The notes under the pieces: model-generated | Seen by the model: the letters and a program-made list of their open reading frames with translations, nothing else | Databases searched by the model: none | What the model was told of the DNA's origin: nothing | In this document: positions 1 to 64,000 of the stretch, one piece after another | Position numbering within the stretch: the first letter of the stretch is position 1 | How the letters are laid out: each line of letters begins with the position of its first letter | Translations under genes and position numbers: made by a program | Origin: Marivita hallyeonensis | GTDB lineage: Bacteria > Pseudomonadota > Alphaproteobacteria > Rhodobacterales > Rhodobacteraceae | Assembly (NCBI RefSeq): GCF_900129875.1 | Contig: NZ_FQXC01000005.1 | Coordinates: forward strand, 248,001-312,000 | DNA: 64,000 bases | Direction: 5' to 3'

Positions 1-2690
1 TCGGAATTGTGGTCACCGTCACGAAACGGGTCCACGATCGGTGCGGGCAAATCGCGAATATCCGCGGACAGAAACGACATGATGCCGTCTAGGTTTGACC
101 TGACCGCAGGGTGGATATCGTCTGGCAATTCGACACTGCTGAGCGGTAACTCTCCGAAAACAGTGATGTAGTGAACCAGCGACGCAAGGAAGTAGAGCGT
201 TGCGGTGCCGTGAGCATCCTCGTCAACGAACAGATCGGATGCACTGATCTGCTCAAGCCCGAGTGAGGGGGTATCCAGCAGACGCGCGATCTGTGACCCG
301 GCACTTACAAGGCGAACGTCCAGATCAGACCGCTCAGATTGGATGATTTCGGTCAGTGAGACCCACCAGTCATGCCATTCACCGGCCATATAGTTCTTCA
401 ACGCATCGAATTCGGAAGTGGTCAGCATCCCATCGGTCGCAAACTGGTTCAGTTCAGGCCAAGTTTCGAAGATGTTGACCGTAACACCTGGGGCTTGCTG
501 TGTTGTCCACTCAATGACCTGCAGCGCGGCGTGTGCTGGGGATGTATTCGGGTCGATCCAATAAGCCTCATCGGGGGCAAGGTCTTGAACGAAATTTACG
601 GGCGAAATCGTGATTTGATTGAAACCAGCGTCTGCGAAGGACTGTCCAACACCCGGTGTCCAAGCGTCCTGCACGCCGTCGATCTGCAATTCCGGGGCCG
701 CCGCAGATATTGCATGTTCCCGCATCATCCCGCTTTGCGTGGAGTTCGCGTAGCCGTTATCTGCGAGATCCGCCATCACGCTGATCCAATACGGCACCGT
801 CAGAAGAGGGTCGTCATTTCCGCGTGCGAAATGGGTGTTTGCGAAAGCGTATTCGACCACGTCATCGAAACGCGGTGTCGGAGAAGGTGTCGGGTCCGGA
901 TCAGGTTGCGGGTCGGGCGCCGGACCGGGTTGCGGAACTGGCGTCGGCTCGGGGTCCGGTTCAGGATCGGGCTCGGGTCGCGGCGCCGGGCCGAAGTCTG
1001 ATGGTGTCGAGCTCCAAGTCCCGTCTTTCATGTGATCCGGCGCCGGATGGTCGCGCATGAAATCCTCCAGCGCGTTGTACCGGGCCGTTTCATCTTCGAG
1101 ATGCCGGAGTGTTCCCCAGCTGCCCCATTTCGTGGGGCGCGACACATCGACAAAGGCATTGAAAAGCGTACCGCCGGCGTCTTCCCAGCCTTGCAGCAAT
1201 TCCCTGTAAAGCTGACCCATCCCTTCTGAATAATTGAGATGTGCGAAGAAGTCGGACAACGTCTCATTGTGAACCCACTGGCCGATCCCGACCACGTGTG
1301 TTCCGCCTTCATACATCACCAAATCCAGCCCGTGCGCGTCGGCAACCTGTTTGTGATAGCGAAACAGGTCGAACAACGCGTCAAGCGAGTCTCCTCTGTC
1401 CCCGGTGACAGACCCGTCCCGCAGTTCACGGATTGCGAGCGCTTCCGCATGATCGTACCGATGCTCTTCGACATACGCCTCCGCAGCCGATCCGCGAAGA
1501 CCGCGTGCCGCCGCTTCGTCGCGCGCCCGGTCTTCGCTCTCCTCGATCCAACCCAGAACGATCGGAGCTTTTCCGTCGGTGCCGAGGCCGCTGGCAAAGT
1601 ATCCGGTGATCGCATAGGTGTCGAAGGACAAGTACGGCGCGTGGTTCGCACCGCCCTGTGCTTGCCACGCCGGTGCTTCGAGGATCGGCTCTTCGAGACC
1701 AGGCCAATTCGTGTGCGTCGCGATGACTTTGACAAGCCGGTCGTCGGCGCCTGCGTATACACTGTCGAGCACCCTGGCCATCTCTGCAGATCGTGCGCCG
1801 TATTCCTGAACCCAGCCATCGCCGTGATCCTGTCCGAAGCGGTCGCGCGCCGACTGTTGTGCGTCTTGCGCCTGTTCGAACATCCAGTTCCACACCTCGT
1901 TCGACAGTTCAAAATGCGCGCGCAAATCCGGGTTCAGATTGTCCCGGACATATGTCGCGAATTCGCGGATGTAGGTGGCATCGGCATGCCAGGGGATATT
2001 GAACCATGGCTCCGTACCGGTCTGGTTGGCCAAAGCGACCATGACCTCCACGGGCACGCCCGGGGAATAGGTGTAATACTCGGGCGCAGGGCGATCGGAC
2101 CAGCTGCTTACCTGCGAGTCATTGGTTTGCTGCCAATCCATGAAGCGCAGGGAATGAGCATCGTCGATCAAATCCAGCCACAACGGGTTGAAGAGCTGGC
2201 CTGCGTCATGCGCCGGAATGTGCTCTTGTTTCACGACCTCAATATTGCGCAGGTAATCGCCATTGTTCCGTGGATCCGTGGACCGGATGAGAACGGTCAC
2301 CAAGGCTGCGCCATTGGGCTCAAAATCGAACCAGATCTCGCCATCAGACCGGGAAACGACGTCAGCGCCGTAGATCTCGATCTCGCCCTCGCCATCATAG
2401 CTCAGCCGGTACAACCCGCGCGTGTAGTTCGCGTCGGCGGGCATCTCTGTCAGAATGTAAGAATGAATGGAACTTGCGCCGGCCGGCATTTCGGTCAGCC
2501 AGCCGTTGGCATCCAATACCCCCATGTTCTCAAGGTCTTCGGGCGAATATCCACCGCCCGACCAGGGGCGTGCCGTTTTGAAGACGTCAAGGAACGGCTG
2601 CTGCACGCTCCAGTCTTTGACGCCTCTCAATCCAAAAGCCAACGCCGCCGCAGAGGTCTGCGTTCCGAACACATCGGTTAGGGGTTCCAT
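1..2690 (-). CDS. Large glycosidase-like protein, C-terminus outside window
   Basis: An uninterrupted reading frame of 896 codons runs from ATG at 2690 off the left edge. GGAG lies six bases before the ATG. There is no signal peptide, so export, if any, would not be by Sec. Residues about 1-555 look like a carbohydrate-active module: LSNEVWN carries Glu265 in an Asn-Glu pair as in the acid/base of clan GH-A glycosidases, and VMYEGG carries Glu461, a plausible nucleophile. Residues about 563-600 are a Pro/Asp/Glu linker. A second globular domain follows (FARGNDDPLL, then VDEDAHGTATLYFLAS), vaguely like SGNH-type hydrolases. The substrate is unknown. The domain reading is an inference from motifs; the open frame is seen directly. 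Confidence 0.7.
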   Translation of the reverse strand, partial: MEPLTDVFGTQTSAAALAFGLRGVKDWSVQQPFLDVFKTARPWSGGGYSPEDLENMGVLDANGWLTEMPAGASSIHSYILTEMPADANYTRGLYRLSYDGEGEIEIYGADVVSRSDGEIWFDFEPNGAALVTVLIRSTDPRNNGDYLRNIEVVKQEHIPAHDAGQLFNPLWLDLIDDAHSLRFMDWQQTNDSQVSSWSDRPAPEYYTYSPGVPVEVMVALANQTGTEPWFNIPWHADATYIREFATYVRDNLNPDLRAHFELSNEVWNWMFEQAQDAQQSARDRFGQDHGDGWVQEYGARSAEMARVLDSVYAGADDRLVKVIATHTNWPGLEEPILEAPAWQAQGGANHAPYLSFDTYAITGYFASGLGTDGKAPIVLGWIEESEDRARDEAAARGLRGSAAEAYVEEHRYDHAEALAIRELRDGSVTGDRGDSLDALFDLFRYHKQVADAHGLDLVMYEGGTHVVGIGQWVHNETLSDFFAHLNYSEGMGQLYRELLQGWEDAGGTLFNAFVDVSRPTKWGSWGTLRHLEDETARYNALEDFMRDHPAPDHMKDGTWSSTPSDFGPAPRPEPDPEPDPEPTPVPQPGPAPDPQPDPDPTPSPTPRFDDVVEYAFANTHFARGNDDPLLTVPYWISVMADLADNGYANSTQSGMMREHAISAAAPELQIDGVQDAWTPGVGQSFADAGFNQITISPVNFVQDLAPDEAYWIDPNTSPAHAALQVIEWTTQQAPGVTVNIFETWPELNQFATDGMLTTSEFDALKNYMAGEWHDWWVSLTEIIQSERSDLDVRLVSAGSQIARLLDTPSLGLEQISASDLFVDEDAHGTATLYFLASLVHYITVFGELPLSSVELPDDIHPAVRSNLDGIMSFLSADIRDLPAPIVDPFRDGDHNS

Positions 2691-2968
2691 GTCCCACTCC
2701 ACTCATCCATGTGCCCCCGTCGAAAGCGTTAGACGGGTGAGTGTGAACGGGCTCTTAAACGCGCAATTCGATGAAAATTGACGGCAGCCGTCGATCAATG
2801 CGGCTGTACTTTTCGGCGCTTCGCATTTGCCGATTTCGATTGGGAAAACAGGGCATTGCAGCCAGGCTGCATTTGCCGCGCCCCTGAACTCTGCCAGGAA
2901 GCGTGAGGCATACCCATGTTCTGAAAATTTGAGGAATGGACGGCCTTGGATCGGGCGATGGCTGTGCC

Positions 2969-3640
2969 CTAGCTCGTATCTCGCCCAAAGGTCGGCAGCG
3001 CGTGCGCAAGCATCGCCGTCAGTACCAGCATTTCGCCACCGTCTTCGATCACCCCGATGATCCCGGCTGTCAGGGTCCGTTTCTCAGCCAACTGGTGAAT
3101 GACGTCGATACCAACGGCCAAGAAGACCAGGACCCCGAACAAGATGGCCTGCGGCGCGAGTTTCGCGCGCGTCTCGGCCGTGGCATTCGGCCAGGTCAGA
3201 ACGATGACGCCAAAGAAGATCAGACCAAGAAAGGCCCACACGACGAGCTCGGCCAGGGTAAAAATCATCGCGCTGTAAGATAGATGGAAATCGAGCGCCA
3301 TCACCACGTACGCGCTGCGTTCATGCAGTTGAAACGCGTCGTCAACGAAAGCGAGAAGATACACAAACGCAGTCGCCAGCAAAAGCGGGTCGCGCGCGCG
3401 TCGCCACGCCACGAAAACGCACGCGATGATCACGACCCAGAGCGCGTAGTTCAGAAGCTCACCAAGACTGTAGTCGCGGGCGATGTTGAGCATGTCGGGC
3501 CAGACATGCGCCGGGTTCTGTCGCGTTGCCAGCCCCATCCAGATGTGAATGGAAATCAGAAAGATTTGAAGACTGCCGATAATCGCAAACAGAGACAGGT
3601 CAAACGTTCCCCGGCCACGATCCAGTTTTCGATAGCGCAT
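2969..3640 (-). CDS. Multi-pass membrane protein of unknown function
   Basis: The 223-residue product has about six hydrophobic segments, near residues 15-35, 65-80, 85-105, 120-150, 165-185 and 195-215. Short loops contain DDAFQLHERS and VIEDGGEMLV, whose acidic and histidine residues inside or beside membrane segments could be functional. I do not recognise a named family. It stands alone: 278 bases separate it from the glycosidase-like gene and about 150 from irr. Both gaps show no further gene. The coding call rests on length, consistent hydrophobicity and codon use like the neighbours. Confidence 0.7.
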   Translation of the reverse strand: MRYRKLDRGRGTFDLSLFAIIGSLQIFLISIHIWMGLATRQNPAHVWPDMLNIARDYSLGELLNYALWVVIIACVFVAWRRARDPLLLATAFVYLLAFVDDAFQLHERSAYVVMALDFHLSYSAMIFTLAELVVWAFLGLIFFGVIVLTWPNATAETRAKLAPQAILFGVLVFLAVGIDVIHQLAEKRTLTAGIIGVIEDGGEMLVLTAMLAHALPTFGRDTS

Positions 3641-3789
3641 GCCAAACGGTCATAAGAATGCTTTGATAAAATCGCACCAGTTAATCACTCGTATCCACGG
3701 GGGATGCTAAGGTCAGTCATGCTTGCAACGCAAGCGCCGCATGCCACTGCTTTAATTGGATCGTTCGGGTGGCGTGAAAACAGACCGGA

Positions 3790-4206
3790 TCAGGTCTTCC
3801 GAAGTTTGATCACCACGTTCACGCTGGAAATCTCGGCGCCTTCCGGCGGCGTTGGAATGCGTGCGATTTCAAGCTGATCGGCGGGCGCGTCCGACAGACG
3901 CCCTTCGTCTTCCCAGAAGAAGTGCGGGTGATCGTGGGTGTTTGTGTCAAAGTAGCTGCGCGCACCGTCAACGGTGACCTCCTGCATCAGTCCCGCATCG
4001 CAGAACGTGCGAAGTGTATTGTAGACGGTCGCCAACGACACTTGCTCACCGGTTTTCTGAACCGACGCGAACAGGCTTTCGGCTGTGACGTGGCGGTTTT
4101 TTCCGTCACCGACAAGAAGCGACGCCAACGCAACACGCTGACGTGTCGGGCGAACACCGCCCTCGGACAACCATTTGGTTCCACGTTCTGTCTCGATAGA
4201 AGGCAT
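3790..4206 (-). CDS. irr: Iron response regulator Irr (Fur family)
   Basis: The 138-residue protein is a Fur-superfamily repressor. It has an N-terminal winged helix (RPTRQRVALASLL, then VSLATVYNTLRTF) and the HDHPHFFWEDEG segment at residues 91-102 that marks Irr, where His91, His93 and His95 fit the heme- and metal-responsive site. In alphaproteobacteria Irr acts under iron limitation and is destabilised by heme. The frame extends upstream to 4260, but a good promoter lies at 4236-4265, so the ATG at 4206 is preferred. It diverges from fabA, a neighbourhood seen in Rhodobacteraceae. Confidence 0.9.
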   Translation of the reverse strand: MPSIETERGTKWLSEGGVRPTRQRVALASLLVGDGKNRHVTAESLFASVQKTGEQVSLATVYNTLRTFCDAGLMQEVTVDGARSYFDTNTHDHPHFFWEDEGRLSDAPADQLEIARIPTPPEGAEISSVNVVIKLRKT

Positions 4207-4235
4207 GCCGGCCCCGATTTTCCTCGTCACCCGAC

Positions 4236-4265
4236 AATATAGGGTGCGAATGCTTCGCAATTCAA
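4236..4265 (-). promoter_or_regulatory. irr promoter with GAA-N3-TTC palindrome in its spacer
   Basis: On the minus strand a TTGAAT -35 (4260-4265) and a TATATT -10 (4236-4241) are separated by 18 bases. The spacer holds the perfect palindrome TGCGAATGCTTCGCA (4245-4259). Its GAA-N3-TTC core and three-base centre have the geometry of the Irr/ICE box, although the outer bases are GC-rich rather than the usual T/A. The position suits repression, probably autoregulation. The predicted start of transcription is about 23 bases before the ATG at 4206. Confidence 0.55.
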
Positions 4266-4391
4266 ATGAAATTCTTGCAACAACTTGTCTCAGTCCAACA
4301 CGGTCGCGCGATTTGGCTGGGCTTGCGGCACTTGGTTGCGCGGTGCTAGAGGGGGCGGGATTTCGCCAATCACAACGGGAGCCCGCCGCAC

Positions 4392-4901
4392 ATGACCGAC
4401 TATCCGCGCAGTTTTGATCGTGATGACCTTCTCAAATGCGCGCGCGGCGAGCTGTTCGGCCCCGGAAACGCGCAGCTTCCGGAACCGCCAATGCTGATGA
4501 TGGACCGGATCACCGATATCTCGGGGGACGAAGGCGCGCACGGCAAGGGCCATGTGGTCGCGGAGTTCGATATCAAGCCAGACCTCTGGTTCTTCGAATG
4601 CCATTTCCCCGGCAACCCGATCATGCCCGGCTGTCTCGGTCTGGACGGGTTGTGGCAACTCACCGGCTTCAATCTGGGTTGGCGTGGTTGGCAGGGTCGC
4701 GGATACGCGCTTGGTGTGGGTGAGGTGAAGCTCACCGGCATGGTGCGTCCGGATCGAAAGATGCTGACCTATTATGTGGATTTCACCAAGGCGATCCAAA
4801 CCCGCCGCCTGACAATGGGCGTTGCCGACGGTCGGGTCGAAGCGGACGGTGAGACGATCTATCAGGTCAAAGACATGAAGGTCGCTCTGTCTGAAAGCTG
4901 A
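4392..4901 (+). CDS. fabA: 3-hydroxydecanoyl-ACP dehydratase/isomerase FabA
   Basis: This 169-residue cytosolic enzyme dehydrates 3-hydroxydecanoyl-ACP and isomerises trans-2- to cis-3-decenoyl-ACP, the branch point of unsaturated fatty acid synthesis. The hot-dog fold active-site helix is plain: [19 protein letters not shown] carries catalytic His71 and Asp85, matching His70 and Asp84 of the E. coli enzyme. Length is normal for the family. It works with FabB, encoded about 1.2 kb downstream. The pair is separated here by dddL and a DUF2892 gene. Only a weak GGGAG lies 13 bases or so upstream of the ATG. Confidence 0.95.
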
Positions 4902-4904
4902 TCT

Positions 4905-5567
4905 TCACTTTCGCGGCCCTCGGGAAAACACCATTTTCTGGTTGGCGAGCTTTTTCCGGTCTCCGGTCCAAGCGTAACAAAGAAGCGCCGGGTTCTGTTC
5001 GGCGACGGTAATGCGATGCCGCTGTTCCGGCGGGTTGAAGATTAGTGACCCCGGCGCATAGACCCCTTGATCATTCTCTGACACTGCCCCGGACAGGCAG
5101 ATGTAACTTTCCGAAATGCCGTCATGCGCATGTGCGGGATAGGTGCAGGATGGCGCGAACAAAACCAGCCCGAGGATGACCTCGTCGGTCAACACCGGAC
5201 CGGTCGGACCGGCCAGCTCGGCATAGGCGTATTTCGTCTCCAGTCCGCGCGGCACCTTTTCGTAACCATATTGCCAGACCAGATGATCGCGCACGGAGTC
5301 GATGGCACGGATGAACGGCGCGTGGCGTTCCATTCGCCCGTTGTCGAGCGCACGCTGCAGGTGCGCGGTGACAGGCTTCGAAACAGGCTTCAGCTCGTGC
5401 ACCTCGGCGTTCGCCTTGATCACGCGGCTGATGCCGTCGCGCACGGTCTTCTGGTGACTGCGGATCTTGGCGCTCCCGCCAGCGGACAGGCGTCGATAAA
5501 GCTCGTAATAGTCGCGCAGTAGGTAAAGCCAGTTGGGCCGGTCGCGCAGGCGTGGATAGTCGATCAT
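4905..5567 (-). CDS. dddL: Cupin DMSP lyase, DddL type
   Basis: The 220-residue product looks like DddL, which splits dimethylsulfoniopropionate into dimethyl sulfide and acrylate. The C-terminal cupin barrel carries the ligand set: YPAHAHDGISESYICLSG gives His146, His148, Glu153 and Tyr155, and PPEQRHRITV gives His184. The helical N-terminus (LLRDYYELYRRLSAGGS, WQYGYEKVP) agrees with the DddL family as I remember it. No signal peptide is present, so it is cytosolic. The gene converges with fabA (three bases between stop codons). Assignment is by motif and length; other cupin-DLL proteins are the alternative. Confidence 0.75.
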   Translation of the reverse strand: MIDYPRLRDRPNWLYLLRDYYELYRRLSAGGSAKIRSHQKTVRDGISRVIKANAEVHELKPVSKPVTAHLQRALDNGRMERHAPFIRAIDSVRDHLVWQYGYEKVPRGLETKYAYAELAGPTGPVLTDEVILGLVLFAPSCTYPAHAHDGISESYICLSGAVSENDQGVYAPGSLIFNPPEQRHRITVAEQNPALLCYAWTGDRKKLANQKMVFSRGPRK

Positions 5568-5701
5568 GCTGCCCCTCTGCAGTCGGAATGCTCAGGGTGC
5601 TATGTCCGTGTTGGCTCCATGAGGCGCAAGAGCAGAATACGCCTTCGACGCAAAGTCCGCGGTCGTTGAACAAGGATTGTGCAATCGCGCCTGACTACCG
5701 C

Positions 5702-5917
5702 CTACTTGTCTGTCGAAACGCCGGTGACGGAATACGCCGGGCAGCGACGGCTGACACTAGTCAGAAACAACACGGCGCCGATAATCCCGGAAGGCCACGT
5801 GACGACGGCGCCAAAACTCGCAGCCCAAGGGCAAAACAGGGCAAACCCGATCAGCGTCGCGCCAAGGATAATCCTTACAATTTGATCGGTGCGTCCGACA
5901 TTTGGTTGAGAAAGCAT
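5702..5917 (-). CDS. Small DUF2892 (YgaP-like) membrane protein
   Basis: This 71-residue protein begins with a short polar stretch (NVGRTDQIVRII), then two hydrophobic segments (about 17-34 and 40-54), and ends CPAYSVTGVST. This is the DUF2892 pattern, related to the membrane part of YgaP. The family's role is not established; the terminal Cys may matter. AGGAGG precedes the ATG by a good distance. A perfect FNR-type site lies about 60 bases upstream, which suggests expression at low oxygen. Confidence 0.8.
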   Translation of the reverse strand: MLSQPNVGRTDQIVRIILGATLIGFALFCPWAASFGAVVTWPSGIIGAVLFLTSVSRRCPAYSVTGVSTDK

Positions 5918-5971
5918 GATAGCCTCCTATCCAAGACGCCAGCACGTCTAGCAAAGCTGGGTTCCAAGGCG

Positions 5972-5985
5972 TTGATCCGGATCAA
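5972..5985 (-). promoter_or_regulatory. FNR/FnrL-type binding site
   Basis: TTGATCCGGATCAA is a perfect match to the FNR consensus TTGAT-N4-ATCAA and is itself fully palindromic. Its centre lies about 61 bases from the DUF2892 start codon, so a class II arrangement (site centred near -41.5) would put the transcription start about 20 bases before that ATG. It lies about 100 bases upstream of fabB, so an effect on that gene is also possible but less well placed. Confidence 0.6.
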
Positions 5986-6078
5986 TTGTTCACAAGTACC
6001 CCCGGTTGCGTTTCGAACGGCTTGCTCCTCCCCCCCTCCTTCCCCTACACACGCTTGCAACAATTGTAAGGAGCCGTG

Positions 6079-7308
6079 ATGCGCCGAGTTGTCGTCACCG
6101 GATTGGGCATTGTCTCGTCTATCGGAACCAACAAGGAGGCTGTGCTGGCCTCGCTCAAAGCGGGCCGGCCAGGGATCACCGCAAATGCCGACATGGCCGA
6201 ACATGGGTTCAGGTCACAAGTGGCTGGTGCCATTGACCTCGACCTGACCGCGCATGTGGACAAGCGCACCCTGCGCTTCATGGGGCCGGGCGCGGGTTAT
6301 GCCTATGTCGCCATGGGCCAGGCGATCGAAGATGCAGGTCTCACCGAGGCAGAAGTCGTCGATCCTATGACGGGCCTGATCGCCGGGTCTGGCGGACCGT
6401 CGACCTCTGCAATGCTGGCGGCGCATCAGACCGTACTGACCACCGGCGCGACCAAACGGATCGGGCCTTTCGCCGTACCGAAGACCATGTCGTCGACCGT
6501 CAGTGCGAACCTCGCCACGGCGTACCAGATCAAGGGCATGAACTTCTCGATCACCTCGGCCTGTTCGACCTCGCTGCACTGCATCGGCATGGCGGCGCAG
6601 CAGGTGGCGCTGGGCGCGCAGGACGTGATGTTCGCCGGTGGCGGAGAAGAGCTCGACTGGACGCTGTCCTGTCTCTTTGACGCGATGGGCGCGATGTCGT
6701 CAAAGTTCAACGACACCCCCGAACGCGCCAGCCGCGCCTTCGATGCCGACCGCGATGGTTTTGTGATCTCGGGCGGCGGCGCCATTGTCGTGCTGGAACC
6801 GCTTGAGCGGGCTTTGGCCCGGGGGGCAAAAATCTACGCAGAGATCACGGGCTTTTCGGCGACCTCCGACGGGGCTGATATGGTTGCACCGTCCGGCGAA
6901 GGTGGCGAACGCGCGATGCGCGGAGCGTTGAAGACGCTGCCGGAAGACCGGAAGGTCAGCTACATCAATGCGCACGGCACCTCGACCCCAGTGGGCGACG
7001 TCGGTGAGATCGAAGCCGTACGCCGCGTCTTTGGCGAAGGCAGCACACCGCCTGTAAGCTCGACGAAATCCATGACGGGTCACAGTCAAGGCGCAACCGG
7101 CGCGCAGGAAGCGATTTACTGCCTTCTTGCCTTGCAGGACGATTTCATCATCCCATCGATCAACGTCGAAACACTCGATCCGGCGCTGAAGCCGGAAGAG
7201 ATTGCGACTGAGCTTGTCGAAAATGCAGGGCTCGACACGGTGATGACCAACTCCTTCGGGTTTGGCGGCACCAATGGGTCGATGCTGCTGTCGAAATTTC
7301 AGGATTGA
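6079..7308 (+). CDS. fabB: 3-oxoacyl-ACP synthase I FabB
   Basis: This 409-residue condensing enzyme elongates acyl-ACP, including the cis-3-decenoyl-ACP made by FabA. The Cys-His-His triad is visible: [11 protein letters not shown] (Cys162), [11 protein letters not shown] and [12 protein letters not shown]. The thiolase-fold start is [22 protein letters not shown] lies at the right distance from ATG 6079; the GTG three bases earlier is too close to it. fabI follows after 18 bases, so the two are probably cotranscribed. Confidence 0.95.
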
Positions 7309-7326
7309 TGTGAGCGGGGCCTTGCA

Positions 7327-8118
7327 ATGACGAAGCAGTTGGAGGGCAAGCGTGGCCTCATCATGGGTGTGGCCAACGAACGGTCCATCGCATGGGGCAT
7401 TGCCAAAGCCATGCACGAGGCCGGAGCCGAGCTGGCTTTCACCTATCAAGGCGAGGCGTTTGGCAAAAGGTTGGAGCCGCTCGCCGCCTCGGTTGGATCG
7501 GACTTCATGGTCGACGTGGACGTCACGGATGACGGGTCGCTTGATGCCGCTTTCGAACAGCTCGCTGCGCGCTGGCCGACGATTGACTTTCTGGTCCACG
7601 CGATTGCGTTCTCGGACAAATCCGAACTGACGGGCCGGATCCTCAACACATCACGTTCGAACTTCAAGAATTCGCTCGATATCTCGGCCTACAGCTTTAT
7701 CGACGTGGCGCGACGTGCGCATCCGCTGATGGTCGACAACGGCGGTACCTTGCTGACCCTGACCTACATGGGCTCCACCCGCGTGACGCCCAATTACAAT
7801 GTGATGGGTGTCGCCAAGGCCGCATTGGAAGCCGCCGTGCGGTATCTGGCGAATGACCTTGGCCCGGAAGGTATCCGCGTCAACGCGATCTCTCCCGGAC
7901 CGATGAAAACGCTGGCCGGGGCCGCGATTGGCGGAGCGCGCAAGACATACAAGCACACCGACCAGAACGCGCCGCTACGGTCGAACGCGACGCTCGAGGC
8001 GGTGGGCGGCACCGCGGTCTATTTGGCCTCCGACGCCGGTGCTTTCACCACGGGTGAAATCGTGCGTGTGGACGGAGGCTTCCACGTCCTCGGCATGCCG
8101 CAATACGATCATCTCTGA
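7327..8118 (+). CDS. fabI: Enoyl-ACP reductase FabI (NADH-dependent)
   Basis: This 263-residue short-chain dehydrogenase catalyses the last reduction of each fatty acid elongation cycle. FabI marks are present: the cofactor loop MGVANERSIAWGIA at the N-terminus, Tyr147 in LTYMGS, and the catalytic Tyr157 with Lys164 (NYNVMGVAKAALEA). This is the six-residue Tyr-Lys spacing expected for FabI rather than FabL or FabV. It sits in an operon with fabB. Confidence 0.95.
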   Translation: MTKQLEGKRGLIMGVANERSIAWGIAKAMHEAGAELAFTYQGEAFGKRLEPLAASVGSDFMVDVDVTDDGSLDAAFEQLAARWPTIDFLVHAIAFSDKSELTGRILNTSRSNFKNSLDISAYSFIDVARRAHPLMVDNGGTLLTLTYMGSTRVTPNYNVMGVAKAALEAAVRYLANDLGPEGIRVNAISPGPMKTLAGAAIGGARKTYKHTDQNAPLRSNATLEAVGGTAVYLASDAGAFTTGEIVRVDGGFHVLGMPQYDHL

Positions 8119-8119
8119 A

Positions 8120-8515
8120 ATGCAGCCTAAACCAACCGCACCGACCTACAGCGCGTTTGTATTTTGGCAACGCGCGGAAGGTGCGGTTCTCTTTGGCGTG
8201 GCGCTCTGGCTTTACACGCTGGTTGGATCGCCTTTTCCCGTTTGGGTGGCCGTTCTGCTCTTCTTTCTGCCTGATCTGTCCTTTGCTGCTTACCTCTTGG
8301 GTCCGCGGCTTGGTGCCTGGGCGTACAATATCGTCCATGTGTACGCCTTCGGGGCAATTGTCGGTGGCATAGGTCTTGCGTTTGACAGCGCCGCGTGGAT
8401 GGCCGCGGGCACGCTCTGGTTTGCGCATTCAGGTTTCGACCGCGCGCTTGGCTACGGACTGAAATCGACGCACGGTTTCAAGGAAACTCATCTCGGTCGT
8501 ATCGGGCAAGAGTGA
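8120..8515 (+). CDS. DUF4260-like small membrane protein
   Basis: The 131-residue product has four hydrophobic stretches, the PDLSFAAYLLGPRLGAW segment and a C-terminal FDRALGYGLKSTHGFKETH motif. These are typical of the DUF4260 family, whose function is unknown. The ATG at 8120 lies two bases past the fabI stop, so it is probably translated from the fabB-fabI transcript. Family name is from recalled motifs and was not checked by search. Confidence 0.7.
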   Translation: MQPKPTAPTYSAFVFWQRAEGAVLFGVALWLYTLVGSPFPVWVAVLLFFLPDLSFAAYLLGPRLGAWAYNIVHVYAFGAIVGGIGLAFDSAAWMAAGTLWFAHSGFDRALGYGLKSTHGFKETHLGRIGQE

Positions 8516-8574
8516 TCCAAGCGGGAACCGGCAGGTGTCCGACGCGTTATCGCCGCAAAAGGAGATACGCTTAA

Positions 8575-9249
8575 ATGACACATGTTTTGACCCTGCAAAG
8601 CATCGAACCCGTCACCCACGACACCTACCATTTGGTATTCAACAAGCCTGACGGGTACGACTTCACGCCCGGCCAGGCCTGCGATTTCGCGCTGGCGCGT
8701 GACGGATGGCGGGACAAGCAGCGCCCCTTTACCTTTACCGGTCTGCCGACCGAGCCAACACTGGAATTCGTCATCAAGAGTTATCCGGACCATGACGGCG
8801 TGACCGAACAGATCGCGGGTCTCCAAATGACCGATCAGGTAGAGATCAGCGACGCGTGGGGCGCTATCGAGGACAAGGGCCCGGGTACCTTCATCGCCGG
8901 AGGCGCGGGCGTGACCCCCTTCATCGCGATCCTCAAACGCCGCTTGCAGACACACGGAACGCTTGAGGATTGTCGTCTGGTTTTTTCAAACAAGACCGAG
9001 AAGGACATCATACTGCGCGATACCTTCACCTCCATGCCCGGGCTACAGCGCGATTTCATCGTCACGGATGAGCCGGACAGCGAATTCCATGGCAAACGGA
9101 TCGACAAGGCTTATCTGAAGGGGCTTGTCGAAGAGATGGACGGACCTTTCTACATTTGTGGTCCCGACCAGATGGTCACGGATATCTCCGACACCTTGAA
9201 GGAGCTGGGTGTCAGGGAAGACCGTATCGTGACCGAAGACTTCGGTTAA
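8575..9249 (+). CDS. Ferredoxin reductase-like FAD/NAD(P) oxidoreductase
   Basis: The 224-residue protein has an FAD-binding barrel with RPFTFTG (the RxYS/T-type flavin motif) around residues 49-55, then a nucleotide-binding domain (FIAGGAGVTPFIAIL, near 105-119) ending YICGPDQMVTDI. There is no iron-sulfur domain, so it is a stand-alone flavodoxin/ferredoxin-reductase-like protein with unknown partner. AAGGAG lies upstream, somewhat far from the ATG. It ends 15 bases before the convergent YcaQ-like gene. Confidence 0.85.
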   Translation: MTHVLTLQSIEPVTHDTYHLVFNKPDGYDFTPGQACDFALARDGWRDKQRPFTFTGLPTEPTLEFVIKSYPDHDGVTEQIAGLQMTDQVEISDAWGAIEDKGPGTFIAGGAGVTPFIAILKRRLQTHGTLEDCRLVFSNKTEKDIILRDTFTSMPGLQRDFIVTDEPDSEFHGKRIDKAYLKGLVEEMDGPFYICGPDQMVTDISDTLKELGVREDRIVTEDFG

Positions 9250-9264
9250 TCAGCCAGCGGATCT

Positions 9265-10422
9265 CTAGCGCAGAATCCGCTCCACTCCAACGAAACGGGC
9301 AAGCCGGGTGAGTTCTGCATCCAGCTTGTCCTGTCGTTTGAACGTCCATCGAACGCCGGGTTCGTGCCAGAGGTTCTTGACCGTCAGGGTGGAGGCTTTC
9401 CGGTCAGCCTTGAGGTCGATGCGCCCGACGAAGCGGTCGCCTTCGAGGATCGGAAACACGTAGTAGCCCCATATGCGCTTCGCCTCCGGCACAAACATTT
9501 CGACCCGGTAATCGAACCCGAACAGCCGCGAGAGGCGATTGCGGTCTCGGATCACTGGATCAAAAGGGTTGAGGATGCGAAGGCGGCTGGTCGCGGGCGT
9601 CAGCCGTGCCAATCGCGCCTCGATATCCGGCACCGCAATGGCGTCAATCCAATCTCCCGAGGATGCTTCGATCTGGACCGGAACAATATCCGTACGTGCA
9701 TCACACCACGTTTGCACTTCGCTCCGCTCCGTCGCGTCCCAAAAGCGCTGCACATCGCCCGGCGCACCGAACGCCATGCGATCGAGGGCAGCATCACACA
9801 ACCAGGTGACCTGATCTTCATCCGCCATATCAACCTCGCGGAGATGGTCTGAAAAGACCCGCTCCGGCAGATTGTAGAATTTCGTGAAGTTTCGGCGGTG
9901 GCACGTCGCAAGGTCGCCAGAGAACCACATGTAGTCCAGCGCTCGCTTGTGGGGCGGGCGCGACCACATCGCCTTCGGCCCCTCGATTTTCGTATCGAAC
10001 GCCTTGGTCGACAACGCGCCTTCCCGCGCGATCCTTTCTTTGATCTTGGCGCGTTCGGACGCGTCCGGCAGGTTTTTCAACCAACCTTGCTTATCAAGCT
10101 TTGCCTGCATCCGCCGGAACTGCCGCCGCCACATCGGCAGGAACTCCATCGGCAGGACAGATGCGTCATGTGTGAAATGCTCAAAGATCGCGCGGTCCTT
10201 GCCCAGCAGCCGATCCAGCATCGGCTCGCGGTAATTTTGATTGCGGCTCCACAGGATGTGGTGATGAGCGCGTGCAACAACTTGAATGGAGTCCAACTGC
10301 ACAAACCCCAGATCATGGATGAGCTTCGGTAAATCCAGAGCGCCGGTGGGCGTGCCCCCAAGCCCCTGCGCATGTAGCCACATCTGCCGGGCCGTCCGAT
10401 TGGGAATGCGAAGGGGCGTCAT
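9265..10422 (-). CDS. YcaQ-like winged-helix DNA glycosylase
   Basis: This 385-residue protein belongs to the YcaQ (AlkX/AlkZ-like, HTH_42) family, which excises damaged bases and helps unhook DNA interstrand crosslinks. Features seen: an N-terminal winged helix (LGFVQLDSIQVVARAHHHILWSR, shown in part by QLDSIQVV), the conserved Gln in that QLDSIQVV segment, and the C-terminal KADRKASTLTV strand block. It is four bases downstream of the preceding minus-strand gene, suggesting cotranscription. Confidence 0.8.
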   Translation of the reverse strand: MTPLRIPNRTARQMWLHAQGLGGTPTGALDLPKLIHDLGFVQLDSIQVVARAHHHILWSRNQNYREPMLDRLLGKDRAIFEHFTHDASVLPMEFLPMWRRQFRRMQAKLDKQGWLKNLPDASERAKIKERIAREGALSTKAFDTKIEGPKAMWSRPPHKRALDYMWFSGDLATCHRRNFTKFYNLPERVFSDHLREVDMADEDQVTWLCDAALDRMAFGAPGDVQRFWDATERSEVQTWCDARTDIVPVQIEASSGDWIDAIAVPDIEARLARLTPATSRLRILNPFDPVIRDRNRLSRLFGFDYRVEMFVPEAKRIWGYYVFPILEGDRFVGRIDLKADRKASTLTVKNLWHEPGVRWTFKRQDKLDAELTRLARFVGVERILR

Positions 10423-10426
10423 ATGG

Positions 10427-11293
10427 TCAGAACCACTGACCGGGTTCCATCAGCCCCAGATCCAGCAACTGGCGCGAATGCCACTCGAACGGCACCGAAT
10501 TGTGCCAGCGGAACGTCTCGATCTCGAACGACGACCCGGGATTGCGCTTCAGCGCTTTTGCCGTACGGAAAGACACGACGGCCGCCGTCAGGTTGTTGTG
10601 CCACGGGCAAGCGTAGGTGTTGTATTCTTCGTCGTTGAAGGTGTGATCTTCGCGAAGCTGCAGGCCCGGTTTCGACTTGAATAGCGCGACGCGGTCGATC
10701 TTGCGCCTTTCGGGGGGCACGTGTTCCTCGTACCGCCAGCGCAGTCCGCCAAAGAAATCCAGCTGCCGTTCCTTCGGGTGGTTGGTTTTCGGATCATTTC
10801 GCCCAAGGGCGTAATATCCCGACCGATCCAGATAGGCCTCTTCGATGCTCACCGCGCTCGGATACGCACCCAGATCGCCCGCGTAGACGTCGATGGCGTA
10901 ACACAACATCGCGTCTCGCCGTTCCTCGGTGTGGAAGGCCAAAAGCTCTCCCACTGTGCGCGTCTCGCAAAACGGGAAGAACAGGTACTCCGCATTGTAG
11001 CAGACATACATCCAAAGCCCGGGTGCCTTCGCAATGATCCGATTGACGATGTTTTCGCGGCTTTCCTTCAAAGCGATATCGGCGTCGATGCGAACGACGA
11101 GTTCCTCGATATCCGGCGCAAGACTGAATTCCGGGCGCATGAACACCAGCACCTTCTTGAACCCAAGTTGAAGATGGTGCCGCAGTGTCGTGTCGACCTC
11201 GACGTCGTCTTCCACGAATATCAGGGCAACTGGCCCTTTAACGAGGGCATCGCCGGGGTCGTTCAAAAATTCGTTTGTGCCTGCATAACGCAT
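10427..11293 (-). CDS. Conserved protein, possibly glycosyltransferase-like
   Basis: The 288-residue product starts MRYAGTNEFLND at 11293 with AGAGG upstream; the frame extends to 11407 but that stretch has no good ribosome site. A Rossmann-like first half holds GPVALIFVEDDVEVD and GFKKVLVFM, reminiscent of GT2-like or GT92-like proteins; no clear DxD with flanking context is visible. The middle is rich in Tyr, Trp and Cys (LWMYVCYNAEYLFFPF), and RWHNSVPFEWHSRQLL is near the end. Function unknown; a glycosyltransferase link is a guess from the fold pattern. Confidence 0.7.
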   Translation of the reverse strand: MRYAGTNEFLNDPGDALVKGPVALIFVEDDVEVDTTLRHHLQLGFKKVLVFMRPEFSLAPDIEELVVRIDADIALKESRENIVNRIIAKAPGLWMYVCYNAEYLFFPFCETRTVGELLAFHTEERRDAMLCYAIDVYAGDLGAYPSAVSIEEAYLDRSGYYALGRNDPKTNHPKERQLDFFGGLRWRYEEHVPPERRKIDRVALFKSKPGLQLREDHTFNDEEYNTYACPWHNNLTAAVVSFRTAKALKRNPGSSFEIETFRWHNSVPFEWHSRQLLDLGLMEPGQWF

Positions 11294-11405
11294 GAGGGAA
11301 CCTCTGCGGGGGTTTTCGCCAGACTCGATGAAAAAACCGTGCATTGCAAGACAGGGGTGAGATGCGGTATCGCCACGCCCTGAACCTGCCCCAAGGAGTG
11401 TCGGC

Positions 11406-12728
11406 ATGTCCGAGGCGAAAAAGCTCTACATCAAGACCTACGGCTGTCAGATGAACGTCTATGACAGCGAACGCATGGCCGAAGCGCTGGGCGGGCAGGG
11501 CTATGTGGAGACGCAATCGCCGGATGATGCGGATATGATCCTGCTGAACACCTGCCACATCCGCGAGAAAGCGGCTGAGAAGGTGTATTCCGAGCTGGGG
11601 CGCTACAAAGGATTGAAGGCCGCAAAGCCCGATCTGAAAATTGGGGTCGCGGGCTGTGTCGCGCAGGCCGAAGGCGAAGAGATCATGCGCCGCCAGCCGA
11701 TGGTCGATCTGGTGGTCGGTCCGCAGAGCTACCACCGCCTGCCCGAACTTGAGGCCAAGGCCCGGTCGGGAGAGAAAGCGCTCGACACCGATTTCCCCGA
11801 GGAGGACAAGTTCGAGGTCCTCAAGAACCGCCCCAAGGCAAAGCGCGGACCGACCGCGTTTCTGACCGTGCAGGAAGGCTGTGACAAGTTCTGCGCCTTC
11901 TGCGTGGTCCCCTACACGCGCGGCGCCGAGGTTAGCCGCCCTGCAGATCGTATCCTGACCGAAGCGCGCGATCTGGTGGAGCGCGGCGTTCGCGAAATCA
12001 CCCTGCTTGGCCAGAACGTGAACGCCTATCACGGTGCAGGAGAAGGTGGCGACTGGTCACTCGCACGCCTGATTTGGGCCCTGAACGACATCGACGGGCT
12101 GGAGCGCATCCGCTTCACCACCAGCCACCCCAACGACATGACCGACGATCTGATCGAGGCGCATGGCACTTGTCCAAAGCTGATGCCGTACCTGCATCTG
12201 CCCGTACAGTCCGGGTCGGATCGCATCCTCAAGCGGATGAACCGGCAGCACACGGCGGACAGCTACCTGAAGATCATCGAAAAACTGCGCGACGCGCGGC
12301 CTGACCTGCTCTTGTCGGGCGATTTCATCGTCGGCTTCCCGGAAGAGACGGAAGAGGATTTCCAGGACACCTTGGACATCATCCGCGCGTCCAACTACGG
12401 CTACGCCTACAGCTTCAAGTACTCGACCCGCCCCGGCACACCAGCGGCCGAGCGGGACCAGCTGCCGGAAGACGTCAAGGACGACCGTCTGCAACGCGTG
12501 CAGGCTCTGATTACCCAGCAGCAGAAAGCCGCCCAGGACGCGATGGTCGGCAAAGAGGTGGGCGTGTTGTTCGAGAAGCCCGGCCGCTTGCCCGGCCAAA
12601 TGGTGGGCAAATCCGACCACCTGCATGCAGTGCATGTGCAGGGCGAGGGGATCCAAACCGGTGACCTCCGTCGGGTCCGCATCGTCGACAGCGGGCGCAA
12701 CTCGTTGGCCGGTGCGTTGGTCGCGTGA
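11406..12728 (+). CDS. miaB: tRNA-2-methylthio-N6-dimethylallyladenosine synthase MiaB
   Basis: The 440-residue radical-SAM methylthiotransferase adds the methylthio group to i6A37 of tRNAs reading UNN codons. The three-Cys N-terminal cluster domain is visible ([25 protein letters not shown]), then the radical-SAM motif [16 protein letters not shown], and a C-terminal TRAM domain (about 375-440). Length is normal. It diverges from the minus-strand gene starting at 11293, with 112 bases between the two starts. Confidence 0.95.
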
Positions 12729-12833
12729 CACACCCCCCAATATCTTGAGGTTCCCTCTTTAATAAACCGCCGCTTTTGGTAGTCTGCCCAAGATACAGCG
12801 CTTAAGCGCGATTCCGAATTGGGGGATGCGGAG

Positions 12834-13376
12834 ATGTTCGGGCGATTGTCCATCTTTCTGATCGGTGCAGCACTGGCGGTTCCTCAGGTCGCGGCCGCGA
12901 ATGAACCCGAACGGTACATCCCGGGCGTCTGGATTGATCCCGACGGCTGTGAACATTGGGTCATGGACGATGGCGTCGAGGGCTTCATGAGCCCGCACCT
13001 GCGCCGCGATGGCACACCGGTCTGCCACAAGGTCAGCAAATGCGCGATTGTTCCGACCGACCAGATGTTCGCTTCTGGAAGCGCCGCGATCTCACAGCAT
13101 GGCGTCAATGGATTGCGCAACTTCTTCGCGTCAAACCCGGCGAACGGCTTTGTCATCGAAGGCCATACCGATAGCCGTGCCTCGGACCGCTACAACCTTG
13201 GTCTCAGCCAACGCCGTGCCCGCGCCGTGGCACGTGTGGCGCAAGAGGCGGGGGCGCAGGTTTATTCGGTGCGCGGCTTCGGCGAACGCCGCCCGCTCGC
13301 CAGCAATGCGACAGCGGAGGGCATGGCCAAGAACCGACGCGTCGAAATCCTGTGCCTTGAGCGGGGGAAGCGGTGA
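12834..13376 (+). CDS. Secreted OmpA-family protein with WIDP-GC module
   Basis: The 180-residue product has a signal peptide (MFGRLSIFLIGAALAVPQVAAA), a 35-residue module GVWIDPDGCEHWVMDDG...TPVC, and a C-terminal OmpA peptidoglycan-binding domain (VIEGHTDSRASDRYNLGLSQ, AKNRRVEI). It is probably periplasmic and bound to peptidoglycan. ATG 12834 is preferred over an upstream TTG because it begins the signal peptide. The stop overlaps the start of the next gene, whose product repeats the same module. Confidence 0.85.
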   Translation: MFGRLSIFLIGAALAVPQVAAANEPERYIPGVWIDPDGCEHWVMDDGVEGFMSPHLRRDGTPVCHKVSKCAIVPTDQMFASGSAAISQHGVNGLRNFFASNPANGFVIEGHTDSRASDRYNLGLSQRRARAVARVAQEAGAQVYSVRGFGERRPLASNATAEGMAKNRRVEILCLERGKR

Positions 13377-13684
13377 TGCGGATGATCAAACCTGTAGTGA
13401 TAGTTGCCGCCCTTGCTGGCTTGGCCGCCTGTGAAAACCCGTCCGAAGACAAAAGCGTTGACCGCGGCTGGGACGACAAACCACTCAGCGAATTGCAGGC
13501 GGGCATCTGGATTGATCCCAACGGGTGCGATCACTGGATCATCGACGATGGTGTCGAAGGCTACCTGTCGCCCCGCCTTGACCCGCGCGGACGACCGGTC
13601 TGTTCGGGAACACCTCAGGACCGCAACACAGCTATTGGCGATTTCAAAGGCGGTTCTACTTCCATTATCGGGGATGCGCTGTGA
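13376..13684 (+). CDS. Small lipoprotein sharing the WIDP-GC module
   Basis: This 102-residue product carries a lipoprotein signal (VVIVAALAGLAAC), so it is anchored by Cys20 or so to a membrane. Its middle, GIWIDPNGCDHWIIDDGVEG, aligns almost residue for residue with the module of the preceding OmpA-like protein, including both Cys residues and the final RPVC. No OmpA domain follows. The TGATG overlap with the upstream gene implies translational coupling. Function unknown; a partial duplication of the neighbour is likely. Confidence 0.8.
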   Translation: MRMIKPVVIVAALAGLAACENPSEDKSVDRGWDDKPLSELQAGIWIDPNGCDHWIIDDGVEGYLSPRLDPRGRPVCSGTPQDRNTAIGDFKGGSTSIIGDAL

Positions 13685-13759
13685 CGGGACGGGTGATCGC
13701 TTGCACAGTGTGACCGAACTTGCCACCCTGCGAATGCGACCCTTGAGCCGGAGACCCGC

Positions 13760-14737
13760 GTGACCACAGACACATTGTCCGAAGCGCTTGTTGAATTTCC
13801 TGATAATCGTTTGCTTATCGACCTTTGCGGTGAATACGACCGAAACCTGACCGAGATCGAAAGCCGTTTGGGCGTCCAGATTCTGCGTCGCGGGAATCAG
13901 TTGGCGATCCACGGCGAGCCCGACGCGCAGGAAGAAGCGCGCGAGGTGCTGATGGCGCTTTACCAAAGGCTCGAACAGGGGCGCAGCGTCAGTCATGGCG
14001 ATATTGACCGCGAATTTCGGATGGCCCTAGACGAGTCCGGCCCGGATGCACAGATCGAGATGTTCGAAGGCGGCCCGGTCGAGATCAAGACCCGCAAGAA
14101 GCTTGTCGAACCGCGCACCGACGCGCAAAAGGCCTATGTCCGCTCCCTGTTCGAGAACGAGTTGGCGTTCGGCATTGGCCCGGCCGGAACCGGCAAGACC
14201 TACCTTGCGGTGGCCGTGGGGGTGAACATGTTCATCACCGGGCAGGTCGATCGCATCATTCTCAGTCGCCCCGCGGTCGAGGCAGGCGAAAAGCTCGGCT
14301 ATCTTCCGGGCGACATGAAGGACAAGGTCGACCCCTACATGCAGCCGCTCTACGACGCGCTGAATGACTTTCTGCCGGGCAAACAACTCGCTCGGATGAT
14401 CGAGGAAAAAACGGTCGAAATCGCACCGCTCGCCTTCATGCGCGGCCGCACGCTCAGCAATGCCTTTGTCGTGCTCGACGAAGCGCAGAACGCCACCTCG
14501 ATGCAGATGAAGATGTTCCTGACCCGACTTGGCGAAGGCTCGCGCATGGTCATTACCGGTGACCGGACCCAGATCGACCTGCCGCGCGGCGTTGCCTCAG
14601 GACTGCGTGATGCGGAGCGTCTGCTGAACAATATTCCGAAGATCAGCTTCAACTATTTCACGGCCAAGGACGTCGTCCGCCACCCGCTGGTTGCGGCGAT
14701 CATCGAAGCCTACGAAAAAGACGCGGAAACGCCCTGA
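13760..14737 (+). CDS. PhoH family ATPase (YbeZ)
   Basis: The 325-residue protein has an N-terminal KH-like region (about 20-75) and a PhoH P-loop domain with Walker A GPAGTGKT at 140-147 and the VVLDEAQNAT Walker B block. YbeZ-type PhoH proteins act with YbeY in RNA and ribosome metabolism, and ybeY follows directly here. The start is GTG at 13760, since no in-frame ATG precedes the conserved N-terminus. Order phoH-ybeY-corC-lnt is the classic ybeZYX-lnt arrangement. Confidence 0.9.
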   Translation: MTTDTLSEALVEFPDNRLLIDLCGEYDRNLTEIESRLGVQILRRGNQLAIHGEPDAQEEAREVLMALYQRLEQGRSVSHGDIDREFRMALDESGPDAQIEMFEGGPVEIKTRKKLVEPRTDAQKAYVRSLFENELAFGIGPAGTGKTYLAVAVGVNMFITGQVDRIILSRPAVEAGEKLGYLPGDMKDKVDPYMQPLYDALNDFLPGKQLARMIEEKTVEIAPLAFMRGRTLSNAFVVLDEAQNATSMQMKMFLTRLGEGSRMVITGDRTQIDLPRGVASGLRDAERLLNNIPKISFNYFTAKDVVRHPLVAAIIEAYEKDAETP

Positions 14738-14790
14738 TCTTCTCTGGTTCCAAAATATCTCGGGGGTATGGGGGCTGGCCCCCATGATGA
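14738..14790 (+). repeat. GC-rich hairpin of the common Rhodobacteraceae intergenic type
   Basis: The phoH-ybeY gap contains CCAAAATATCTCGGGGG followed by the inverted repeat ATGGGGG-CTGG-CCCCCAT (14768-14785). I remember closely similar AAAATA-CTCGGGGG-hairpin sequences between Rhodobacteraceae genes. It overlaps the first possible ybeY start codon, which may affect translation of ybeY. Confidence 0.5.
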
Positions 14791-15307
14791 TACCCAATTG
14801 CCACCGCTCACAGACATCCTGATCGAAGACGACCGTTGGGACGCCATTGACCTGTCTGCGCTTGCTGAACGGGCGGCGGTGCAAACGCTGGAGCATCTTG
14901 GCCACTCAGCGCGTGGGTACGAGATCGCCGTTCTGGGCTGCGACGATGCCCGGATCGCCGATCTCAACGCAGAGTTCCGTGAAAAACCCGGGCCGACCAA
15001 CGTTCTGAGCTGGCCTGCCCGCGATCTGTCCGCCGAGGTAGACGGGGACGATCCGACGCCGCCACCACCTCCTGATCCGCTTATGGGTGAAAGCCTCGGG
15101 GACATCGCCATCGCGTTCGACACTTGCGCGCGCGAAGCCGATGCCGGCGGAAAGTCGCTTGCAGACCATACGGTGCATTTGCTTGTTCACGGAGTGTTAC
15201 ATCTTCTGGGCTACGACCACGTTCGTGACCGTGATGCCACGCTGATGGAAGGGCTGGAGACGGAAATACTTGGCAAAATGGGTCTGGCCGACCCATATAG
15301 GGAATAG
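14768..15307 (+). CDS. ybeY: Endoribonuclease/rRNA maturation factor YbeY
   Basis: The product (179 residues from ATG 14768) is the UPF0054 metallo-endonuclease that matures 16S rRNA ends and takes part in ribosome quality control. The zinc motif HGVLHLLGYDH is intact, as is the family strand NVLSWPA. The start is uncertain: ATG 14768 lies inside a hairpin repeat, and a TTG at 14798, just before PPLTDILIEDD, would give the family's usual N-terminus. A Pro run (PTPPPPPDPL) inserts before GDIAIAFDT. Confidence 0.9.
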   Translation: MGAGPHDDTQLPPLTDILIEDDRWDAIDLSALAERAAVQTLEHLGHSARGYEIAVLGCDDARIADLNAEFREKPGPTNVLSWPARDLSAEVDGDDPTPPPPPDPLMGESLGDIAIAFDTCAREADAGGKSLADHTVHLLVHGVLHLLGYDHVRDRDATLMEGLETEILGKMGLADPYRE

Positions 15308-15341
15308 AACGGGATTTTGGCCTCCACCGGAACAGGAAAAG

Positions 15342-16271
15342 ATGGGCGACAACGACGACTCGTCTAACGCAGCGCAAAGCGCGCGAGAGACGACTGACAG
15401 TAAAACCGCGGGTGGTGTGTTTGCCCGCATGCGCAAATGGCTGGGCGCCGGCCCGGACGAGGTGCAACCTCCCAAACCGTCGCCAGATGTGGCCCGGGCG
15501 ATGGCTCCAATCCATGGCATGATGAACTTGCGCAGGATGCGCATCGAGGACGTGGCCGTGCCGCGTGCCGATATCGTGTCCGTGCCCGACACGATCACAA
15601 AGTCCGATCTGGTGAAGGTGTTCCGTGAAAGCGGTCTCACACGTCTGCCGGTCTACAATGGCACGCTCGACACGCCTGTCGGTATGGCGCACCTGAAAGA
15701 CCTCGCGCTGAAGCACGGCTTCAACGGCAAAGGCAGCAGTTTCGACCTCAAGGCGCTCTTGCGCCCACTCCTTTTCGTGCCACCCTCCATGCCCATTGGA
15801 GTTCTTCTCGCCAAGATGCAGACAGAGCGGCGGCATATGGCGCTGGTGATTGACGAATACGGCGGCGTAGACGGGCTGGTCACGATCGAGGACCTGATCG
15901 AGCAGGTTATCGGTGAGATCGAGGATGAGCACGACCTCGACGAAGGCCGCAACTTCACTCGCGAAAAACCTGGGGTCTACATGGCCTTCGCCCGCACCCC
16001 GCTCGAAGAATTCGAGGCCGAGATCGGGATGGAGCTGACCGACCACGACGATATCGACGGCGAAGAGATCGACACGCTTGGCGGCCTTGTCTTCATGCTG
16101 GCCGGTCACGTCCCCGCGCGCGGTGAAGTTGTCCCGCATCCCGAAGGCCCTGAATTCGAAGTGGTTGATGCCGATCCGCGCCGGATCAAACGCATGCGGG
16201 TCCGCCTCAGCGCGACACCTCCGGCGGAGCGCCCGGCGCAAGCGGCAACCACTGCTGCTCCAACGCCCTAG
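15342..16271 (+). CDS. CorC/TlyC-like CBS-domain protein
   Basis: The 309-residue cytosolic protein has two CBS domains (about 75-130 and 140-195) and a C-terminal CorC_HlyC domain. ALVIDEYGGVDGLVT is the hallmark linking second CBS and C-terminal domain. It lacks a DUF21 membrane domain, so it is CorC (YbeX)-like rather than a membrane-bound CNNM-type transporter. AGGAAAAG precedes ATG 15342; the frame upstream of it is poor. It sits between ybeY and lnt as in many proteobacteria. Confidence 0.9.
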   Translation: MGDNDDSSNAAQSARETTDSKTAGGVFARMRKWLGAGPDEVQPPKPSPDVARAMAPIHGMMNLRRMRIEDVAVPRADIVSVPDTITKSDLVKVFRESGLTRLPVYNGTLDTPVGMAHLKDLALKHGFNGKGSSFDLKALLRPLLFVPPSMPIGVLLAKMQTERRHMALVIDEYGGVDGLVTIEDLIEQVIGEIEDEHDLDEGRNFTREKPGVYMAFARTPLEEFEAEIGMELTDHDDIDGEEIDTLGGLVFMLAGHVPARGEVVPHPEGPEFEVVDADPRRIKRMRVRLSATPPAERPAQAATTAAPTP

Positions 16272-16278
16272 TCTTTCG

Positions 16279-17748
16279 ATGGTCAAGGTCTTGCCCCGTC
16301 TCGCGGCGTTCGGGCTGGGATGCCTCTTTGCGCTTGGCCAACCACCGTTTGACCTCTGGTGGGTTGCGGTTGCGGCATTGGTTGCGGTGTTTTGGCTCGT
16401 CGACCGAGAAGCTATCGCGGCGCGGGCAGGCTGGATCGGATGGTTGTTCGGAACCGGCTATTTCGCGATCTCTCTGCACTGGATCCTTGAGCCGTTTCAG
16501 GTCGACGCTGCGGCAACCGGCTGGATGGCCCCCTTCGCGCTTGCCGGGATCGCCGGTGGCCTGTCGCTCTTCTGGGCGGGCGCCTTCTGGATCGGGCGGC
16601 GCCTGTCGCCGACGCCCTTTGCAATCGCCGTTGTCTGGGCCACGGTCGAGCTTGCACGTGCCTATGTTCTCACTGGTTTTCCCTGGGGATTGCTTGGCTA
16701 TCTCTGGTCGTCAACGCCGGTGGCCCAATGGCACACCGTTCTGGGGCCGCATGGTGTGACGCTGATCACTGTGCTTTTGGCGGCACTGACCATGACGGCT
16801 TTGAAATCCAATTCCCTCGTCAGGGGTCTGGTGACCGTCGCGGGTTTCCTGGCCTTATGGATCGGCGGTGTCCTCTTGACGCCGCATGCTTCAGACGTGG
16901 ACAATCGTCCGGTGGTTCGTCTGATCCAACCGAACGCACCGCAGCACCAGAAATGGGATCCGGCGCATATCCCGACCTTCTTCACCCGTCAGGTCGATTT
17001 CACCGCGCAACTGCCGAGCCCCGATCTGATTGTCTGGCCGGAAACCGCCGTTCCGAATTTGCTCCATAACGCGGGCCCGGCCTTCGAAGTGATCGCCGAT
17101 GCGGCGCAGGGTGTTCCGGTGGTTCTGGGCATCCAGCGCGAGGAAGAAGGGCGGTACTACAACTCGCTCGTGACACTGGATGCAACAGGCGTACCGGATC
17201 AGGTCTACGACAAGCATCACCTGGTCCCCTTCGGCGAATATATGCCCGCCGCGGGGCTCTTCGCCAAGTTCAATATCCTTGGTCTCGCGGCACGGGCCGA
17301 AGCGGGGTACTCGTCCGGGCCCGGCCCGCAGACGCTCGATTTTGGCGCGCTTGGCATCGCTCTGCCGCTCATCTGTTACGAGGCGGTGTTCCCGCAAGAT
17401 GTGAACGGCGCACCCCTTCGCCCGGACTTCCTTTTGCACCTGACCAACGACGCCTGGTTCGGGACGTCGGCCGGCCCGCAGCAACACCTGCAGCAGGCGC
17501 GTCTCAGGGCCATCGAACAGGGTGTGCCGCTGGTCCGCTCCGCCAATACCGGGATTTCGGCGATGATCGATCCGGCAGGCCGCATGCTCGAGGCGATCCC
17601 TCTCGGGCGGGCGGGATTTGTCGACGTGCCCTTGCCCGCGCCGCGTCCGCCCACCATCTACAGTATAACAGGCGATACTCCGGCCATTCTCGCTCTGGTC
17701 GCGGCATTTGCAGCGCTTGTCGCCGTGAAACGCCGACGGCCCCATTGA
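16279..17748 (+). CDS. lnt: Apolipoprotein N-acyltransferase Lnt
   Basis: The 489-residue inner-membrane enzyme adds the third acyl chain to lipoproteins. Six N-terminal hydrophobic segments (about 5-200) are followed by a nitrilase-fold periplasmic domain with the Glu-Lys-Cys triad in VWPETAVPN, YDKHHLVPFGEY and LPLICYEAVFP. A last membrane segment (ILALVAAFAALVAV) ends the protein. ATG 16279 lies seven bases past the corC stop. Length is normal. Confidence 0.93.
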   Translation: MVKVLPRLAAFGLGCLFALGQPPFDLWWVAVAALVAVFWLVDREAIAARAGWIGWLFGTGYFAISLHWILEPFQVDAAATGWMAPFALAGIAGGLSLFWAGAFWIGRRLSPTPFAIAVVWATVELARAYVLTGFPWGLLGYLWSSTPVAQWHTVLGPHGVTLITVLLAALTMTALKSNSLVRGLVTVAGFLALWIGGVLLTPHASDVDNRPVVRLIQPNAPQHQKWDPAHIPTFFTRQVDFTAQLPSPDLIVWPETAVPNLLHNAGPAFEVIADAAQGVPVVLGIQREEEGRYYNSLVTLDATGVPDQVYDKHHLVPFGEYMPAAGLFAKFNILGLAARAEAGYSSGPGPQTLDFGALGIALPLICYEAVFPQDVNGAPLRPDFLLHLTNDAWFGTSAGPQQHLQQARLRAIEQGVPLVRSANTGISAMIDPAGRMLEAIPLGRAGFVDVPLPAPRPPTIYSITGDTPAILALVAAFAALVAVKRRRPH

Positions 17749-17785
17749 CCCGGCGGACGCAGGCGCGTAACGCACGACAATACAT

Positions 17786-17832
17786 CCCGTCACAACGGCT
17801 TCCTGACGTGACGGCAGAACCCTAATGGAGCA
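17786..17832 (+). promoter_or_regulatory. SAM/SAH riboswitch upstream of metK
   Basis: Directly before metK, CCGTCAC (17787-17793) pairs with GTGACGG (17808-17814). The loop carries AACGGCTTCC, and its GCUUCC part can pair with GGAGC at 17827-17831, closing an H-type pseudoknot that buries the metK ribosome site. Sequence, size and position match the SAM/SAH riboswitch described upstream of metK in Rhodobacterales. Ligand binding should hide GGAG and lower S-adenosylmethionine synthetase translation. Confidence 0.92.
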
Positions 17833-17835
17833 CTC

Positions 17836-19017
17836 ATGTCCCGACAGAACTATATCTTCACCTCGGAATCCGTGTCCGAGGGACACCCTGATAAGGTGTG
17901 CGACCGCATCTCTGACGCGGTCCTCGACGCGTTTCTGACCGAAGAACCTGAAGCCCGCGTTGCCTGCGAAACCTTCGCCACTACGAACCGCGTCGTAATC
18001 GGCGGCGAGGTCGGTCTGTCGGACAAAGACAAGCTTGGCACCTACATGGACCGCATCCCCGATATTGCGCGCGCCTGCATCAAGGATATCGGGTACGAGC
18101 AGGACAAGTTTCATCACGCGACCTGTAAGATCACCAACCTTTTGCACCCGCAATCCGCGCATATCGCCCAAGGTGTCGATGCCGGTGAGGACAAGGACGA
18201 AGGCGCAGGCGATCAGGGTATCATGTTCGGCTATGCAACGAACGAAACCGACGCGCTTATGCCTGCGCCGATCCAGTACAGCCATGCAATCCTGCGCCGT
18301 CTGGCCGAGGTGCGCAAATCCGGGCAGGAGCCGCTTTTGCGACCTGACGCGAAGTCACAGATTTCCGTACGATATGAAAACGGCAAGCCCGTGGGTGTGA
18401 CCTCAATCGTGTTGTCGACCCAGCACGCCGACGAAAGCCAAAGCTCTGCCGATATTCGTGCAATCGTCGAACCTTACATCCGCGAAGTTCTCCCCGACGA
18501 CTGGATCACCGAAGAGACAGAATGGTGGGTCAACCCAACCGGCATGTTCGTCATCGGTGGGCCGGACGGAGATGCAGGGCTGACGGGGCGCAAGATCATC
18601 GTAGATACCTATGGCGGTGCTGCGCCGCATGGCGGTGGCGCGTTTTCCGGCAAGGACCCGACCAAGGTGGACCGCTCTGCGGCCTACGCCGCGCGCTACC
18701 TGGCGAAAAACGTCGTGGCCGCGGGCATGGCCGACCGCTGCACGATCCAGCTCAGCTATGCGATCGGCGTGTCGAAACCGCTGTCGATCTACGCTGACAC
18801 GCACGGCACCGGCGACGTGGACGCGGCTGCGATTGAACGGGCGATCCCCAAGGTGATGGACCTCACCCCACGTGGCATTCGCACGCATCTGGAACTGAAC
18901 AAACCACTCTATCAGCGCACCGCGGCCTACGGCCATTTCGGCCGCGCGCCTGAGGCGGATGGCGGGTTCAGCTGGGAACGCACCGACCTTGTCGATGCGC
19001 TCAAGTCCTCGGTCTGA
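17836..19017 (+). CDS. metK: S-adenosylmethionine synthetase MetK
   Basis: The 393-residue cytosolic enzyme makes S-adenosylmethionine from methionine and ATP. Visible motifs: [12 protein letters not shown] at the N-terminus, [12 protein letters not shown] and the glycine-rich [21 protein letters not shown] segment (shown in part by GGGAFSGKD). Length is normal. Its ribosome site GGAG (17827-17830) forms part of the upstream riboswitch pseudoknot, so control is at translation initiation. Confidence 0.96.
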
Positions 19018-19026
19018 TATCGGACT

Positions 19027-19048
19027 GGTCGGGCAAACCTGCCCGACC
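19027..19048 (+). terminator. Hairpin after metK without a T-run
   Basis: GGTCGGGCA (19027-19035) and TGCCCGACC (19040-19048) form a perfect nine-base stem with a four-base loop nine bases past the metK stop. No T-tract follows, so it may protect the mRNA end or act with Rho rather than as a textbook intrinsic terminator. Confidence 0.5.
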
Positions 19049-19155
19049 GCCGCAAAGACTGTGTTCGCTTGTTAAAGTGGGAACATTCGCTCTGACCTCT
19101 TTCCTTTCGCGCATCCGTGCTAAGCTGTGTCCTAGGGATGCGAGAGGAGAGACCC

Positions 19156-19899
19156 ATGTTCAGATCAAGTTTGGCCATATTGGCCCTCACCGCCACCGCC
19201 GCTCATGCCGAGCTGTTGGCGGACTACCACCGCTATACGGTGGGCGATCGCGAATACGAAGGCTACGTCGCCACCAACACGGCCATCGAACCAAAAGGCA
19301 CGGTGCTGATCGTGCACGATTGGGACGGCATGACCGACTACGAAGAGCGCCGGGCCGAGATGCTGGCGGCGCTGGGCTACACGGCTTTTGCCATCGACGT
19401 CTACGGCGCGGACGAGAACCCGCAAAGCATCGATGAAAACCGCGCTCTTTCGGGCGCGCTTTATGGCGACCGCGAGGAATTCCGCGCCCGTCTCCTGGGC
19501 TCCATTGCCGAAGCCGCCAATATCACCGGGGCGACCTCTGACATGGTGATGATGGGGTACTGCTTTGGCGGGGCCGCTGTTCTCGAAGCCGCGCGCGCCG
19601 GGGCAGAGCTTAACGGCTTTGTCAGCTTCCACGGCGGCCTCGGCACGCCCGAAGGGCAGGATTACTCTGCCACCGCCGCACCGATCATGCTCTTCCACGG
19701 CAGCGCCGATCCGGTCTCGGGGATGGCTGATCTGGCGTCTTTGCTGGACCAGCTTCAGGAAGCCGGTGTGCAACATGGGGCCGAAGTCTTTGGCGGCGCA
19801 AGGCACAGCTTCACCGTCTACGGATCGCGCGATTACGACCTGATGGCAGATCAGGGAAGCTGGGACGGACTGCAAGAGTTTCTCGACGGACGGCTATGA
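19156..19899 (+). CDS. Secreted dienelactone hydrolase-family protein
   Basis: The 247-residue product has a signal peptide (MFRSSLAILALTATAAHA) and an alpha/beta-hydrolase domain of the dienelactone hydrolase type: nucleophile Cys in MMGYCFGGAAV, Asp in LFHGSADPVSG, His in GARHSFTV. Export makes a role in lactone ring cleavage of the beta-ketoadipate route unlikely; the substrate is unknown. AGAGGAGA precedes ATG 19156. It overlaps the next gene by ATGA. Confidence 0.85.
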   Translation: MFRSSLAILALTATAAHAELLADYHRYTVGDREYEGYVATNTAIEPKGTVLIVHDWDGMTDYEERRAEMLAALGYTAFAIDVYGADENPQSIDENRALSGALYGDREEFRARLLGSIAEAANITGATSDMVMMGYCFGGAAVLEAARAGAELNGFVSFHGGLGTPEGQDYSATAAPIMLFHGSADPVSGMADLASLLDQLQEAGVQHGAEVFGGARHSFTVYGSRDYDLMADQGSWDGLQEFLDGRL

Positions 19900-20438
19900 T
19901 CAAACGCCTTCTTCTTACCCTCGGCCTGCTCTGGCCGGGGGTTCTTTTCGCCAATGACTGGGCTGCGTTGGACCAGCCTGGCGCCTTCGCCATCATGCGG
20001 CACGCGTTGGCTCCGGGCACCGGTGATCCTGCCGATTTCGACATCAGCGACTGCAGCACCCAACGCAACCTCGACGATCGGGGACGTGCGCAGGCCGAAC
20101 GCATCGGCATGGCCTTCCGCGAACGCGGTCACAGCTTCGACATCGTGCTGACAAGCCAATGGTGCCGGTGCCGCGATACGGCAGAGCTGCTTGACCTCGG
20201 CCCGGTTCAGGACGCGCCCGCCTTCAACTCGTTCTTCCAGAACCGCGCGTTGCGCGACCCTCAGACCCGCGAAGCGGTGGCGCAGTTACGAGCCCTGACG
20301 GCGCGTCCTTTCGTGGTCACGCATTTCGTCAACATCGTTGCTTTGACCGGCCAGACCACAGGCTCCGGCGAAGTACTGATCGCTCGTGTCGGAGAGACCG
20401 GACTGGACGTTCTGGGCTCCATCGTGATCGACCCGTAA
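19896..20438 (+). CDS. Secreted histidine phosphatase-family protein
   Basis: The 180-residue product has a signal peptide (MIKRLLLTLGLLWPGVLFA) and the phosphoglycerate-mutase-like motif IMRHALAPGTGDP with the RH pair, TSQWCRCRDTAELL and a late VVTHFVN His. Family members are phosphatases of many substrates, and this one is probably periplasmic. The ATGA overlap with the hydrolase gene suggests the two exported enzymes are made together. Confidence 0.85.
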   Translation: MIKRLLLTLGLLWPGVLFANDWAALDQPGAFAIMRHALAPGTGDPADFDISDCSTQRNLDDRGRAQAERIGMAFRERGHSFDIVLTSQWCRCRDTAELLDLGPVQDAPAFNSFFQNRALRDPQTREAVAQLRALTARPFVVTHFVNIVALTGQTTGSGEVLIARVGETGLDVLGSIVIDP

Positions 20439-20488
20439 ACGTCAACACGGCTTGCCCCGGTCAATCTCTGGCTTTAGACGAGCGCTCC

Positions 20489-21205
20489 ATGACGGACCCC
20501 AAACACCCCTCTGGCGCGCCGTGGCGCAATTTCTACGGGCGGTTCAAAGGCAAGACCCTTCGGAAAAGCCAAGAGGCCTATCTGGAGGAGGACCTCGCAA
20601 AGCTCAGCCCCGGACCTGTGTCGTGGGACGAGAACCCGGATCGCAAGCCATTGGACCTGCACGCGATCTTCGGCGGCAAGCCGGTCTGGTTGGAGATCGG
20701 ATTCGGCGGCGGCGAACACCTTGTGCATCAGGCACAGCAGAACCCCGATGTTGGTCTCATCGGCTGTGAGCCCTTCATCAACGGCGTAGCGATGCTCCTG
20801 GGCAAGATCCGGGAAGCCGGGGTCACCAACTTGCGCGTGTTCCCGGGCGATGTGCGGGACATGTTCGATGTGTTGCCCGATGGGTCGGTGGAAAAGGCGT
20901 TTCTTCTCTACCCCGATCCCTGGCCCAAGAAACGCCATCACCGGCGCCGGTTCGTCACGCAAGAGCACCTTGATCCTCTGTTCAAGGCGATGGCCCCCGG
21001 TGCGGAATTCCGCGTGGCGACCGATATCCCGGATTATGTCCGCCAGACCCTGATCGAAGTCCCGAAAGCCGGGTTTGACTGGCTGGCCGAACGACCCGCT
21101 GACTGGCGGGAGCCGTGGGACGACTGGATCTCAACCCGGTACGAGCAGAAAGCCCTGCGCGAGGATCGCGTGCCGCATTACATGACCTTCCGGAAACCCG
21201 CATGA
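20489..21205 (+). CDS. trmB: tRNA (guanine-N7-)-methyltransferase TrmB
   Basis: The 238-residue protein methylates G46 of tRNA. The SAM-binding motif [15 protein letters not shown] and the family block [16 protein letters not shown] are intact. The N-terminus has a family-typical basic stretch ([14 protein letters not shown]). The stop overlaps the start of cmk (CATGA), so the two are translationally coupled. Confidence 0.95.
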
Positions 21206-21828
21206 CCCAGCCTTTCACCGTGGCCATCGACGGCCCTGCCGCCGCCGGAAAAGGCACGATCAGCAAAGCGGTGGCGGCGCATTTCGGCTTTGCGCATCTC
21301 GACACCGGGCTTTTGTATCGAGCTGTCGGCGCGCGCATGTTGACCGGTGAAGACCCGATTAGAGCCGCGCAAAACCTGGTGGCCGAAGATTTGGACAACC
21401 CGGACCTGCGCAGCGCAGACGTGGCGCAAGCCGCATCGAAAGTGGCGGTGATCCCCGAGGTCCGCTCCGCGCTGCTCGACTTCCAACGTGCTTTCGCACG
21501 CCGCGCCGGGGGCGCCGTCTTGGACGGTCGCGATATCGGCACGGTGATCTGTCCGCAGGCCGAGGCCAAGCTCTTCGTCACCGCCAGCGCCGAGGTCCGC
21601 GCGCAGCGCCGGTTCGCCGAACTGCAAGAGCGCGGCGCGGATACCGATTTCGACACTGTCCTTGCCGATGTGAACGCGCGCGATGCCCGCGACAGCAGCC
21701 GCGCGGACGCGCCACTTGCGCAGGCCGAGGATGCCGTCCTGATCGACACCTCTGACATGACGATTGACGCCGCTGTGGCGCAGGCCATCTCTGCCGTTGA
21801 GGCGCGCCGCGCCGGCGACAGACCATAA
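21202..21828 (+). CDS. cmk: Cytidylate kinase Cmk
   Basis: The 208-residue enzyme phosphorylates CMP and dCMP. The P-loop [15 protein letters not shown] is at residues 8-22, and [19 protein letters not shown] marks the family. It is slightly shorter than the E. coli enzyme, as in many alphaproteobacteria. In most proteobacteria cmk is next to rpsA; here three genes and about 3 kb separate them. Confidence 0.95.
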
Positions 21829-21848
21829 TTCCGTAGGGGAGGGGACAT

Positions 21849-22835
21849 ATGAACGGTTTCGAAGGAATGCAGCGCCGGTTCGGCATCGGCGCGATGTCAT
21901 TCGGCAATTTCTACGGCCCTACGACCGAAGCAAACAGTCATGCCATCATGGACGCGGCGATGGAGATAGGCGTCACGCATATCGACACTTCGAACGTCTA
22001 TGGCATGGGCGGCTCCGAGACGGCGATTGGTACGTTTTTCAAAGCGCGCGGGTCTGCGGCGCGCGACCATTTCCACATCGCTACGAAAGCCGGGATCACC
22101 AAAGATGCCGACGGCAAGCGGGCCTATCGCAACGATCTCGCACATCTCGAAGCGGAACTGGACAACAGCCTGACGCGCATGGGCGTCGACGCCGTAGACC
22201 TGTTCTACATTCACCGGCGCCAGGCGGACCTGCCGATCGAGGACGCCACCGGCCATCTCGCCCGGCTGGTCGAAAAGGGCAAAGCGAAAACCATCGGGTT
22301 TTCCGAAATCGCCCCCTCATCGCTTCGCCGTGCCGCGACGGTGCATCCAATAGCGGCGGTTCAGTCGGAATATTCACTGTCCACCCGGATGCCGGAACTC
22401 GGTCTTGTTCAAGCCTGCGCAGAACTTGGCACGGCCTTGGTTGCCTTCTCTCCGGTGGGGCGCTCTTTGCTGACCGACCATCCGGTCCCTGCCGACATCG
22501 TTCCAACGCTGCCCTTCCTGTCGAGCAATCCGCGTTTTCTGGAACCGAACTATTCGGCCAATATTGCAATCACTCACAGGTTTCGCGCTCTCGCTGCCGA
22601 GATGGGTGAACCGGCAGCCGCCATTGCGATTGCATGGCTCCTGCACAAGGCGCCACACATCGTCCCAATCCCCGGAACCCGCTCGGTTGCGCATTTCCGC
22701 GAACTCGTGCGCGGAACCGACCTCACATTGACGGCCGAGGACATCACGCGCATCGAAACTGTCCTGCCGGTCGGCTGGGCGCATGGAGAGCGATATTCCA
22801 AGGACCAGTGGATCGGCCCAGAACAATACTGCTGA
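21849..22835 (+). CDS. Aldo/keto reductase
   Basis: The 328-residue TIM-barrel oxidoreductase has the catalytic Asp and Tyr in HIDTSNVYGMG, Lys in IATKAGITK and the usual His replaced in FYIHRRQ context by a retained His. NADPH binding is indicated by VPIPGTRSVAHFREL. Substrate unknown. GGGGAGGGG lies before ATG 21849. It sits 20 bases after cmk, so read-through from trmB-cmk is possible. Confidence 0.88.
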   Translation: MNGFEGMQRRFGIGAMSFGNFYGPTTEANSHAIMDAAMEIGVTHIDTSNVYGMGGSETAIGTFFKARGSAARDHFHIATKAGITKDADGKRAYRNDLAHLEAELDNSLTRMGVDAVDLFYIHRRQADLPIEDATGHLARLVEKGKAKTIGFSEIAPSSLRRAATVHPIAAVQSEYSLSTRMPELGLVQACAELGTALVAFSPVGRSLLTDHPVPADIVPTLPFLSSNPRFLEPNYSANIAITHRFRALAAEMGEPAAAIAIAWLLHKAPHIVPIPGTRSVAHFRELVRGTDLTLTAEDITRIETVLPVGWAHGERYSKDQWIGPEQYC

Positions 22836-22935
22836 TCGGATTTGCGAAAAGCTTGGGAACTTACACGAAGACGTGCGTCGCGGTGTGATGAATTTGCGGT
22901 ACGCTGTGACCCGTCTTATCGAAAGGTTTTCGACA

Positions 22936-23466
22936 ATGCGCCGATTTTTCAGCATTCTTGTCTTCTGTCTCGGGACCAGCGCCGCAGCCGCACAAGAGGC
23001 ACCTCAATCAGAACCTCCCATGACATTCGTGCGGATGGCCGAGATCATCTCCCAACTCGACGAAGACGCGCGCGTGCAGGGCAATGTCATTGAACTGACC
23101 CTGGCGGATGTCCCCGTGATGGTCATCGCGGACCCGGTAGCGGATCGCATGCGCGCGATGGTTCCGATCCGTTCGGCTGACGGCCTCGATGCCGACGAAC
23201 TCATGCGCCTGATGCAGGCGAACTTCGACACTGCCCTTGATGCCCGTTACGCCGTTGCGCAGGGCCGGCTCTGGGGGACCTTTATCCATCCGATGTCGCC
23301 GCTGGAGCAGAACCAGCTCATTTCAGCGCTTGCGCAAACGGTCACCGTGGCTCTGACCTATGGACAGGCCTATTCCAGCGGCGCCCTCAGCTTTGGCGGA
23401 GGTGACAGTCGGGGGATATACGAAGACATTCTGAGAGACTTGCTCGAACGTGGTGAGGAACTCTGA
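22936..23466 (+). CDS. Secreted CesT/YbjN-like protein of unknown function
   Basis: The 176-residue product has a signal peptide (MRRFFSILVFCLGTSAAAA) then an alpha/beta domain (about 30-150) with alternating strands (IELTLADVPVMVIADP) resembling the CesT/YbjN secretion-chaperone fold. The tail is Gly/Ser-rich (SSGALSFGGGDSRG). The family resemblance is weak and the function unknown. An in-frame start 57 bases earlier exists, but the ATG at 22936 places the signal peptide correctly. Confidence 0.7.
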   Translation: MRRFFSILVFCLGTSAAAAQEAPQSEPPMTFVRMAEIISQLDEDARVQGNVIELTLADVPVMVIADPVADRMRAMVPIRSADGLDADELMRLMQANFDTALDARYAVAQGRLWGTFIHPMSPLEQNQLISALAQTVTVALTYGQAYSSGALSFGGGDSRGIYEDILRDLLERGEEL

Positions 23467-23612
23467 CCCAACAGCACCACGCCGCAGCTTCAATGCTCTA
23501 AGCTGATCAGAAGAAACATTAAAATATTCGGCAGAATAGCTCAGGCCGGCAACCGGCCATTGACAGGTTCCGTCTAACGTCATGATCCAGACGAAAGCGG
23601 ACACGGCGCATC

Positions 23613-24719
23613 ATGGCGGATCTGATCTATATCGGCGTTCTGTCCCCAATGGACACGGACGAAAGCAACAATACCAACGAGAACCCCGGCGCGGTGCAGG
23701 GCACCTATGATGAGACCCAGATGCAGGTGGTCAGCGTGTCGATGTCAGACAATTTCGATCCCGGCATCACATATAACGACGATTTCAACATGGCGTCGGA
23801 TACCTTTACCTACGATCTGGGGGCGGGTCCGATCACCAGCGGGCTCGACAGCGAAGCGCGCTTCTTGGCGCAGGTCGTGCGCGCCGCGACGACCACGCCG
23901 GAATCCATTGAAATCAGCGTCTATCAGCTTCAGAACGGCGCAACCTTCGTGCGCTTGCCCGATGGCTACAAGATCAATGAGCTTACCATCCAAAGCATGT
24001 CGGCAGACGGCTTCGACGGCATCAACACCAACAGTTCCAGCTCATCGACCGTCGTGTGTTTCGTGGCCGGGACATGGATCGAAACACCGGACGGTCCTCG
24101 AAAGATCGAAGAAATCAGGGTCGGCGATCTTGTTCTGACCGCCGATCACGGGGCGCAACCGGTGCGCTGGACACGTCGTTGGACCGTCCGGACGGAACCG
24201 AAGACCGCTCCTGTCAGCATAGCTGTCGGGGCGTTGGGCAATGGACGGCCTTTCGCTCCGCTGAAAGTCTCGCGCCAGCATCGCATCTTCGTGACCTCAC
24301 CTGTCGCCCGCCATATGTTCAACGACAGCGGCGCATTCGTCGCGGCGCATCGACTGACCAACCTGCCGGGGGTGACTTTTGACCTGAGAGCAAAAAGCGT
24401 GGATTACGTGCACATCCTATGCGCCAGCCATGAACTGATTTCAGCCAATGGCGTTTACGCGGAAACCCTGCTCAACAGCGATCTTAGCCGAAGCCTGGTT
24501 TCTGCCAGAACCGGAACGGACCCGCCAGACGGCATGGCGCGCATCCCGGTTCGTCCGCTCTTATCGGCCCGGAAGCAAAAGCAATTCGTGGGGCGTATCG
24601 CGGAGCGGGCGGCGCGTCGTGCCACGGCCGCATCCAACAAACGGATCGCGGCAAGCCTGCAAAGTCAGGTAACCGCCCTTGCGCGACACCCGGCCCATAC
24701 TGCGCAGCGCCTTCCATGA
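23613..24719 (+). CDS. Hint-domain protein
   Basis: The 368-residue protein has an acidic, Asn/Asp/Ser-rich N-terminal part (1-140), then a Hedgehog/intein (Hint_2) domain starting at Cys149: VVCFVAGTWIETPDG, IRVGDLVLTADHG, VSRQHRIFV, YVHILCASHELISANG. Such proteins are common in Rhodobacteraceae and often carry type I secretion signals; autoprocessing at the Cys is possible. The C-terminus is Arg/Lys-rich. No signal peptide. It lies just upstream of rpsA. Confidence 0.85.
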   Translation: MADLIYIGVLSPMDTDESNNTNENPGAVQGTYDETQMQVVSVSMSDNFDPGITYNDDFNMASDTFTYDLGAGPITSGLDSEARFLAQVVRAATTTPESIEISVYQLQNGATFVRLPDGYKINELTIQSMSADGFDGINTNSSSSSTVVCFVAGTWIETPDGPRKIEEIRVGDLVLTADHGAQPVRWTRRWTVRTEPKTAPVSIAVGALGNGRPFAPLKVSRQHRIFVTSPVARHMFNDSGAFVAAHRLTNLPGVTFDLRAKSVDYVHILCASHELISANGVYAETLLNSDLSRSLVSARTGTDPPDGMARIPVRPLLSARKQKQFVGRIAERAARRATAASNKRIAASLQSQVTALARHPAHTAQRLP

Positions 24720-24771
24720 GGTCTTGCCATGAACGGCGGGCTCTGCTACGCCGCGCGCGTCGCTAAAAGGC

Positions 24772-24832
24772 AAACAAAGCCAAAAAGCAAAGATCGAGCA
24801 GGGGTCGGCATCCACCGGCCCTCTTTGTTTTA
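24772..24832 (+). terminator. Possible terminator or leader hairpin before rpsA
   Basis: AAACAAAG (24772-24779) and CTTTGTTT (24823-24830) can pair around an inner imperfect GGGGTCGG/CCGGCCC stem, ending in TTTGTTTT. It could end the Hint gene transcript or form part of the rpsA leader, where S1 autocontrol is known in other bacteria. The remaining bases before rpsA show no gene. Confidence 0.35.
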
Positions 24833-24938
24833 CGGACGCCTTGACCAATCGCCCCACATCAAGTGCGGCACCAACCCCAGACCGGCGGAGACAACCGCTC
24901 GGCCAGAAAAGATGAGACGTAAAGGAAAAAGACGCCAC

Positions 24939-26621
24939 ATGGCTCAGAACGCATCTATGGAGGAATTCGAGGCCCTCTTGAACGAAAGCCTCGAAATGGA
25001 CACACCCGACGAAGGGTCTGTCGTCAAAGGCAAGGTCATCGCAATCGAAGCGGGCCAGGCCATCATCGACGTTGGTTACAAGATGGAAGGCCGCGTCGAA
25101 CTCAAGGAATTTGCAAACCCCGGCGAAGCGCCCGACATCAGTGTCGGTGACGAGGTCGAGGTTTATCTGCGCTCCGCAGAAAACGCGCGTGGCGAAGCGG
25201 TGATCTCCCGCGAAATGGCCCGCCGCGAAGAAGCATGGGACCGTCTGGAAAAAGCCTATGCCGACGACGCCCGCGTCGAGGGCGCGATCTTCGGTCGTGT
25301 CAAAGGCGGCTTTACCGTCGACCTCGGCGGCGCCGTGGCGTTCCTGCCCGGCTCTCAGGTAGATGTGCGCCCTGTACGTGACGCAGGCCCGCTCATGGGT
25401 CTCAAGCAGCCGTTCCAGATCCTCAAGATGGACCGCCGCCGTGGCAACATCGTTGTCTCGCGCCGCGCGATCCTCGAAGAGTCCCGCGCCGAACAGCGCG
25501 CCGAAGTCATTGGCAACCTCACCGAAGGTCAGGCAGTCGACGGCGTGGTCAAGAACATCACCGAATACGGTGCGTTCGTGGACCTGGGTGGCGTAGACGG
25601 CCTCTTGCACGTGACCGACATGGCATGGCGCCGTGTGAACCACCCGTCCGAGATCCTGTCGATCGGCGAGACGGTCAAGGTTCAGGTCATCAAGATCAAC
25701 AAGGAAACGCACCGCATCAGCCTCGGCATGAAGCAGCTGCAGGAAGATCCGTGGGATCTCGTCGCGGCCAAGTACCCGCTCGAGTCCGTGCATATGGGTC
25801 GCGTGACCAACATCACCGATTACGGTGCCTTTGTTGAGCTTGAGCCGGGCGTCGAAGGCCTGGTCCACGTCTCCGAGATGTCCTGGACCAAAAAGAACGT
25901 CCATCCAGGCAAGATCGTGTCCACCTCGCAGGAAGTGGAAGTCATGGTCCTCGAAATCGACGGCGCCAAGCGCCGCGTGTCGCTGGGCCTCAAGCAGACC
26001 ATGCGCAACCCGTGGGAAGTGTTTGCAGAAACACACCCCGAGGGCACAGAGGTCGAAGGCGAAGTCAAGAACATCACCGAATTCGGTCTGTTCGTTGGCC
26101 TCGACGGCGACATCGACGGCATGGTGCACCTCTCCGACCTGTCTTGGGACGAGCGTGGCGAAGACGCGATCCAGAACTACCGCAAGGGCGACATGGTTCA
26201 GGCCGTTGTCACCGAAGTGGACGTTGAGAAAGAGCGCATCTCGCTGTCCGTCAAAGCACTGGGTGGCGACAAGTTCGCCGAAGCCGTTGGCGGCGTGAAG
26301 CGGGGCTCCGTGATCACCGTTCAGGTCACAGCGATCGAAGACGGCGGCATCGAAGTGGAATACGAAGGCATGAAGTCCTTCATCCGCCGCTCCGACCTGT
26401 CGCGCGACCGTGCTGAACAGCGCCCCGAGCGCTTCTCGGTGGGTGACAAGGTTGATGTGCGCGTGACGAACGTGGACAGCAAGACGCGCCGTCTTGGCCT
26501 GTCGATCAAGGCACGCGAGATCGCCGAAGAGAAGGAAGCGGTACAGCAGTACGGGTCCTCCGACTCCGGCGCGTCCCTCGGCGACATCCTTGGTGCCGCA
26601 CTGAAGAACGACAACGACTAA
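24939..26621 (+). CDS. rpsA: 30S ribosomal protein S1
   Basis: The 560-residue protein binds mRNA on the 30S subunit. Six S1 domains are visible, each with a G-V-D-G-L/M-V-H-type core (for example ITEYGAFVDLGGVDGLLHV, ITDYGAFVELEPGVEGLVHV, ITEFGLFVGLDGDIDGMVHL). The start MAQNASMEEFEALL at 24939 has AAAGGA upstream; the frame extends 70 codons further but that part is not S1-like. An intrinsic terminator follows at 26644. Confidence 0.97.
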   Translation: MAQNASMEEFEALLNESLEMDTPDEGSVVKGKVIAIEAGQAIIDVGYKMEGRVELKEFANPGEAPDISVGDEVEVYLRSAENARGEAVISREMARREEAWDRLEKAYADDARVEGAIFGRVKGGFTVDLGGAVAFLPGSQVDVRPVRDAGPLMGLKQPFQILKMDRRRGNIVVSRRAILEESRAEQRAEVIGNLTEGQAVDGVVKNITEYGAFVDLGGVDGLLHVTDMAWRRVNHPSEILSIGETVKVQVIKINKETHRISLGMKQLQEDPWDLVAAKYPLESVHMGRVTNITDYGAFVELEPGVEGLVHVSEMSWTKKNVHPGKIVSTSQEVEVMVLEIDGAKRRVSLGLKQTMRNPWEVFAETHPEGTEVEGEVKNITEFGLFVGLDGDIDGMVHLSDLSWDERGEDAIQNYRKGDMVQAVVTEVDVEKERISLSVKALGGDKFAEAVGGVKRGSVITVQVTAIEDGGIEVEYEGMKSFIRRSDLSRDRAEQRPERFSVGDKVDVRVTNVDSKTRRLGLSIKAREIAEEKEAVQQYGSSDSGASLGDILGAALKNDND

Positions 26622-26643
26622 GCGTTCCTTCACCCGAAACATC

Positions 26644-26671
26644 AAAAGCCCCGCCATCGCGCGGGGCTTTT
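26644..26671 (+). terminator. Intrinsic terminator of rpsA
   Basis: GCCCCGC (26648-26654) and GCGGGGC (26661-26667) form a strong stem with a six-base loop, followed by TTTT; flanking AAAA extends the stem. It lies 22 bases after the rpsA stop. Confidence 0.9.
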
Positions 26672-26753
26672 CATTTCGGGGGGATTTCGCCGGTGCACGA
26701 GTTGCCCGTTCGACAGGCTTGCCCCACCTGCGCTTTGCCGCCACGGTGCGTTC

Positions 26754-27809
26754 ATGACAAACAGTTTCACCACGTCCGGTTTGTTCGGGGACCTGTTTCA
26801 CGACACCGAAATCGCCAGCCATTTCGGGGCAGCTGCGTTCCTGAAACACGCCACCGCGTTCGAGGTCGCCTGGACCGAGACGCTCAAGTCTCTCGGTGCC
26901 GTGCCGGCCTCAGACGCCGACGCCGCGATTGACGCGATCCGCGCACGGGTGCCGGACCTTCTGGCGCTGGCAGACAGCAGCAACGCCAACGGGATGCCGA
27001 TCCCCGGTTTTATGACGCAACTGCGCGACGGTCTGGATGATCGAACGGCCCAAGCGATCCACACCGGGACCACCAGTCAGGACGTGATCGACACCGTGAT
27101 GGTGCTGATGCTCATGGACATCCTGGGCGTTCTCGATGCGCGGCTCGGTCAGGTCCTCGACGCGCTGACCGCGCTCGAACGCGACGCCGACGGCACATTG
27201 ATCGGACGGACACGGATGCAGGCGGCGTTGCCGATCCCGGTGAAGGCGCGCGTGCATGCGTGGCTCACGCCCCTGCGCGATCATCACGAGCGGCTGGCCA
27301 GTCTGCGCGCGCATGTCGGCCAAGTGCAACTGGGTGGCCCGGTCGGTTTGCGCGACACACCGGACGGCCAAGGGGATGCCGCCGCGATGGAGTTGGCGCG
27401 GCGCCTCGGGTTGCGCATGGGTCCGGTGTGGCACACCAATCGAACGCCGATCCTTGATGTGGGCCACTGGCTGGTTCTGGTCACCGGGTCGCTGGGCAAG
27501 ATGGGGCAGGACATCGCGCTCATGGCGCAGCAGGGGATCGACGAGGTCAAACTGACGGGCGGCGGGGGCTCCTCGGCCATGCCGCACAAGGAAAACCCGG
27601 TGTTGGCCGAAACGCTCGTGACGCTGGCCCGGTTCGTGGCCGTGCAGCAAGGCGGGCTGGCGCAAGCGCTTCTGCACGAACAGGAACGCTCTGGCGCGGC
27701 GTGGGCGCTCGAATGGATGATCCTGCCCGCCATGGCCGAGGCGACCGGTGCGAGCTTGCGTCACGCGCATTGCCTGATCGATCAGATCACGCGTTTGGGG
27801 CCGGCGTGA
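26754..27809 (+). CDS. pcaB: 3-carboxy-cis,cis-muconate cycloisomerase PcaB
   Basis: This 351-residue member of the fumarase/aspartase superfamily lactonises 3-carboxy-cis,cis-muconate, the product of protocatechuate 3,4-dioxygenase. The superfamily signature GGGGSSAMPHKENPV is at about 265-279, and HTGTTSQDVIDT near residue 103 is the substrate loop. It is shorter than many PcaB proteins (about 450), lacking part of the C-terminus, as in several alphaproteobacteria. It faces the other pca genes. Confidence 0.88.
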   Translation: MTNSFTTSGLFGDLFHDTEIASHFGAAAFLKHATAFEVAWTETLKSLGAVPASDADAAIDAIRARVPDLLALADSSNANGMPIPGFMTQLRDGLDDRTAQAIHTGTTSQDVIDTVMVLMLMDILGVLDARLGQVLDALTALERDADGTLIGRTRMQAALPIPVKARVHAWLTPLRDHHERLASLRAHVGQVQLGGPVGLRDTPDGQGDAAAMELARRLGLRMGPVWHTNRTPILDVGHWLVLVTGSLGKMGQDIALMAQQGIDEVKLTGGGGSSAMPHKENPVLAETLVTLARFVAVQQGGLAQALLHEQERSGAAWALEWMILPAMAEATGASLRHAHCLIDQITRLGPA

Positions 27810-27896
27810 AGATGCGTCGGCGCATCTTCAACGCTCCGTAAACCGGAGCGTTCACAAGACGCGTCATCGCGTCTCTGCTTTCCGTCGACGGAAAGC
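27807..27896. repeat. Four consecutive hairpins filling the pcaB-BKACE gap
   Basis: The 90-base convergent gap consists of four inverted repeats in a row. Hairpin 1: TGAAGATGCG (27807-27816) and CGCATCTTCA (27821-27830), loop TCGG. Hairpin 2: AACGCTCCG (27830-27838) and CGGAGCGTT (27844-27852), loop TAAAC. Hairpin 3: AGACGCG (27857-27863) and CGCGTCT (27868-27874), loop TCAT. Hairpin 4: the perfect 20-base palindrome at 27877-27896, centre TCGA. The first begins at the pcaB stop codon and the last ends four bases before the facing stop. No T-runs follow. All loops start with T. Confidence 0.85.
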
Positions 27897-27899
27897 CCG

Positions 27900-28736
27900 T
27901 CAGGCCACCGCGCGCAGTCCCAGCATCTCGCGCGCCTGCGCCGGTTTTGCGACTGGGCGCTCGTGTTTTTCGCAGATTTCAACCGTCCGCGCGACGAGCG
28001 CGGCATTGGACGGTGCCAGCGTTTCCCGATCCAGTCGGACGTTGTCTTCCAGTCCCGTGCGAGCATGGCCGCCCTCGGAAATCGCCCATTCGTTGAGCGT
28101 GATCTGGTTCGGTCCGATCCCGGCGGCGCACCATGGCACATCTTCGCCGAAAAGCCGTTTCACGGTTTGCACGTAGAAGTCAAAAACCTGCCGATCCGCT
28201 GGCATCGCGTTTTTCACCCCCATGACGAATTGCACATAGGGGGTGTCCGCGATCTCACCGGCTTCGAACATCGCTGCGGCGCGGAAGATGTGGGACAGGT
28301 CAAATGCCTCGATCTCGGGTTTCACGTCATATGCGATCATTTCCGACGCGAGCCAGGCCACAAGGTCCGGCGGGTTCTCGTAGACGCGCGTCGGAAAGTT
28401 GTTGGATCCCACTGACAGCGACGCCATGTCCGGACGCAACGACAGCATGCCGCCACGCTCTGTCCCGGCGCCCGAACGGCCTCCGGTTGAGAACTGGATG
28501 ATCATGCCGGGGCAGTGGGTTTCGATCCCCTCTTTGAGCCGGGCAAAGCGCTCCGGGTCCGAACTTGGCGTCTCATCCTCATTGCGGACATGGGCATGCA
28601 TGATGGTCGCCCCAGCCTCGAACGCGGCATGCGTGCTTTCGATTTGTTCGCTGACCGTCGTGGGAACCGCGGGGTTGTCGGCCTTCCTGGGGACAGACCC
28701 GGTGATGGCGACACAGATGATGCAGGGGGTGGTCAT
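27900..28736 (-). CDS. Beta-keto acid cleavage enzyme (BKACE, DUF849)
   Basis: The 278-residue protein is a BKACE-family TIM barrel, related to 3-keto-5-aminohexanoate cleavage enzyme. These enzymes transfer acetyl-CoA onto a beta-keto acid, giving acetoacetate and a shortened acyl-CoA. Zinc-site His residues are seen in TIMHAHVRNEDETP, and IQFSTGG and AGIGPNQ fit the family. Placement at the end of pobA-pcaCHG suggests beta-ketoadipate (to succinyl-CoA plus acetoacetate) as substrate, a known BKACE activity; that is an inference from context. Confidence 0.85.
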   Translation of the reverse strand: MTTPCIICVAITGSVPRKADNPAVPTTVSEQIESTHAAFEAGATIMHAHVRNEDETPSSDPERFARLKEGIETHCPGMIIQFSTGGRSGAGTERGGMLSLRPDMASLSVGSNNFPTRVYENPPDLVAWLASEMIAYDVKPEIEAFDLSHIFRAAAMFEAGEIADTPYVQFVMGVKNAMPADRQVFDFYVQTVKRLFGEDVPWCAAGIGPNQITLNEWAISEGGHARTGLEDNVRLDRETLAPSNAALVARTVEICEKHERPVAKPAQAREMLGLRAVA

Positions 28737-28744
28737 GATGGGCC

Positions 28745-29350
28745 TCAGATGTCGAAGAAGACGGTTTCGTCTTCACCTTGGATGTTGATGTCGAACCGGT
28801 AGACGTCACCGTCGCGCCGGGCAATCAGCGTCTCGCGCCGCCGCTCCCATTCGATCAGGTTCAGGACCGGATCGGCGGCGTTGGCTTCGGCCTCATCATC
28901 GAAATAGAGCCGCGTCGTCAAGCCGAGGTTGATCCCCCGAGCCACAAGCCAGAGCGTGATGTGCGGGGCCTGTGTGGTGCCGTTCCGGCCCGGAGTGGCC
29001 CCCGGCTTCACCGTGTCGAAGCCCCAGATGCCCGTGTCAAAATCCGGGATCACGCGGCCCCAGCCGCGAAATCCGTCCTCGACCGCGCCGTTGCTTTCGG
29101 GATGCGCGTAAACGCCCTTGGAATTCGCCTGCCAGACCTCGATCAGCACATCCTTGATCGGACTGCCGGTGCCATCCAGCACGCAGCCTTCCACGCGAAT
29201 GTGCTCTCCCTCGGCGTTCGGCCCGGCGATGTCGTGGCCCAGTTCATGGTCATAGATGTCAAAGCCCGCGGCCCCGGGCGCGAGGCCGATATGCACGTAA
29301 GGCCCGGCCGTCTGCGATGCCGTTTCCGGCAGGTAGGGCAGTTTCGTCAT
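28745..29350 (-). CDS. pcaG: Protocatechuate 3,4-dioxygenase alpha subunit
   Basis: The 201-residue alpha subunit pairs with PcaH in the ring-opening dioxygenase. LPETASQTAGPYVHIGLAPG at the N-terminus and the intradiol core GVYAHPESNGAVEDGFRGWG and PHITLWLVARGIN (shown in parts) are PcaG-like. As expected for alpha, it lacks the full iron ligand set. It overlaps the pcaH stop by one base (29350), so the subunits are translated together. Confidence 0.93.
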   Translation of the reverse strand: MTKLPYLPETASQTAGPYVHIGLAPGAAGFDIYDHELGHDIAGPNAEGEHIRVEGCVLDGTGSPIKDVLIEVWQANSKGVYAHPESNGAVEDGFRGWGRVIPDFDTGIWGFDTVKPGATPGRNGTTQAPHITLWLVARGINLGLTTRLYFDDEAEANAADPVLNLIEWERRRETLIARRDGDVYRFDINIQGEDETVFFDI

Positions 29351-30075
29351 CAGTTCCCCTCCAGCCGGTTTTCAAACAAGGTCGACCGCCGTCCGCGCAG
29401 CACGATATCGAAACGATAGGCAATGCTGTCGAGCGGAATCGTCGCGTTCAGATCAAGCTTCGCGGTCAACCGGTCGACGGCGCCCGCATCGGGGATCGAC
29501 TGCACGATCGGGCACAGCGGGATCAGCGGATCGCCCTCGAAGTAAAGCTGCGTGATGAGCCGCTGGCAGAAGGCTGACCCGAAGACCGAGAAATGGATAT
29601 GCGCAGGCCGCCAATTGTTCAGGTGGTTGCGCCACGGATAGGCCCCCGGTTTGACGGTCCGAAAGACGTAATACCCGTCTTCATCCGTAAGCGTGCGCCC
29701 GCAGCCACCGAAATTCGGATCGATCGGCGCAAGGTAGCTGTCTTTCTTGTGCCGATAGCGCCCACCCGCATTGGCCTGCCAGACCTCCACGAGTGTGTTC
29801 GGCACCGGGCGCGCGTTTTCGTCCAATACACGCCCATGCACGATGATCCGCTCGCCAATCGGGTCGCCGGTCTTGGCGTAATTGGATAGCAGATCGTGGT
29901 CGCCCGGCGCGATATCCCCGTGGCCAAAGGTCGGTCCCGTGATGTCGCTGATCGTCTGTTCAAGGCTGATCCGCGCGAATTGTGGGGATCGTGTGACGCT
30001 GGTCTTGTAGTCGGGCGCCAGCGCAGGCGGATGGATCGACATGTCGCGCGGATAGTATTCGCCGGGTTTCGTCAT
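29350..30075 (-). CDS. pcaH: Protocatechuate 3,4-dioxygenase beta subunit
   Basis: The 241-residue beta subunit holds the ferric site: Tyr in [14 protein letters not shown], Tyr in [10 protein letters not shown] and His-x-His in [12 protein letters not shown]. It cleaves protocatechuate to 3-carboxy-cis,cis-muconate. N-terminal [20 protein letters not shown] matches the family. Its start overlaps the pcaC stop by four bases, and pcaG follows at once. Confidence 0.95.
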
Positions 30076-30449
30076 GACGCGGCCTCCATCTCGGCATAGG
30101 TGGCCTTGGCCAGTTTGATCGCGTGGTTCGCTTTCGGCACGCCGGCATAGATCGCCACGTGCAGGAAGGCTTGCAGTACATCGTCTTTCGACGCCCCCGT
30201 ATTTACCGTCGCGCGGATGTGCATCGGGATTTCGTCGAAATTCCCCGTCGCCGCCAAAAGCGCGAGCGTCAGCATCGACCGCTCGCGGCGCGAAATCGTG
30301 TCATCCGACCAGACCGTGCCCCACGCGCTTTCGGTGATCAAATCCTGAAACGGCGCGTCGAATTCGGTCTTTGCGGCCTCGGCCCGGTCTACATGTGCGT
30401 CTCCCAGAACCGCCCGGCGGGTGGCCATACCTGTCTCTTTTCGGCTCAT
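30072..30449 (-). CDS. pcaC: 4-carboxymuconolactone decarboxylase PcaC
   Basis: The 125-residue protein is a CMD/AhpD-fold decarboxylase acting after Pca[33 protein letters not shown] and [14 protein letters not shown] are characteristic. AAAGGATG precedes ATG 30449; the frame reaches further upstream inside pobA but without family similarity. No fused PcaD domain is present, and pcaD is not in this window. Confidence 0.92.
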
Positions 30450-30459
30450 GGGCATCCTT

Positions 30460-31701
<1,242 letters not shown>

Positions 31702-31778
31702 TCACAGTGCCACCAAAGGGGTCGGGACGGCGCTGGCACGGCGGCGCTGCGCGCCTTGATGCCGTGCCTTGGCATCGC

Positions 31779-32621
31779 TCAGCCATCCCCGCCCAGATCA
31801 TCCCAGATCTCGCGCACCCAGCCCTTGATGACCTGCGCTTCTTCCCAGCGGTTCGACATCTCGCGGCCTTGCGCGTCGGTCATGGCATATTCCGGCGGTC
31901 CCAGTTCGCAAACGAAGATGCAGTCGCCGGCCACGTTCCGCGCCCGCCAATCGGCGATCCCTTCGCGCCACCAGCCCTTGAACAGATCCACCCATTTCTG
32001 GTGCTGCGGGAAATCGAGTTGCAACTGGATCTGCTGGCGGCTGGCAACTCGGCCCTGAAAGCTGTCCGACCTCTGTAGCACCCGAGAGATCAACTCCAGG
32101 TCCTGCTCGGACAATGGGAACCAGAACTCCCGATCCACGACGTAATGTGAGAGATCGGCACAGATCCGCATCTCTGGAATGCGGTCCAAAAGCTGCAGCG
32201 TGACGTAAAGGTCATTCGTGATGCAATTGCGATGGGTCTCGAACTGGATCGGCATGCCGATCCGGTCCGACATCTCCAGCCACGTCTCGATCACCGGCAC
32301 CATATCATCAAGCGCAATTGGCATGACCTGACCGATCACGTCCACAAACGGCGCGCCGAATTCGGCGGCCATGTGCAGCGTGTCTTCCAGGCTCTCAACT
32401 GTCTTCGGAAACGCCACGATCAGTGGCGTCAACCCGTGCGCCTCCATATGCGGCCGCACGGAGTGGGCGACTGCGACATCGGACGCGCCCAGATCAATCG
32501 CCATCCCATCGAACCCGGCGCTGGCCACCATTTCACACACCTGATCCAGCGGCAGCTTGACCCCCGTCTGGTCATGCGGCTGCATCGCCCAGAGCGAGGT
32601 GTAGACCTGAAGCCGCCTCAC
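31779..32621 (-). CDS. Sugar phosphate isomerase/epimerase-like TIM-barrel protein
   Basis: The 280-residue product looks like an AP-endonuclease-2-type TIM barrel (xylose isomerase-like). Candidate metal residues are in FETHRNCITND, CADLSHYV and CIFVCELGPPEYAM. The likely start is GTG 32621, giving MRRLQVYTSLWAMQPHD; it overlaps the desaturase stop as GTGA. Substrate unknown. The gene ends about 150 bases before pobA; whether it belongs to that transcript is unclear. Confidence 0.75.
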   Translation of the reverse strand: MRRLQVYTSLWAMQPHDQTGVKLPLDQVCEMVASAGFDGMAIDLGASDVAVAHSVRPHMEAHGLTPLIVAFPKTVESLEDTLHMAAEFGAPFVDVIGQVMPIALDDMVPVIETWLEMSDRIGMPIQFETHRNCITNDLYVTLQLLDRIPEMRICADLSHYVVDREFWFPLSEQDLELISRVLQRSDSFQGRVASRQQIQLQLDFPQHQKWVDLFKGWWREGIADWRARNVAGDCIFVCELGPPEYAMTDAQGREMSNRWEEAQVIKGWVREIWDDLGGDG

Positions 32622-33601
32622 TCGGCGGGCACGCGGCGCGTGCGGCCACCGCCCGCAGGCACGACCCAGACCTCGTTCATCGGGTACTGGCTTTCGTCCT
32701 TCGCCATGAGTTTCTTGATGACCTCGACCTGAAACTCGATCCAGCCCATGCGGTGGACCTCTCCCGCCTTGTCTTCGATCTTGTCGTTCAACGCGCGTAG
32801 TTTCCAGAACGGCACGGCCGGAAAGGTGTGATGTGCGGTGTGGTAAGGCATCTGCCAGCACAGCCAGCGGAAAAAGGCGTTTGTGCGGGTGGAGCGCGTG
32901 TTCTCCAGGATATCATTCTCGTGCGACAGGCCCAGATGTTCGATCGTGTTCTGCAACTGGTGCACCGGCTTCGTCAGCACCATAGGGATCAGCCAGAACG
33001 TCAACGCGGCCCAGCTTCCCGTCACCACGGAGACAAGTGCGATCACCGCGTAGCCCGCCAGATGCAACCGGCTTTCGCGGATCACCTTGGCTTCTTCCTC
33101 GGGCCGGATGAACGGCTCCACGATCACCCCGCGCGCCCGCCGGATCACGCCAAACACGCGGTTGCGCCAATAGGTGATGCCAAAGAGCCAGAGAAGATAA
33201 GTCGTCAGCGTGTAAGGCTCGCGCACCAACTCGCCGTCCCGCTCCCAGTCTTGCGTGTGCTGGTGGTGCGCGAAATGCATGATCTGGTCAAAGTCGCGCG
33301 GGAAAACCTGAACGAACCCGATCAGGCGACCGAATACCTCGTTCAGCCACCGCGTCTTGAACACCGTCGCGTGGCTCAATTCGTGCTGTGCGGCATAGAG
33401 AAAGTTCAGCAGGACTCCCAAGGCGAACCCCGTGACCCAGACCCATGCCGTCCCCATCGCCTGCGCATGCAGAATGCCGACCAACAGGATCGCACCCAGA
33501 TGGCTGGCCATCTGCATTGCACCGTGCAGGTCGGACCGTTCGGTCAGGCTCCGCAGCTCGGCGGGTGTCAGCAACTTTCGGCGAGAAAAACTGGCGTCCA
33601 T
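32618..33601 (-). CDS. Membrane fatty acid desaturase/hydroxylase
   Basis: The 327-residue protein has the three histidine boxes of di-iron desaturases: AAQHELSHATVF, HFAHHQHTQDWERDG and PYHTAHHTFPAVPFWKL. About four hydrophobic segments lie between them. Substrate (acyl lipid, sterol-like or other) cannot be told. GGAGGGAGTG precedes ATG 33601, an excellent ribosome site, so the longer upstream frame is rejected. Coupled by GTGA to the isomerase-like gene. Confidence 0.85.
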   Translation of the reverse strand: MDASFSRRKLLTPAELRSLTERSDLHGAMQMASHLGAILLVGILHAQAMGTAWVWVTGFALGVLLNFLYAAQHELSHATVFKTRWLNEVFGRLIGFVQVFPRDFDQIMHFAHHQHTQDWERDGELVREPYTLTTYLLWLFGITYWRNRVFGVIRRARGVIVEPFIRPEEEAKVIRESRLHLAGYAVIALVSVVTGSWAALTFWLIPMVLTKPVHQLQNTIEHLGLSHENDILENTRSTRTNAFFRWLCWQMPYHTAHHTFPAVPFWKLRALNDKIEDKAGEVHRMGWIEFQVEVIKKLMAKDESQYPMNEVWVVPAGGGRTRRVPAE

Positions 33602-33804
33602 CACTCCCTCCGTTCGCATGATGATAAAGACTGAACGGGATCGGGGGAAAAGAAAAGGACAGTGTGCCTGATTTCCAGCCAGGCCGACCGCCTCTGCCCG
33701 ATTTGCCATCATCCGCTGATCGTCCACGCCTCGGTCATGAGATCATTGAACCAAAGCCAATGCTGGCGCAGAATGAGGCAAAACAGGCAGAGGCGGGCAG
33801 ACCG

Positions 33805-34935
33805 ATGCAGATCAACAGACGACAGTTCGGCCTTGGCCTTCTGGGCTTTGGCTTTTCCGCGTGCTCCGGGGGCGTGAGCAGCACGGTGACATCCAACAGC
33901 CCCACGGGTATACCAGCCGACCTGCGCCCGGTCCCGAACTCGGGCTACGACGCCTGGGTCGCGTCGTTCAGAGGCCGCGCGGTTGGGCAGGGCATCTCGC
34001 AAAGCACTCTCGCTGCAGCGTTCAGGGGCACGGGTTTCCTACCCGGCGTCGTGACCCGCGACCGCAACCAGACAGAGTTCCGGCGCAGCCTTGAAGACTA
34101 CCTCTCCATCGCAACCTCCGACGAGCGTATTCAAAAGGGGCGCGCCGCCTTTGCCCGCCATCGCGGAACCCTGAACGCGCTCGAAGACCGCTACGGCGTC
34201 GATGCCTACATCATCTGCGCGATCTGGGGGCTGGAAAGCTTCTACGGCGAACGGCGCGGGCAGGTGCCGGTGATCTCGTCCACCTCGACGCTCGCCTTCG
34301 ACGGGCGGCGCGGGCGGTTCTTCGAGCAACAACTCATCGCCGCGCTGCGCATTCTGCAAAACGGCGACATCACCGCGCCCCGCATGACAGGAAGCTGGGC
34401 GGGCGCGATGGGTCATACCCAGTTCATCCCGACGTCATACCTGCAATTCGCCGTTGACTACACTGGCGACGGGCGGCGCGACATCTGGTCGGACGACCCC
34501 AGCGACGCACTTGCCTCCGCCGCTGCCTATCTGCAGCGCAACGGCTGGCAGCGCGGCCTTGGCTGGGGCGGCGAATCCGCCTCCGGATCGCTTCAGCCGC
34601 AGCCGGGCGGCCCGCGATTCAGCACGACGCGCAACTTCGGCGTCATTAAGCGCTACAACAACTCCGATGCGTACGCGATTGGCGTCGGCCACCTGTCTGA
34701 CCGCATTCGTGGCGCAGGACCCCTCCGTACGCCGTTCCCACCAGATGCAAACGGGCTCACCAAGGCGGATCGCATCGCCTTGCAGCAACGCCTCACCGCG
34801 CGCGGATTCGACACCGGCGGTGCGGATGGTGTGATCGGGCGCAATACCGAAGCCGCGATCAGCGCCTATCAGCAAAGTCGCGGTCTGCCCGTGACCGGAA
34901 CGCCGTCGCAAGCCCTGTTACAGAGCCTTCGGTGA
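33805..34935 (+). CDS. Lytic murein transglycosylase, MltB type, with PG-binding domain
   Basis: The 376-residue product begins MQINRRQFGLGLLGFGFSAC, a twin-arginine-like lipoprotein signal. An SLT-type domain follows with catalytic Glu in AIWGLESFYGE and the MltB blocks SWAGAMGHTQFIPTSY and YNNSDAYAIGVGHLSDRI. A C-terminal peptidoglycan-binding domain (about 315-376: LQQRLTARGFDTGGADGVIG) is present. It cleaves murein glycan strands with 1,6-anhydro product formation in the periplasm. Confidence 0.9.
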   Translation: MQINRRQFGLGLLGFGFSACSGGVSSTVTSNSPTGIPADLRPVPNSGYDAWVASFRGRAVGQGISQSTLAAAFRGTGFLPGVVTRDRNQTEFRRSLEDYLSIATSDERIQKGRAAFARHRGTLNALEDRYGVDAYIICAIWGLESFYGERRGQVPVISSTSTLAFDGRRGRFFEQQLIAALRILQNGDITAPRMTGSWAGAMGHTQFIPTSYLQFAVDYTGDGRRDIWSDDPSDALASAAAYLQRNGWQRGLGWGGESASGSLQPQPGGPRFSTTRNFGVIKRYNNSDAYAIGVGHLSDRIRGAGPLRTPFPPDANGLTKADRIALQQRLTARGFDTGGADGVIGRNTEAAISAYQQSRGLPVTGTPSQALLQSLR

Positions 34936-35381
34936 TGCGCCTCTTCAGGGTCTTGCGCTCGACCGTTGTGCTGTTTTGGCTCTGCGGCGCACTTGCGATC
35001 AGTACGGTTGCACTTGGCATTCAGGCGCTGACACTCAGCGCGCAGGTCGCCACGTTGAGTGCCAGCGCTGCTGCTTCGGCAGTCAAGCACCGCAAGGAGG
35101 TGGCGCAAGCCGTGTCCAAAGCCAAAGCCAAGGCGCGCCTGCGCCGGATGATCGTTGCCGTTCCGGTGCTCGGCGGTGCCGCCGCTATCGCTTTCGAGGC
35201 GCAGGATTACGAAGCGTGGCAGGCGGCGAACCCTGACCGGGCGTTCTCTGACTACTCCTGCGATGTCGCCGCCCAGAGCGCGGAAGTGGTCGACGACGTA
35301 TTGCAGGACCTCCCAGAACAGGTGCGCCCCTCGCGCGACATGGTTTTGCGTCAGTTGCCGGATTGCGACTCTCCTGCGTGA
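34935..35381 (+). CDS. Small membrane-anchored protein of unknown function
   Basis: This 148-residue protein has one N-terminal membrane segment (VLFWLCGALAISTVALGI), an Ala/Lys/Val-rich helix probably forming a coiled coil (about 30-75), a second hydrophobic stretch (MIVAVPVLGGAAAIAF) and an acidic C-terminal region with two Cys. I do not recognise a family. The start overlaps the transglycosylase stop (GTGATG), implying coupling. Confidence 0.7.
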   Translation: MRLFRVLRSTVVLFWLCGALAISTVALGIQALTLSAQVATLSASAAASAVKHRKEVAQAVSKAKAKARLRRMIVAVPVLGGAAAIAFEAQDYEAWQAANPDRAFSDYSCDVAAQSAEVVDDVLQDLPEQVRPSRDMVLRQLPDCDSPA

Positions 35382-35554
35382 CAGCCACCGCTGGGATTGC
35401 GCCCATCTGACAGGCGATCAGACCAGATCTGTTCAAAAATTAATCACTTGAGAGCGGAATCGGTCAAATTTCGCGAGGCAATTCGCCTCTGTCGATCAGA
35501 TCTGCGCAATCGGCAAGGGACAGTCCCAAACGGCGCTGCTAGCGTCCGAGCGAC

Positions 35555-36379
35555 ATGACACACGTGACCACCTTGACGATCCAACCGCCGCGCTCGCATG
35601 GCACGCTGCACATCGCCGCGAAGTCGCGTGGCGCGGGCGCGTCCGCCATCGCCGATCTGCGTCAGCAGGGATCTGCCAAGGTGCTGATGACCCCGGCGCG
35701 GGACGCGGTCGAGGGGATCATCCTGAACACGTCCGGTGGGCTGACCGGCGGCGATACGCTGGCCATTCAGGCCGATGCCCAATCGCACGCGCGACTGCGC
35801 CTGACCACACAAGCCGCCGAACGCGTCTACCGCAGCCCGGACGCCCGCTTTGCGCGTGTCCGCAATACATTGACCGTGGCCGAGGGCGGTCGGATCGACT
35901 GGTTGCCGCAAGAGACGATCCTCTTTCAGAACGGCGCCTTGCGCCGGTCGCTGAGGGTCGACATGGCGCCAGAGGCCCACGCCCTGATCGTCGAGCCGGT
36001 GCTCTTCGGTCGCCTTGCCATGGGTGAGGTCGTGACGGAGGCGAGCCTTCTCGATGACCTCACCATTCGCCGGGGCGACACGGTGATCTTCAAGGACACA
36101 ACGCGTCTGACCGGTGACATTGCCGCCAAGCTCGACAAGCCCGCAGTCGGCGGCGGCGCGCGCGCGATGGCGCTGGTCGTCTACGCCGCGCCCGACGCGG
36201 ACCGGCACATCGACCCGATCCGCGCCGACCTGCCCAACACAGCGGGCGTATCGCTCGTTCATGACGGCTGCCTCGTCCTGCGCGCGCTCGCGCCCGATGG
36301 GTTCGAGCTGCGCCGCACCCTGATCCCCATCCTCGAACGACTAAGCGGCGACACCCTGCCGCGCTCCTGGAGACTGTGA
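35555..36379 (+). CDS. ureD: Urease accessory protein UreD
   Basis: The 274-residue UreD (UreH) helps load nickel into urease with UreF and UreG. Motifs: SRGAGASAIADLRQQGSAKV, LNTSGGLTGGDTLAIQ, TTQAAERVYRSPD and EGGRIDWLPQETILF. It opens the urease operon. The 173-base gap before it has a small GAGGC/GCCTC hairpin (35478-35492) and no obvious NtrC-type site. Confidence 0.93.
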   Translation: MTHVTTLTIQPPRSHGTLHIAAKSRGAGASAIADLRQQGSAKVLMTPARDAVEGIILNTSGGLTGGDTLAIQADAQSHARLRLTTQAAERVYRSPDARFARVRNTLTVAEGGRIDWLPQETILFQNGALRRSLRVDMAPEAHALIVEPVLFGRLAMGEVVTEASLLDDLTIRRGDTVIFKDTTRLTGDIAAKLDKPAVGGGARAMALVVYAAPDADRHIDPIRADLPNTAGVSLVHDGCLVLRALAPDGFELRRTLIPILERLSGDTLPRSWRL

Positions 36380-36382
36380 CGT

Positions 36383-36685
36383 ATGAACCTGACCCCCCGC
36401 GAAAAGGATAAACTGCTGATCGCGATGGCCGCCGAGGTGGCCCGCAAGCGGCTCGCGCGCGGCGTGAAACTCAACCACCCCGAAGCCATCGCGCTCATCA
36501 CCGACGCCGTGGTCGAAGGCGCGCGCGACGGCCGCTCCGTTGCCGACATGATGCAGGCGGGCGCGCAGGTCATCACCCGCGACCAATGCATGGAAGGTGT
36601 GCCCGAGATGATCCATGAGGTTCAGGTCGAAGCCACTTTCCCGGACGGCACGAAGCTCGTCACGGTCCACAATCCCATCCGCTGA
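36383..36685 (+). CDS. ureA: Urease gamma subunit UreA
   Basis: The 100-residue gamma subunit begins [20 protein letters not shown] and contains [21 protein letters not shown] in the family pattern, followed by [21 protein letters not shown]. It forms the (alpha-beta-gamma)3 urease core with UreB and UreC. It starts three bases after the ureD stop. Confidence 0.96.
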
Positions 36686-36717
36686 AATTTTCCAGATTTT
36701 TGAAAGAGAAGAAGACC

Positions 36718-36891
36718 ATGAAGCACCTTGTACTCCCCAGCCTCCTGCTGACCGCCACCGCCGCATCCGCGCATCCCGGGGCGCATGTCCATCCGCACGA
36801 TGGTGCGTCCTGGCTTGTGATCGTCGGCGCTTTGGCTGTGCTCGCCGTTGCAGGCGGTCTCGCTGCAGCAAAGGTGAGGTCGCGCAGATGA
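36718..36891 (+). CDS. Small His-rich membrane protein in the urease operon
   Basis: This 57-residue product has a signal-like N-terminus ([15 protein letters not shown]), a short loop [14 protein letters not shown] with four His and one Asp, a membrane segment ([19 protein letters not shown]) and a basic end. The His-rich loop would face the periplasm and could bind nickel. Function unproven. The gene sits between ureA and ureB, overlapping ureB by ATGA, which makes it a genuine member of the operon. Confidence 0.75.
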
Positions 36892-37193
36892 TCCCCGGAG
36901 AGCTTTTTCCGGCGGAGGGGACGTTGACCCTCAATCCCGACCGAGAAGCGATCACCCTGATAGTCGCCAATACCGGCGACCGCCCGGTGCAGGTGGGCAG
37001 TCACTACCATTTCGCCGAAACCAATCCGGCGCTCGATTTCGACCGCGATGCCGCGCGGGGCCACCGTCTCGACATCGCGCCCGGCACCGCCGTCCGGTTT
37101 GAACCGGGTCAGCGCCGCGAGGTGCAGCTCATCCCCTTCGGCGGTGCGCGCCGGGTGATCGGGTTCAACCAGCAAATCATGGGAGATCTCTGA
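36888..37193 (+). CDS. ureB: Urease beta subunit UreB
   Basis: The 101-residue beta subunit starts [20 protein letters not shown] and has [17 protein letters not shown] and [11 protein letters not shown], all family hallmarks. It overlaps the preceding small gene (ATGA) and the following one (TGATG), so three genes here are translationally linked. Confidence 0.96.
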
Positions 37194-37507
37194 TGCCCAA
37201 AGTTGTTACAGCGATGGATTACTGGGCCAATGCCATGCAAATGGGGTTTGTCCTGGCAGAGGCGCACGGTGTCATCGCCATGCGTCTTCTGGGTGCCATG
37301 GGCGTCTGGTCCGTACCGAAAACCGAAAACAGCCGGATGCTGAACGAGAAGGTCTTCGCCTTTGTAAAAGGGTCGACGGATGCCTCGCTGGCGGCGATCG
37401 CGGGGAATACGCCGGACGTGGTCGCAGCTGCTGCGATCAAGCCGATCCGCCGAGCGACCTACTACAATCACAAGCGCCTCACCCGACGCGGCCTCAAGAG
37501 GTTCTGA
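37193..37507 (+). CDS. Phasin-like helical protein in the urease operon
   Basis: The 104-residue product is helical and Ala/Met-rich ([32 protein letters not shown]), ending with a basic tail. It resembles phasin-type amphipathic proteins in composition only. I recognise no urease accessory family. It shares TGATG with ureB and ends one base before ureC begins, so it is cotranscribed with the urease subunits. Confidence 0.72.
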
Positions 37508-37508
37508 C

Positions 37509-39269
<1,761 letters not shown>

Positions 39270-39307
39270 TGTTCAGGTCGCACTTGAACCCCGCCTCGCG
39301 AAGCGAC

Positions 39308-39395
39308 GTGACGCGACCGCCCGTTCCGTCGAACCGCAGGTTCGCCTACGGCGAAACGCGGGCGCGTCCCGCACCCGCCCGGTCGGACGCGTCAC
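39308..39395. repeat. Nested inverted repeats between ureC and ureE
   Basis: Outer arms GTGACGCG (39308-39315) and CGCGTCAC (39388-39395) enclose CGCCCG (39318-39323) pairing with CGGGCG (39359-39364), GAACC-GCA-GGTTC (39331-39343) and TTCGCC-TAC-GGCGAA (39341-39355). The 148-base gap interrupts an otherwise gapless operon and could fold into a branched RNA that attenuates or stabilises the distal mRNA. No gene is seen in it. Confidence 0.6.
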
Positions 39396-39417
39396 ATCGC
39401 ATGTGTTGAGGACGGAC

Positions 39418-39858
39418 ATGCTCACAGCCTCCACCTACCACAACCACACCCACGGCACCCCCGCTGATCGCATCTCGCTCAGCTACGAGGCCCGCTTCCT
39501 CCGCCGCCGTATGCTGCAAACCGATGGCGGCCTCGACTTCCTGCTTGATCTGGAAAAGACCACATCACTCGACCACGGCGGGGCGCTCATCCTCGAAGAC
39601 GGGCGCGAGATCGAAGTCATCGCCGCCCCCGAACCGCTTCTTGAGATCACCGGTGACAACCTTGTGCGCTTGGCATGGCACATCGGCAACCGTCACACGC
39701 CGTGCCAGGTCGAAGCCAACCGCCTGCTGATCCAACCCGACCACGTGATCCGCGATATGTTGACCAAGCTGGGGGCCACGATCACCGAAAAGGTCGAACC
39801 GTTCACACCCGAAGGAGGAGCCTACGGTCATGGGCGGACCCATTCCCACGCGCACTGA
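39418..39858 (+). CDS. ureE: Urease accessory protein UreE
   Basis: The 146-residue nickel metallochaperone has an N-terminal peptide-binding domain (LSYEARFLRRRMLQTDGG), the WHIGNRHTPCQVE block with a metal-binding His, and a His-rich tail ([14 protein letters not shown]). A second His cluster sits at the N-terminus (TYHNHTHGT), which is less usual. It overlaps ureF by 29 bases. Confidence 0.93.
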   Translation: MLTASTYHNHTHGTPADRISLSYEARFLRRRMLQTDGGLDFLLDLEKTTSLDHGGALILEDGREIEVIAAPEPLLEITGDNLVRLAWHIGNRHTPCQVEANRLLIQPDHVIRDMLTKLGATITEKVEPFTPEGGAYGHGRTHSHAH

Positions 39859-40480
39859 CCCGATCCTGACGTTGGCCCAATGGCTGTCCCCCGGATTTCC
39901 CGTCGGGGCCTTCGCCTATTCCAGTGGCCTGGAGCAGGCCATTGCCGACCAGCTGGTAACACCGACAAGCCTCGAAGACTGGCTGACCGACATGCTGCAG
40001 GACGGAACCGGGTACGTGGACGCAATCCTGATACATGTTGCGGCCACGTCCGACGAGGTCCAGCATGTCGATGCCACGGCACGCGCCCTCTGCCCCAGCC
40101 GCGAGCGTCTGCTTGAGGTCGACGCGCTTGGCTCTGCCTTCTGCCAGCAACTGCGCGCAAACTGGGGTGTGCAGATCGACGACGTGGCCTACCCGGTCGC
40201 GCTCGGCGTTGGAGTGCGCGCGCTGTCCCTGCCGATCGAAACCGCCGTGCAGATGTACCTCCATGCCTGGGTCAGCACGGTTGTCGCAGCCAGCCAGCGC
40301 CTGATGGCTCTGGGCCAGACCGAGGCGCAACGGATCGTCGCCGCGCTCGCACCGCTTTGCTCGGACATCGCCCGGCAGACCCGCGAGAGCACGCTTGACG
40401 ACATTTGCAGCCAAAGCTTTGCTGCCGACATCGCCACCATGCGCCACGAAACGCTCTCACCAAGGATATTCCGCACATGA
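39830..40480 (+). CDS. ureF: Urease accessory protein UreF
   Basis: The 216-residue protein acts with UreD and UreG during urease activation. Marks: [22 protein letters not shown] near the N-terminus, WLTDMLQDG and [10 protein letters not shown]. It begins inside the end of ureE and its stop overlaps the ureG start (CATGA), so translation of the three is coupled. Confidence 0.93.
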
Positions 40481-41088
40481 CATCCCGCAACGGACCCCTT
40501 CGCGTTGGTATCGGCGGCCCGGTCGGTGCGGGGAAAACCTCGCTCACCGCCGCGCTCGCCAAGCGGTTGAAAGACACGCATTCGGTGGGCGTGATCACCA
40601 ACGATATCTACACACAGGAAGATGCCGAAGCGCTCATGCGGATGCAGATCCTGCCACAGGACCGCGTGATCGGTGTGGAAACGGGCGGCTGTCCGCACAC
40701 GGCAATCCGAGAGGACGCATCCATCAACCTCGCTGCCGTGGCCGAAATGGTGAAACGCCATCCCGACGTCGAAGTGGTGCTGATCGAATCCGGCGGCGAC
40801 AACCTGTCCGCCACCTTCAGCCCGGAACTGGCCGACGTGACGCTTTACGTGATCGACGTCGCGGCGGGGGAAGAAATCCCGCGCAAGGGTGGCCCAGCTC
40901 TCACGCGCTCAGACATTCTTGTGATCAACAAAACCGACCTCGCGCCTCATGTCGGCGCATCGCTCGAAGTGATGGACCGCGATGCCACAAAGATGCGCGA
41001 AGGCCGCCCGTTTGTCTTTGCCGCCATCCGCCATGACGAAGGCGTGGACGACGTTCTGGCGCATCTCAAACGGGTCTCAGGCCTTTAA
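40477..41088 (+). CDS. ureG: Urease accessory GTPase UreG
   Basis: The 203-residue SIMIBI GTPase delivers nickel. P-loop [13 protein letters not shown] at residues 11-23, the metal motif [31 protein letters not shown] and [11 protein letters not shown] are all intact. ATG 40477 ([14 protein letters not shown]) is chosen over upstream frame. Last gene of the urease operon; no intrinsic terminator follows. Confidence 0.96.
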
Positions 41089-41131
41089 CCAGTAGCCGGT
41101 CATCATACGTTAATTTGCAGAAAGTACATTT

Positions 41132-41163
41132 CTGACGTATCTTGTGCGTCAGGCAGGTATAAT
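41132..41163 (+). promoter_or_regulatory. Promoter with inverted repeat before the Nudix gene
   Basis: A consensus TATAAT (41158-41163) lies 24 bases before the Nudix start codon. CTGACG (41132-41137) and CGTCAG (41147-41152) form an inverted repeat across the -35 region, where no good -35 hexamer is seen. That arrangement suggests an activator or repressor site. Confidence 0.45.
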
Positions 41164-41186
41164 AACAACAAATTGTGTGCAGATTC

Positions 41187-41645
41187 ATGGCGAAAGTTGC
41201 CAAGCAGATTGCGGCTCTACCGGTCAGGTGGACAAAGAGCGGAAAGTTCCAGGTTCTGATGGTCACGTCCCGGGATACGGGTCGCTGGATCATGCCCAAG
41301 GGGTGGACGATGAACGGCAAAAAACCCTGGGCCGCGGCCGAGATCGAAGCGCTCGAAGAGGCCGGCGCGGTCGGCTATATCAGCCACGACATCATCGGCA
41401 GCTACACCTACCGCAAGAAGCTCAGCAAGGGCGTGTCGGTCATGTGCAAGGTCGATGTCTACCCGATGATGGTCGAGCGTTTGAAATCCAACTGGAAAGA
41501 GCGGTCGGAGCGAAAACGCAAATGGTTCAGCGCCAAGGGCGCCGCCAAGCGGATCGCGGAACCCGAACTTTCGAAACTGCTGACGAAGCTGGCGAAAAAG
41601 CCAACCAAAGAACCCATCATCCGCGAGTTTCTGAAGGCGTCCTGA
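41187..41645 (+). CDS. Nudix hydrolase with divergent Nudix box
   Basis: The 152-residue protein carries WIMPKGWTMNGKKPWAAAEI then EALEEAGAVG, a Nudix box of the diphosphoinositol/dinucleotide-polyphosphate hydrolase type. The consensus G-x5-E position is Lys, and the Arg before EU-x-EE is Ile, while the metal-binding EE pair and Gly remain. It may have altered activity. The C-terminus is Lys-rich. It converges with the cupin gene (12 bases apart). Confidence 0.85.
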   Translation: MAKVAKQIAALPVRWTKSGKFQVLMVTSRDTGRWIMPKGWTMNGKKPWAAAEIEALEEAGAVGYISHDIIGSYTYRKKLSKGVSVMCKVDVYPMMVERLKSNWKERSERKRKWFSAKGAAKRIAEPELSKLLTKLAKKPTKEPIIREFLKAS

Positions 41646-41657
41646 TTGGCGGCCGGG

Positions 41658-42023
41658 TCATTCGTACTGCACAATCACGCATTCGAAGTCGTCATCGCTG
41701 ATCACGCGCGTGTGGTGGCCTTTGCCGTGTTTGTCCTCCATCAGCCAAAGGTCGCCCGGCCCGATCTCGCGCCGCGCGCCATTGCTCGCCGTCACGGCCA
41801 CGCGCCCCCTCAGGCAAATCAGCATCTGCTTCACCGGGGTCGGATGGATCGGTTCGTCCCACCCGGACCGCAACCGCAGAAACAGCTGGCTGGTCACCGG
41901 GGTGCCGTCCGAGATCTCTATGTCTTTCGCGGGCGGCGCGAAGACGCGTTCCTGCAGCGCGATATCAACATCGTCCCAATGGCTTTCGCCGTCGGTGTCG
42001 GCGAAAAGATGATGGTACTGCAT
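41658..42023 (-). CDS. Small cupin-domain protein
   Basis: This 121-residue single-cupin protein has two His in the second half (KHGKGHHTRV) and PTPVKQMLICLRGRVAVTAS as first cupin block. The canonical GxxHxH motif is not clear (EPIHPTPVKQ has one His), so metal binding is uncertain. Function unknown. Confidence 0.75.
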   Translation of the reverse strand: MQYHHLFADTDGESHWDDVDIALQERVFAPPAKDIEISDGTPVTSQLFLRLRSGWDEPIHPTPVKQMLICLRGRVAVTASNGARREIGPGDLWLMEDKHGKGHHTRVISDDDFECVIVQYE

Positions 42024-42107
42024 GGCAGATGATCCCCGGTTGCAGCCGCGAGCCTAGACCGCAGCAACCCGCGTCGTCGAGAACCGATTGCCCTCGGGCC
42101 GTCGGGG

Positions 42108-43405
42108 CTAATCCACCGGCAATCCGCTTGGCACCGTCTCCGGTCGTCCCAACGGCCGCTGCAACGCGGTTTTGCCCGTGAGGGCCTCCAGAAACGCGAC
42201 GATATCGTCCACGTCCCCCTCGCTCAGTGTCACCGGACGCAAGTCCAGAAACGCCGCCTGCCGTGCCATCTCAAGCGTGTCCGTCTGGATGACAAAGTCG
42301 ATCTCCTGCAACCACGGCACGTCCGGCAGCCGGGCCTTCTCCGGCGTCCACTCCGCCCGCGCCGCCAGCGGATCGGCCATGTGCCGCACCATGTCGCGCA
42401 GGTCCGCGTAGACCCCGTTATGCCCATAAGGCGCGGTGAGCGTCACGTTGCGCAGGGATGGGGTGCGGAACCGGTAGGCATCCTCCAGATCGTCCGTCGC
42501 GCCCATCCGCCCCACATCGCGCGGGATCGGGTCCCACTGCCGGGTCCGCCCCGGGCCAAAGGCGGGCAGGCCCACTGCGTGAAACGCCTGATCTGTGAAG
42601 AGCGGCCCGTTATGGCATTGCGCGCACCCCGCCGTGCCAAAGAACAACTGCCGCCCGCGCTCCGCCGCCGCGGGCAAGGGCGTGCCGTCCCGCACAAAAT
42701 CATCATAGGGGCTGTCGTAATTCGCCCATTCCGTCCCGATAAACGCGGCCAGAGCATTGCCAATCTCGACAATCGTCACCTGCCCGGGCGTCTCGATATG
42801 GTCGAACGCGGCGACGAACATCTCGCCATATTCCGGGATCGTCCGCACCCGCTTGGCAAGGATCGGCCAGCCCAGATCGATCCGGTCATGCACCGCCCCG
42901 ATCACTTCGTTCTCGCCCGTGTTCCCCGCCATCTCGAACTGCGCCGTCATCGGGAACAGGGCCTGCGCCGCCAGAAGCGATCCCAAGCCCTGCGGCAACC
43001 ACTCCTCTGCGGGGCTGTCGAACCCGTTGCCATAGAGATCCGACGGCTCCAGCCGCCCGTCATGGAACATCACCCGCACGTCCTTGTGCCCCAGGTTCCA
43101 CAGCGCGGGCGCGTTGCGCGGGATGCGCTTGCGGATCGCGTCTGCCCCGTCACCGGGCACACGATCCGGCCCCAGACCGACACCGCCCTCGCCAATCCCC
43201 AGCGACAGACCATCCGTCCCGCCCATGTCATGGTGATGGCACGTCCCGCACGAGATATTGCGGTTCCCGCTCAGGATCTTGTCGTAAAAAAGCAGTTGAC
43301 CAATCCGCGCCTGATCCGCATCGAAGGCGATGAAATCCTCCGCCGTGATCGGCTGCGCCAGCGCAGCGGGCGCGGCCAAAGTCAGACCGCAGAGCAGACC
43401 GACAT
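42108..43405 (-). CDS. Di-heme cytochrome c peroxidase (MauG/CcpA family), start unclear
   Basis: About 430 residues. A signal-like stretch (GLLCGLTLAAPAALAQ) is followed by two heme motifs, SCGTCHHHDMGG and GCAQCHNGPLF, and family blocks APALWNLG and TPSLRNVTLTAPYGHNG. The protein is probably periplasmic and reduces peroxide or oxidises a partner. No ATG, GTG or TTG lies in frame close upstream of the signal peptide; an ATG at 43405 is in a different frame and meets TGA after seven codons. A one-base frameshift near 43384 or an unusual start is possible. The 5' end given is therefore approximate. Confidence 0.75.
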
Positions 43406-43880
43406 GACGTTTCTTCGCCCCCTTGCCGCCGCGCTTGTGCTCGCCACGCCCGCGCTGGCCGATCTGGAAGAGGCGCGCGACCTGATGGAGGAGGGCCGCT
43501 TTGAAGAGGCCCGCACCGCCCTCTGGCCCGCCGCCCGCTCGGGCAATGCCGAGGCCGAGGAACTGATCGGCGTCATGTACGCGCTGGGGCTTGGTGTCGA
43601 ACAGGACCACGTCCGCGCCTTCGACTGGTACCTCCGCGCGTCGATGAAGGGCCACCCCGGCGCGCAATCGGGCATCGGCTGGTACTATGAAACGGGCCTC
43701 GGCCTGCCCGCTCCCGACCTCGTCCGCGCGTTCCTCTGGTACCAACTCAGCACCATCGGAGGCGACCCCGACGCCGCGATCTCGGTCGAGGAAGTGGTCA
43801 AGAAAATGACGCCGGAACAAATAGACCATGCGCAACAGCTCGTGGATGACTACCGGGTCTGGCTCTACCCGTTCCGGTGA
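43404..43880 (+). CDS. Secreted Sel1-repeat protein
   Basis: The 158-residue product has a signal peptide (MTFLRPLAAALVLATPALA) and two to three Sel1 repeats (ARSGNAEAEELIGVMYALGL, MKGHPGAQSGIGWYYETGLG), which usually mediate protein contacts. It diverges from the peroxidase gene with the two coding regions meeting at the CATG of its own start, leaving no space for separate promoters. Confidence 0.85.
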   Translation: MTFLRPLAAALVLATPALADLEEARDLMEEGRFEEARTALWPAARSGNAEAEELIGVMYALGLGVEQDHVRAFDWYLRASMKGHPGAQSGIGWYYETGLGLPAPDLVRAFLWYQLSTIGGDPDAAISVEEVVKKMTPEQIDHAQQLVDDYRVWLYPFR

Positions 43881-43957
43881 GTGTTGCGGATTGGACGGGC
43901 GGGGGCAAGTGGTGGGGGTGTGGCGGGTTGCTCTGGTAATTCTTAGTAGTTGATCGC

Positions 43958-44662
43958 TCATTTCGCATCACTGGATTTCGCTTTTCGAGCACGTAAGCGA
44001 TCTACTAAACCTTTCAGTTGATAACGTGCCTTTAGAATTTCTTTGGCAAGTTCAATGGAGTCCTCCGATTCATCTTTTCCAATCTGAATATAATTCTTAG
44101 CTGTGATGTGCGCCGCATCGTTTCCTAAGGCTTTCAACTCAGTCATTGCATCGAACAATTCATCTGGCAGTGTGACCTTCGAGCGAAGTGAAACAAGCCT
44201 GGTATGAAGGTCTTTTCCTTCTGCGCCGCTTTCATCGCAAATTTCCTCCAAGAGGCGGCGAACCATCATTGCAGAAGCGCGATAAGCTTTTGCCGCATGA
44301 CAGGATATTGCCTCCTCAAGCGTGCTCAGTAATTTTTTGGGAAGGTTTTTTGCGTCGAAGTCGATCAATTCGGGTGGCGATACATTCACGTAATCTGTGC
44401 CAGACGATACCGTGAATACAATGCCATTGCATTCTGTGTTGGGACACACGCGGATAAAACCGTACATACTTCGGCCTTTGGTCCGCGAATGATCAATTTG
44501 ATACTTTGTCCACCCAAGACCTTCACGAATTGCTCCAAATGTTCCGACATGCAGGCAGTGCGGGCATCGCAATGAAAGTGGTTGTTGATTATGTGAATCA
44601 ACTAGCCTCACTCGGTCATCTGCTTGAAAAATGTTAGGGTTCTCGAATAGTAGCTCTTTCAT
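43958..44662 (-). CDS. DUF4145-domain protein, AT-richer than its surroundings
   Basis: The 234-residue product has an N-terminal zinc-ribbon-like part (CPHCLHVGTFG, then CPNTECNG) and a C-terminal helical DUF4145 region (AAKAYRASAMMVRRLLEEIC, NDAAHI). DUF4145 proteins are often found with defence or restriction genes, but none are adjacent here. The DNA is visibly AT-richer than both sides, with different codon preference (many A/T third positions), suggesting acquisition by transfer. Start chosen at ATG 44662. Confidence 0.8.
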   Translation of the reverse strand: MKELLFENPNIFQADDRVRLVDSHNQQPLSLRCPHCLHVGTFGAIREGLGWTKYQIDHSRTKGRSMYGFIRVCPNTECNGIVFTVSSGTDYVNVSPPELIDFDAKNLPKKLLSTLEEAISCHAAKAYRASAMMVRRLLEEICDESGAEGKDLHTRLVSLRSKVTLPDELFDAMTELKALGNDAAHITAKNYIQIGKDESEDSIELAKEILKARYQLKGLVDRLRARKAKSSDAK

Positions 44663-45350
44663 AGTTCTCTCACACATCCATCCTGCCAATTACCCGACAA
44701 TCGATGTACCAAGACTCCGTGTCAATTGCGCTGTACGCACCGAGTATCTCGCGCGAAACAGCGGGCGTAGCCCGCCGCGCATCGCCGACGCGCCCCAACG
44801 CGGCGGCGATTTGGGTGGGGCAGGGCGCAGCACAACCATTCTTCGGATTTGGCAGAGATAAACCACGCCGCTCGACCGTCGGATCGCCCCCGCGCGCGTC
44901 GGCGATGCGCGGCTCCTCCCGGGGGAGCGTCCGAGCCTACGAAGGCTCGGGGGACGTCTTTTCGAAAAGACGTGCCACCGCGCGGTGCATATCGAAGGCG
45001 TTAACCCTCCATCCCCTAGACCTCCCGCCACAAAGCGCTTTGAGCGGGAAGGGTCACTCCCATGCCGCGACCACGACCATGACACCCTCTCACATGCCGG
45101 AAGGCTGACCATGAGAGACCGGTTTCCGAACAGGCCCTGAGACCCAGGGTACAGGTCGCCCGTTGACTCGGGGACGTTGAGAGAACTGTCAGACCCATAA
45201 GGGCGGCGCCGCTTCTTCTCGAACACCACTGCTTAAATGATACCCGATGGGGCCTTCCCCAGCGGCCAATCCCCCGTGTCGTGCCCTGTCGAAATTGACA
45301 GGCCGCGCGTGCGGGGCAACGCTGCCTCCATTGCACATGGAGACATTGAT
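44663..45350. repeat. Gene-free, palindrome-rich region
   Basis: No convincing gene lies in these 688 bases. GCCGCGCATCGCCGACGCGC (44774-44793) recurs as its exact reverse complement at 44894-44913. Other hairpins: GCGGGC-GTA-GCCCGC (44761-44775), GCTCC/GGAGC (44912-44928), CCGAGCCT-ACGA-AGGCTCGG (44931-44950), the 20-base palindrome at 44954-44973 (ACGTCTTTTC and its complement), CACCGCGCGGTG (44976-44987) and TCCCGC/GCGGGA (45023-45049) around CAAAGCGCTTTG. Open frames here on both strands look non-coding. Confidence 0.75.
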
Positions 45351-45722
45351 ATGCTGACCCCTTTCGACATCTGGGCCCCGATGTTCCGCGCGCCGTTTTC
45401 CGGGGACGTGACGCAGGAGATCACCCCGCGGTTCTTCTCGCCCGACATTCAGGGCATCCCCGAGATCGAACACAAGGTCCAGACCGAAGTGGCGAGCTAT
45501 GGCAAACAGCTTGGCAAGATACTCGAAGCGCTGCAGACCCTGTCCAAGGCCACCGACACGCCGCTGCCCGAGATCGACACGCTGGTCACAGAGATCGAAG
45601 CGATCAAAGACGAGAGCAAAGCGTCGTTCAAAGACGATGCCGTCGCCGCGCTCGACCGGTTGCGCAAGGCCGACAAGGACGCGTGGCAGGACGTCGTCGC
45701 CACCGCCCGGACGGCCGAATAG
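45351..45722 (+). CDS. Small helical protein of unknown function
   Basis: The 123-residue product has a hydrophobic-aromatic start (MLTPFDIWAPMFRAPF) and a long charged helix (VASYGKQLGKILEALQTL, then EIDTLVTEIEAIKDESKASF), probably coiled-coil. It has no signal peptide or recognised family. GGAG lies eight bases before ATG 45351. It converges with the TRAP transporter operon. Confidence 0.65.
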   Translation: MLTPFDIWAPMFRAPFSGDVTQEITPRFFSPDIQGIPEIEHKVQTEVASYGKQLGKILEALQTLSKATDTPLPEIDTLVTEIEAIKDESKASFKDDAVAALDRLRKADKDAWQDVVATARTAE

Positions 45723-45753
45723 AAAACGCCCCCGCCGGTGAGGGCAGGGGCGT
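45722..45753 (-). terminator. Terminator of the TRAP/monooxygenase operon
   Basis: On the minus strand ACGCCCC (45753-45747) pairs with GGGGCGT (45732-45726), with further pairing inside, and is followed by TTTT. It lies 21 bases past the dctP stop and probably ends the whole operon. The stem could also serve the convergent small gene, but no T-run follows on that side. Confidence 0.75.
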
Positions 45754-45774
45754 CGTCATGGCACAGGTTCGTGC

Positions 45775-46833
45775 TTAGTTCAGGTCGGCCTCGTAGGCCG
45801 CGTTCAACTCGGCCTCGGCTTCGGCAACCGCTTCGGTCAGCGCCTGGTAGATTTCCGGACCGCCATCGACGTTCTCCTGGAACCAGTCAAACACCGGCGC
45901 CGCCGCGTCGCGGAAGGCTGCTTTCTCTTCCGGTGTCGGCACATAGAGGTCACCGCCGCCTGCGACGAAGTCCTGATACGCCTGGATCGACTTGCGCTTC
46001 GGCGAGGCGAAGGTCGCCTGCTGGAGCGCGGCAAAGCCATCGACGACAACGCGGCGCAGGTCCTCGGGCATCTCCATGAACTTCGCGTTGTTCATCACCC
46101 AGATCGCGCCCATATAGGCGTGGCCGTCCAGCGTCACGTATTGCAGGCCCGCATCCGGGAACTTCATGCCCATGATGTCGGTGATGCCGTTCTTCGATCC
46201 GTCAACCACACCCGTCTGGAAGGATGTAAATAGCTCCGGCCAGGAGATCGGCGTCGGTGCTGCGCCCAGCGCTTTCACCACTTCCTGCGGCAGATCGGCG
46301 ACCACGGTGCGGATTTTCAAACCCTCAAGGTCGGACGGCATCTGCACCCGGCGCTGCGTGTTGGCAAAGTTGCGCCAGCCGCCGGTGTTGCCGATGGTCA
46401 TGATGCGGATCGTGTCGCCGGAGTCCTCAAGCGCCATCTCGCGCATCGTGCGGGTGAAGTCGCCCGACAGCACATGCTCCGCCACGCGGTCATCCGACAT
46501 GAGGTACGGCAGGTCGAGCACCTGAACGTACGGGAAGATGCCCGCAGCACCACCCGAGGTGGTCACGAACACGTCGATGGACCCGTCCGAGACGCCCTGA
46601 AGGCATTCCGCGCCACCGGAACACAGCTGCGTGCCGATAAACAGCTCAACCGCGATGCGCCCGTTCGAGGCGTTCTCGACATGGTTTTTGAAGACGATCA
46701 GACCGTCATAGTCCTCGTCATTCTCGTTGGAGTTCGCGGTCGCGCGGATCGTGAAATCCTGCGCCGCCGCGGTGATGGCGGACCCCGCCAGAAGGGCGGC
46801 CGTCAGTGCCGCTGTTGTCAGACCTTTGAGCAT
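45775..46833 (-). CDS. TRAP transporter substrate-binding protein (DctP type)
   Basis: The 352-residue periplasmic binding protein has a signal peptide (LTTAALTAALLAGSAITAAAQ) and TRAP DctP features: FKNHVENASNGRIAVELFIG, the conserved Arg in GLKIRTV and TSFQTGVVDGSKNGITDI (in part). DctP proteins usually bind carboxylates or other acids through that Arg; a sulfonated sugar acid group could be bound likewise. Last gene of the operon. Confidence 0.9.
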   Translation of the reverse strand: MLKGLTTAALTAALLAGSAITAAAQDFTIRATANSNENDEDYDGLIVFKNHVENASNGRIAVELFIGTQLCSGGAECLQGVSDGSIDVFVTTSGGAAGIFPYVQVLDLPYLMSDDRVAEHVLSGDFTRTMREMALEDSGDTIRIMTIGNTGGWRNFANTQRRVQMPSDLEGLKIRTVVADLPQEVVKALGAAPTPISWPELFTSFQTGVVDGSKNGITDIMGMKFPDAGLQYVTLDGHAYMGAIWVMNNAKFMEMPEDLRRVVVDGFAALQQATFASPKRKSIQAYQDFVAGGGDLYVPTPEEKAAFRDAAAPVFDWFQENVDGGPEIYQALTEAVAEAEAELNAAYEADLN

Positions 46834-46892
46834 TTGGTTCTCCCTGTCGCTTCTATTTTGGTCGGTTACACGGGGTGGGTCCCCGCAGGTTA

Positions 46893-48182
46893 TCAGTCCG
46901 CAAACCCGGTCAGGCGCGGAATGGTCATGGAAATCTCCGGAATGAAGGTGATGAGGAAGATCACGACGATCTCGATGAAGAGAAAGGGCAGGATCGCCTT
47001 GGAAATGGTCTCGACCCGCTCGCCCGAAACGCTGGACGCAACGAAAAGCACCAAGCCCATCGGCGGAGTGGCAAGGCCGACGGTCAGGTTCACCGACATG
47101 ATGATGGCAAAGTGAATGGGATCGACGCCGAGGTCCACGAAGATTGGCCCAAGGATCGGCCCGAGGATGATGATCGCGGGACCAGCATCGAGGAACATGC
47201 CGACAACAAACAAGAGCAGGTTGATCAGGAACAAGAGAACCAGCGGGTTCTGGCTGAGCCCCAGTACGAATTCGGCGAGGATCTCGGGCGTGTGCGACAA
47301 AGACACCACCGTCTTGAACGCCATCGCGGCACCGACGAGCAACAGAACGACAGCCGAGGTCATCGCCGCGCGCATCAGCACGTCGGGCAGGTCCGACAGC
47401 TTCAGCGTGTTGAGGACGAACATCCCGATGATCACCGCATAGGCCACAGCCACGGCGGCGGCCTCGGTCGGTGTGAAGACGCCAGCTAGGATACCGCCCA
47501 GGATGATGACAGGCGTCATCAGCGGGAAGAACGCCTTGAGCGACGCCTGTCCACGTTCACCCCAGGTTGCTTTCTGTCGGGAGGCGGGGAAGTCGTAGCG
47601 GTCCGCCTGGAACTTGATCATCAGCATGAGCCCAACGCCCACGAGGATGCCCGGCACGATGCCAGCGAGAAACAGGGCTGCGACGGACTCGCCCATGACA
47701 TAAGCGTAGATGATCATGATGCCCGAGGGTGGGATGATCGGGCCGATCACCGACGAAGCCGCGGTGATGGCAGCGGCGAATTTGCGGGTGTAGCCCTCTT
47801 TCTCCATCGCCGGGATCAGCATGGATCCAAGCGCAGAGGTGTCCGCGACAGCCGAGCCGGAGAGACCCGCAAAGAGCATCGACGACAGCACGTTCACATG
47901 CGCCAGCCCGCCCCGGAAATGGCCCATCATGGCCTGAGAGAACTCCACCAGCCGCATCGTGATGCCGCCCCGGTTCATCAGCTCTCCCGCCAGCATGAAG
48001 AACGGGATCGCCATCAGAGGGAAAGACGCCATGCCGTTGTAGACATTGCGGTAAAGCAGGATCAGGTCGCGTTCCTGACCGTTGAGCCAGAGCATAATGC
48101 CGGGGGCTGCGAGCATGCCGAAGAAGACTGGCAGGCCGATCATCAGGAAGAGCAGGAAAAGCGGAAGGAACCAAACCAGCAT
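46893..48182 (-). CDS. TRAP transporter large permease (DctM type)
   Basis: The 429-residue protein has about twelve membrane segments and DctM motifs: MAIPFFMLAGELMNRGGI, LFAGLSGSAVADTSALGSML, IIPPSGIMIIYA and LTVGLATPPMGLVLFVA. It carries substrate inward with sodium. It begins four bases after the DctQ stop. Confidence 0.95.
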   Translation of the reverse strand: MLVWFLPLFLLFLMIGLPVFFGMLAAPGIMLWLNGQERDLILLYRNVYNGMASFPLMAIPFFMLAGELMNRGGITMRLVEFSQAMMGHFRGGLAHVNVLSSMLFAGLSGSAVADTSALGSMLIPAMEKEGYTRKFAAAITAASSVIGPIIPPSGIMIIYAYVMGESVAALFLAGIVPGILVGVGLMLMIKFQADRYDFPASRQKATWGERGQASLKAFFPLMTPVIILGGILAGVFTPTEAAAVAVAYAVIIGMFVLNTLKLSDLPDVLMRAAMTSAVVLLLVGAAMAFKTVVSLSHTPEILAEFVLGLSQNPLVLLFLINLLLFVVGMFLDAGPAIIILGPILGPIFVDLGVDPIHFAIIMSVNLTVGLATPPMGLVLFVASSVSGERVETISKAILPFLFIEIVVIFLITFIPEISMTIPRLTGFAD

Positions 48183-48186
48183 CGCG

Positions 48187-48765
48187 CTACTCCGCCGTCA
48201 TTTCCGCGTCGAGCGCGGACCGGAGCTGATTTTCACCGCCAAACAGCGTGACGAGCGCGCGCAGGATCAGCTCGATGTTCACGACAAAGAGCAGGACCAG
48301 ACCGGTCACGAATGACGCGATCTGCCAGCTGTTCGGCATCTTTTCCCAGCCGTCGCTCGTGGGGTAGTAAAGCGAGGCGCTCTTGAATTTGCCGGCAAGG
48401 CTGGTGATCTCGCCCCACCCCATCTCGACGCCAAAAGCCAGCACAACGCCGGAGATCAGGAGCAGGACAAGGCTCAGGACGGTTGCGGCCATCTTCGGCA
48501 AAGCGGCGGAGACGATCTCAAGCGCGACGAAACCACCCCGTCTGTAAGCCGAAGGGGCGATGGCGGCGGTCATCCACAGCATCAGGAAAATCGCCAGTTC
48601 TTCTGGCCAGGGGAGGGCGTTGCCCAGAACGTAGCGGAAGAACACCTGCAACAGGATTGCCAGCACCATCACGGTAATCGCGACAATCGCAACTCCGCGA
48701 CCAATGCGCAGGACGACGTCGAGCACGATTTCCAAAGGCTTCAACAGCCAAAGCAATATGGCCAT
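48187..48765 (-). CDS. TRAP transporter small permease (DctQ type)
   Basis: The 192-residue membrane protein has four hydrophobic segments and the DctQ block VFFRYVLGNALPWPEELAIFL. It is longer than many DctQ proteins because of a loop (about 125-150) before the last segment. It lies 78 bases after the flavin reductase gene on the same strand, which links transport and enzymes. Confidence 0.92.
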   Translation of the reverse strand: MAILLWLLKPLEIVLDVVLRIGRGVAIVAITVMVLAILLQVFFRYVLGNALPWPEELAIFLMLWMTAAIAPSAYRRGGFVALEIVSAALPKMAATVLSLVLLLISGVVLAFGVEMGWGEITSLAGKFKSASLYYPTSDGWEKMPNSWQIASFVTGLVLLFVVNIELILRALVTLFGGENQLRSALDAEMTAE

Positions 48766-48843
48766 GACTGGCCTCCTCCCTGTCCCTCACCGCTCTCCTC
48801 AGGGCGGTGGGCCCCGTCGTGTTGTTCCGTTTATTGGGGCCGA

Positions 48844-49350
48844 TTATGACGTCTGAGTAAACCCTCCGTAGCGTCCGGCGTGGAATAAAAGCGGTTCGCC
48901 CGGGTGCGTGCTGACACGCGTCACGCGGGCGATGATGATGGAATGGTCGCCGCCATCGTGTTCGGCGGTCTTGGTGCATTCGAAGCGACTTGGGCAGCCG
49001 TTGATGAGCGGCACGTTGTGCAGGCCCGGTTCCCAGTCGATCGCGTCAAATGCATCGCCGCTGCGCGCGAACCCGCTGCAAAGGGTCTCCTGCTCGGCTC
49101 CGATGACGTGGACCGCAAAGTGATCGGCAGCCATGAAGAACGGGTAACGACTTGATGATTTGGCCGGTGACCACAGCACCAGAGGCGGATCGAGCGACAC
49201 GCTGGCAAAGCTGTTCGCCGTAATCCCCAAAGGCCCCGACGACGTATTGCAGGTGATGACCGTCACACCCGTCGCGTATTGACCCAGCGCGTCACGGAAG
49301 GCGCGGCTGTTCTCTACCGAAGGGTCGAAGCTATGGGTCATATCGCTCAT
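48844..49350 (-). CDS. Flavin reductase (HpaC/SmoA-like)
   Basis: The 168-residue protein is a flavin reductase-like split barrel: FRDALGQYATGVTVITCN, GITANSFASVSLDPPLVLWSP and HFAVHVIGAEQE. It would supply reduced FMN to the two-component monooxygenase encoded at 50353-51507. ATG 49350 is seven bases after the aldo/keto reductase stop. Matching genes are called smoA in the described sulfoquinovose monooxygenase cluster; I infer that role from context. Confidence 0.85.
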   Translation of the reverse strand: MSDMTHSFDPSVENSRAFRDALGQYATGVTVITCNTSSGPLGITANSFASVSLDPPLVLWSPAKSSSRYPFFMAADHFAVHVIGAEQETLCSGFARSGDAFDAIDWEPGLHNVPLINGCPSRFECTKTAEHDGGDHSIIIARVTRVSTHPGEPLLFHAGRYGGFTQTS

Positions 49351-49357
49351 CGGATCG

Positions 49358-50248
49358 TCAGGCGACTTCGCGGCCAAGCGCGTGGGTGTAGAGGTCAAAC
49401 CATGTCTCCCGGTCGATCTGGACCTGTGCAGCATCGCCGATGCGTTTGATGCGGTCCAGATTATTGGTGCCGAGCACAGGTAGAATGCGCGCCGGGTGTG
49501 CCAAGAGCCACGCAACCGCCACGGCGCCCATATCGACATCCTGTTCTTGCGCGATCGCTGTCAAAGCGGTCCGCAGCGACGCGAGGCTCTCATCCTGAAA
49601 CAGCGCACCGCCCCCCAGAGGCGACCACGCCATCGGCGGTTGGCCGTGCATCTGGTGGAAGGCGATGTCTCCATTGGTGAAGGGCGCGTGATGCAGCAGG
49701 CTGATCTCGATCTGGTTGGTGACCAGTTTGGTGGTCATCGCCGATTGCAGCAGGTCCCAGTCCCACGGACGGAAATTCGACACGCCGACCGCGCGCACCT
49801 TGCCGCTGGCGACCACTTCGTCCAGCGCGCTGCCCGTCTCAAAATGGTCCATGAACGGGTCGGGACGGTGGATCAGCAACAGGTCGATATGGTCGATCTT
49901 CATCAGCCGCAGCGAGTGCTCGACCGACGCCAGGATATGCGCGCGCGAGGTATCGTAATGCTTGACCTTCGCGTCCGCATAGCGGCCCACCGGAGCGACG
50001 ATGTCACATTTGGTGACGATCTCGATCCGGTTGCGCAATTCGGGCGTGAGCGCGTTGCCGAGGATCTCTTCGGCCTCATACCCGCCATAGATGTCGGCCT
50101 GATCCATCGTCGTGATGCCCTGGTCGAGGCAGGCGCCAATTTTGTTCTGGATATGCCCGGCAGAGGTGTCGGCATCATCCCCCAAGCGCCACATGCCGTA
50201 GACAAGGCGGCTGAGTTCCAGAGTGTCGTTCAGTTTTACGCGATCCAT
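49358..50248 (-). CDS. YdhF-like aldo/keto reductase (SmoB-like candidate)
   Basis: The 296-residue TIM-barrel reductase resembles E. coli YdhF. Tetrad residues: Asp and Tyr in MDQADIYGGYEAEEI, Lys in IVTKCDIV and His in LLLIHRPDPFMDHF; WSPLGGGALF and VLGTNNLDRIK bind NADPH. In the SMO pathway an aldo/keto reductase (SmoB) reduces 6-oxo-glucose to glucose after desulfonation, a fitting role here but inferred. AAGG lies seven bases before ATG 50248; an ATG six bases earlier is too close. Confidence 0.85.
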   Translation of the reverse strand: MDRVKLNDTLELSRLVYGMWRLGDDADTSAGHIQNKIGACLDQGITTMDQADIYGGYEAEEILGNALTPELRNRIEIVTKCDIVAPVGRYADAKVKHYDTSRAHILASVEHSLRLMKIDHIDLLLIHRPDPFMDHFETGSALDEVVASGKVRAVGVSNFRPWDWDLLQSAMTTKLVTNQIEISLLHHAPFTNGDIAFHQMHGQPPMAWSPLGGGALFQDESLASLRTALTAIAQEQDVDMGAVAVAWLLAHPARILPVLGTNNLDRIKRIGDAAQVQIDRETWFDLYTHALGREVA

Positions 50249-50352
50249 GCTCATACCTTCGGCAGCAATTTTTTTTTCTGCAGAGCCAAACAGATTCTTC
50301 GGAGAAGAATCTGGGCGCTCAAAATTAAATTCTGGTGTATGATGGAGGGGCA

Positions 50353-51507
50353 TCAGCGGCGCTCTCCCACACCGAGTGGTGTCATCGGAGCGCTGGCCGG
50401 AACGCGGCCATACGCCTCTGGCAGCGAACAGGTTTTCAGCTGCGGCAACACCCGGCTGCCGAAATGCCGACACTCGTCCAGATGCGGATAGCCTGACAGG
50501 ATGAAAGCCCGGATGCCCATCTTCTGGTACTCTTCCAATTCGCTCAGCACCTGATCGGTAGACCCGACCAGCGCCGCGCCGCAGCCTGACCGCGCACGTC
50601 CCACGCCGGTCCACAGATGCGGTTCGACAAACCCCTCCATATCCGCCAATTCGCGGTTCTTCGCCTGATGCGATACCCCGAGCGAGGTCGCGTCCAACGC
50701 GCGTTCGCGGATCGTCTGGCCCTGTGCGTCGTCGAGCTTGGACACGATATATTGCGCATATTCCCGCGCCTCGGCCTCGGTATCGCGAACGATGACATGC
50801 ACGCGCAGGCCGTAGTCCAACGTCCGGTCATACCGTTCCGCCACGGCATGCACATCCTTCATGCGCTGCGTCAACGCGTCTTTCGGCTCGGGCCACATCA
50901 GGTAGACGTCGCAATGCTGACCGCAGAGTTCGAGCGCCGCCGGGGAGTAGCCGCCGAAATAGAGGAGTGGCCCGCCGGTCTGGTACGGTTTCGCCGGATC
51001 GGTGGTCAGGCCCTCGAACTGGTAGACCTGACCCTGATAGTTGATTTCGTCCTGTGTCCAGGCCTGTTTCAGGATCTCCACCACCTCGCGCGAGCGTTGA
51101 TAGCGGTAAGCGCTGTCCGCCTTTTCGCCCGGGAAATCCGACGAGATGATGTTCACCGTCAGACGACCTTCGAGCATGTGGTCGAGGGTGGCGATGGTGC
51201 GGGCGAGCATGATCGGCTGCATCTCACCACAGCGCACGGCGGCCAGCATGTTGATCTTGTCCGTGATCGGCGCGCATCCCGCGACGAAGGACAGCGTGTC
51301 CTGACCGACCTGATAGGAGGACGGGCAGAGGATGTTGCGGAAGCCTTGAGCCTCCGCCTCTTTCACGATGCCCGAACAATGCGCCCAGCTGGATCGCAGG
51401 GTGCCGTCCGGTACGCCAAGGAACTGGTAGTCGTCGGAACAGAGCGCGGCGAACCATGACACCTCGGCCGCGTCGAGGTCCGGCGAGGTGATGGGGACGA
51501 TGGTCAT
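50353..51507 (-). CDS. SsuD-like FMNH2-dependent monooxygenase (sulfonate type; SmoC-like candidate)
   Basis: The 384-residue bacterial luciferase-like (LLM) protein has SsuD-family blocks: VSWFAALCSDDYQFLG at the N-terminus, ARTIATLDHMLEGRLTVNII, LLYFGGYSPAALEL, LRVHVIVRDTEAEA, LWTGVGRARSGCGAALVG and FILSGYPHLDEC. This family cleaves C-S bonds of alkanesulfonates with O2 and FMNH2, giving an aldehyde and sulfite. Its neighbours point to a sugar sulfonate such as sulfoquinovose. First gene of the minus-strand operon; diverges from gntR. Confidence 0.88.
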   Translation of the reverse strand: MTIVPITSPDLDAAEVSWFAALCSDDYQFLGVPDGTLRSSWAHCSGIVKEAEAQGFRNILCPSSYQVGQDTLSFVAGCAPITDKINMLAAVRCGEMQPIMLARTIATLDHMLEGRLTVNIISSDFPGEKADSAYRYQRSREVVEILKQAWTQDEINYQGQVYQFEGLTTDPAKPYQTGGPLLYFGGYSPAALELCGQHCDVYLMWPEPKDALTQRMKDVHAVAERYDRTLDYGLRVHVIVRDTEAEAREYAQYIVSKLDDAQGQTIRERALDATSLGVSHQAKNRELADMEGFVEPHLWTGVGRARSGCGAALVGSTDQVLSELEEYQKMGIRAFILSGYPHLDECRHFGSRVLPQLKTCSLPEAYGRVPASAPMTPLGVGERR

Positions 51508-51550
51508 AAGGTGTCTCCGACGCGCATCATTTTGTCTTGCGTAGCACCGT

Positions 51551-51583
51551 CAAAAATGTAGATCAATAGTGTATCAATTTTTG
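51551..51583. promoter_or_regulatory. AT-rich inverted repeat between LLM and GntR genes
   Basis: In the 84-base divergent gap, CAAAAAT (51551-51557) and ATTTTTG (51577-51583) enclose TAGATCAATAGTGTATCA. The symmetric AT-rich site ends nine bases before the gntR start and is the best candidate operator for GntR, controlling both directions. Sequence alone cannot prove binding. Confidence 0.45.
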
Positions 51584-51591
51584 GTCCCGAA

Positions 51592-52293
51592 ATGCCCGAC
51601 ACCCACGCCCTGCCGAAATATGTCCAGATCAGCGAATTGCTGATCCGCGATATTCAGGCGGGTCGATTGGTCGATGGGGAACGCCTTCCGCCCGAGCGGG
51701 ACATGGCGGCGCGGCTTGGAATCTCTGTTGGCACTTTGCGCAAATCGCTGGATGAACTGACGGGCCTCGGCTTGTTGGAGCGGGTGCAGGGCTCCGGGAA
51801 TTATGTGTGTGCGCAAGAGGATACGCAATCGGTCTACGCCTTCTTCCGGGTCGAACTGCTGGACGGCGGCGGCTTGCCGACAGCGGATCTGCTCTCGGTG
51901 GACCGCTTGCCGAAACCTGACGATTTGCCGTCTTTCGGACAGAGCAACGAAGGTCACCGCATCCGGCGTTTGCGGCGGCTGAACGATGTGCCGGCGGTGC
52001 TTGAGGAGATCTGGCTCGACGGCAGCTACGCCGAAACAATCGACGCCGATGCTCTGCGCGAGTCGCTGTATCTCTACTACCGCGAGTCGCTGGGGCTCTG
52101 GATCACCAAGGCGGAAGACCGGCTGGGCCTGTCGACCGTGCCGGACTGGGCGCCGGATGCTTTCGGGCAGGCGCCGGGACAGCCCTGCATGCGCGCCACG
52201 CGTCTGAGCTACGGCCCGGACGGTCTGGCTGCCGAGGCCTCGTGGAACTGGATCAACACTGACGTCGCCACCTACGTGGCGCGCATCACCTGA
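51592..52293 (+). CDS. GntR-family regulator with UTRA domain
   Basis: The 233-residue regulator has an N-terminal winged helix (LPKYVQISELLIRDIQAG, RLPPERDMAARLGISVGTLR) and a UTRA ligand domain (about 80-230), HutC subfamily. It probably senses the sugar or a pathway intermediate and represses both divergent transcripts. It is followed nine bases later by the Gfo/Idh/MocA gene. Confidence 0.9.
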   Translation: MPDTHALPKYVQISELLIRDIQAGRLVDGERLPPERDMAARLGISVGTLRKSLDELTGLGLLERVQGSGNYVCAQEDTQSVYAFFRVELLDGGGLPTADLLSVDRLPKPDDLPSFGQSNEGHRIRRLRRLNDVPAVLEEIWLDGSYAETIDADALRESLYLYYRESLGLWITKAEDRLGLSTVPDWAPDAFGQAPGQPCMRATRLSYGPDGLAAEASWNWINTDVATYVARIT

Positions 52294-52302
52294 AGGACCA
52301 TC

Positions 52303-53394
52303 ATGGACATCATCAATTACGGCATCATCGGATGCGGCATGATGGGGCAGGAGCACCTGCGCAATATCGCGTTGCTGGACGGAGCGCGCGTGGCAGCGAT
52401 CTTTGAACCGGACGAGATCATGTCCAACGCCGCCAAGGCAATAGCCCCAAATGCGCGGCTGTGTGCGTCGATCGACGAGTTGCTGGCCTTTGCGGATCTC
52501 GATTGCCTGCTGGTCGCCAGTCCGAACCACTGCCATGTCGATGCGCTCGAACAGATTGCCGAGACAAACCCGCTGCCGCTTCTGATGGAGAAACCGCTCT
52601 ACACGGACCCTGTCGATATCGCGCGGGTGGAGGCGATTGCGGCAAGCTACCCCTCACCGATCTGGGTGGCGATGGAGTATCGCTACATGCCGCCTATCCA
52701 CGTGCTGATCGAACAGGTGCAGCGCGCCACAGGTGGGGTTAAGATGCTCACCATCCGCGAACATCGCTTTCCCTTCCTGCCCAAGGTCGGCGACTGGAAC
52801 CGGTTCAACCGAAATACAGGTGGCACGCTGGTTGAGAAGTGCTGCCACTTCTTCGACCTGATGCGCCTGATCCTTGGCTCTGACCCGATCCGCATCAGTG
52901 CGAGCGCGGGGCAGGAGGTCAATCACCTTGACGAAACCTACGACGGACAGACGCCGGATATCTGGGACACGGGCTATGTCATGGCCGATTTCGCCAACGG
53001 CGCGCGGGCCATGCTGGAGCTGTGCATGTATGCCGAGGGGTCGAAGTACCAGGAAGAGATCAGCGCCGTCGGCCCTGCGGGCAAGATCGAAGCCTTTGTT
53101 CCGGGGCCGGGTCGGTTCTGGCCCACGCATCTGGGCGCGCCGCCTGTGGCGCAGGTCATCGTGAGCCCGCGCAGCCCGAAAGGCCCGCAGGCGGTCGATA
53201 TCCCGGTGGACCCCACAATCCTCGATGCGGGCGATCACAACGGGTCGACCTTTTACCAGCATGTGCGCTTCCTTGATCTGGTGCGGACCGGCGGTACGCC
53301 AGAGGTCACACTTGCCGACGGAGCATGGGCGGTGCGCATGGGATTGGCGGCGCAGGAGGCGGCGAAATCCCACGCGGTGGTTGCCCAGATTTGA
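52303..53394 (+). CDS. Gfo/Idh/MocA oxidoreductase (candidate oxidoreductive glycosidase)
   Basis: The 363-residue NAD(P)-dependent protein has a Rossmann domain (GIIGCGMMGQEHL), the family EKP motif in LLMEKPLYTDP, and the C-terminal domain with GGTLVEKCCHFFDLMRL. Some Gfo/Idh/MocA enzymes cleave glycosides by transient oxidation, and such sulfoquinovosidases have been described. No hydrolytic sulfoquinovosidase (GH31) is seen in this window, so this gene could take that role; alternatively it is a plain sugar dehydrogenase. Confidence 0.85.
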   Translation: MDIINYGIIGCGMMGQEHLRNIALLDGARVAAIFEPDEIMSNAAKAIAPNARLCASIDELLAFADLDCLLVASPNHCHVDALEQIAETNPLPLLMEKPLYTDPVDIARVEAIAASYPSPIWVAMEYRYMPPIHVLIEQVQRATGGVKMLTIREHRFPFLPKVGDWNRFNRNTGGTLVEKCCHFFDLMRLILGSDPIRISASAGQEVNHLDETYDGQTPDIWDTGYVMADFANGARAMLELCMYAEGSKYQEEISAVGPAGKIEAFVPGPGRFWPTHLGAPPVAQVIVSPRSPKGPQAVDIPVDPTILDAGDHNGSTFYQHVRFLDLVRTGGTPEVTLADGAWAVRMGLAAQEAAKSHAVVAQI

Positions 53395-53562
53395 CCACAT
53401 TTCGACCGTATTTTTCCCGCAACAATCTGCATCTGCGAGGAAAAAAACGAATCATTCCGGAAAAACACGCTTTGCGATCAACACTTTTTGGGCTACGCAA
53501 TCCTTAGAGCAAAAATATGCCGAACCCGAAAACGGGCGGCTTTGAGGTAGAGCGGTGTTGTT

Positions 53563-56500
53563 ATGAATGCGATTAATTTCGTCATCCGTACCCGTGCGGG
53601 TGCGATCGAACGTGGAGTGATTGGTGAAAGTGATCAGGGGTATCTGATCGAAGCTGGCAACGGCCGCGAAATCTCTCTCAATCTTCATCGATCCGATATG
53701 CGCGGATACGACCGCGCCGGGAATGATCTGCAGATCACGTTGGCCGATGGCCGGGTGATCGTGCTTGAAAACTACTTTGACGCAAGCGGCGGAGGCCGGT
53801 TGTTCCTCAGCACCGACGGGGTGCTGAGCGAGGTCGCGTTTGCCGAAGGCGATGGCGGCGTTTTGTTCGCGCAATACGGAGACGTGGCGGCCTGGGGCAA
53901 GTGGTCCCCCGATGACGCGCTGATCTTTTACGACCGCGCCGAGGTGATCGCCTCAGATGTTGTGGCTGGCGATGACGACGGCGGTGTCTCCATGCTGGCC
54001 GCCGGTCTTCTGGCCGGTGGTGGCATGTTGCCCTGGCTTGGTGCCGGAGCAGCGGCGGCCGGGGCTGCGGCGATCATCAGTGGCGACGGAGACGGTGACG
54101 GTGATGGCGGCGGAGGGCTGGTTGGCTCTGGCGGCGACAGCGGCGGGCCGAAATCCCCGACGGTTGATGACGGCGAATACAAGATCGGCGGCGATGACCT
54201 CACCGACGAAGATCGCACGGTCCTGGTGAGCGGCACGGCCAACGACGGCGATACGGTTGTCGTGACCATCGGCGACAAGACGCAGACAACCACCACCGGG
54301 TCGGACGGCACATGGGAGGTGATCTTCTCGGGCCCCAACTTCCCGGCGGACGGCACCTACACGGCGATTGTCATCGTCACGGGCAGTGAAGGCACCGAGA
54401 CACCGCTGACGGGTCCGACGGTGATCATCGACACGACGCCACCGGTGGTGAACGTGACAGGCGGCACGACCTCCATGGGCGATATCGTCACCGAGGTGGA
54501 ATTCGACGGCGGTGTGACCGTCACCGGCACGACCGAAATCGGCGCATCCGTGGTTCTGATCGTGGGCGGCGTAAGCCATGTGGCGGACGTCGATGCCCAG
54601 GGTGGCTGGTCGGTGTTCCTTGAAAGCTCTGTCTTCCAGCGTGGCGAGTATGTCAGCGACATCTCGATCGTCGCGACGGACAGCTTCGGCAACTCCACGA
54701 CGATCACTGACGGGATCGAGATCGACACCGTGTCGGGGGTGACGATCAACACCACAACGATTGAAACCGACGGTATCATCAACGCCGATGAACGCACGGA
54801 CGGGGTTGAGATTACCGGGACGACAGATCCGGGATCGACCGTCGTGGTCGAGATGAACGGTTATTCGCGCACCGCGCTGGTGGATGCGCAGGGCAACTGG
54901 ACAGTGACCTTCATCGCCACCGAGCTCCCGGTGGGCGAACAGATGCTGACCATCAGCGCCACGGCGACGGATGGCGTGGGCAATGTCAGCAGCACGTCCG
55001 GGCAAGTCGAATTGGACACCTGGGTGCGCAACTTCGACATCACGTCGCAGGCGGGCGGCGCCGACGGCGTTGTGAACGCGGCCGAGGCGCAGCAGGGTCT
55101 CACCGTAACCGGCACGACGGAACCGGGCGCGTCCGTGACGATCACGCTGGACGGTGTATCGCGCGAAGGCTCGGTGGATGCGGCGGGCAACTGGACCGTG
55201 ACATTCCTGCCGGGCGAATTGCCGGGCGGCGAGCAGACGGTAACGCTAACGGCAAGCTCCACCGACCTTGCGGGCAACACGGCGGTCGAAACACGGTCGG
55301 TCGTCTTCGACACCGACGCGGGCCTTCTGACCATCAGCCCGGCGCCCATCGAAGGCGATGACGTGGTGAATGAGGCCGAGGCGTCCGATGGCGTGACGAT
55401 CACCGGCACCTCTACGCCGAACGCGATTGTGGATGTGACGCTCGATGGGGTGAGCAAGACGGTCCAGACCGACGCGGCCGGCATCTGGCGCGCCAACTAC
55501 CTCGCGGGCGAAATCCGCCCGGGCGAGTACGAAGCGCAGATCACCGCCTATACCGTGGATGCGGCGGGCAATGAATTGACTCGCAGCGATACTGTGATGG
55601 TCGACACTTTCGTGCGCAATTTTCAGGTCAGCGCGAACCCGGTCACGGCGGACAACATCGTCAACAACAGCGAACAGTTCAACGGCGTGACGCTTAGCGG
55701 CACGACCGAGCCGGGCGCATCGCTTTCGGTGACGGTCGAGGGGATCACCCGTGTTGCCAATGTGGACGCGATGGGCAACTGGACGGTCAGCTTTTCGGCT
55801 ATGGATTTGCCGGACGGCACCTACACCACAACCGCGCAGATCAGCACACAGGACGCGGCGGGCAACACCGCAACGACATCCAAGACCTTCCAAGTCGACA
55901 CCGAAGTCGTGCCGCTCACCAGCACGTCGCAGCCGGGTGGCCCGGACGGCGTGGTCAACGCGGCCGAAGCGGCGCAGGGCTTTGTCCTGACCGGCCAAGT
56001 CGAGCAAGGGTCAAGCGTCACGGTCACCATCGGCGGCATGGCGATGGTCGCGCAGGTAACGGCGGGCGGCGTCTGGTCGGTCAACGTGCCGGAAAGCGCG
56101 ATCCCAAGCGTGAACGGCCAGAGCGTCGCCATCAACATCTCGGCCACTGACGCGGCGGGCAACACGGCGACGATCACCGAGACCATGGTGGTCGACACGG
56201 TCACGCCCAACGAGCCCGACATGACGGCGATCACCCGCGACCAAAGCCAGGCGGTACGCGGAATCGTTCTTGAGACGACCGACGACACCGTCGCCATCGA
56301 CAAGGTCAGCTCCACGGGCGGCAATTCCGGCGCACAGGGTGTGGCGTTCAACGCGCAGGACAACAGCTTCACTGGGGAAACCACGTATAGCTTCAATCAG
56401 GTTGTGCCCGACGGCTCGCATCTGGTGGTGACGGCGACCGACAGCGCGGGCAATAGCTCGGGCACCTACGTCGTCGTCGATGATCCGAACACCAGTCAGA

Positions 56501-56784
56501 GCAATGTCACACTGGCGGCCAATATCGGCGGCAAGAAGATCGACGCGATTGATCTGGAGTTCACCGAGGAAGCCTCTCTGTCCATCACCGAAGCGCAGAT
56601 TGTCGCGCTCACCGGTCAGGACAACACCGTAAAGGTCCTGGGCAACAGCGATGACAGCGTCCGCATCACGGGTGCAACCCGCACCGGTACGGTGGTCGAG
56701 GATGGCGAAGGCTACGCGTCCTACCAGCTTGGCGATGCGACGGTGTTGATCGACGACGAAATCACCAATGTAAGCACGATTTAA
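53563..56784 (+). CDS. Large Ig-repeat adhesin, type I secretion substrate
   Basis: The 1073-residue protein begins with a BapA-prefix-like domain (about 1-130; LITFADGRVIVLENYF-type strand seen as DGRVIVLENYFD), a hydrophobic Ala/Gly stretch and a GDGDGDGDGGGG linker. Seven Ig-like repeats of about 97-99 residues follow, each with GVTVTGTTEPGASVTV-like and DAAGNWTVTF-like strands and a terminal DT. A short different C-terminal domain (about 900-1073) ends TNVSTI. No RTX nonapeptides are seen. It is probably displayed or released by the secretion genes downstream. Confidence 0.88.
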   Translation: MNAINFVIRTRAGAIERGVIGESDQGYLIEAGNGREISLNLHRSDMRGYDRAGNDLQITLADGRVIVLENYFDASGGGRLFLSTDGVLSEVAFAEGDGGVLFAQYGDVAAWGKWSPDDALIFYDRAEVIASDVVAGDDDGGVSMLAAGLLAGGGMLPWLGAGAAAAGAAAIISGDGDGDGDGGGGLVGSGGDSGGPKSPTVDDGEYKIGGDDLTDEDRTVLVSGTANDGDTVVVTIGDKTQTTTTGSDGTWEVIFSGPNFPADGTYTAIVIVTGSEGTETPLTGPTVIIDTTPPVVNVTGGTTSMGDIVTEVEFDGGVTVTGTTEIGASVVLIVGGVSHVADVDAQGGWSVFLESSVFQRGEYVSDISIVATDSFGNSTTITDGIEIDTVSGVTINTTTIETDGIINADERTDGVEITGTTDPGSTVVVEMNGYSRTALVDAQGNWTVTFIATELPVGEQMLTISATATDGVGNVSSTSGQVELDTWVRNFDITSQAGGADGVVNAAEAQQGLTVTGTTEPGASVTITLDGVSREGSVDAAGNWTVTFLPGELPGGEQTVTLTASSTDLAGNTAVETRSVVFDTDAGLLTISPAPIEGDDVVNEAEASDGVTITGTSTPNAIVDVTLDGVSKTVQTDAAGIWRANYLAGEIRPGEYEAQITAYTVDAAGNELTRSDTVMVDTFVRNFQVSANPVTADNIVNNSEQFNGVTLSGTTEPGASLSVTVEGITRVANVDAMGNWTVSFSAMDLPDGTYTTTAQISTQDAAGNTATTSKTFQVDTEVVPLTSTSQPGGPDGVVNAAEAAQGFVLTGQVEQGSSVTVTIGGMAMVAQVTAGGVWSVNVPESAIPSVNGQSVAINISATDAAGNTATITETMVVDTVTPNEPDMTAITRDQSQAVRGIVLETTDDTVAIDKVSSTGGNSGAQGVAFNAQDNSFTGETTYSFNQVVPDGSHLVVTATDSAGNSSGTYVVVDDPNTSQSNVTLAANIGGKKIDAIDLEFTEEASLSITEAQIVALTGQDNTVKVLGNSDDSVRITGATRTGTVVEDGEGYASYQLGDATVLIDDEITNVSTI

Positions 56785-56867
56785 GAGGGTAACGCAGTTC
56801 GGGCCGCGCGTAATTGCGGCCCGGGCCCCGACATAAAAAGAAAGCCACAGGCGGGGGCTCAGGACGG

Positions 56868-58178
56868 ATGAGGCAGAGAACAAGAGCCACGGCGGGTGCG
56901 GTGCTTGTCACAACGGCTCTTACGGGATGTATGCAGGATTTGGGGGATGGGGCCGTGTCGCGGTTCCTGACGACCGAACCTGCGGCGACGTCTGAAACGC
57001 GTGTCGCCGCCCCGGTGCCGTCTGACGCGTCGCCGGTTATCAGCGCCTTGTCGTCCCGATCCTCCGTCCTCACCGCCGGATCGCCTTACGATCAGGTCGC
57101 AGCGGGCGTACTGGCCGCCGATGCGCGCGTTGCCGAGGCAGAGTTGCACGTGGCAAAACTGCGCGCCGAGGCGGCATCGAAGAACTGGCTGCCGACACTC
57201 TCACCACGTATCTCGCTGACGTCGCTCGGGGATTTCGTGGCCGATCTGGTGGTCAATCAGGTGCTCTTCGACAATGGCCGCAAGAAAGCCGAGCGTGATC
57301 TGGCGAAGGCGGATGTCGAACTGGCCGCGGTGGCGCTATCGGAAAGCAGCAATGACCGGGTCTACGACGGGCTGGTGCTTTATTTGCAGGCCGAGGAAGG
57401 CCGTGCGGCAGCCGATCTTTACGCTCAGGCACTCAAGGACATGGGTCATTTCGAATGGGTCATGGACGAGCGTGTCAAAGGCGGCGTCTCGGATTTCTCT
57501 GACCTCAATGTGATCCGGCAGAAGATTGCCGACCTGCGGTCGCGCGACAGCGCGGCGCGGGAAAAGACCACCCGCGCCCTGGGTGAGCTGAACGCGATGT
57601 CGGCGACCAGCCTGTCAGACCTGCGCGGGCTAAGGTCAATGGGCACGACGCCCGAAACCATGTCCCTAAGTGTCTTGCGCGCCATGGTCGAACGTGACCA
57701 GCAACTGGCGCAGGCGCGGATTGCGCGGGCACAGCATCTGCCCGGCTTGTCGGTGGGCGGCAGCATCCGGAACGACGGAGAAAACATCGCGGTGACGGGC
57801 GGGTCGGACGTGGGACTTGGTCTTGGAACGATGGCGTCGCTTGACGCGATCGAGGCCACCAAGGTCACCGCCGACCGCAAAGTCACCGAAGCCCGCGACA
57901 TCGCACAGCGTGCAATCGAAGCCGACCAGCGCGAGATTGCCGCGCTGAATCGGCAGGCGGAGGAGGCGGCGGCGCTGACGCGGCAAGCGAAACAGAACCT
58001 CGACCTGTTCCAGCGCCAATACGAAGGTGGCGCGCGGCAGGTGATGGATGTGGTCGGCGTCTACGAGACCTTCCTGCGCGCTCTGGAAAAGGAGCTGGAC
58101 CTCAAATTCCGCGCCGCGCGCGCCGAGCTTGATGCGGCCAAGCGGTTGGGCATTCTGGCAGATGGGGCGCGCATATGA
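56868..58178 (+). CDS. TolC-like outer membrane lipoprotein of type I secretion
   Basis: The 436-residue product has a lipobox (VLVTTALTGC) and long helices of an outer-membrane efflux duct (AAGVLAADARVAEAELHVAK, RQYEGGARQVMDVVGVYETF-type segment seen as GGARQVMDVVGVYE). It would form the outer channel with the HlyD and ABC proteins encoded next. ATG 56868 has AGGA upstream. Overlaps the ABC gene by ATGA. Confidence 0.85.
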   Translation: MRQRTRATAGAVLVTTALTGCMQDLGDGAVSRFLTTEPAATSETRVAAPVPSDASPVISALSSRSSVLTAGSPYDQVAAGVLAADARVAEAELHVAKLRAEAASKNWLPTLSPRISLTSLGDFVADLVVNQVLFDNGRKKAERDLAKADVELAAVALSESSNDRVYDGLVLYLQAEEGRAAADLYAQALKDMGHFEWVMDERVKGGVSDFSDLNVIRQKIADLRSRDSAAREKTTRALGELNAMSATSLSDLRGLRSMGTTPETMSLSVLRAMVERDQQLAQARIARAQHLPGLSVGGSIRNDGENIAVTGGSDVGLGLGTMASLDAIEATKVTADRKVTEARDIAQRAIEADQREIAALNRQAEEAAALTRQAKQNLDLFQRQYEGGARQVMDVVGVYETFLRALEKELDLKFRAARAELDAAKRLGILADGARI

Positions 58179-60397
58179 GCGGGGCCAAAAACATCACCCT
58201 CCTGACGGGCCGCGCGAAGAACGCGGTGCTGCGCATGGTGCCGAAACCCGACGCGCCCGCAAATGAACCGGCGCGCGCGCCGCGCTATTCCGACCGCGTG
58301 GTCGCGCGCACGGAGTTGATCCGCACCTATGCCGGGCGTCTGGGCCTGACCACCGTGGCCTCGGACATCACCGAAGCGATCGGCCAGCATCAGGACGCCA
58401 GCGGCATGGTGGGCGAAGACGCCCTGATGGCGGGGGCGAAAGCCGCCGGGTTGCTTGCGCAAGCGCTGAATGTCCCGCGCCCGACGCCCGACCATTGGCC
58501 GGCGATTGCGCTGATGACGAACGGGCAGGCGGTGCTGGTGCTGAGCCAGGATCGGATGACGCTGACCATCTGGGACGACGGCGCGCCGGACAAGACCGAA
58601 CGCGTCGACGTGGCCGAGTTCGCGCCCTTCTACAGCGGCACAATGATCCGGGGCGAAGCGCCGGTGCAAGCGCTGGTGGATACCCATGCCGACACGGGTC
58701 ACAAGGGCCATTGGTTCTGGGGCAGCTTCACCAATTACACCCGCCAGTTCGGCGAAGTGGCGCTTGGGTCTTTCGTGGCCAACGTGCTTGCGGTCTCGGT
58801 CGCGCTGTTTTCCCTGCAGGTCTACGACCGCGTGATCCCGCATCAGTCCTCGGCCACGCTCTGGGTGCTGGCTATCGGCGCGGCGATGGCGCTGATGCTC
58901 GAGGCGTTCCTGAAGGTCGCCCGCTCCACGCTTCTCGACGGCGCGGGACGGCAGATCGAGACCGGGGTGCAGCAGACGCTCTTGAACCGCCTCCTCGGCA
59001 TGCGTTCCGACGCGGCTGGCCGGTCGCCGTCACAGCTTTTCGCGTCGATGCGCGAGTTCTCATCGGTCCGCGAATTCTTTACCGCAGGCACCGTAGGCGC
59101 GCTGGCCGATATCCCGTTCATCGCGCTGTTCCTGCTTCTGGTCTGGTCCATCGCGGGCAGCGTCGTCTGGGTTCTGATCGCAGGCGCAGTGCTGATGGTC
59201 ATCCCCGGGGTCTTCCTGCAAAAGAAGATGATCCGTCTCACGCAGGAGATGCAGGGCGCATCGACCAAGCAGTCACGGCTTCTCAACGAAGCGGTGAGCG
59301 AGCTCGACACGATCAAGACCCAGCGCGCCGAGGACCGCTTTGCCCGGCACTGGGAAGAACTGACCAGCGTTCAGGCGGTCAAGTCATCCGAGCAACGCCG
59401 CCTTGCCGCCGCGCTGACCTTCTGGAGCCAGGGCGTGCAGCAGGCGACCTATGTGGGGGCCGTGATCGCGGGGACCTACCTCGTTTTCGCCGGTGAATTC
59501 ACCGTTGGGTCGATCATCGCGGTCGGTATCCTGACCTCGCGCACGCTGGCCCCGCTGACGCAGCTTTCCGGCATCATGGCGCGCTGGGGCAATGTGAAAG
59601 CGGCGCTCGACGCGCTCGACCAGATCGCCGATTTGCCTCAGGACCGCAGGGACAGCCGCAAATACTTGCGCCGCGAGCGGATCGACGGCCGGTTCGAACT
59701 GCGTGAAGTCGGCTTCCGCTACGGCGACGAAAGCCCCGCCGTTCTGGACATTCCGAACCTCGTGATCCAGCCGGGGCAAACACTGGCGATCCTTGGCACC
59801 AACGGGTCCGGCAAGTCGACGCTGCTCAAGGTTCTGTCCGGTCTCTACGCGCCGACCTCGGGGTCGATCCTTCTGGACGGGACCGAGATGGGCCAGATCG
59901 ACATGCGCGACCTGCGCCGGTCTGTCGGCTATCTTGGGCAAGACGTGCGCCTGTTCCACGGCACTTTGCGGGACAACCTGAACCTCAACATGATGGAGCG
60001 GGATGACGACCGTCTCTATCAGGCGCTTGATTTCGCGGGGCTGGGGCCATTCGTGAAGGGCCATCCGCAAGGCCTTGACCTCGCGATCCGCGATGGCGGT
60101 GAGGGGTTGTCGGTCGGGCAGCGTCAGTCGATTGGCTGGGCGCGGCTCTGGTTGCAGGACCCCGATGTGTGCCTGCTGGACGAACCGACTGCAGCGCTGG
60201 ATCAGACACTTGAAAAGACGCTCATTTCGCGGCTTGAGACGTGGCTGGCGCACCGAACGGCCGTGATCGCCACGCACCGTGTGCCGATCCTTGCCATCGC
60301 TGACCGCACCACGGTTCTCGCTAATGGCCGCATGGTCGTCGACGGGCCGCGCGATCAGGTTCTGAACCACCTGCGCAGCGCCGGGCAGGGGGCGTAA
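58175..60397 (+). CDS. Type I secretion ABC transporter, LapB-like
   Basis: The 740-residue inner-membrane exporter has an N-terminal C39-like domain without the catalytic Cys (about 40-165), six transmembrane helices (190-470) and a nucleotide-binding domain with Walker A ILGTNGSGKSTLLK (about 541-549), signature LSVGQRQSIGWAR and Walker B VCLLDEPTAALD. The degenerate peptidase domain is expected for exporters of large adhesins, which keep no cleaved leader. It pairs with the adjacent HlyD and TolC-like genes. Confidence 0.92.
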   Translation: MSGAKNITLLTGRAKNAVLRMVPKPDAPANEPARAPRYSDRVVARTELIRTYAGRLGLTTVASDITEAIGQHQDASGMVGEDALMAGAKAAGLLAQALNVPRPTPDHWPAIALMTNGQAVLVLSQDRMTLTIWDDGAPDKTERVDVAEFAPFYSGTMIRGEAPVQALVDTHADTGHKGHWFWGSFTNYTRQFGEVALGSFVANVLAVSVALFSLQVYDRVIPHQSSATLWVLAIGAAMALMLEAFLKVARSTLLDGAGRQIETGVQQTLLNRLLGMRSDAAGRSPSQLFASMREFSSVREFFTAGTVGALADIPFIALFLLLVWSIAGSVVWVLIAGAVLMVIPGVFLQKKMIRLTQEMQGASTKQSRLLNEAVSELDTIKTQRAEDRFARHWEELTSVQAVKSSEQRRLAAALTFWSQGVQQATYVGAVIAGTYLVFAGEFTVGSIIAVGILTSRTLAPLTQLSGIMARWGNVKAALDALDQIADLPQDRRDSRKYLRRERIDGRFELREVGFRYGDESPAVLDIPNLVIQPGQTLAILGTNGSGKSTLLKVLSGLYAPTSGSILLDGTEMGQIDMRDLRRSVGYLGQDVRLFHGTLRDNLNLNMMERDDDRLYQALDFAGLGPFVKGHPQGLDLAIRDGGEGLSVGQRQSIGWARLWLQDPDVCLLDEPTAALDQTLEKTLISRLETWLAHRTAVIATHRVPILAIADRTTVLANGRMVVDGPRDQVLNHLRSAGQGA

Positions 60398-60401
60398 AGC
60401 G

Positions 60402-61583
60402 ATGGCCGTTGGCACCACGAACCTGTCCGCCCAGCTTGACCGCCGCCTGCGCGGGCCGTCGATGGTGATCTGGCTCTCCGGCGCGGCGGTTTGGTTCTTT
60501 GTGATCTGGGCCGCCTACGCCTGGATCGACGAGATCGTGCGCGCCGATGGTGAGTTTATTTCCACCTCCCGCCCGCAAATCATCCAGAACCTCGAAGGCG
60601 GCATTCTGGCCGAGCTGATGGTCAAGGAAGGCGACGAGGTGATGCGCGGTGACGTGCTGGCGCGACTTTACGGAACGCAGTTCCAGTCCTCGGTCGATGA
60701 CCTCGAAGACCAGATCAACGCGCTGGAGGTGCGGCGGTTGCGGCTTGAAGCGGAAATGGCGGGGCTGGTGCAATTCGAGGTGCCGTGGGATCTGCGGCAG
60801 CGCAGTCCGGAAATGGTGGCCTCGGAACAGACGCTTCTGGCCGCCCGACAACTGGATTTCAATGCCCGTGCCGACGGCGCGCAACGGGTTTTGGATCAGG
60901 CCACGCGCGAGAAAGAGCTCATGGAGAACCTGCTCGACAAGAAGGTCGTGGCACTCATCGAAGTGACCCGCGCGCGCAAGGCCCACGCGGACGCGCAGAT
61001 CCGGCTGGATGAAATCATCACCCAAACCGAACTGACCCGTGCGCAGGAGTATTCCGAGACGTTGAAGGAGCTCGCCACCCTGCGTCAGAACCTGCGCGCG
61101 TCGCAGGATCAGTTGAACCGGACGGTCCTCGTCAGCCCGATGCATGGCGTGGTGAACAAGCTGGGTGTGACAACCATCGGCGGCGTCGTACGGCCGGGCG
61201 AAGAGATCCTCCAGATCATCCCTTTGGGCGAAGAGCTTTATGTCGAAGCCAAGGTCGCGCCCGAGAATATTGCCAATATCCGCCCCGGGCAGGAGGCAAC
61301 GATCAAACTGTCCGCCTATGACTTCACGATCTACGGCTCGCTGAAAGGCCGCGTTGACGTGATCTCTGCCGACACGTTCAAAGACCCCCGCCGCCCCGAA
61401 GCGCCCGCGCATTACAAGGTGACGGTGCGGGTGGACAAGACGTCTTTGACGGACCGCCAGCGCCACCTGGAGATCCGTCCCGGAATGCAGGCCACAGTGG
61501 AATTGCACACCGGTGAGAAGACCGTGCTACAGTACCTGCTCAAACCGCTCTACAAATCCCGCGAGGCGCTGCGAGAGCCTTGA
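60402..61583 (+). CDS. HlyD-family membrane fusion protein
   Basis: The 393-residue periplasmic adaptor has one N-terminal membrane segment (MVIWLSGAAVWFFVIWAA), a biotinyl-lipoyl-like part (IIQNLEGGILAELMVKEGD), a long coiled coil (about 95-235) and a beta-barrel (YVEAKVAPENIANIRPGQEA, then IRPGMQATVELHTGEKTVLQ). It bridges the ABC exporter and the TolC-like duct. Four bases separate it from the ABC gene. No terminator is seen in the 241-base gap to dtd. Confidence 0.92.
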   Translation: MAVGTTNLSAQLDRRLRGPSMVIWLSGAAVWFFVIWAAYAWIDEIVRADGEFISTSRPQIIQNLEGGILAELMVKEGDEVMRGDVLARLYGTQFQSSVDDLEDQINALEVRRLRLEAEMAGLVQFEVPWDLRQRSPEMVASEQTLLAARQLDFNARADGAQRVLDQATREKELMENLLDKKVVALIEVTRARKAHADAQIRLDEIITQTELTRAQEYSETLKELATLRQNLRASQDQLNRTVLVSPMHGVVNKLGVTTIGGVVRPGEEILQIIPLGEELYVEAKVAPENIANIRPGQEATIKLSAYDFTIYGSLKGRVDVISADTFKDPRRPEAPAHYKVTVRVDKTSLTDRQRHLEIRPGMQATVELHTGEKTVLQYLLKPLYKSREALREP

Positions 61584-61824
61584 GGTCACACCGGGCTGCG
61601 CCGGTTCTGGCTGGTCATCTCGCCTATCGACTCGCACGTTTTGCTCAATGTAGCGGTGTCAGACGGCGTGCGGCTGGCGTCGGTGCATGGCATGTCTTGA
61701 AAACGAAAAAGGCAAAAAAGTCCGCTCTGCCGTGCCCGGGACCTATCCACCTCACATGAGACGGACGTCAGGCTTGTTCTCTTTCAAGGAACATTTTCCC
61801 TGATCGTCAGAACACTACTGGGGG

Positions 61825-62268
61825 TTAGGCGTCGGTGTCGATCCAGATCGTTACCGGGCCATCGTTGAGGAGGCGTACTTTCATGTCCGCTCCGAATTGG
61901 CCCATGGCCACGGGAATGCCCTGCGCCGCGACTTGGGAAGTGAAATACTCGTAGAGGCGGTTGCCGTCATCGGGTGCTGCGGCGGTGGAGAACCCGGGCC
62001 GGTTGCCGCGAGAGGTGTCGGCGGCGAGCGTGAACTGGCTGACCACCAGGGCGCTGCCGCCGATGTCGATGACAGGCCGATTCATGCGGCCTTCGTCGTC
62101 TTTGAAGATCCGAAGTTTCGCGATCTTTGTTGCCAGCTTGTCGGCCTGCGCCTCGCCGTCGCCCTGCATGGCGCACACAAGGATGAGCAGACCTTGGCCA
62201 ATCTCGCCGATGGTGCTGCCATCGACTGTGACGGAGGCTTCGGAGACGCGTTGGATCAGGGCGCGCAT
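61825..62268 (-). CDS. dtd: D-aminoacyl-tRNA deacylase Dtd
   Basis: The 147-residue enzyme removes D-amino acids from t[20 protein letters not shown], the [17 protein letters not shown] signature and the [10 protein letters not shown]-type C-terminus are all present. The start codon lies directly next to the accA stop, so it is cotranscribed with accA. Confidence 0.95.
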
Positions 62269-63231
62269 TTATGCCGCCAGGCCGTGCGCGCCGATATCGA
62301 GGAATTTCTGGCGGCGTTGCGCAATGAGTTTCTTCGGCTTCACTCCGTCGAGTTCCTTGAGCATGGCACGCAGAGCGGTGCCGACCGAGCGGATGGTTTT
62401 GTCGCGCCCACGATGGGCGCCGCCCATCGGTTCGGGGATGATCTGATCCGCCACGCCCAGTTTCAGAAGGTCCTGCGCGGTGAGGCGGAGCGCTTCGGCG
62501 GCCTCGCGCATTTTCTCGGCGTCTTTCCATAAGATCGACGCGCAGCCTTCGGGGGAGATCACGGAATAGACGGAGTGTTCCAGCATCGCCAAACGGTTGG
62601 CCGTAGCAAACGCCACCGCGCCGCCGGAGCCGCCTTCGCCGATCACCACCGACACCAAAGGCACGCCGATCTGCAGACACTTCTCGGTCGCGCGGGCGAT
62701 GGCCTCTGACTGGCCACGCTCTTCCGCACCTTTGCCAGGATAGGCGCCCGGTGTGTCCACCAGCGTAATGACCGGCAGGCGGAACTTGTCGGCCATCTCC
62801 ATCAGGCGCACGGCTTTGCGATACCCTTCGGGACGCGCCATGCCGAAATTGCGCATCAGGCGGCTTTGGGTGTCGTGGCCCTTTTCGTGGCCGATGACGA
62901 CGACGGGTCGATCATCGAACCGTGCGAGGCCGCCCATGACGGCGTCGTCATCGGCAAATTTCCGGTCACCGGCGAGCGGTGTGTATTCGGCAAAGAGCGC
63001 TTCGATGTAATCCTTGCAATGCGGTCGGTCGGGGTGGCGCGCGATCTGGCATTTGCGCCAAGGCGTCAGTTTTGCGTAGAGCTCTTTCAGGAGCACGTCG
63101 GCCTTGGCGTCCAGCGCCTTCGCCTCGTCTTCGATGTCCATCTCGGCATTGCCGCGCGCCATCGCGCGCAGCTCTTCCGCCTTGCCTTCGATTTCGGCCA
63201 GCGGTTTTTCAAAGTCGAGGTAGTTGGTCAT
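62269..63231 (-). CDS. accA: Acetyl-CoA carboxylase carboxyltransferase alpha subunit
   Basis: The 320-residue subunit with AccD transfers carboxyl from biotin to acetyl-CoA. [20 protein letters not shown] at the start, [19 protein letters not shown] (in part), [20 protein letters not shown] and [15 protein letters not shown] are typical. The C-terminus continues normally to [13 protein letters not shown]. Start at 63231 is preferred to an upstream ATG that lacks family similarity. Confidence 0.96.
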
Positions 63232-63366
63232 GCGACGTGCCCAATTGTTTTTTGGTGGGGGATATATGGCCGGGACCGGGGGCATTTGCAATCTGCGCCC
63301 GCCCTGCAGGTCCGCAAGACTTGTCTCTTGGCTTTCGGGCAGGATGGCCGCACGAAAGGATGCGAG

Positions 63367-64000
63367 ATGGCGCTAATTGATTACGAAGCCCGGTTGCGGC
63401 GCGTCGTGCAGCATATCCACGACAATCCGGCGGCTGACCTGTCGCTCGACGCCTTGGCTGATGTCGCGGCGATGTCGCGGTTCCACTGGCATCGGGTGTT
63501 CTTTGCGATGACCGGAGAAACCTGCGCGCAAGCGGTGCGGCGCATCCGGGCGCATCGCGCAGCGCATTGGCTGGTGCAGACGGATTGGCCGGTGAACGTG
63601 ATCGCGGCGCGGTCTGGTCATCGCAACGCGCAAAGCTTCTCAAGGTCCTTTCGTGCGCATTTCGGGGTCACGCCTGCGGTGTTCCGCAGCGCAGGCGTTC
63701 CCGGCGATTTCGAGCTTTTGCAGAAAGGAGACCTGACCATGGCCGAATTCGAGATACGATCCCTGAAGGAGACACGGCTGGCCGCTTTGCCCCATATCGG
63801 TGCCTATACCGAGATCGGCGCGGCGTTTCAGCAGGTCGCGGCGGTCTTTACCGCGCGGGGCCTGTGGTCTGAGGCGCGCGGGATGGTTGGGGTTTACCAC
63901 AGCGATCCTTCCTCGGTGCCGGAGACCGACTTGCGCAGCCATGCGGGCGTGATCGTGGGAATGGACGTGGACATGCCGGACGCGCTGGAGGATGTGCGAT
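63367..64000 (+). CDS. AraC/GyrI-like regulator, cut by right edge
   Basis: The frame opens at ATG 63367 and continues for 211 codons to the edge. Residues 1-105 form two AraC helix-turn-helix motifs ([20 protein letters not shown], then [20 protein letters not shown]). Residues from about 120 begin a GyrI-like (SOUL-fold) small-molecule domain: [20 protein letters not shown]. Such regulators sense drugs or other compounds and control transporters. The C-terminus lies outside the window. Confidence 0.85.

Follow-up and report, generated by a model that had tools for sequence, protein, structure and literature searches.

A predicted sulfoquinovose operon of Marivita hallyeonensis that combines sulfo-SMO enzymes and a GH188 sulfoquinovosidase with a TRAP importer

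An operon of Marivita hallyeonensis, located within the 64,000 nucleotides of DNA analysed here (the window), very probably serves the catabolism of sulfoquinovose (SQ) and SQ glycosides by the sulfo-SMO route, with import by a TRAP transporter and control by a GntR regulator (Table 1). By homology, the locus is a sulfo-SMO cluster: the assignment is based on the identities of its monooxygenase and reductase to solved enzymes and on the grouping of a third protein with GH188 enzymes, with all eight contact residues in place. The TRAP importer is the part for which we found no report in the literature searched; it may already be in print.

Table 1. Features of the M. hallyeonensis locus and its surroundings (positions within the window)
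Feature	Position	Strand	Assignment	Basis
MauG-type gene	42108..43409	-	di-haem MauG / cytochrome c peroxidase-type protein, PF03150; start not fixed	
Sel1 gene	43404..43880	+	Sel1-repeat protein, PF08238; divergent partner of the MauG-type gene	
Terminator	45725..45754	-	terminator-like hairpin closing the operon	12 pairs, 9 GC, T tail
dctP	45775..46833	-	TRAP substrate-binding protein	Pfam, over cut-off
dctM	46893..48182	-	TRAP large permease subunit, PF06808; TIGR00786 over cut-off	Pfam, NCBIfam
dctQ	48187..48765	-	TRAP small permease subunit, PF04290	Pfam
Flavin reductase	48844..49350	-	PF01613	Pfam
smoB-like	49358..50254	-	aldo/keto reductase, PF00248, 298 aa	Pfam; start re-set
smoC	50353..51507	-	luciferase-like monooxygenase, PF00296, 384 aa	Pfam
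Possible extended -10	51536..51546	-	conserved TGCTACGCAAG box of the smoC promoter	
Proposed GntR operator	51551..51578	-	ATTGATACACTATTGATCTAC..., two ATTGAT direct repeats 11 bp apart (ATTGAT-N5-ATTGAT)	
gntR	51592..52293	+	GntR/UTRA-family regulator, PF00392 and PF07702	Pfam
sqgA	52303..53394	+	GFO_IDH_MocA, GH188	Pfam and homology to GH188 structures

All eight genes between positions 45722 and 53394 are found at the places, and belong to the families (Pfam, NCBIfam), named in the original prediction. The minus-strand operon has the order SmoC monooxygenase, SmoB-like reductase, flavin reductase, DctQ, DctM and DctP, followed by the terminator, while gntR and the Gfo/Idh/MocA gene are divergent from it. 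For the aldo/keto reductase, the predicted family was correct but the open reading frame of 418 amino acids was too long, and its start was replaced by one at about 50254. The gap between smoC and the reductase gene is about 98 bp here; in most of 80 relatives the reductase starts at the smoC stop codon. The terminator predicted after dctP is present, and its hairpin has the longest stem of the 14 such sites that a scan of the region found (6.8 expected). Of the 80 closest SmoC loci in genome contigs, 57 carry dctP, and in 56 of the 57 the full set of eight genes is ordered and oriented as in Marivita, which excludes a chance arrangement; the 57th (L015) is cut by a contig end. Six of the 23 loci without dctP (L005, L009, L014, L063, L068, L079) have less than 3 kb of sequence after smoC. 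Further loci (L082-L110, L126-L141) are in part duplicate genomes of L001-L080, so that counts over 109, 110, 78, 63 and 29 loci are not independent.

The enzymes of the operon are close to solved enzymes, in agreement with the predicted SMO chemistry. SmoC is ~77% identical to PDB 7olf and ~76% to 7oh2 (E 1e-207), which we take to be structures of the SQ monooxygenase SmoC, and the SmoB-like reductase is ~66% identical to 7bbz, presumably a SmoB structure. R235, H237, R306, Y340 and H342 of SmoC, to which we assign active-site roles by analogy with SsuD, are invariant in 110/110 loci (some of them duplicate genomes), and the same is true for D51, Y56, K82 and H129 of the reductase, which we take to be the aldo/keto reductase tetrad motif. 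The original prediction depended on a monooxygenase pocket with residues for a sugar sulfonate and, at the sequence level, these do not appear to be lacking. The SmoB-like protein is expected to reduce 6-dehydroglucose to glucose. The flavin reductase, whose PF01613 match is over the cut-off, is predicted to supply FMNH2 in the role of SmoA; it is the least conserved enzyme, with 45-83% identity in relatives, and was not found in some of them. The genes for SmoC and the SmoB-like protein are adjacent and thus within the ten ORFs that define a cluster in the available part of PMC13372026.

The NAD-dependent glycosidase candidate that had been put forward groups with known sulfoquinovosidases and has its sulfonate-binding residues intact; we call it SqgA, a predicted GH188 NAD-dependent sulfoquinovosidase. 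It is ~67% identical to 8zn9 and ~49% to ArSqgA of Arthrobacter (8qc3), and its scores to 8zn9, 8qc2 and 8qc3 are 559, 363 and 363 bits, with the next Gfo/Idh/MocA structure at 64 bits. The SQ contacts of ArSqgA are K107, Y136, R166, L170, K172, E189, H193 and H321 (PMC10755693), and all eight are identical in SqgA (K97, Y126, R155, L159, K161, E178, H182, H312); Glu163 of ArSqgA falls beside E153, one off in the numbering used. The Arthrobacter and Flavobacterium SqgA proteins (8qc2, 8qc3) and 8zn9 are of the same family and have all eight named contacts, which are also unchanged in 78/78 SMO-type and 8/8 EMP-type SqgA sequences (loci not independent). ArSqgA comes from a sulfo-EMP cluster, SqgA of Marivita from a sulfo-SMO cluster. 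A search of the M. hallyeonensis genome for GH31 (PF01055) gave no match at E 0.001, with positive controls in 6 of 14 cases, making the GH188 protein the only sulfoquinovosidase candidate of a known type.

DctP, DctQ and DctM all score over their Pfam cut-offs and form a complete TRAP set; the fold of DctP agrees. The classical ABC sugar cassette (SmoFGH) is absent from the cluster and the TRAP genes stand in its place, as had been proposed. We suggest from genome context that DctP binds SQ or an SQ glycoside. In the accessible portion of PMC11668362, the sulfonate of isethionate is held in IseP by R156, R177 and N217; if a constant offset of 2 is assumed, these correspond to R154, R175 and N215 of DctP, and the three DctP residues are invariant in 34/34 sequences. 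Under this assumption, Asn98 and Tyr153 in IseP would fall on A96 and G151 in DctP. An equivalent of R147 is present in 96.8% of the TRAP substrate-binding protein family (PMC4646407), and the arginines of DctP do not select for SQ because they are general to these proteins. The fold does not pick a ligand either, since many TRAP substrate-binding proteins, IseP among them, share a tied Z score in the search with the DctP model (mean pLDDT 78, below 50 at residues 202-218, which adjoin the pocket).

DctP orthologues (E up to 1e-100, identity of 68% or more) are present in 42 of 120 genomes of the family, and 58 of the 120 have SqgA or SmoC; the association is strong, albeit between genomes that are not independent (Fisher 3e-17). 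In 30 of 31 genomes, dctP is 3.3-4.9 kb away from smoC. However, TRAP is not obligatory for SMO, because 16 of 47 SmoC genomes of this sample have no orthologue. Eleven genomes have DctP and no SmoC; in eight of them the TRAP genes are beside genes for a PfkB kinase, a fucose-isomerase-C protein and SqgA, in seven of the eight also beside an aldolase gene. A second sample of 385 genomes of the class, which overlaps the first in at least G000, G055 and G075, added four more such genomes, three with the full sulfo-EMP-like set and one (DctP ~50%) with isomerase and aldolase only. In both samples together, 12 of the 15 DctP genomes without SmoC have TRAP beside a sulfo-EMP-like set, 11 of the 12 with GH188; the remaining three are L113, L115 and L116. 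In the DctP tree, the EMP-linked sequences are scattered, with at least three changes forced by starred branches. For the EMP-type enzymes, the assignment goes no further than the family: the L111 aldolase is more similar to tagatose-bisphosphate aldolases and to a DUF2090 protein than to YihT, and the L111 isomerase had no match in a PDB search. Judged by gene content, an orthologous TRAP importer accompanies either route and is not tied to SMO chemistry.

It is unlikely, but worth considering, that the enzymes degrade SQ while the TRAP transporter imports another compound, for instance a small sulfonate (dihydroxypropanesulfonate, sulfolactate, isethionate) or a sugar acid, with a different transporter for the uptake of SQ. 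The nearest solved TRAP substrate-binding proteins to DctP by sequence and fold do include isethionate and sugar-acid binders, and some SMO loci carry a sugar ABC cassette (L128, L131 and L139; L129 by one related ORF) or have no clear transporter nearby. On the other hand, the TRAP genes point in the direction of smoC and lie with it behind one divergent promoter, the transporter accompanies two non-homologous SQ routes that share only GH188, and 41 of the 42 DctP genomes also carry SqgA (GH188) or SmoC, the one exception being L116, where only a flavin reductase and TRAP were found. These data favour import of SQ or its glycosides.

Still less probable is a substrate other than SQ-glycerol, either another 6-sulfosugar such as sulfofucose or a beta-linked SQ glycan. 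GH188 enzymes cleave both alpha and beta SQ glycosides (PMC10755693), and Paracoccus catabolises sulfofucose according to the portion of PMC12421959 available; yet SmoC, the SmoB-like reductase and SqgA all match SQ enzymes, and the sulfofucose cluster described in that portion has an ABC cassette and other enzymes. We consider it very improbable that the locus is an alkanesulfonate or methanesulfonate operon (SsuD/MsuD-like) with sugar-type side genes, even though the best NCBIfam matches of SmoC are SsuD models and the depositors named 7olf 'Methanesulfonate sulfonatase'. The SsuD models score far under their cut-off (242 against 518 bits), SmoC is only ~32% identical to SsuD 1nqk, far less than to 7olf, and the SmoB-like reductase and GH188 make sense only for a sulfosugar.

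In the catabolism of SQ that we favour, DctP would capture SQ or sulfoquinovosyl glycerol and DctQM would carry it inward. SqgA would open the glycoside by transient C3 oxidation with bound NAD+, a mechanism known from homologues whose residues are conserved here. With FMNH2 from the flavin reductase, SmoC and O2 would cleave the C-S bond to give sulfite and 6-dehydroglucose, which the SmoB-like reductase would convert to glucose, both steps by homology. The glucose could then be phosphorylated by a glucokinase, which a search of the whole genome found encoded elsewhere.

The regulator probably acts at the divergent promoter through the ATTGAT-N5-ATTGAT candidate operator. The pattern is present at most 140 nt from smoC in 105 of 109 loci (81 distinct sequences, in part from duplicate genomes); the four others (L072, L080, L106, L108) have the site farther upstream or with changed halves. 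In its own genome the operator is the only site at up to 2 mismatches, against 2 hits for the reversed pattern used as a control. The 100% conservation of the core letters is in part a result of selecting the sites by a pattern, and fair measures are the count of 105/109 and the flanking columns. In five loci (L037, L055, L070, L079, L094) the pattern is present with a score under the threshold, which was set at the sites' own 5th percentile. The TGCTACGCAAG box may be an element of the smoC promoter: TGCTACG is found in 65 of 109 regions upstream of smoC, and a sigma-70 scan did not pick up the box. A sigma-70 hit, TTGACG-AATGAT, was rejected because such hits were no more frequent than chance (2 found, 2.4 expected).

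The sulfo-SMO (sulfo-ASMO) systems of Agrobacterium and Novosphingobium likewise have SmoC, a SmoB-like protein, a flavin reductase and a sulfoquinovosidase adjoining an importer, but the importer of Agrobacterium is of the ABC type and its sulfoquinovosidase is GH31, in contrast to TRAP and GH188 in Marivita (the Agrobacterium parts are in part after the accessible text of PMC9594981). Marivita further differs from both in that its regulator is of the GntR-UTRA type and has a conserved operator of its own. The isethionate transporter IsePQM has the same Arg-Arg-Asn sulfonate clamp, which is not sulfonate-specific, but its ligand is a C2 sulfonate and it has no sugar pocket in the sections of PMC11668362 available. 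The set of the TRAP-bearing relatives resembles hybrid sulfo-EMP/EMP2 clusters in its fucose-isomerase-family SQ isomerase (SqvD, PF02952); its PfkB-type kinase, DeoC/LacD-type aldolase and DeoR regulator are family-level assignments, and the set is not in the window.

Algae and plants produce sulfoquinovose in very large amounts, and its consumers in the sea include Roseobacters, whose growth on SQ is reportedly described by Liu et al. (2023, ISME J). The open texts searched do not state the route of SQ uptake in Roseobacters. The original prediction of a TRAP-linked SMO variant holds as a reading but not as a novelty: Kaur et al. 2023 (PMC10755693) had already reported that sulfo-SMO clusters of Roseobacters almost universally contain GH188 sulfoquinovosidases, the Marivita locus looks like one of these clusters with SqgA, and its layout recurs in the 56 loci described above. 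The words TRAP, transporter, permease, tripartite and DctP do not occur in the main text of PMC10755693, and the main texts of two recent SQ papers have no word starting with 'trap'. No TRAP importer for SQ was among the literature matches listed, where 'trap' in the passages found meant trap columns or ion traps in mass spectrometry and two matches, by their abstracts, deal with gut bacteria that degrade taurine; one may be in Liu et al. 2023, Sharma et al. 2022 (PNAS) or the supplement of Kaur et al. If our reading is true, the literature searched contains no earlier case of a TRAP binding protein for a sulfosugar, and DctP would be the first. TRAP transporters are driven by ion gradients and not by ATP, which would suit low substrate concentrations in seawater. 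DctP would also be a named protein and genomic marker that spans two breakdown routes and could benefit surveys based on counts of pathway enzymes alone.

Beyond the terminator lies a divergent pair of Sel1 and MauG-type genes. It is conceivable, though rather doubtful, that dctQMP and this pair form a transferable SQ-glycoside uptake module for either an SMO or a sulfo-EMP-like route, in which the di-haem enzyme is involved in handling the sulfosugar or its carrier ahead of import. A literature search for SQ and cytochrome c peroxidase gave nothing on the subject, as judged by abstracts. Leaving aside 13 loci with less than 4 kb after dctP (7 with the pair) and L147 (DctP below 60%), the pair shares the locus with dctP in 49 of the 63 loci that have at least 4 kb after dctP.

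The minus-strand gene order proposed in the original prediction (smoC, smoB-like aldo/keto reductase, flavin reductase, dctQ, dctM, dctP, hairpin) was verified with its coordinates, as was the plus-strand pair of gntR and the Gfo/Idh/MocA-type gene, here sqgA. The sulfo-SMO cluster for oxidative breakdown of sulfoquinovose (SQ) is confirmed: SmoC is ~77% identical to 7olf and 76% to 7oh2, versus ~32% to SsuD (1nqk), and the SmoB-like reductase is ~66% identical to 7bbz; 7olf, 7oh2 and 7bbz we take to be SmoC and SmoB structures. SqgA is ~67% identical to 8zn9 and 49% to its Arthrobacter homologue ArSqgA (8qc3). The ArSqgA residues that contact SQ, as named in the accessible text of Kaur et al. 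2023 (PMC10755693), are all identical in the window SqgA (8/8: K97, Y126, R155, L159, K161, E178, H182 and H312) and likewise in 78/78 SMO-type and 8/8 EMP-type (sulfo-EMP-like) SqgA proteins of the fetched loci of relatives, the SMO-type set including duplicate genomes and leaving out matches of <95% coverage. The host genome (4.19 Mb) encodes a glucokinase and has no GH31 match.

Features of the window and their positions
Feature	Position	Strand	Remark
Sel1-repeat gene and divergent di-haem MauG-type gene	42108-43880		~1.9 kb from dctP
DUF4145 ORF	43958-44689	-	between Sel1 and dctP
Small ORF	45237-45722	+	between Sel1 and dctP; no Pfam match
smoB-like reductase gene	start near 50254	-	
sqgA (gfo)	52303-53394	+	
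1073-aa repetitive adhesin-like ORF and outer-membrane efflux-like ORF	53563-58178		after sqgA; named by sequence appearance

The cluster had been proposed to be an SMO variant with a TRAP importer and a candidate NAD-dependent glycosidase. The glycosidase half holds but is already published and not new: GH188 is near-universal in Roseobacter sulfo-SMO clusters, according to the available portions of Kaur et al. 2023 (PMC10755693). The layout is also ordinary in the group, since among the best 80 of at least 557 relatives (genome_contigs scan) 57 have dctP and 56 match the window in the order of all eight genes, and a family sample of 120 genomes, one per genus, has SmoC in 47 (E up to 1e-120), SqgA in 57 (E up to 1e-60) and a DctP orthologue in 42 (E up to 1e-100). 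Between the window and Marivita sp. S6314, DctP is 95% identical.

A chance association of the TRAP with SMO genes would predict its presence in other settings as well. In the family sample, 31 of the 42 genomes with DctP also have SmoC, at a distance of 3.3-4.9 kb from DctP in 30 and on a different contig in G102. All 11 DctP genomes without SmoC were fetched as loci, and in eight (L111, L112, L114, L117-L121) dctQMP adjoins a PfkB kinase, a fucose-isomerase-C protein and GH188 SqgA, with a DeoC/LacD aldolase and a DeoR regulator in seven of the eight (families assigned by Pfam for L111 and by tblastn to L111 for the others). This arrangement resembles the known hybrid sulfo-EMP clusters (PMC12890257, accessible part), whose SQ isomerase SqvD belongs to the fucose isomerase family (PMC9594981, accessible part). 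The three other loci are diverse: L113 has TRAP, Sel1 and MauG, and its genome carries SqgA on a different contig; L115 (7374-10809) is an SMO cluster that has its reductase, flavin reductase, TRAP, gntR and sqgA but a gap of ~290 bp between gntR and reductase where smoC is missing, with no SmoC elsewhere in this genome (G040) at E 1e-120; L116 has TRAP and flavin reductase alone, possibly a remnant, with no SmoC or SqgA match in its genome (G048). In one further locus, L108, SmoC and DctP are only 3.3 kb apart; no SmoB-like reductase was found within its 1.5-kb flanks and no SqgA match in its genome (G094).

A second sample of 385 genomes, drawn from the class as a fresh test, had DctP in 12, four of them without SmoC. 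The full EMP-like set is present in three of these four, two of which belong to one genus; the fourth, G452 (DctP ~50%), has isomerase and aldolase only. Of the eight genomes with both DctP and SmoC, two (G311, G428) have them on different contigs; in G428 one contig carries TRAP-Sel1-MauG (L145) and the other SmoC-GntR (L146). A DctP tree with 68 rows has the eight EMP-linked ones scattered, and its starred branches force at least three changes, indicating that the TRAP switched partner pathway more than once. As it is found with two routes that have GH188 as their sole shared enzyme, the simplest reading is that it transports the substrate both have in common, SQ or its glycoside. The importer half of the prediction thus gained strong genome-context support; the accessible literature examined describes no TRAP importer for SQ.

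Among the 63 loci that extend at least 4 kb beyond dctP, 49 also contain the Sel1-MauG pair (38/48 SMO, 9/11 EMP, 2/4 other); the pair is in 0/29 SMO loci (at least 17 kb) without DctP, with MauG alone in two; both locus sets contain some duplicated genomes. DctP is present in 27 of the 29 genomes with the closest MauG orthologues, both genes lying within 12 kb in 22. L113 and L145 have the pair with TRAP, SQ enzymes being absent from the locus.

The family sample has 16 SmoC genomes without TRAP orthologue, all of which were fetched. Sugar ABC genes adjoin the SMO genes in L128, L131 and L139 (Pfam-checked: binding protein, permease and ATPase in L139, binding protein in L131, ATPase in L128), and L129 has one ORF 50-60% identical to their permease-like ORFs. 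In L130 and L138 a different sugar ABC set is accompanied by a GH13-like protein (named by sequence appearance); a mechanical ORF listing gave no clear transporter in the remaining loci. In L008/L138, this set and the GH13-like gene follow the flavin reductase, and an apparent peptide-type ABC transporter adjoins sqgA. L017 and L141, lacking TRAP and Sel1, have a MauG-type gene directly after the SMO genes.

A search of 122 loci gave neither the DUF4145 ORF nor the small ORF, which may thus represent a local insertion. Of these 122 loci, many of them short, 10 have relatives of the adhesin-like ORF and 8 have relatives of the efflux-like ORF.

S93, R154, R175, W198 and N215 are invariant in 34 DctP orthologues of both contexts and appear to correspond at a constant offset of two to Ser95, Arg156, Arg177, Trp200 and Asn217 of the isethionate-binding protein IseP, which hold or line its ligand site (PMC11668362, accessible part). 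Such arginines are general across TRAP binding proteins (PMC4646407, accessible part), and the DctP model (pLDDT 78) matches TRAP binding proteins of many different ligands.

Of 109 loci, 105 (81 distinct sequences) carry ATTGAT-N5-ATTGAT no more than 140 nt upstream of smoC. Its flanks are conserved (A-rich before, CTACATCAA after), and a TGCTACGCA box follows ~17 bp further on; in the other four loci the site is further away or its halves are changed. The site occurs once in the host genome and is a putative operator at which GntR would act, probably as a repressor.
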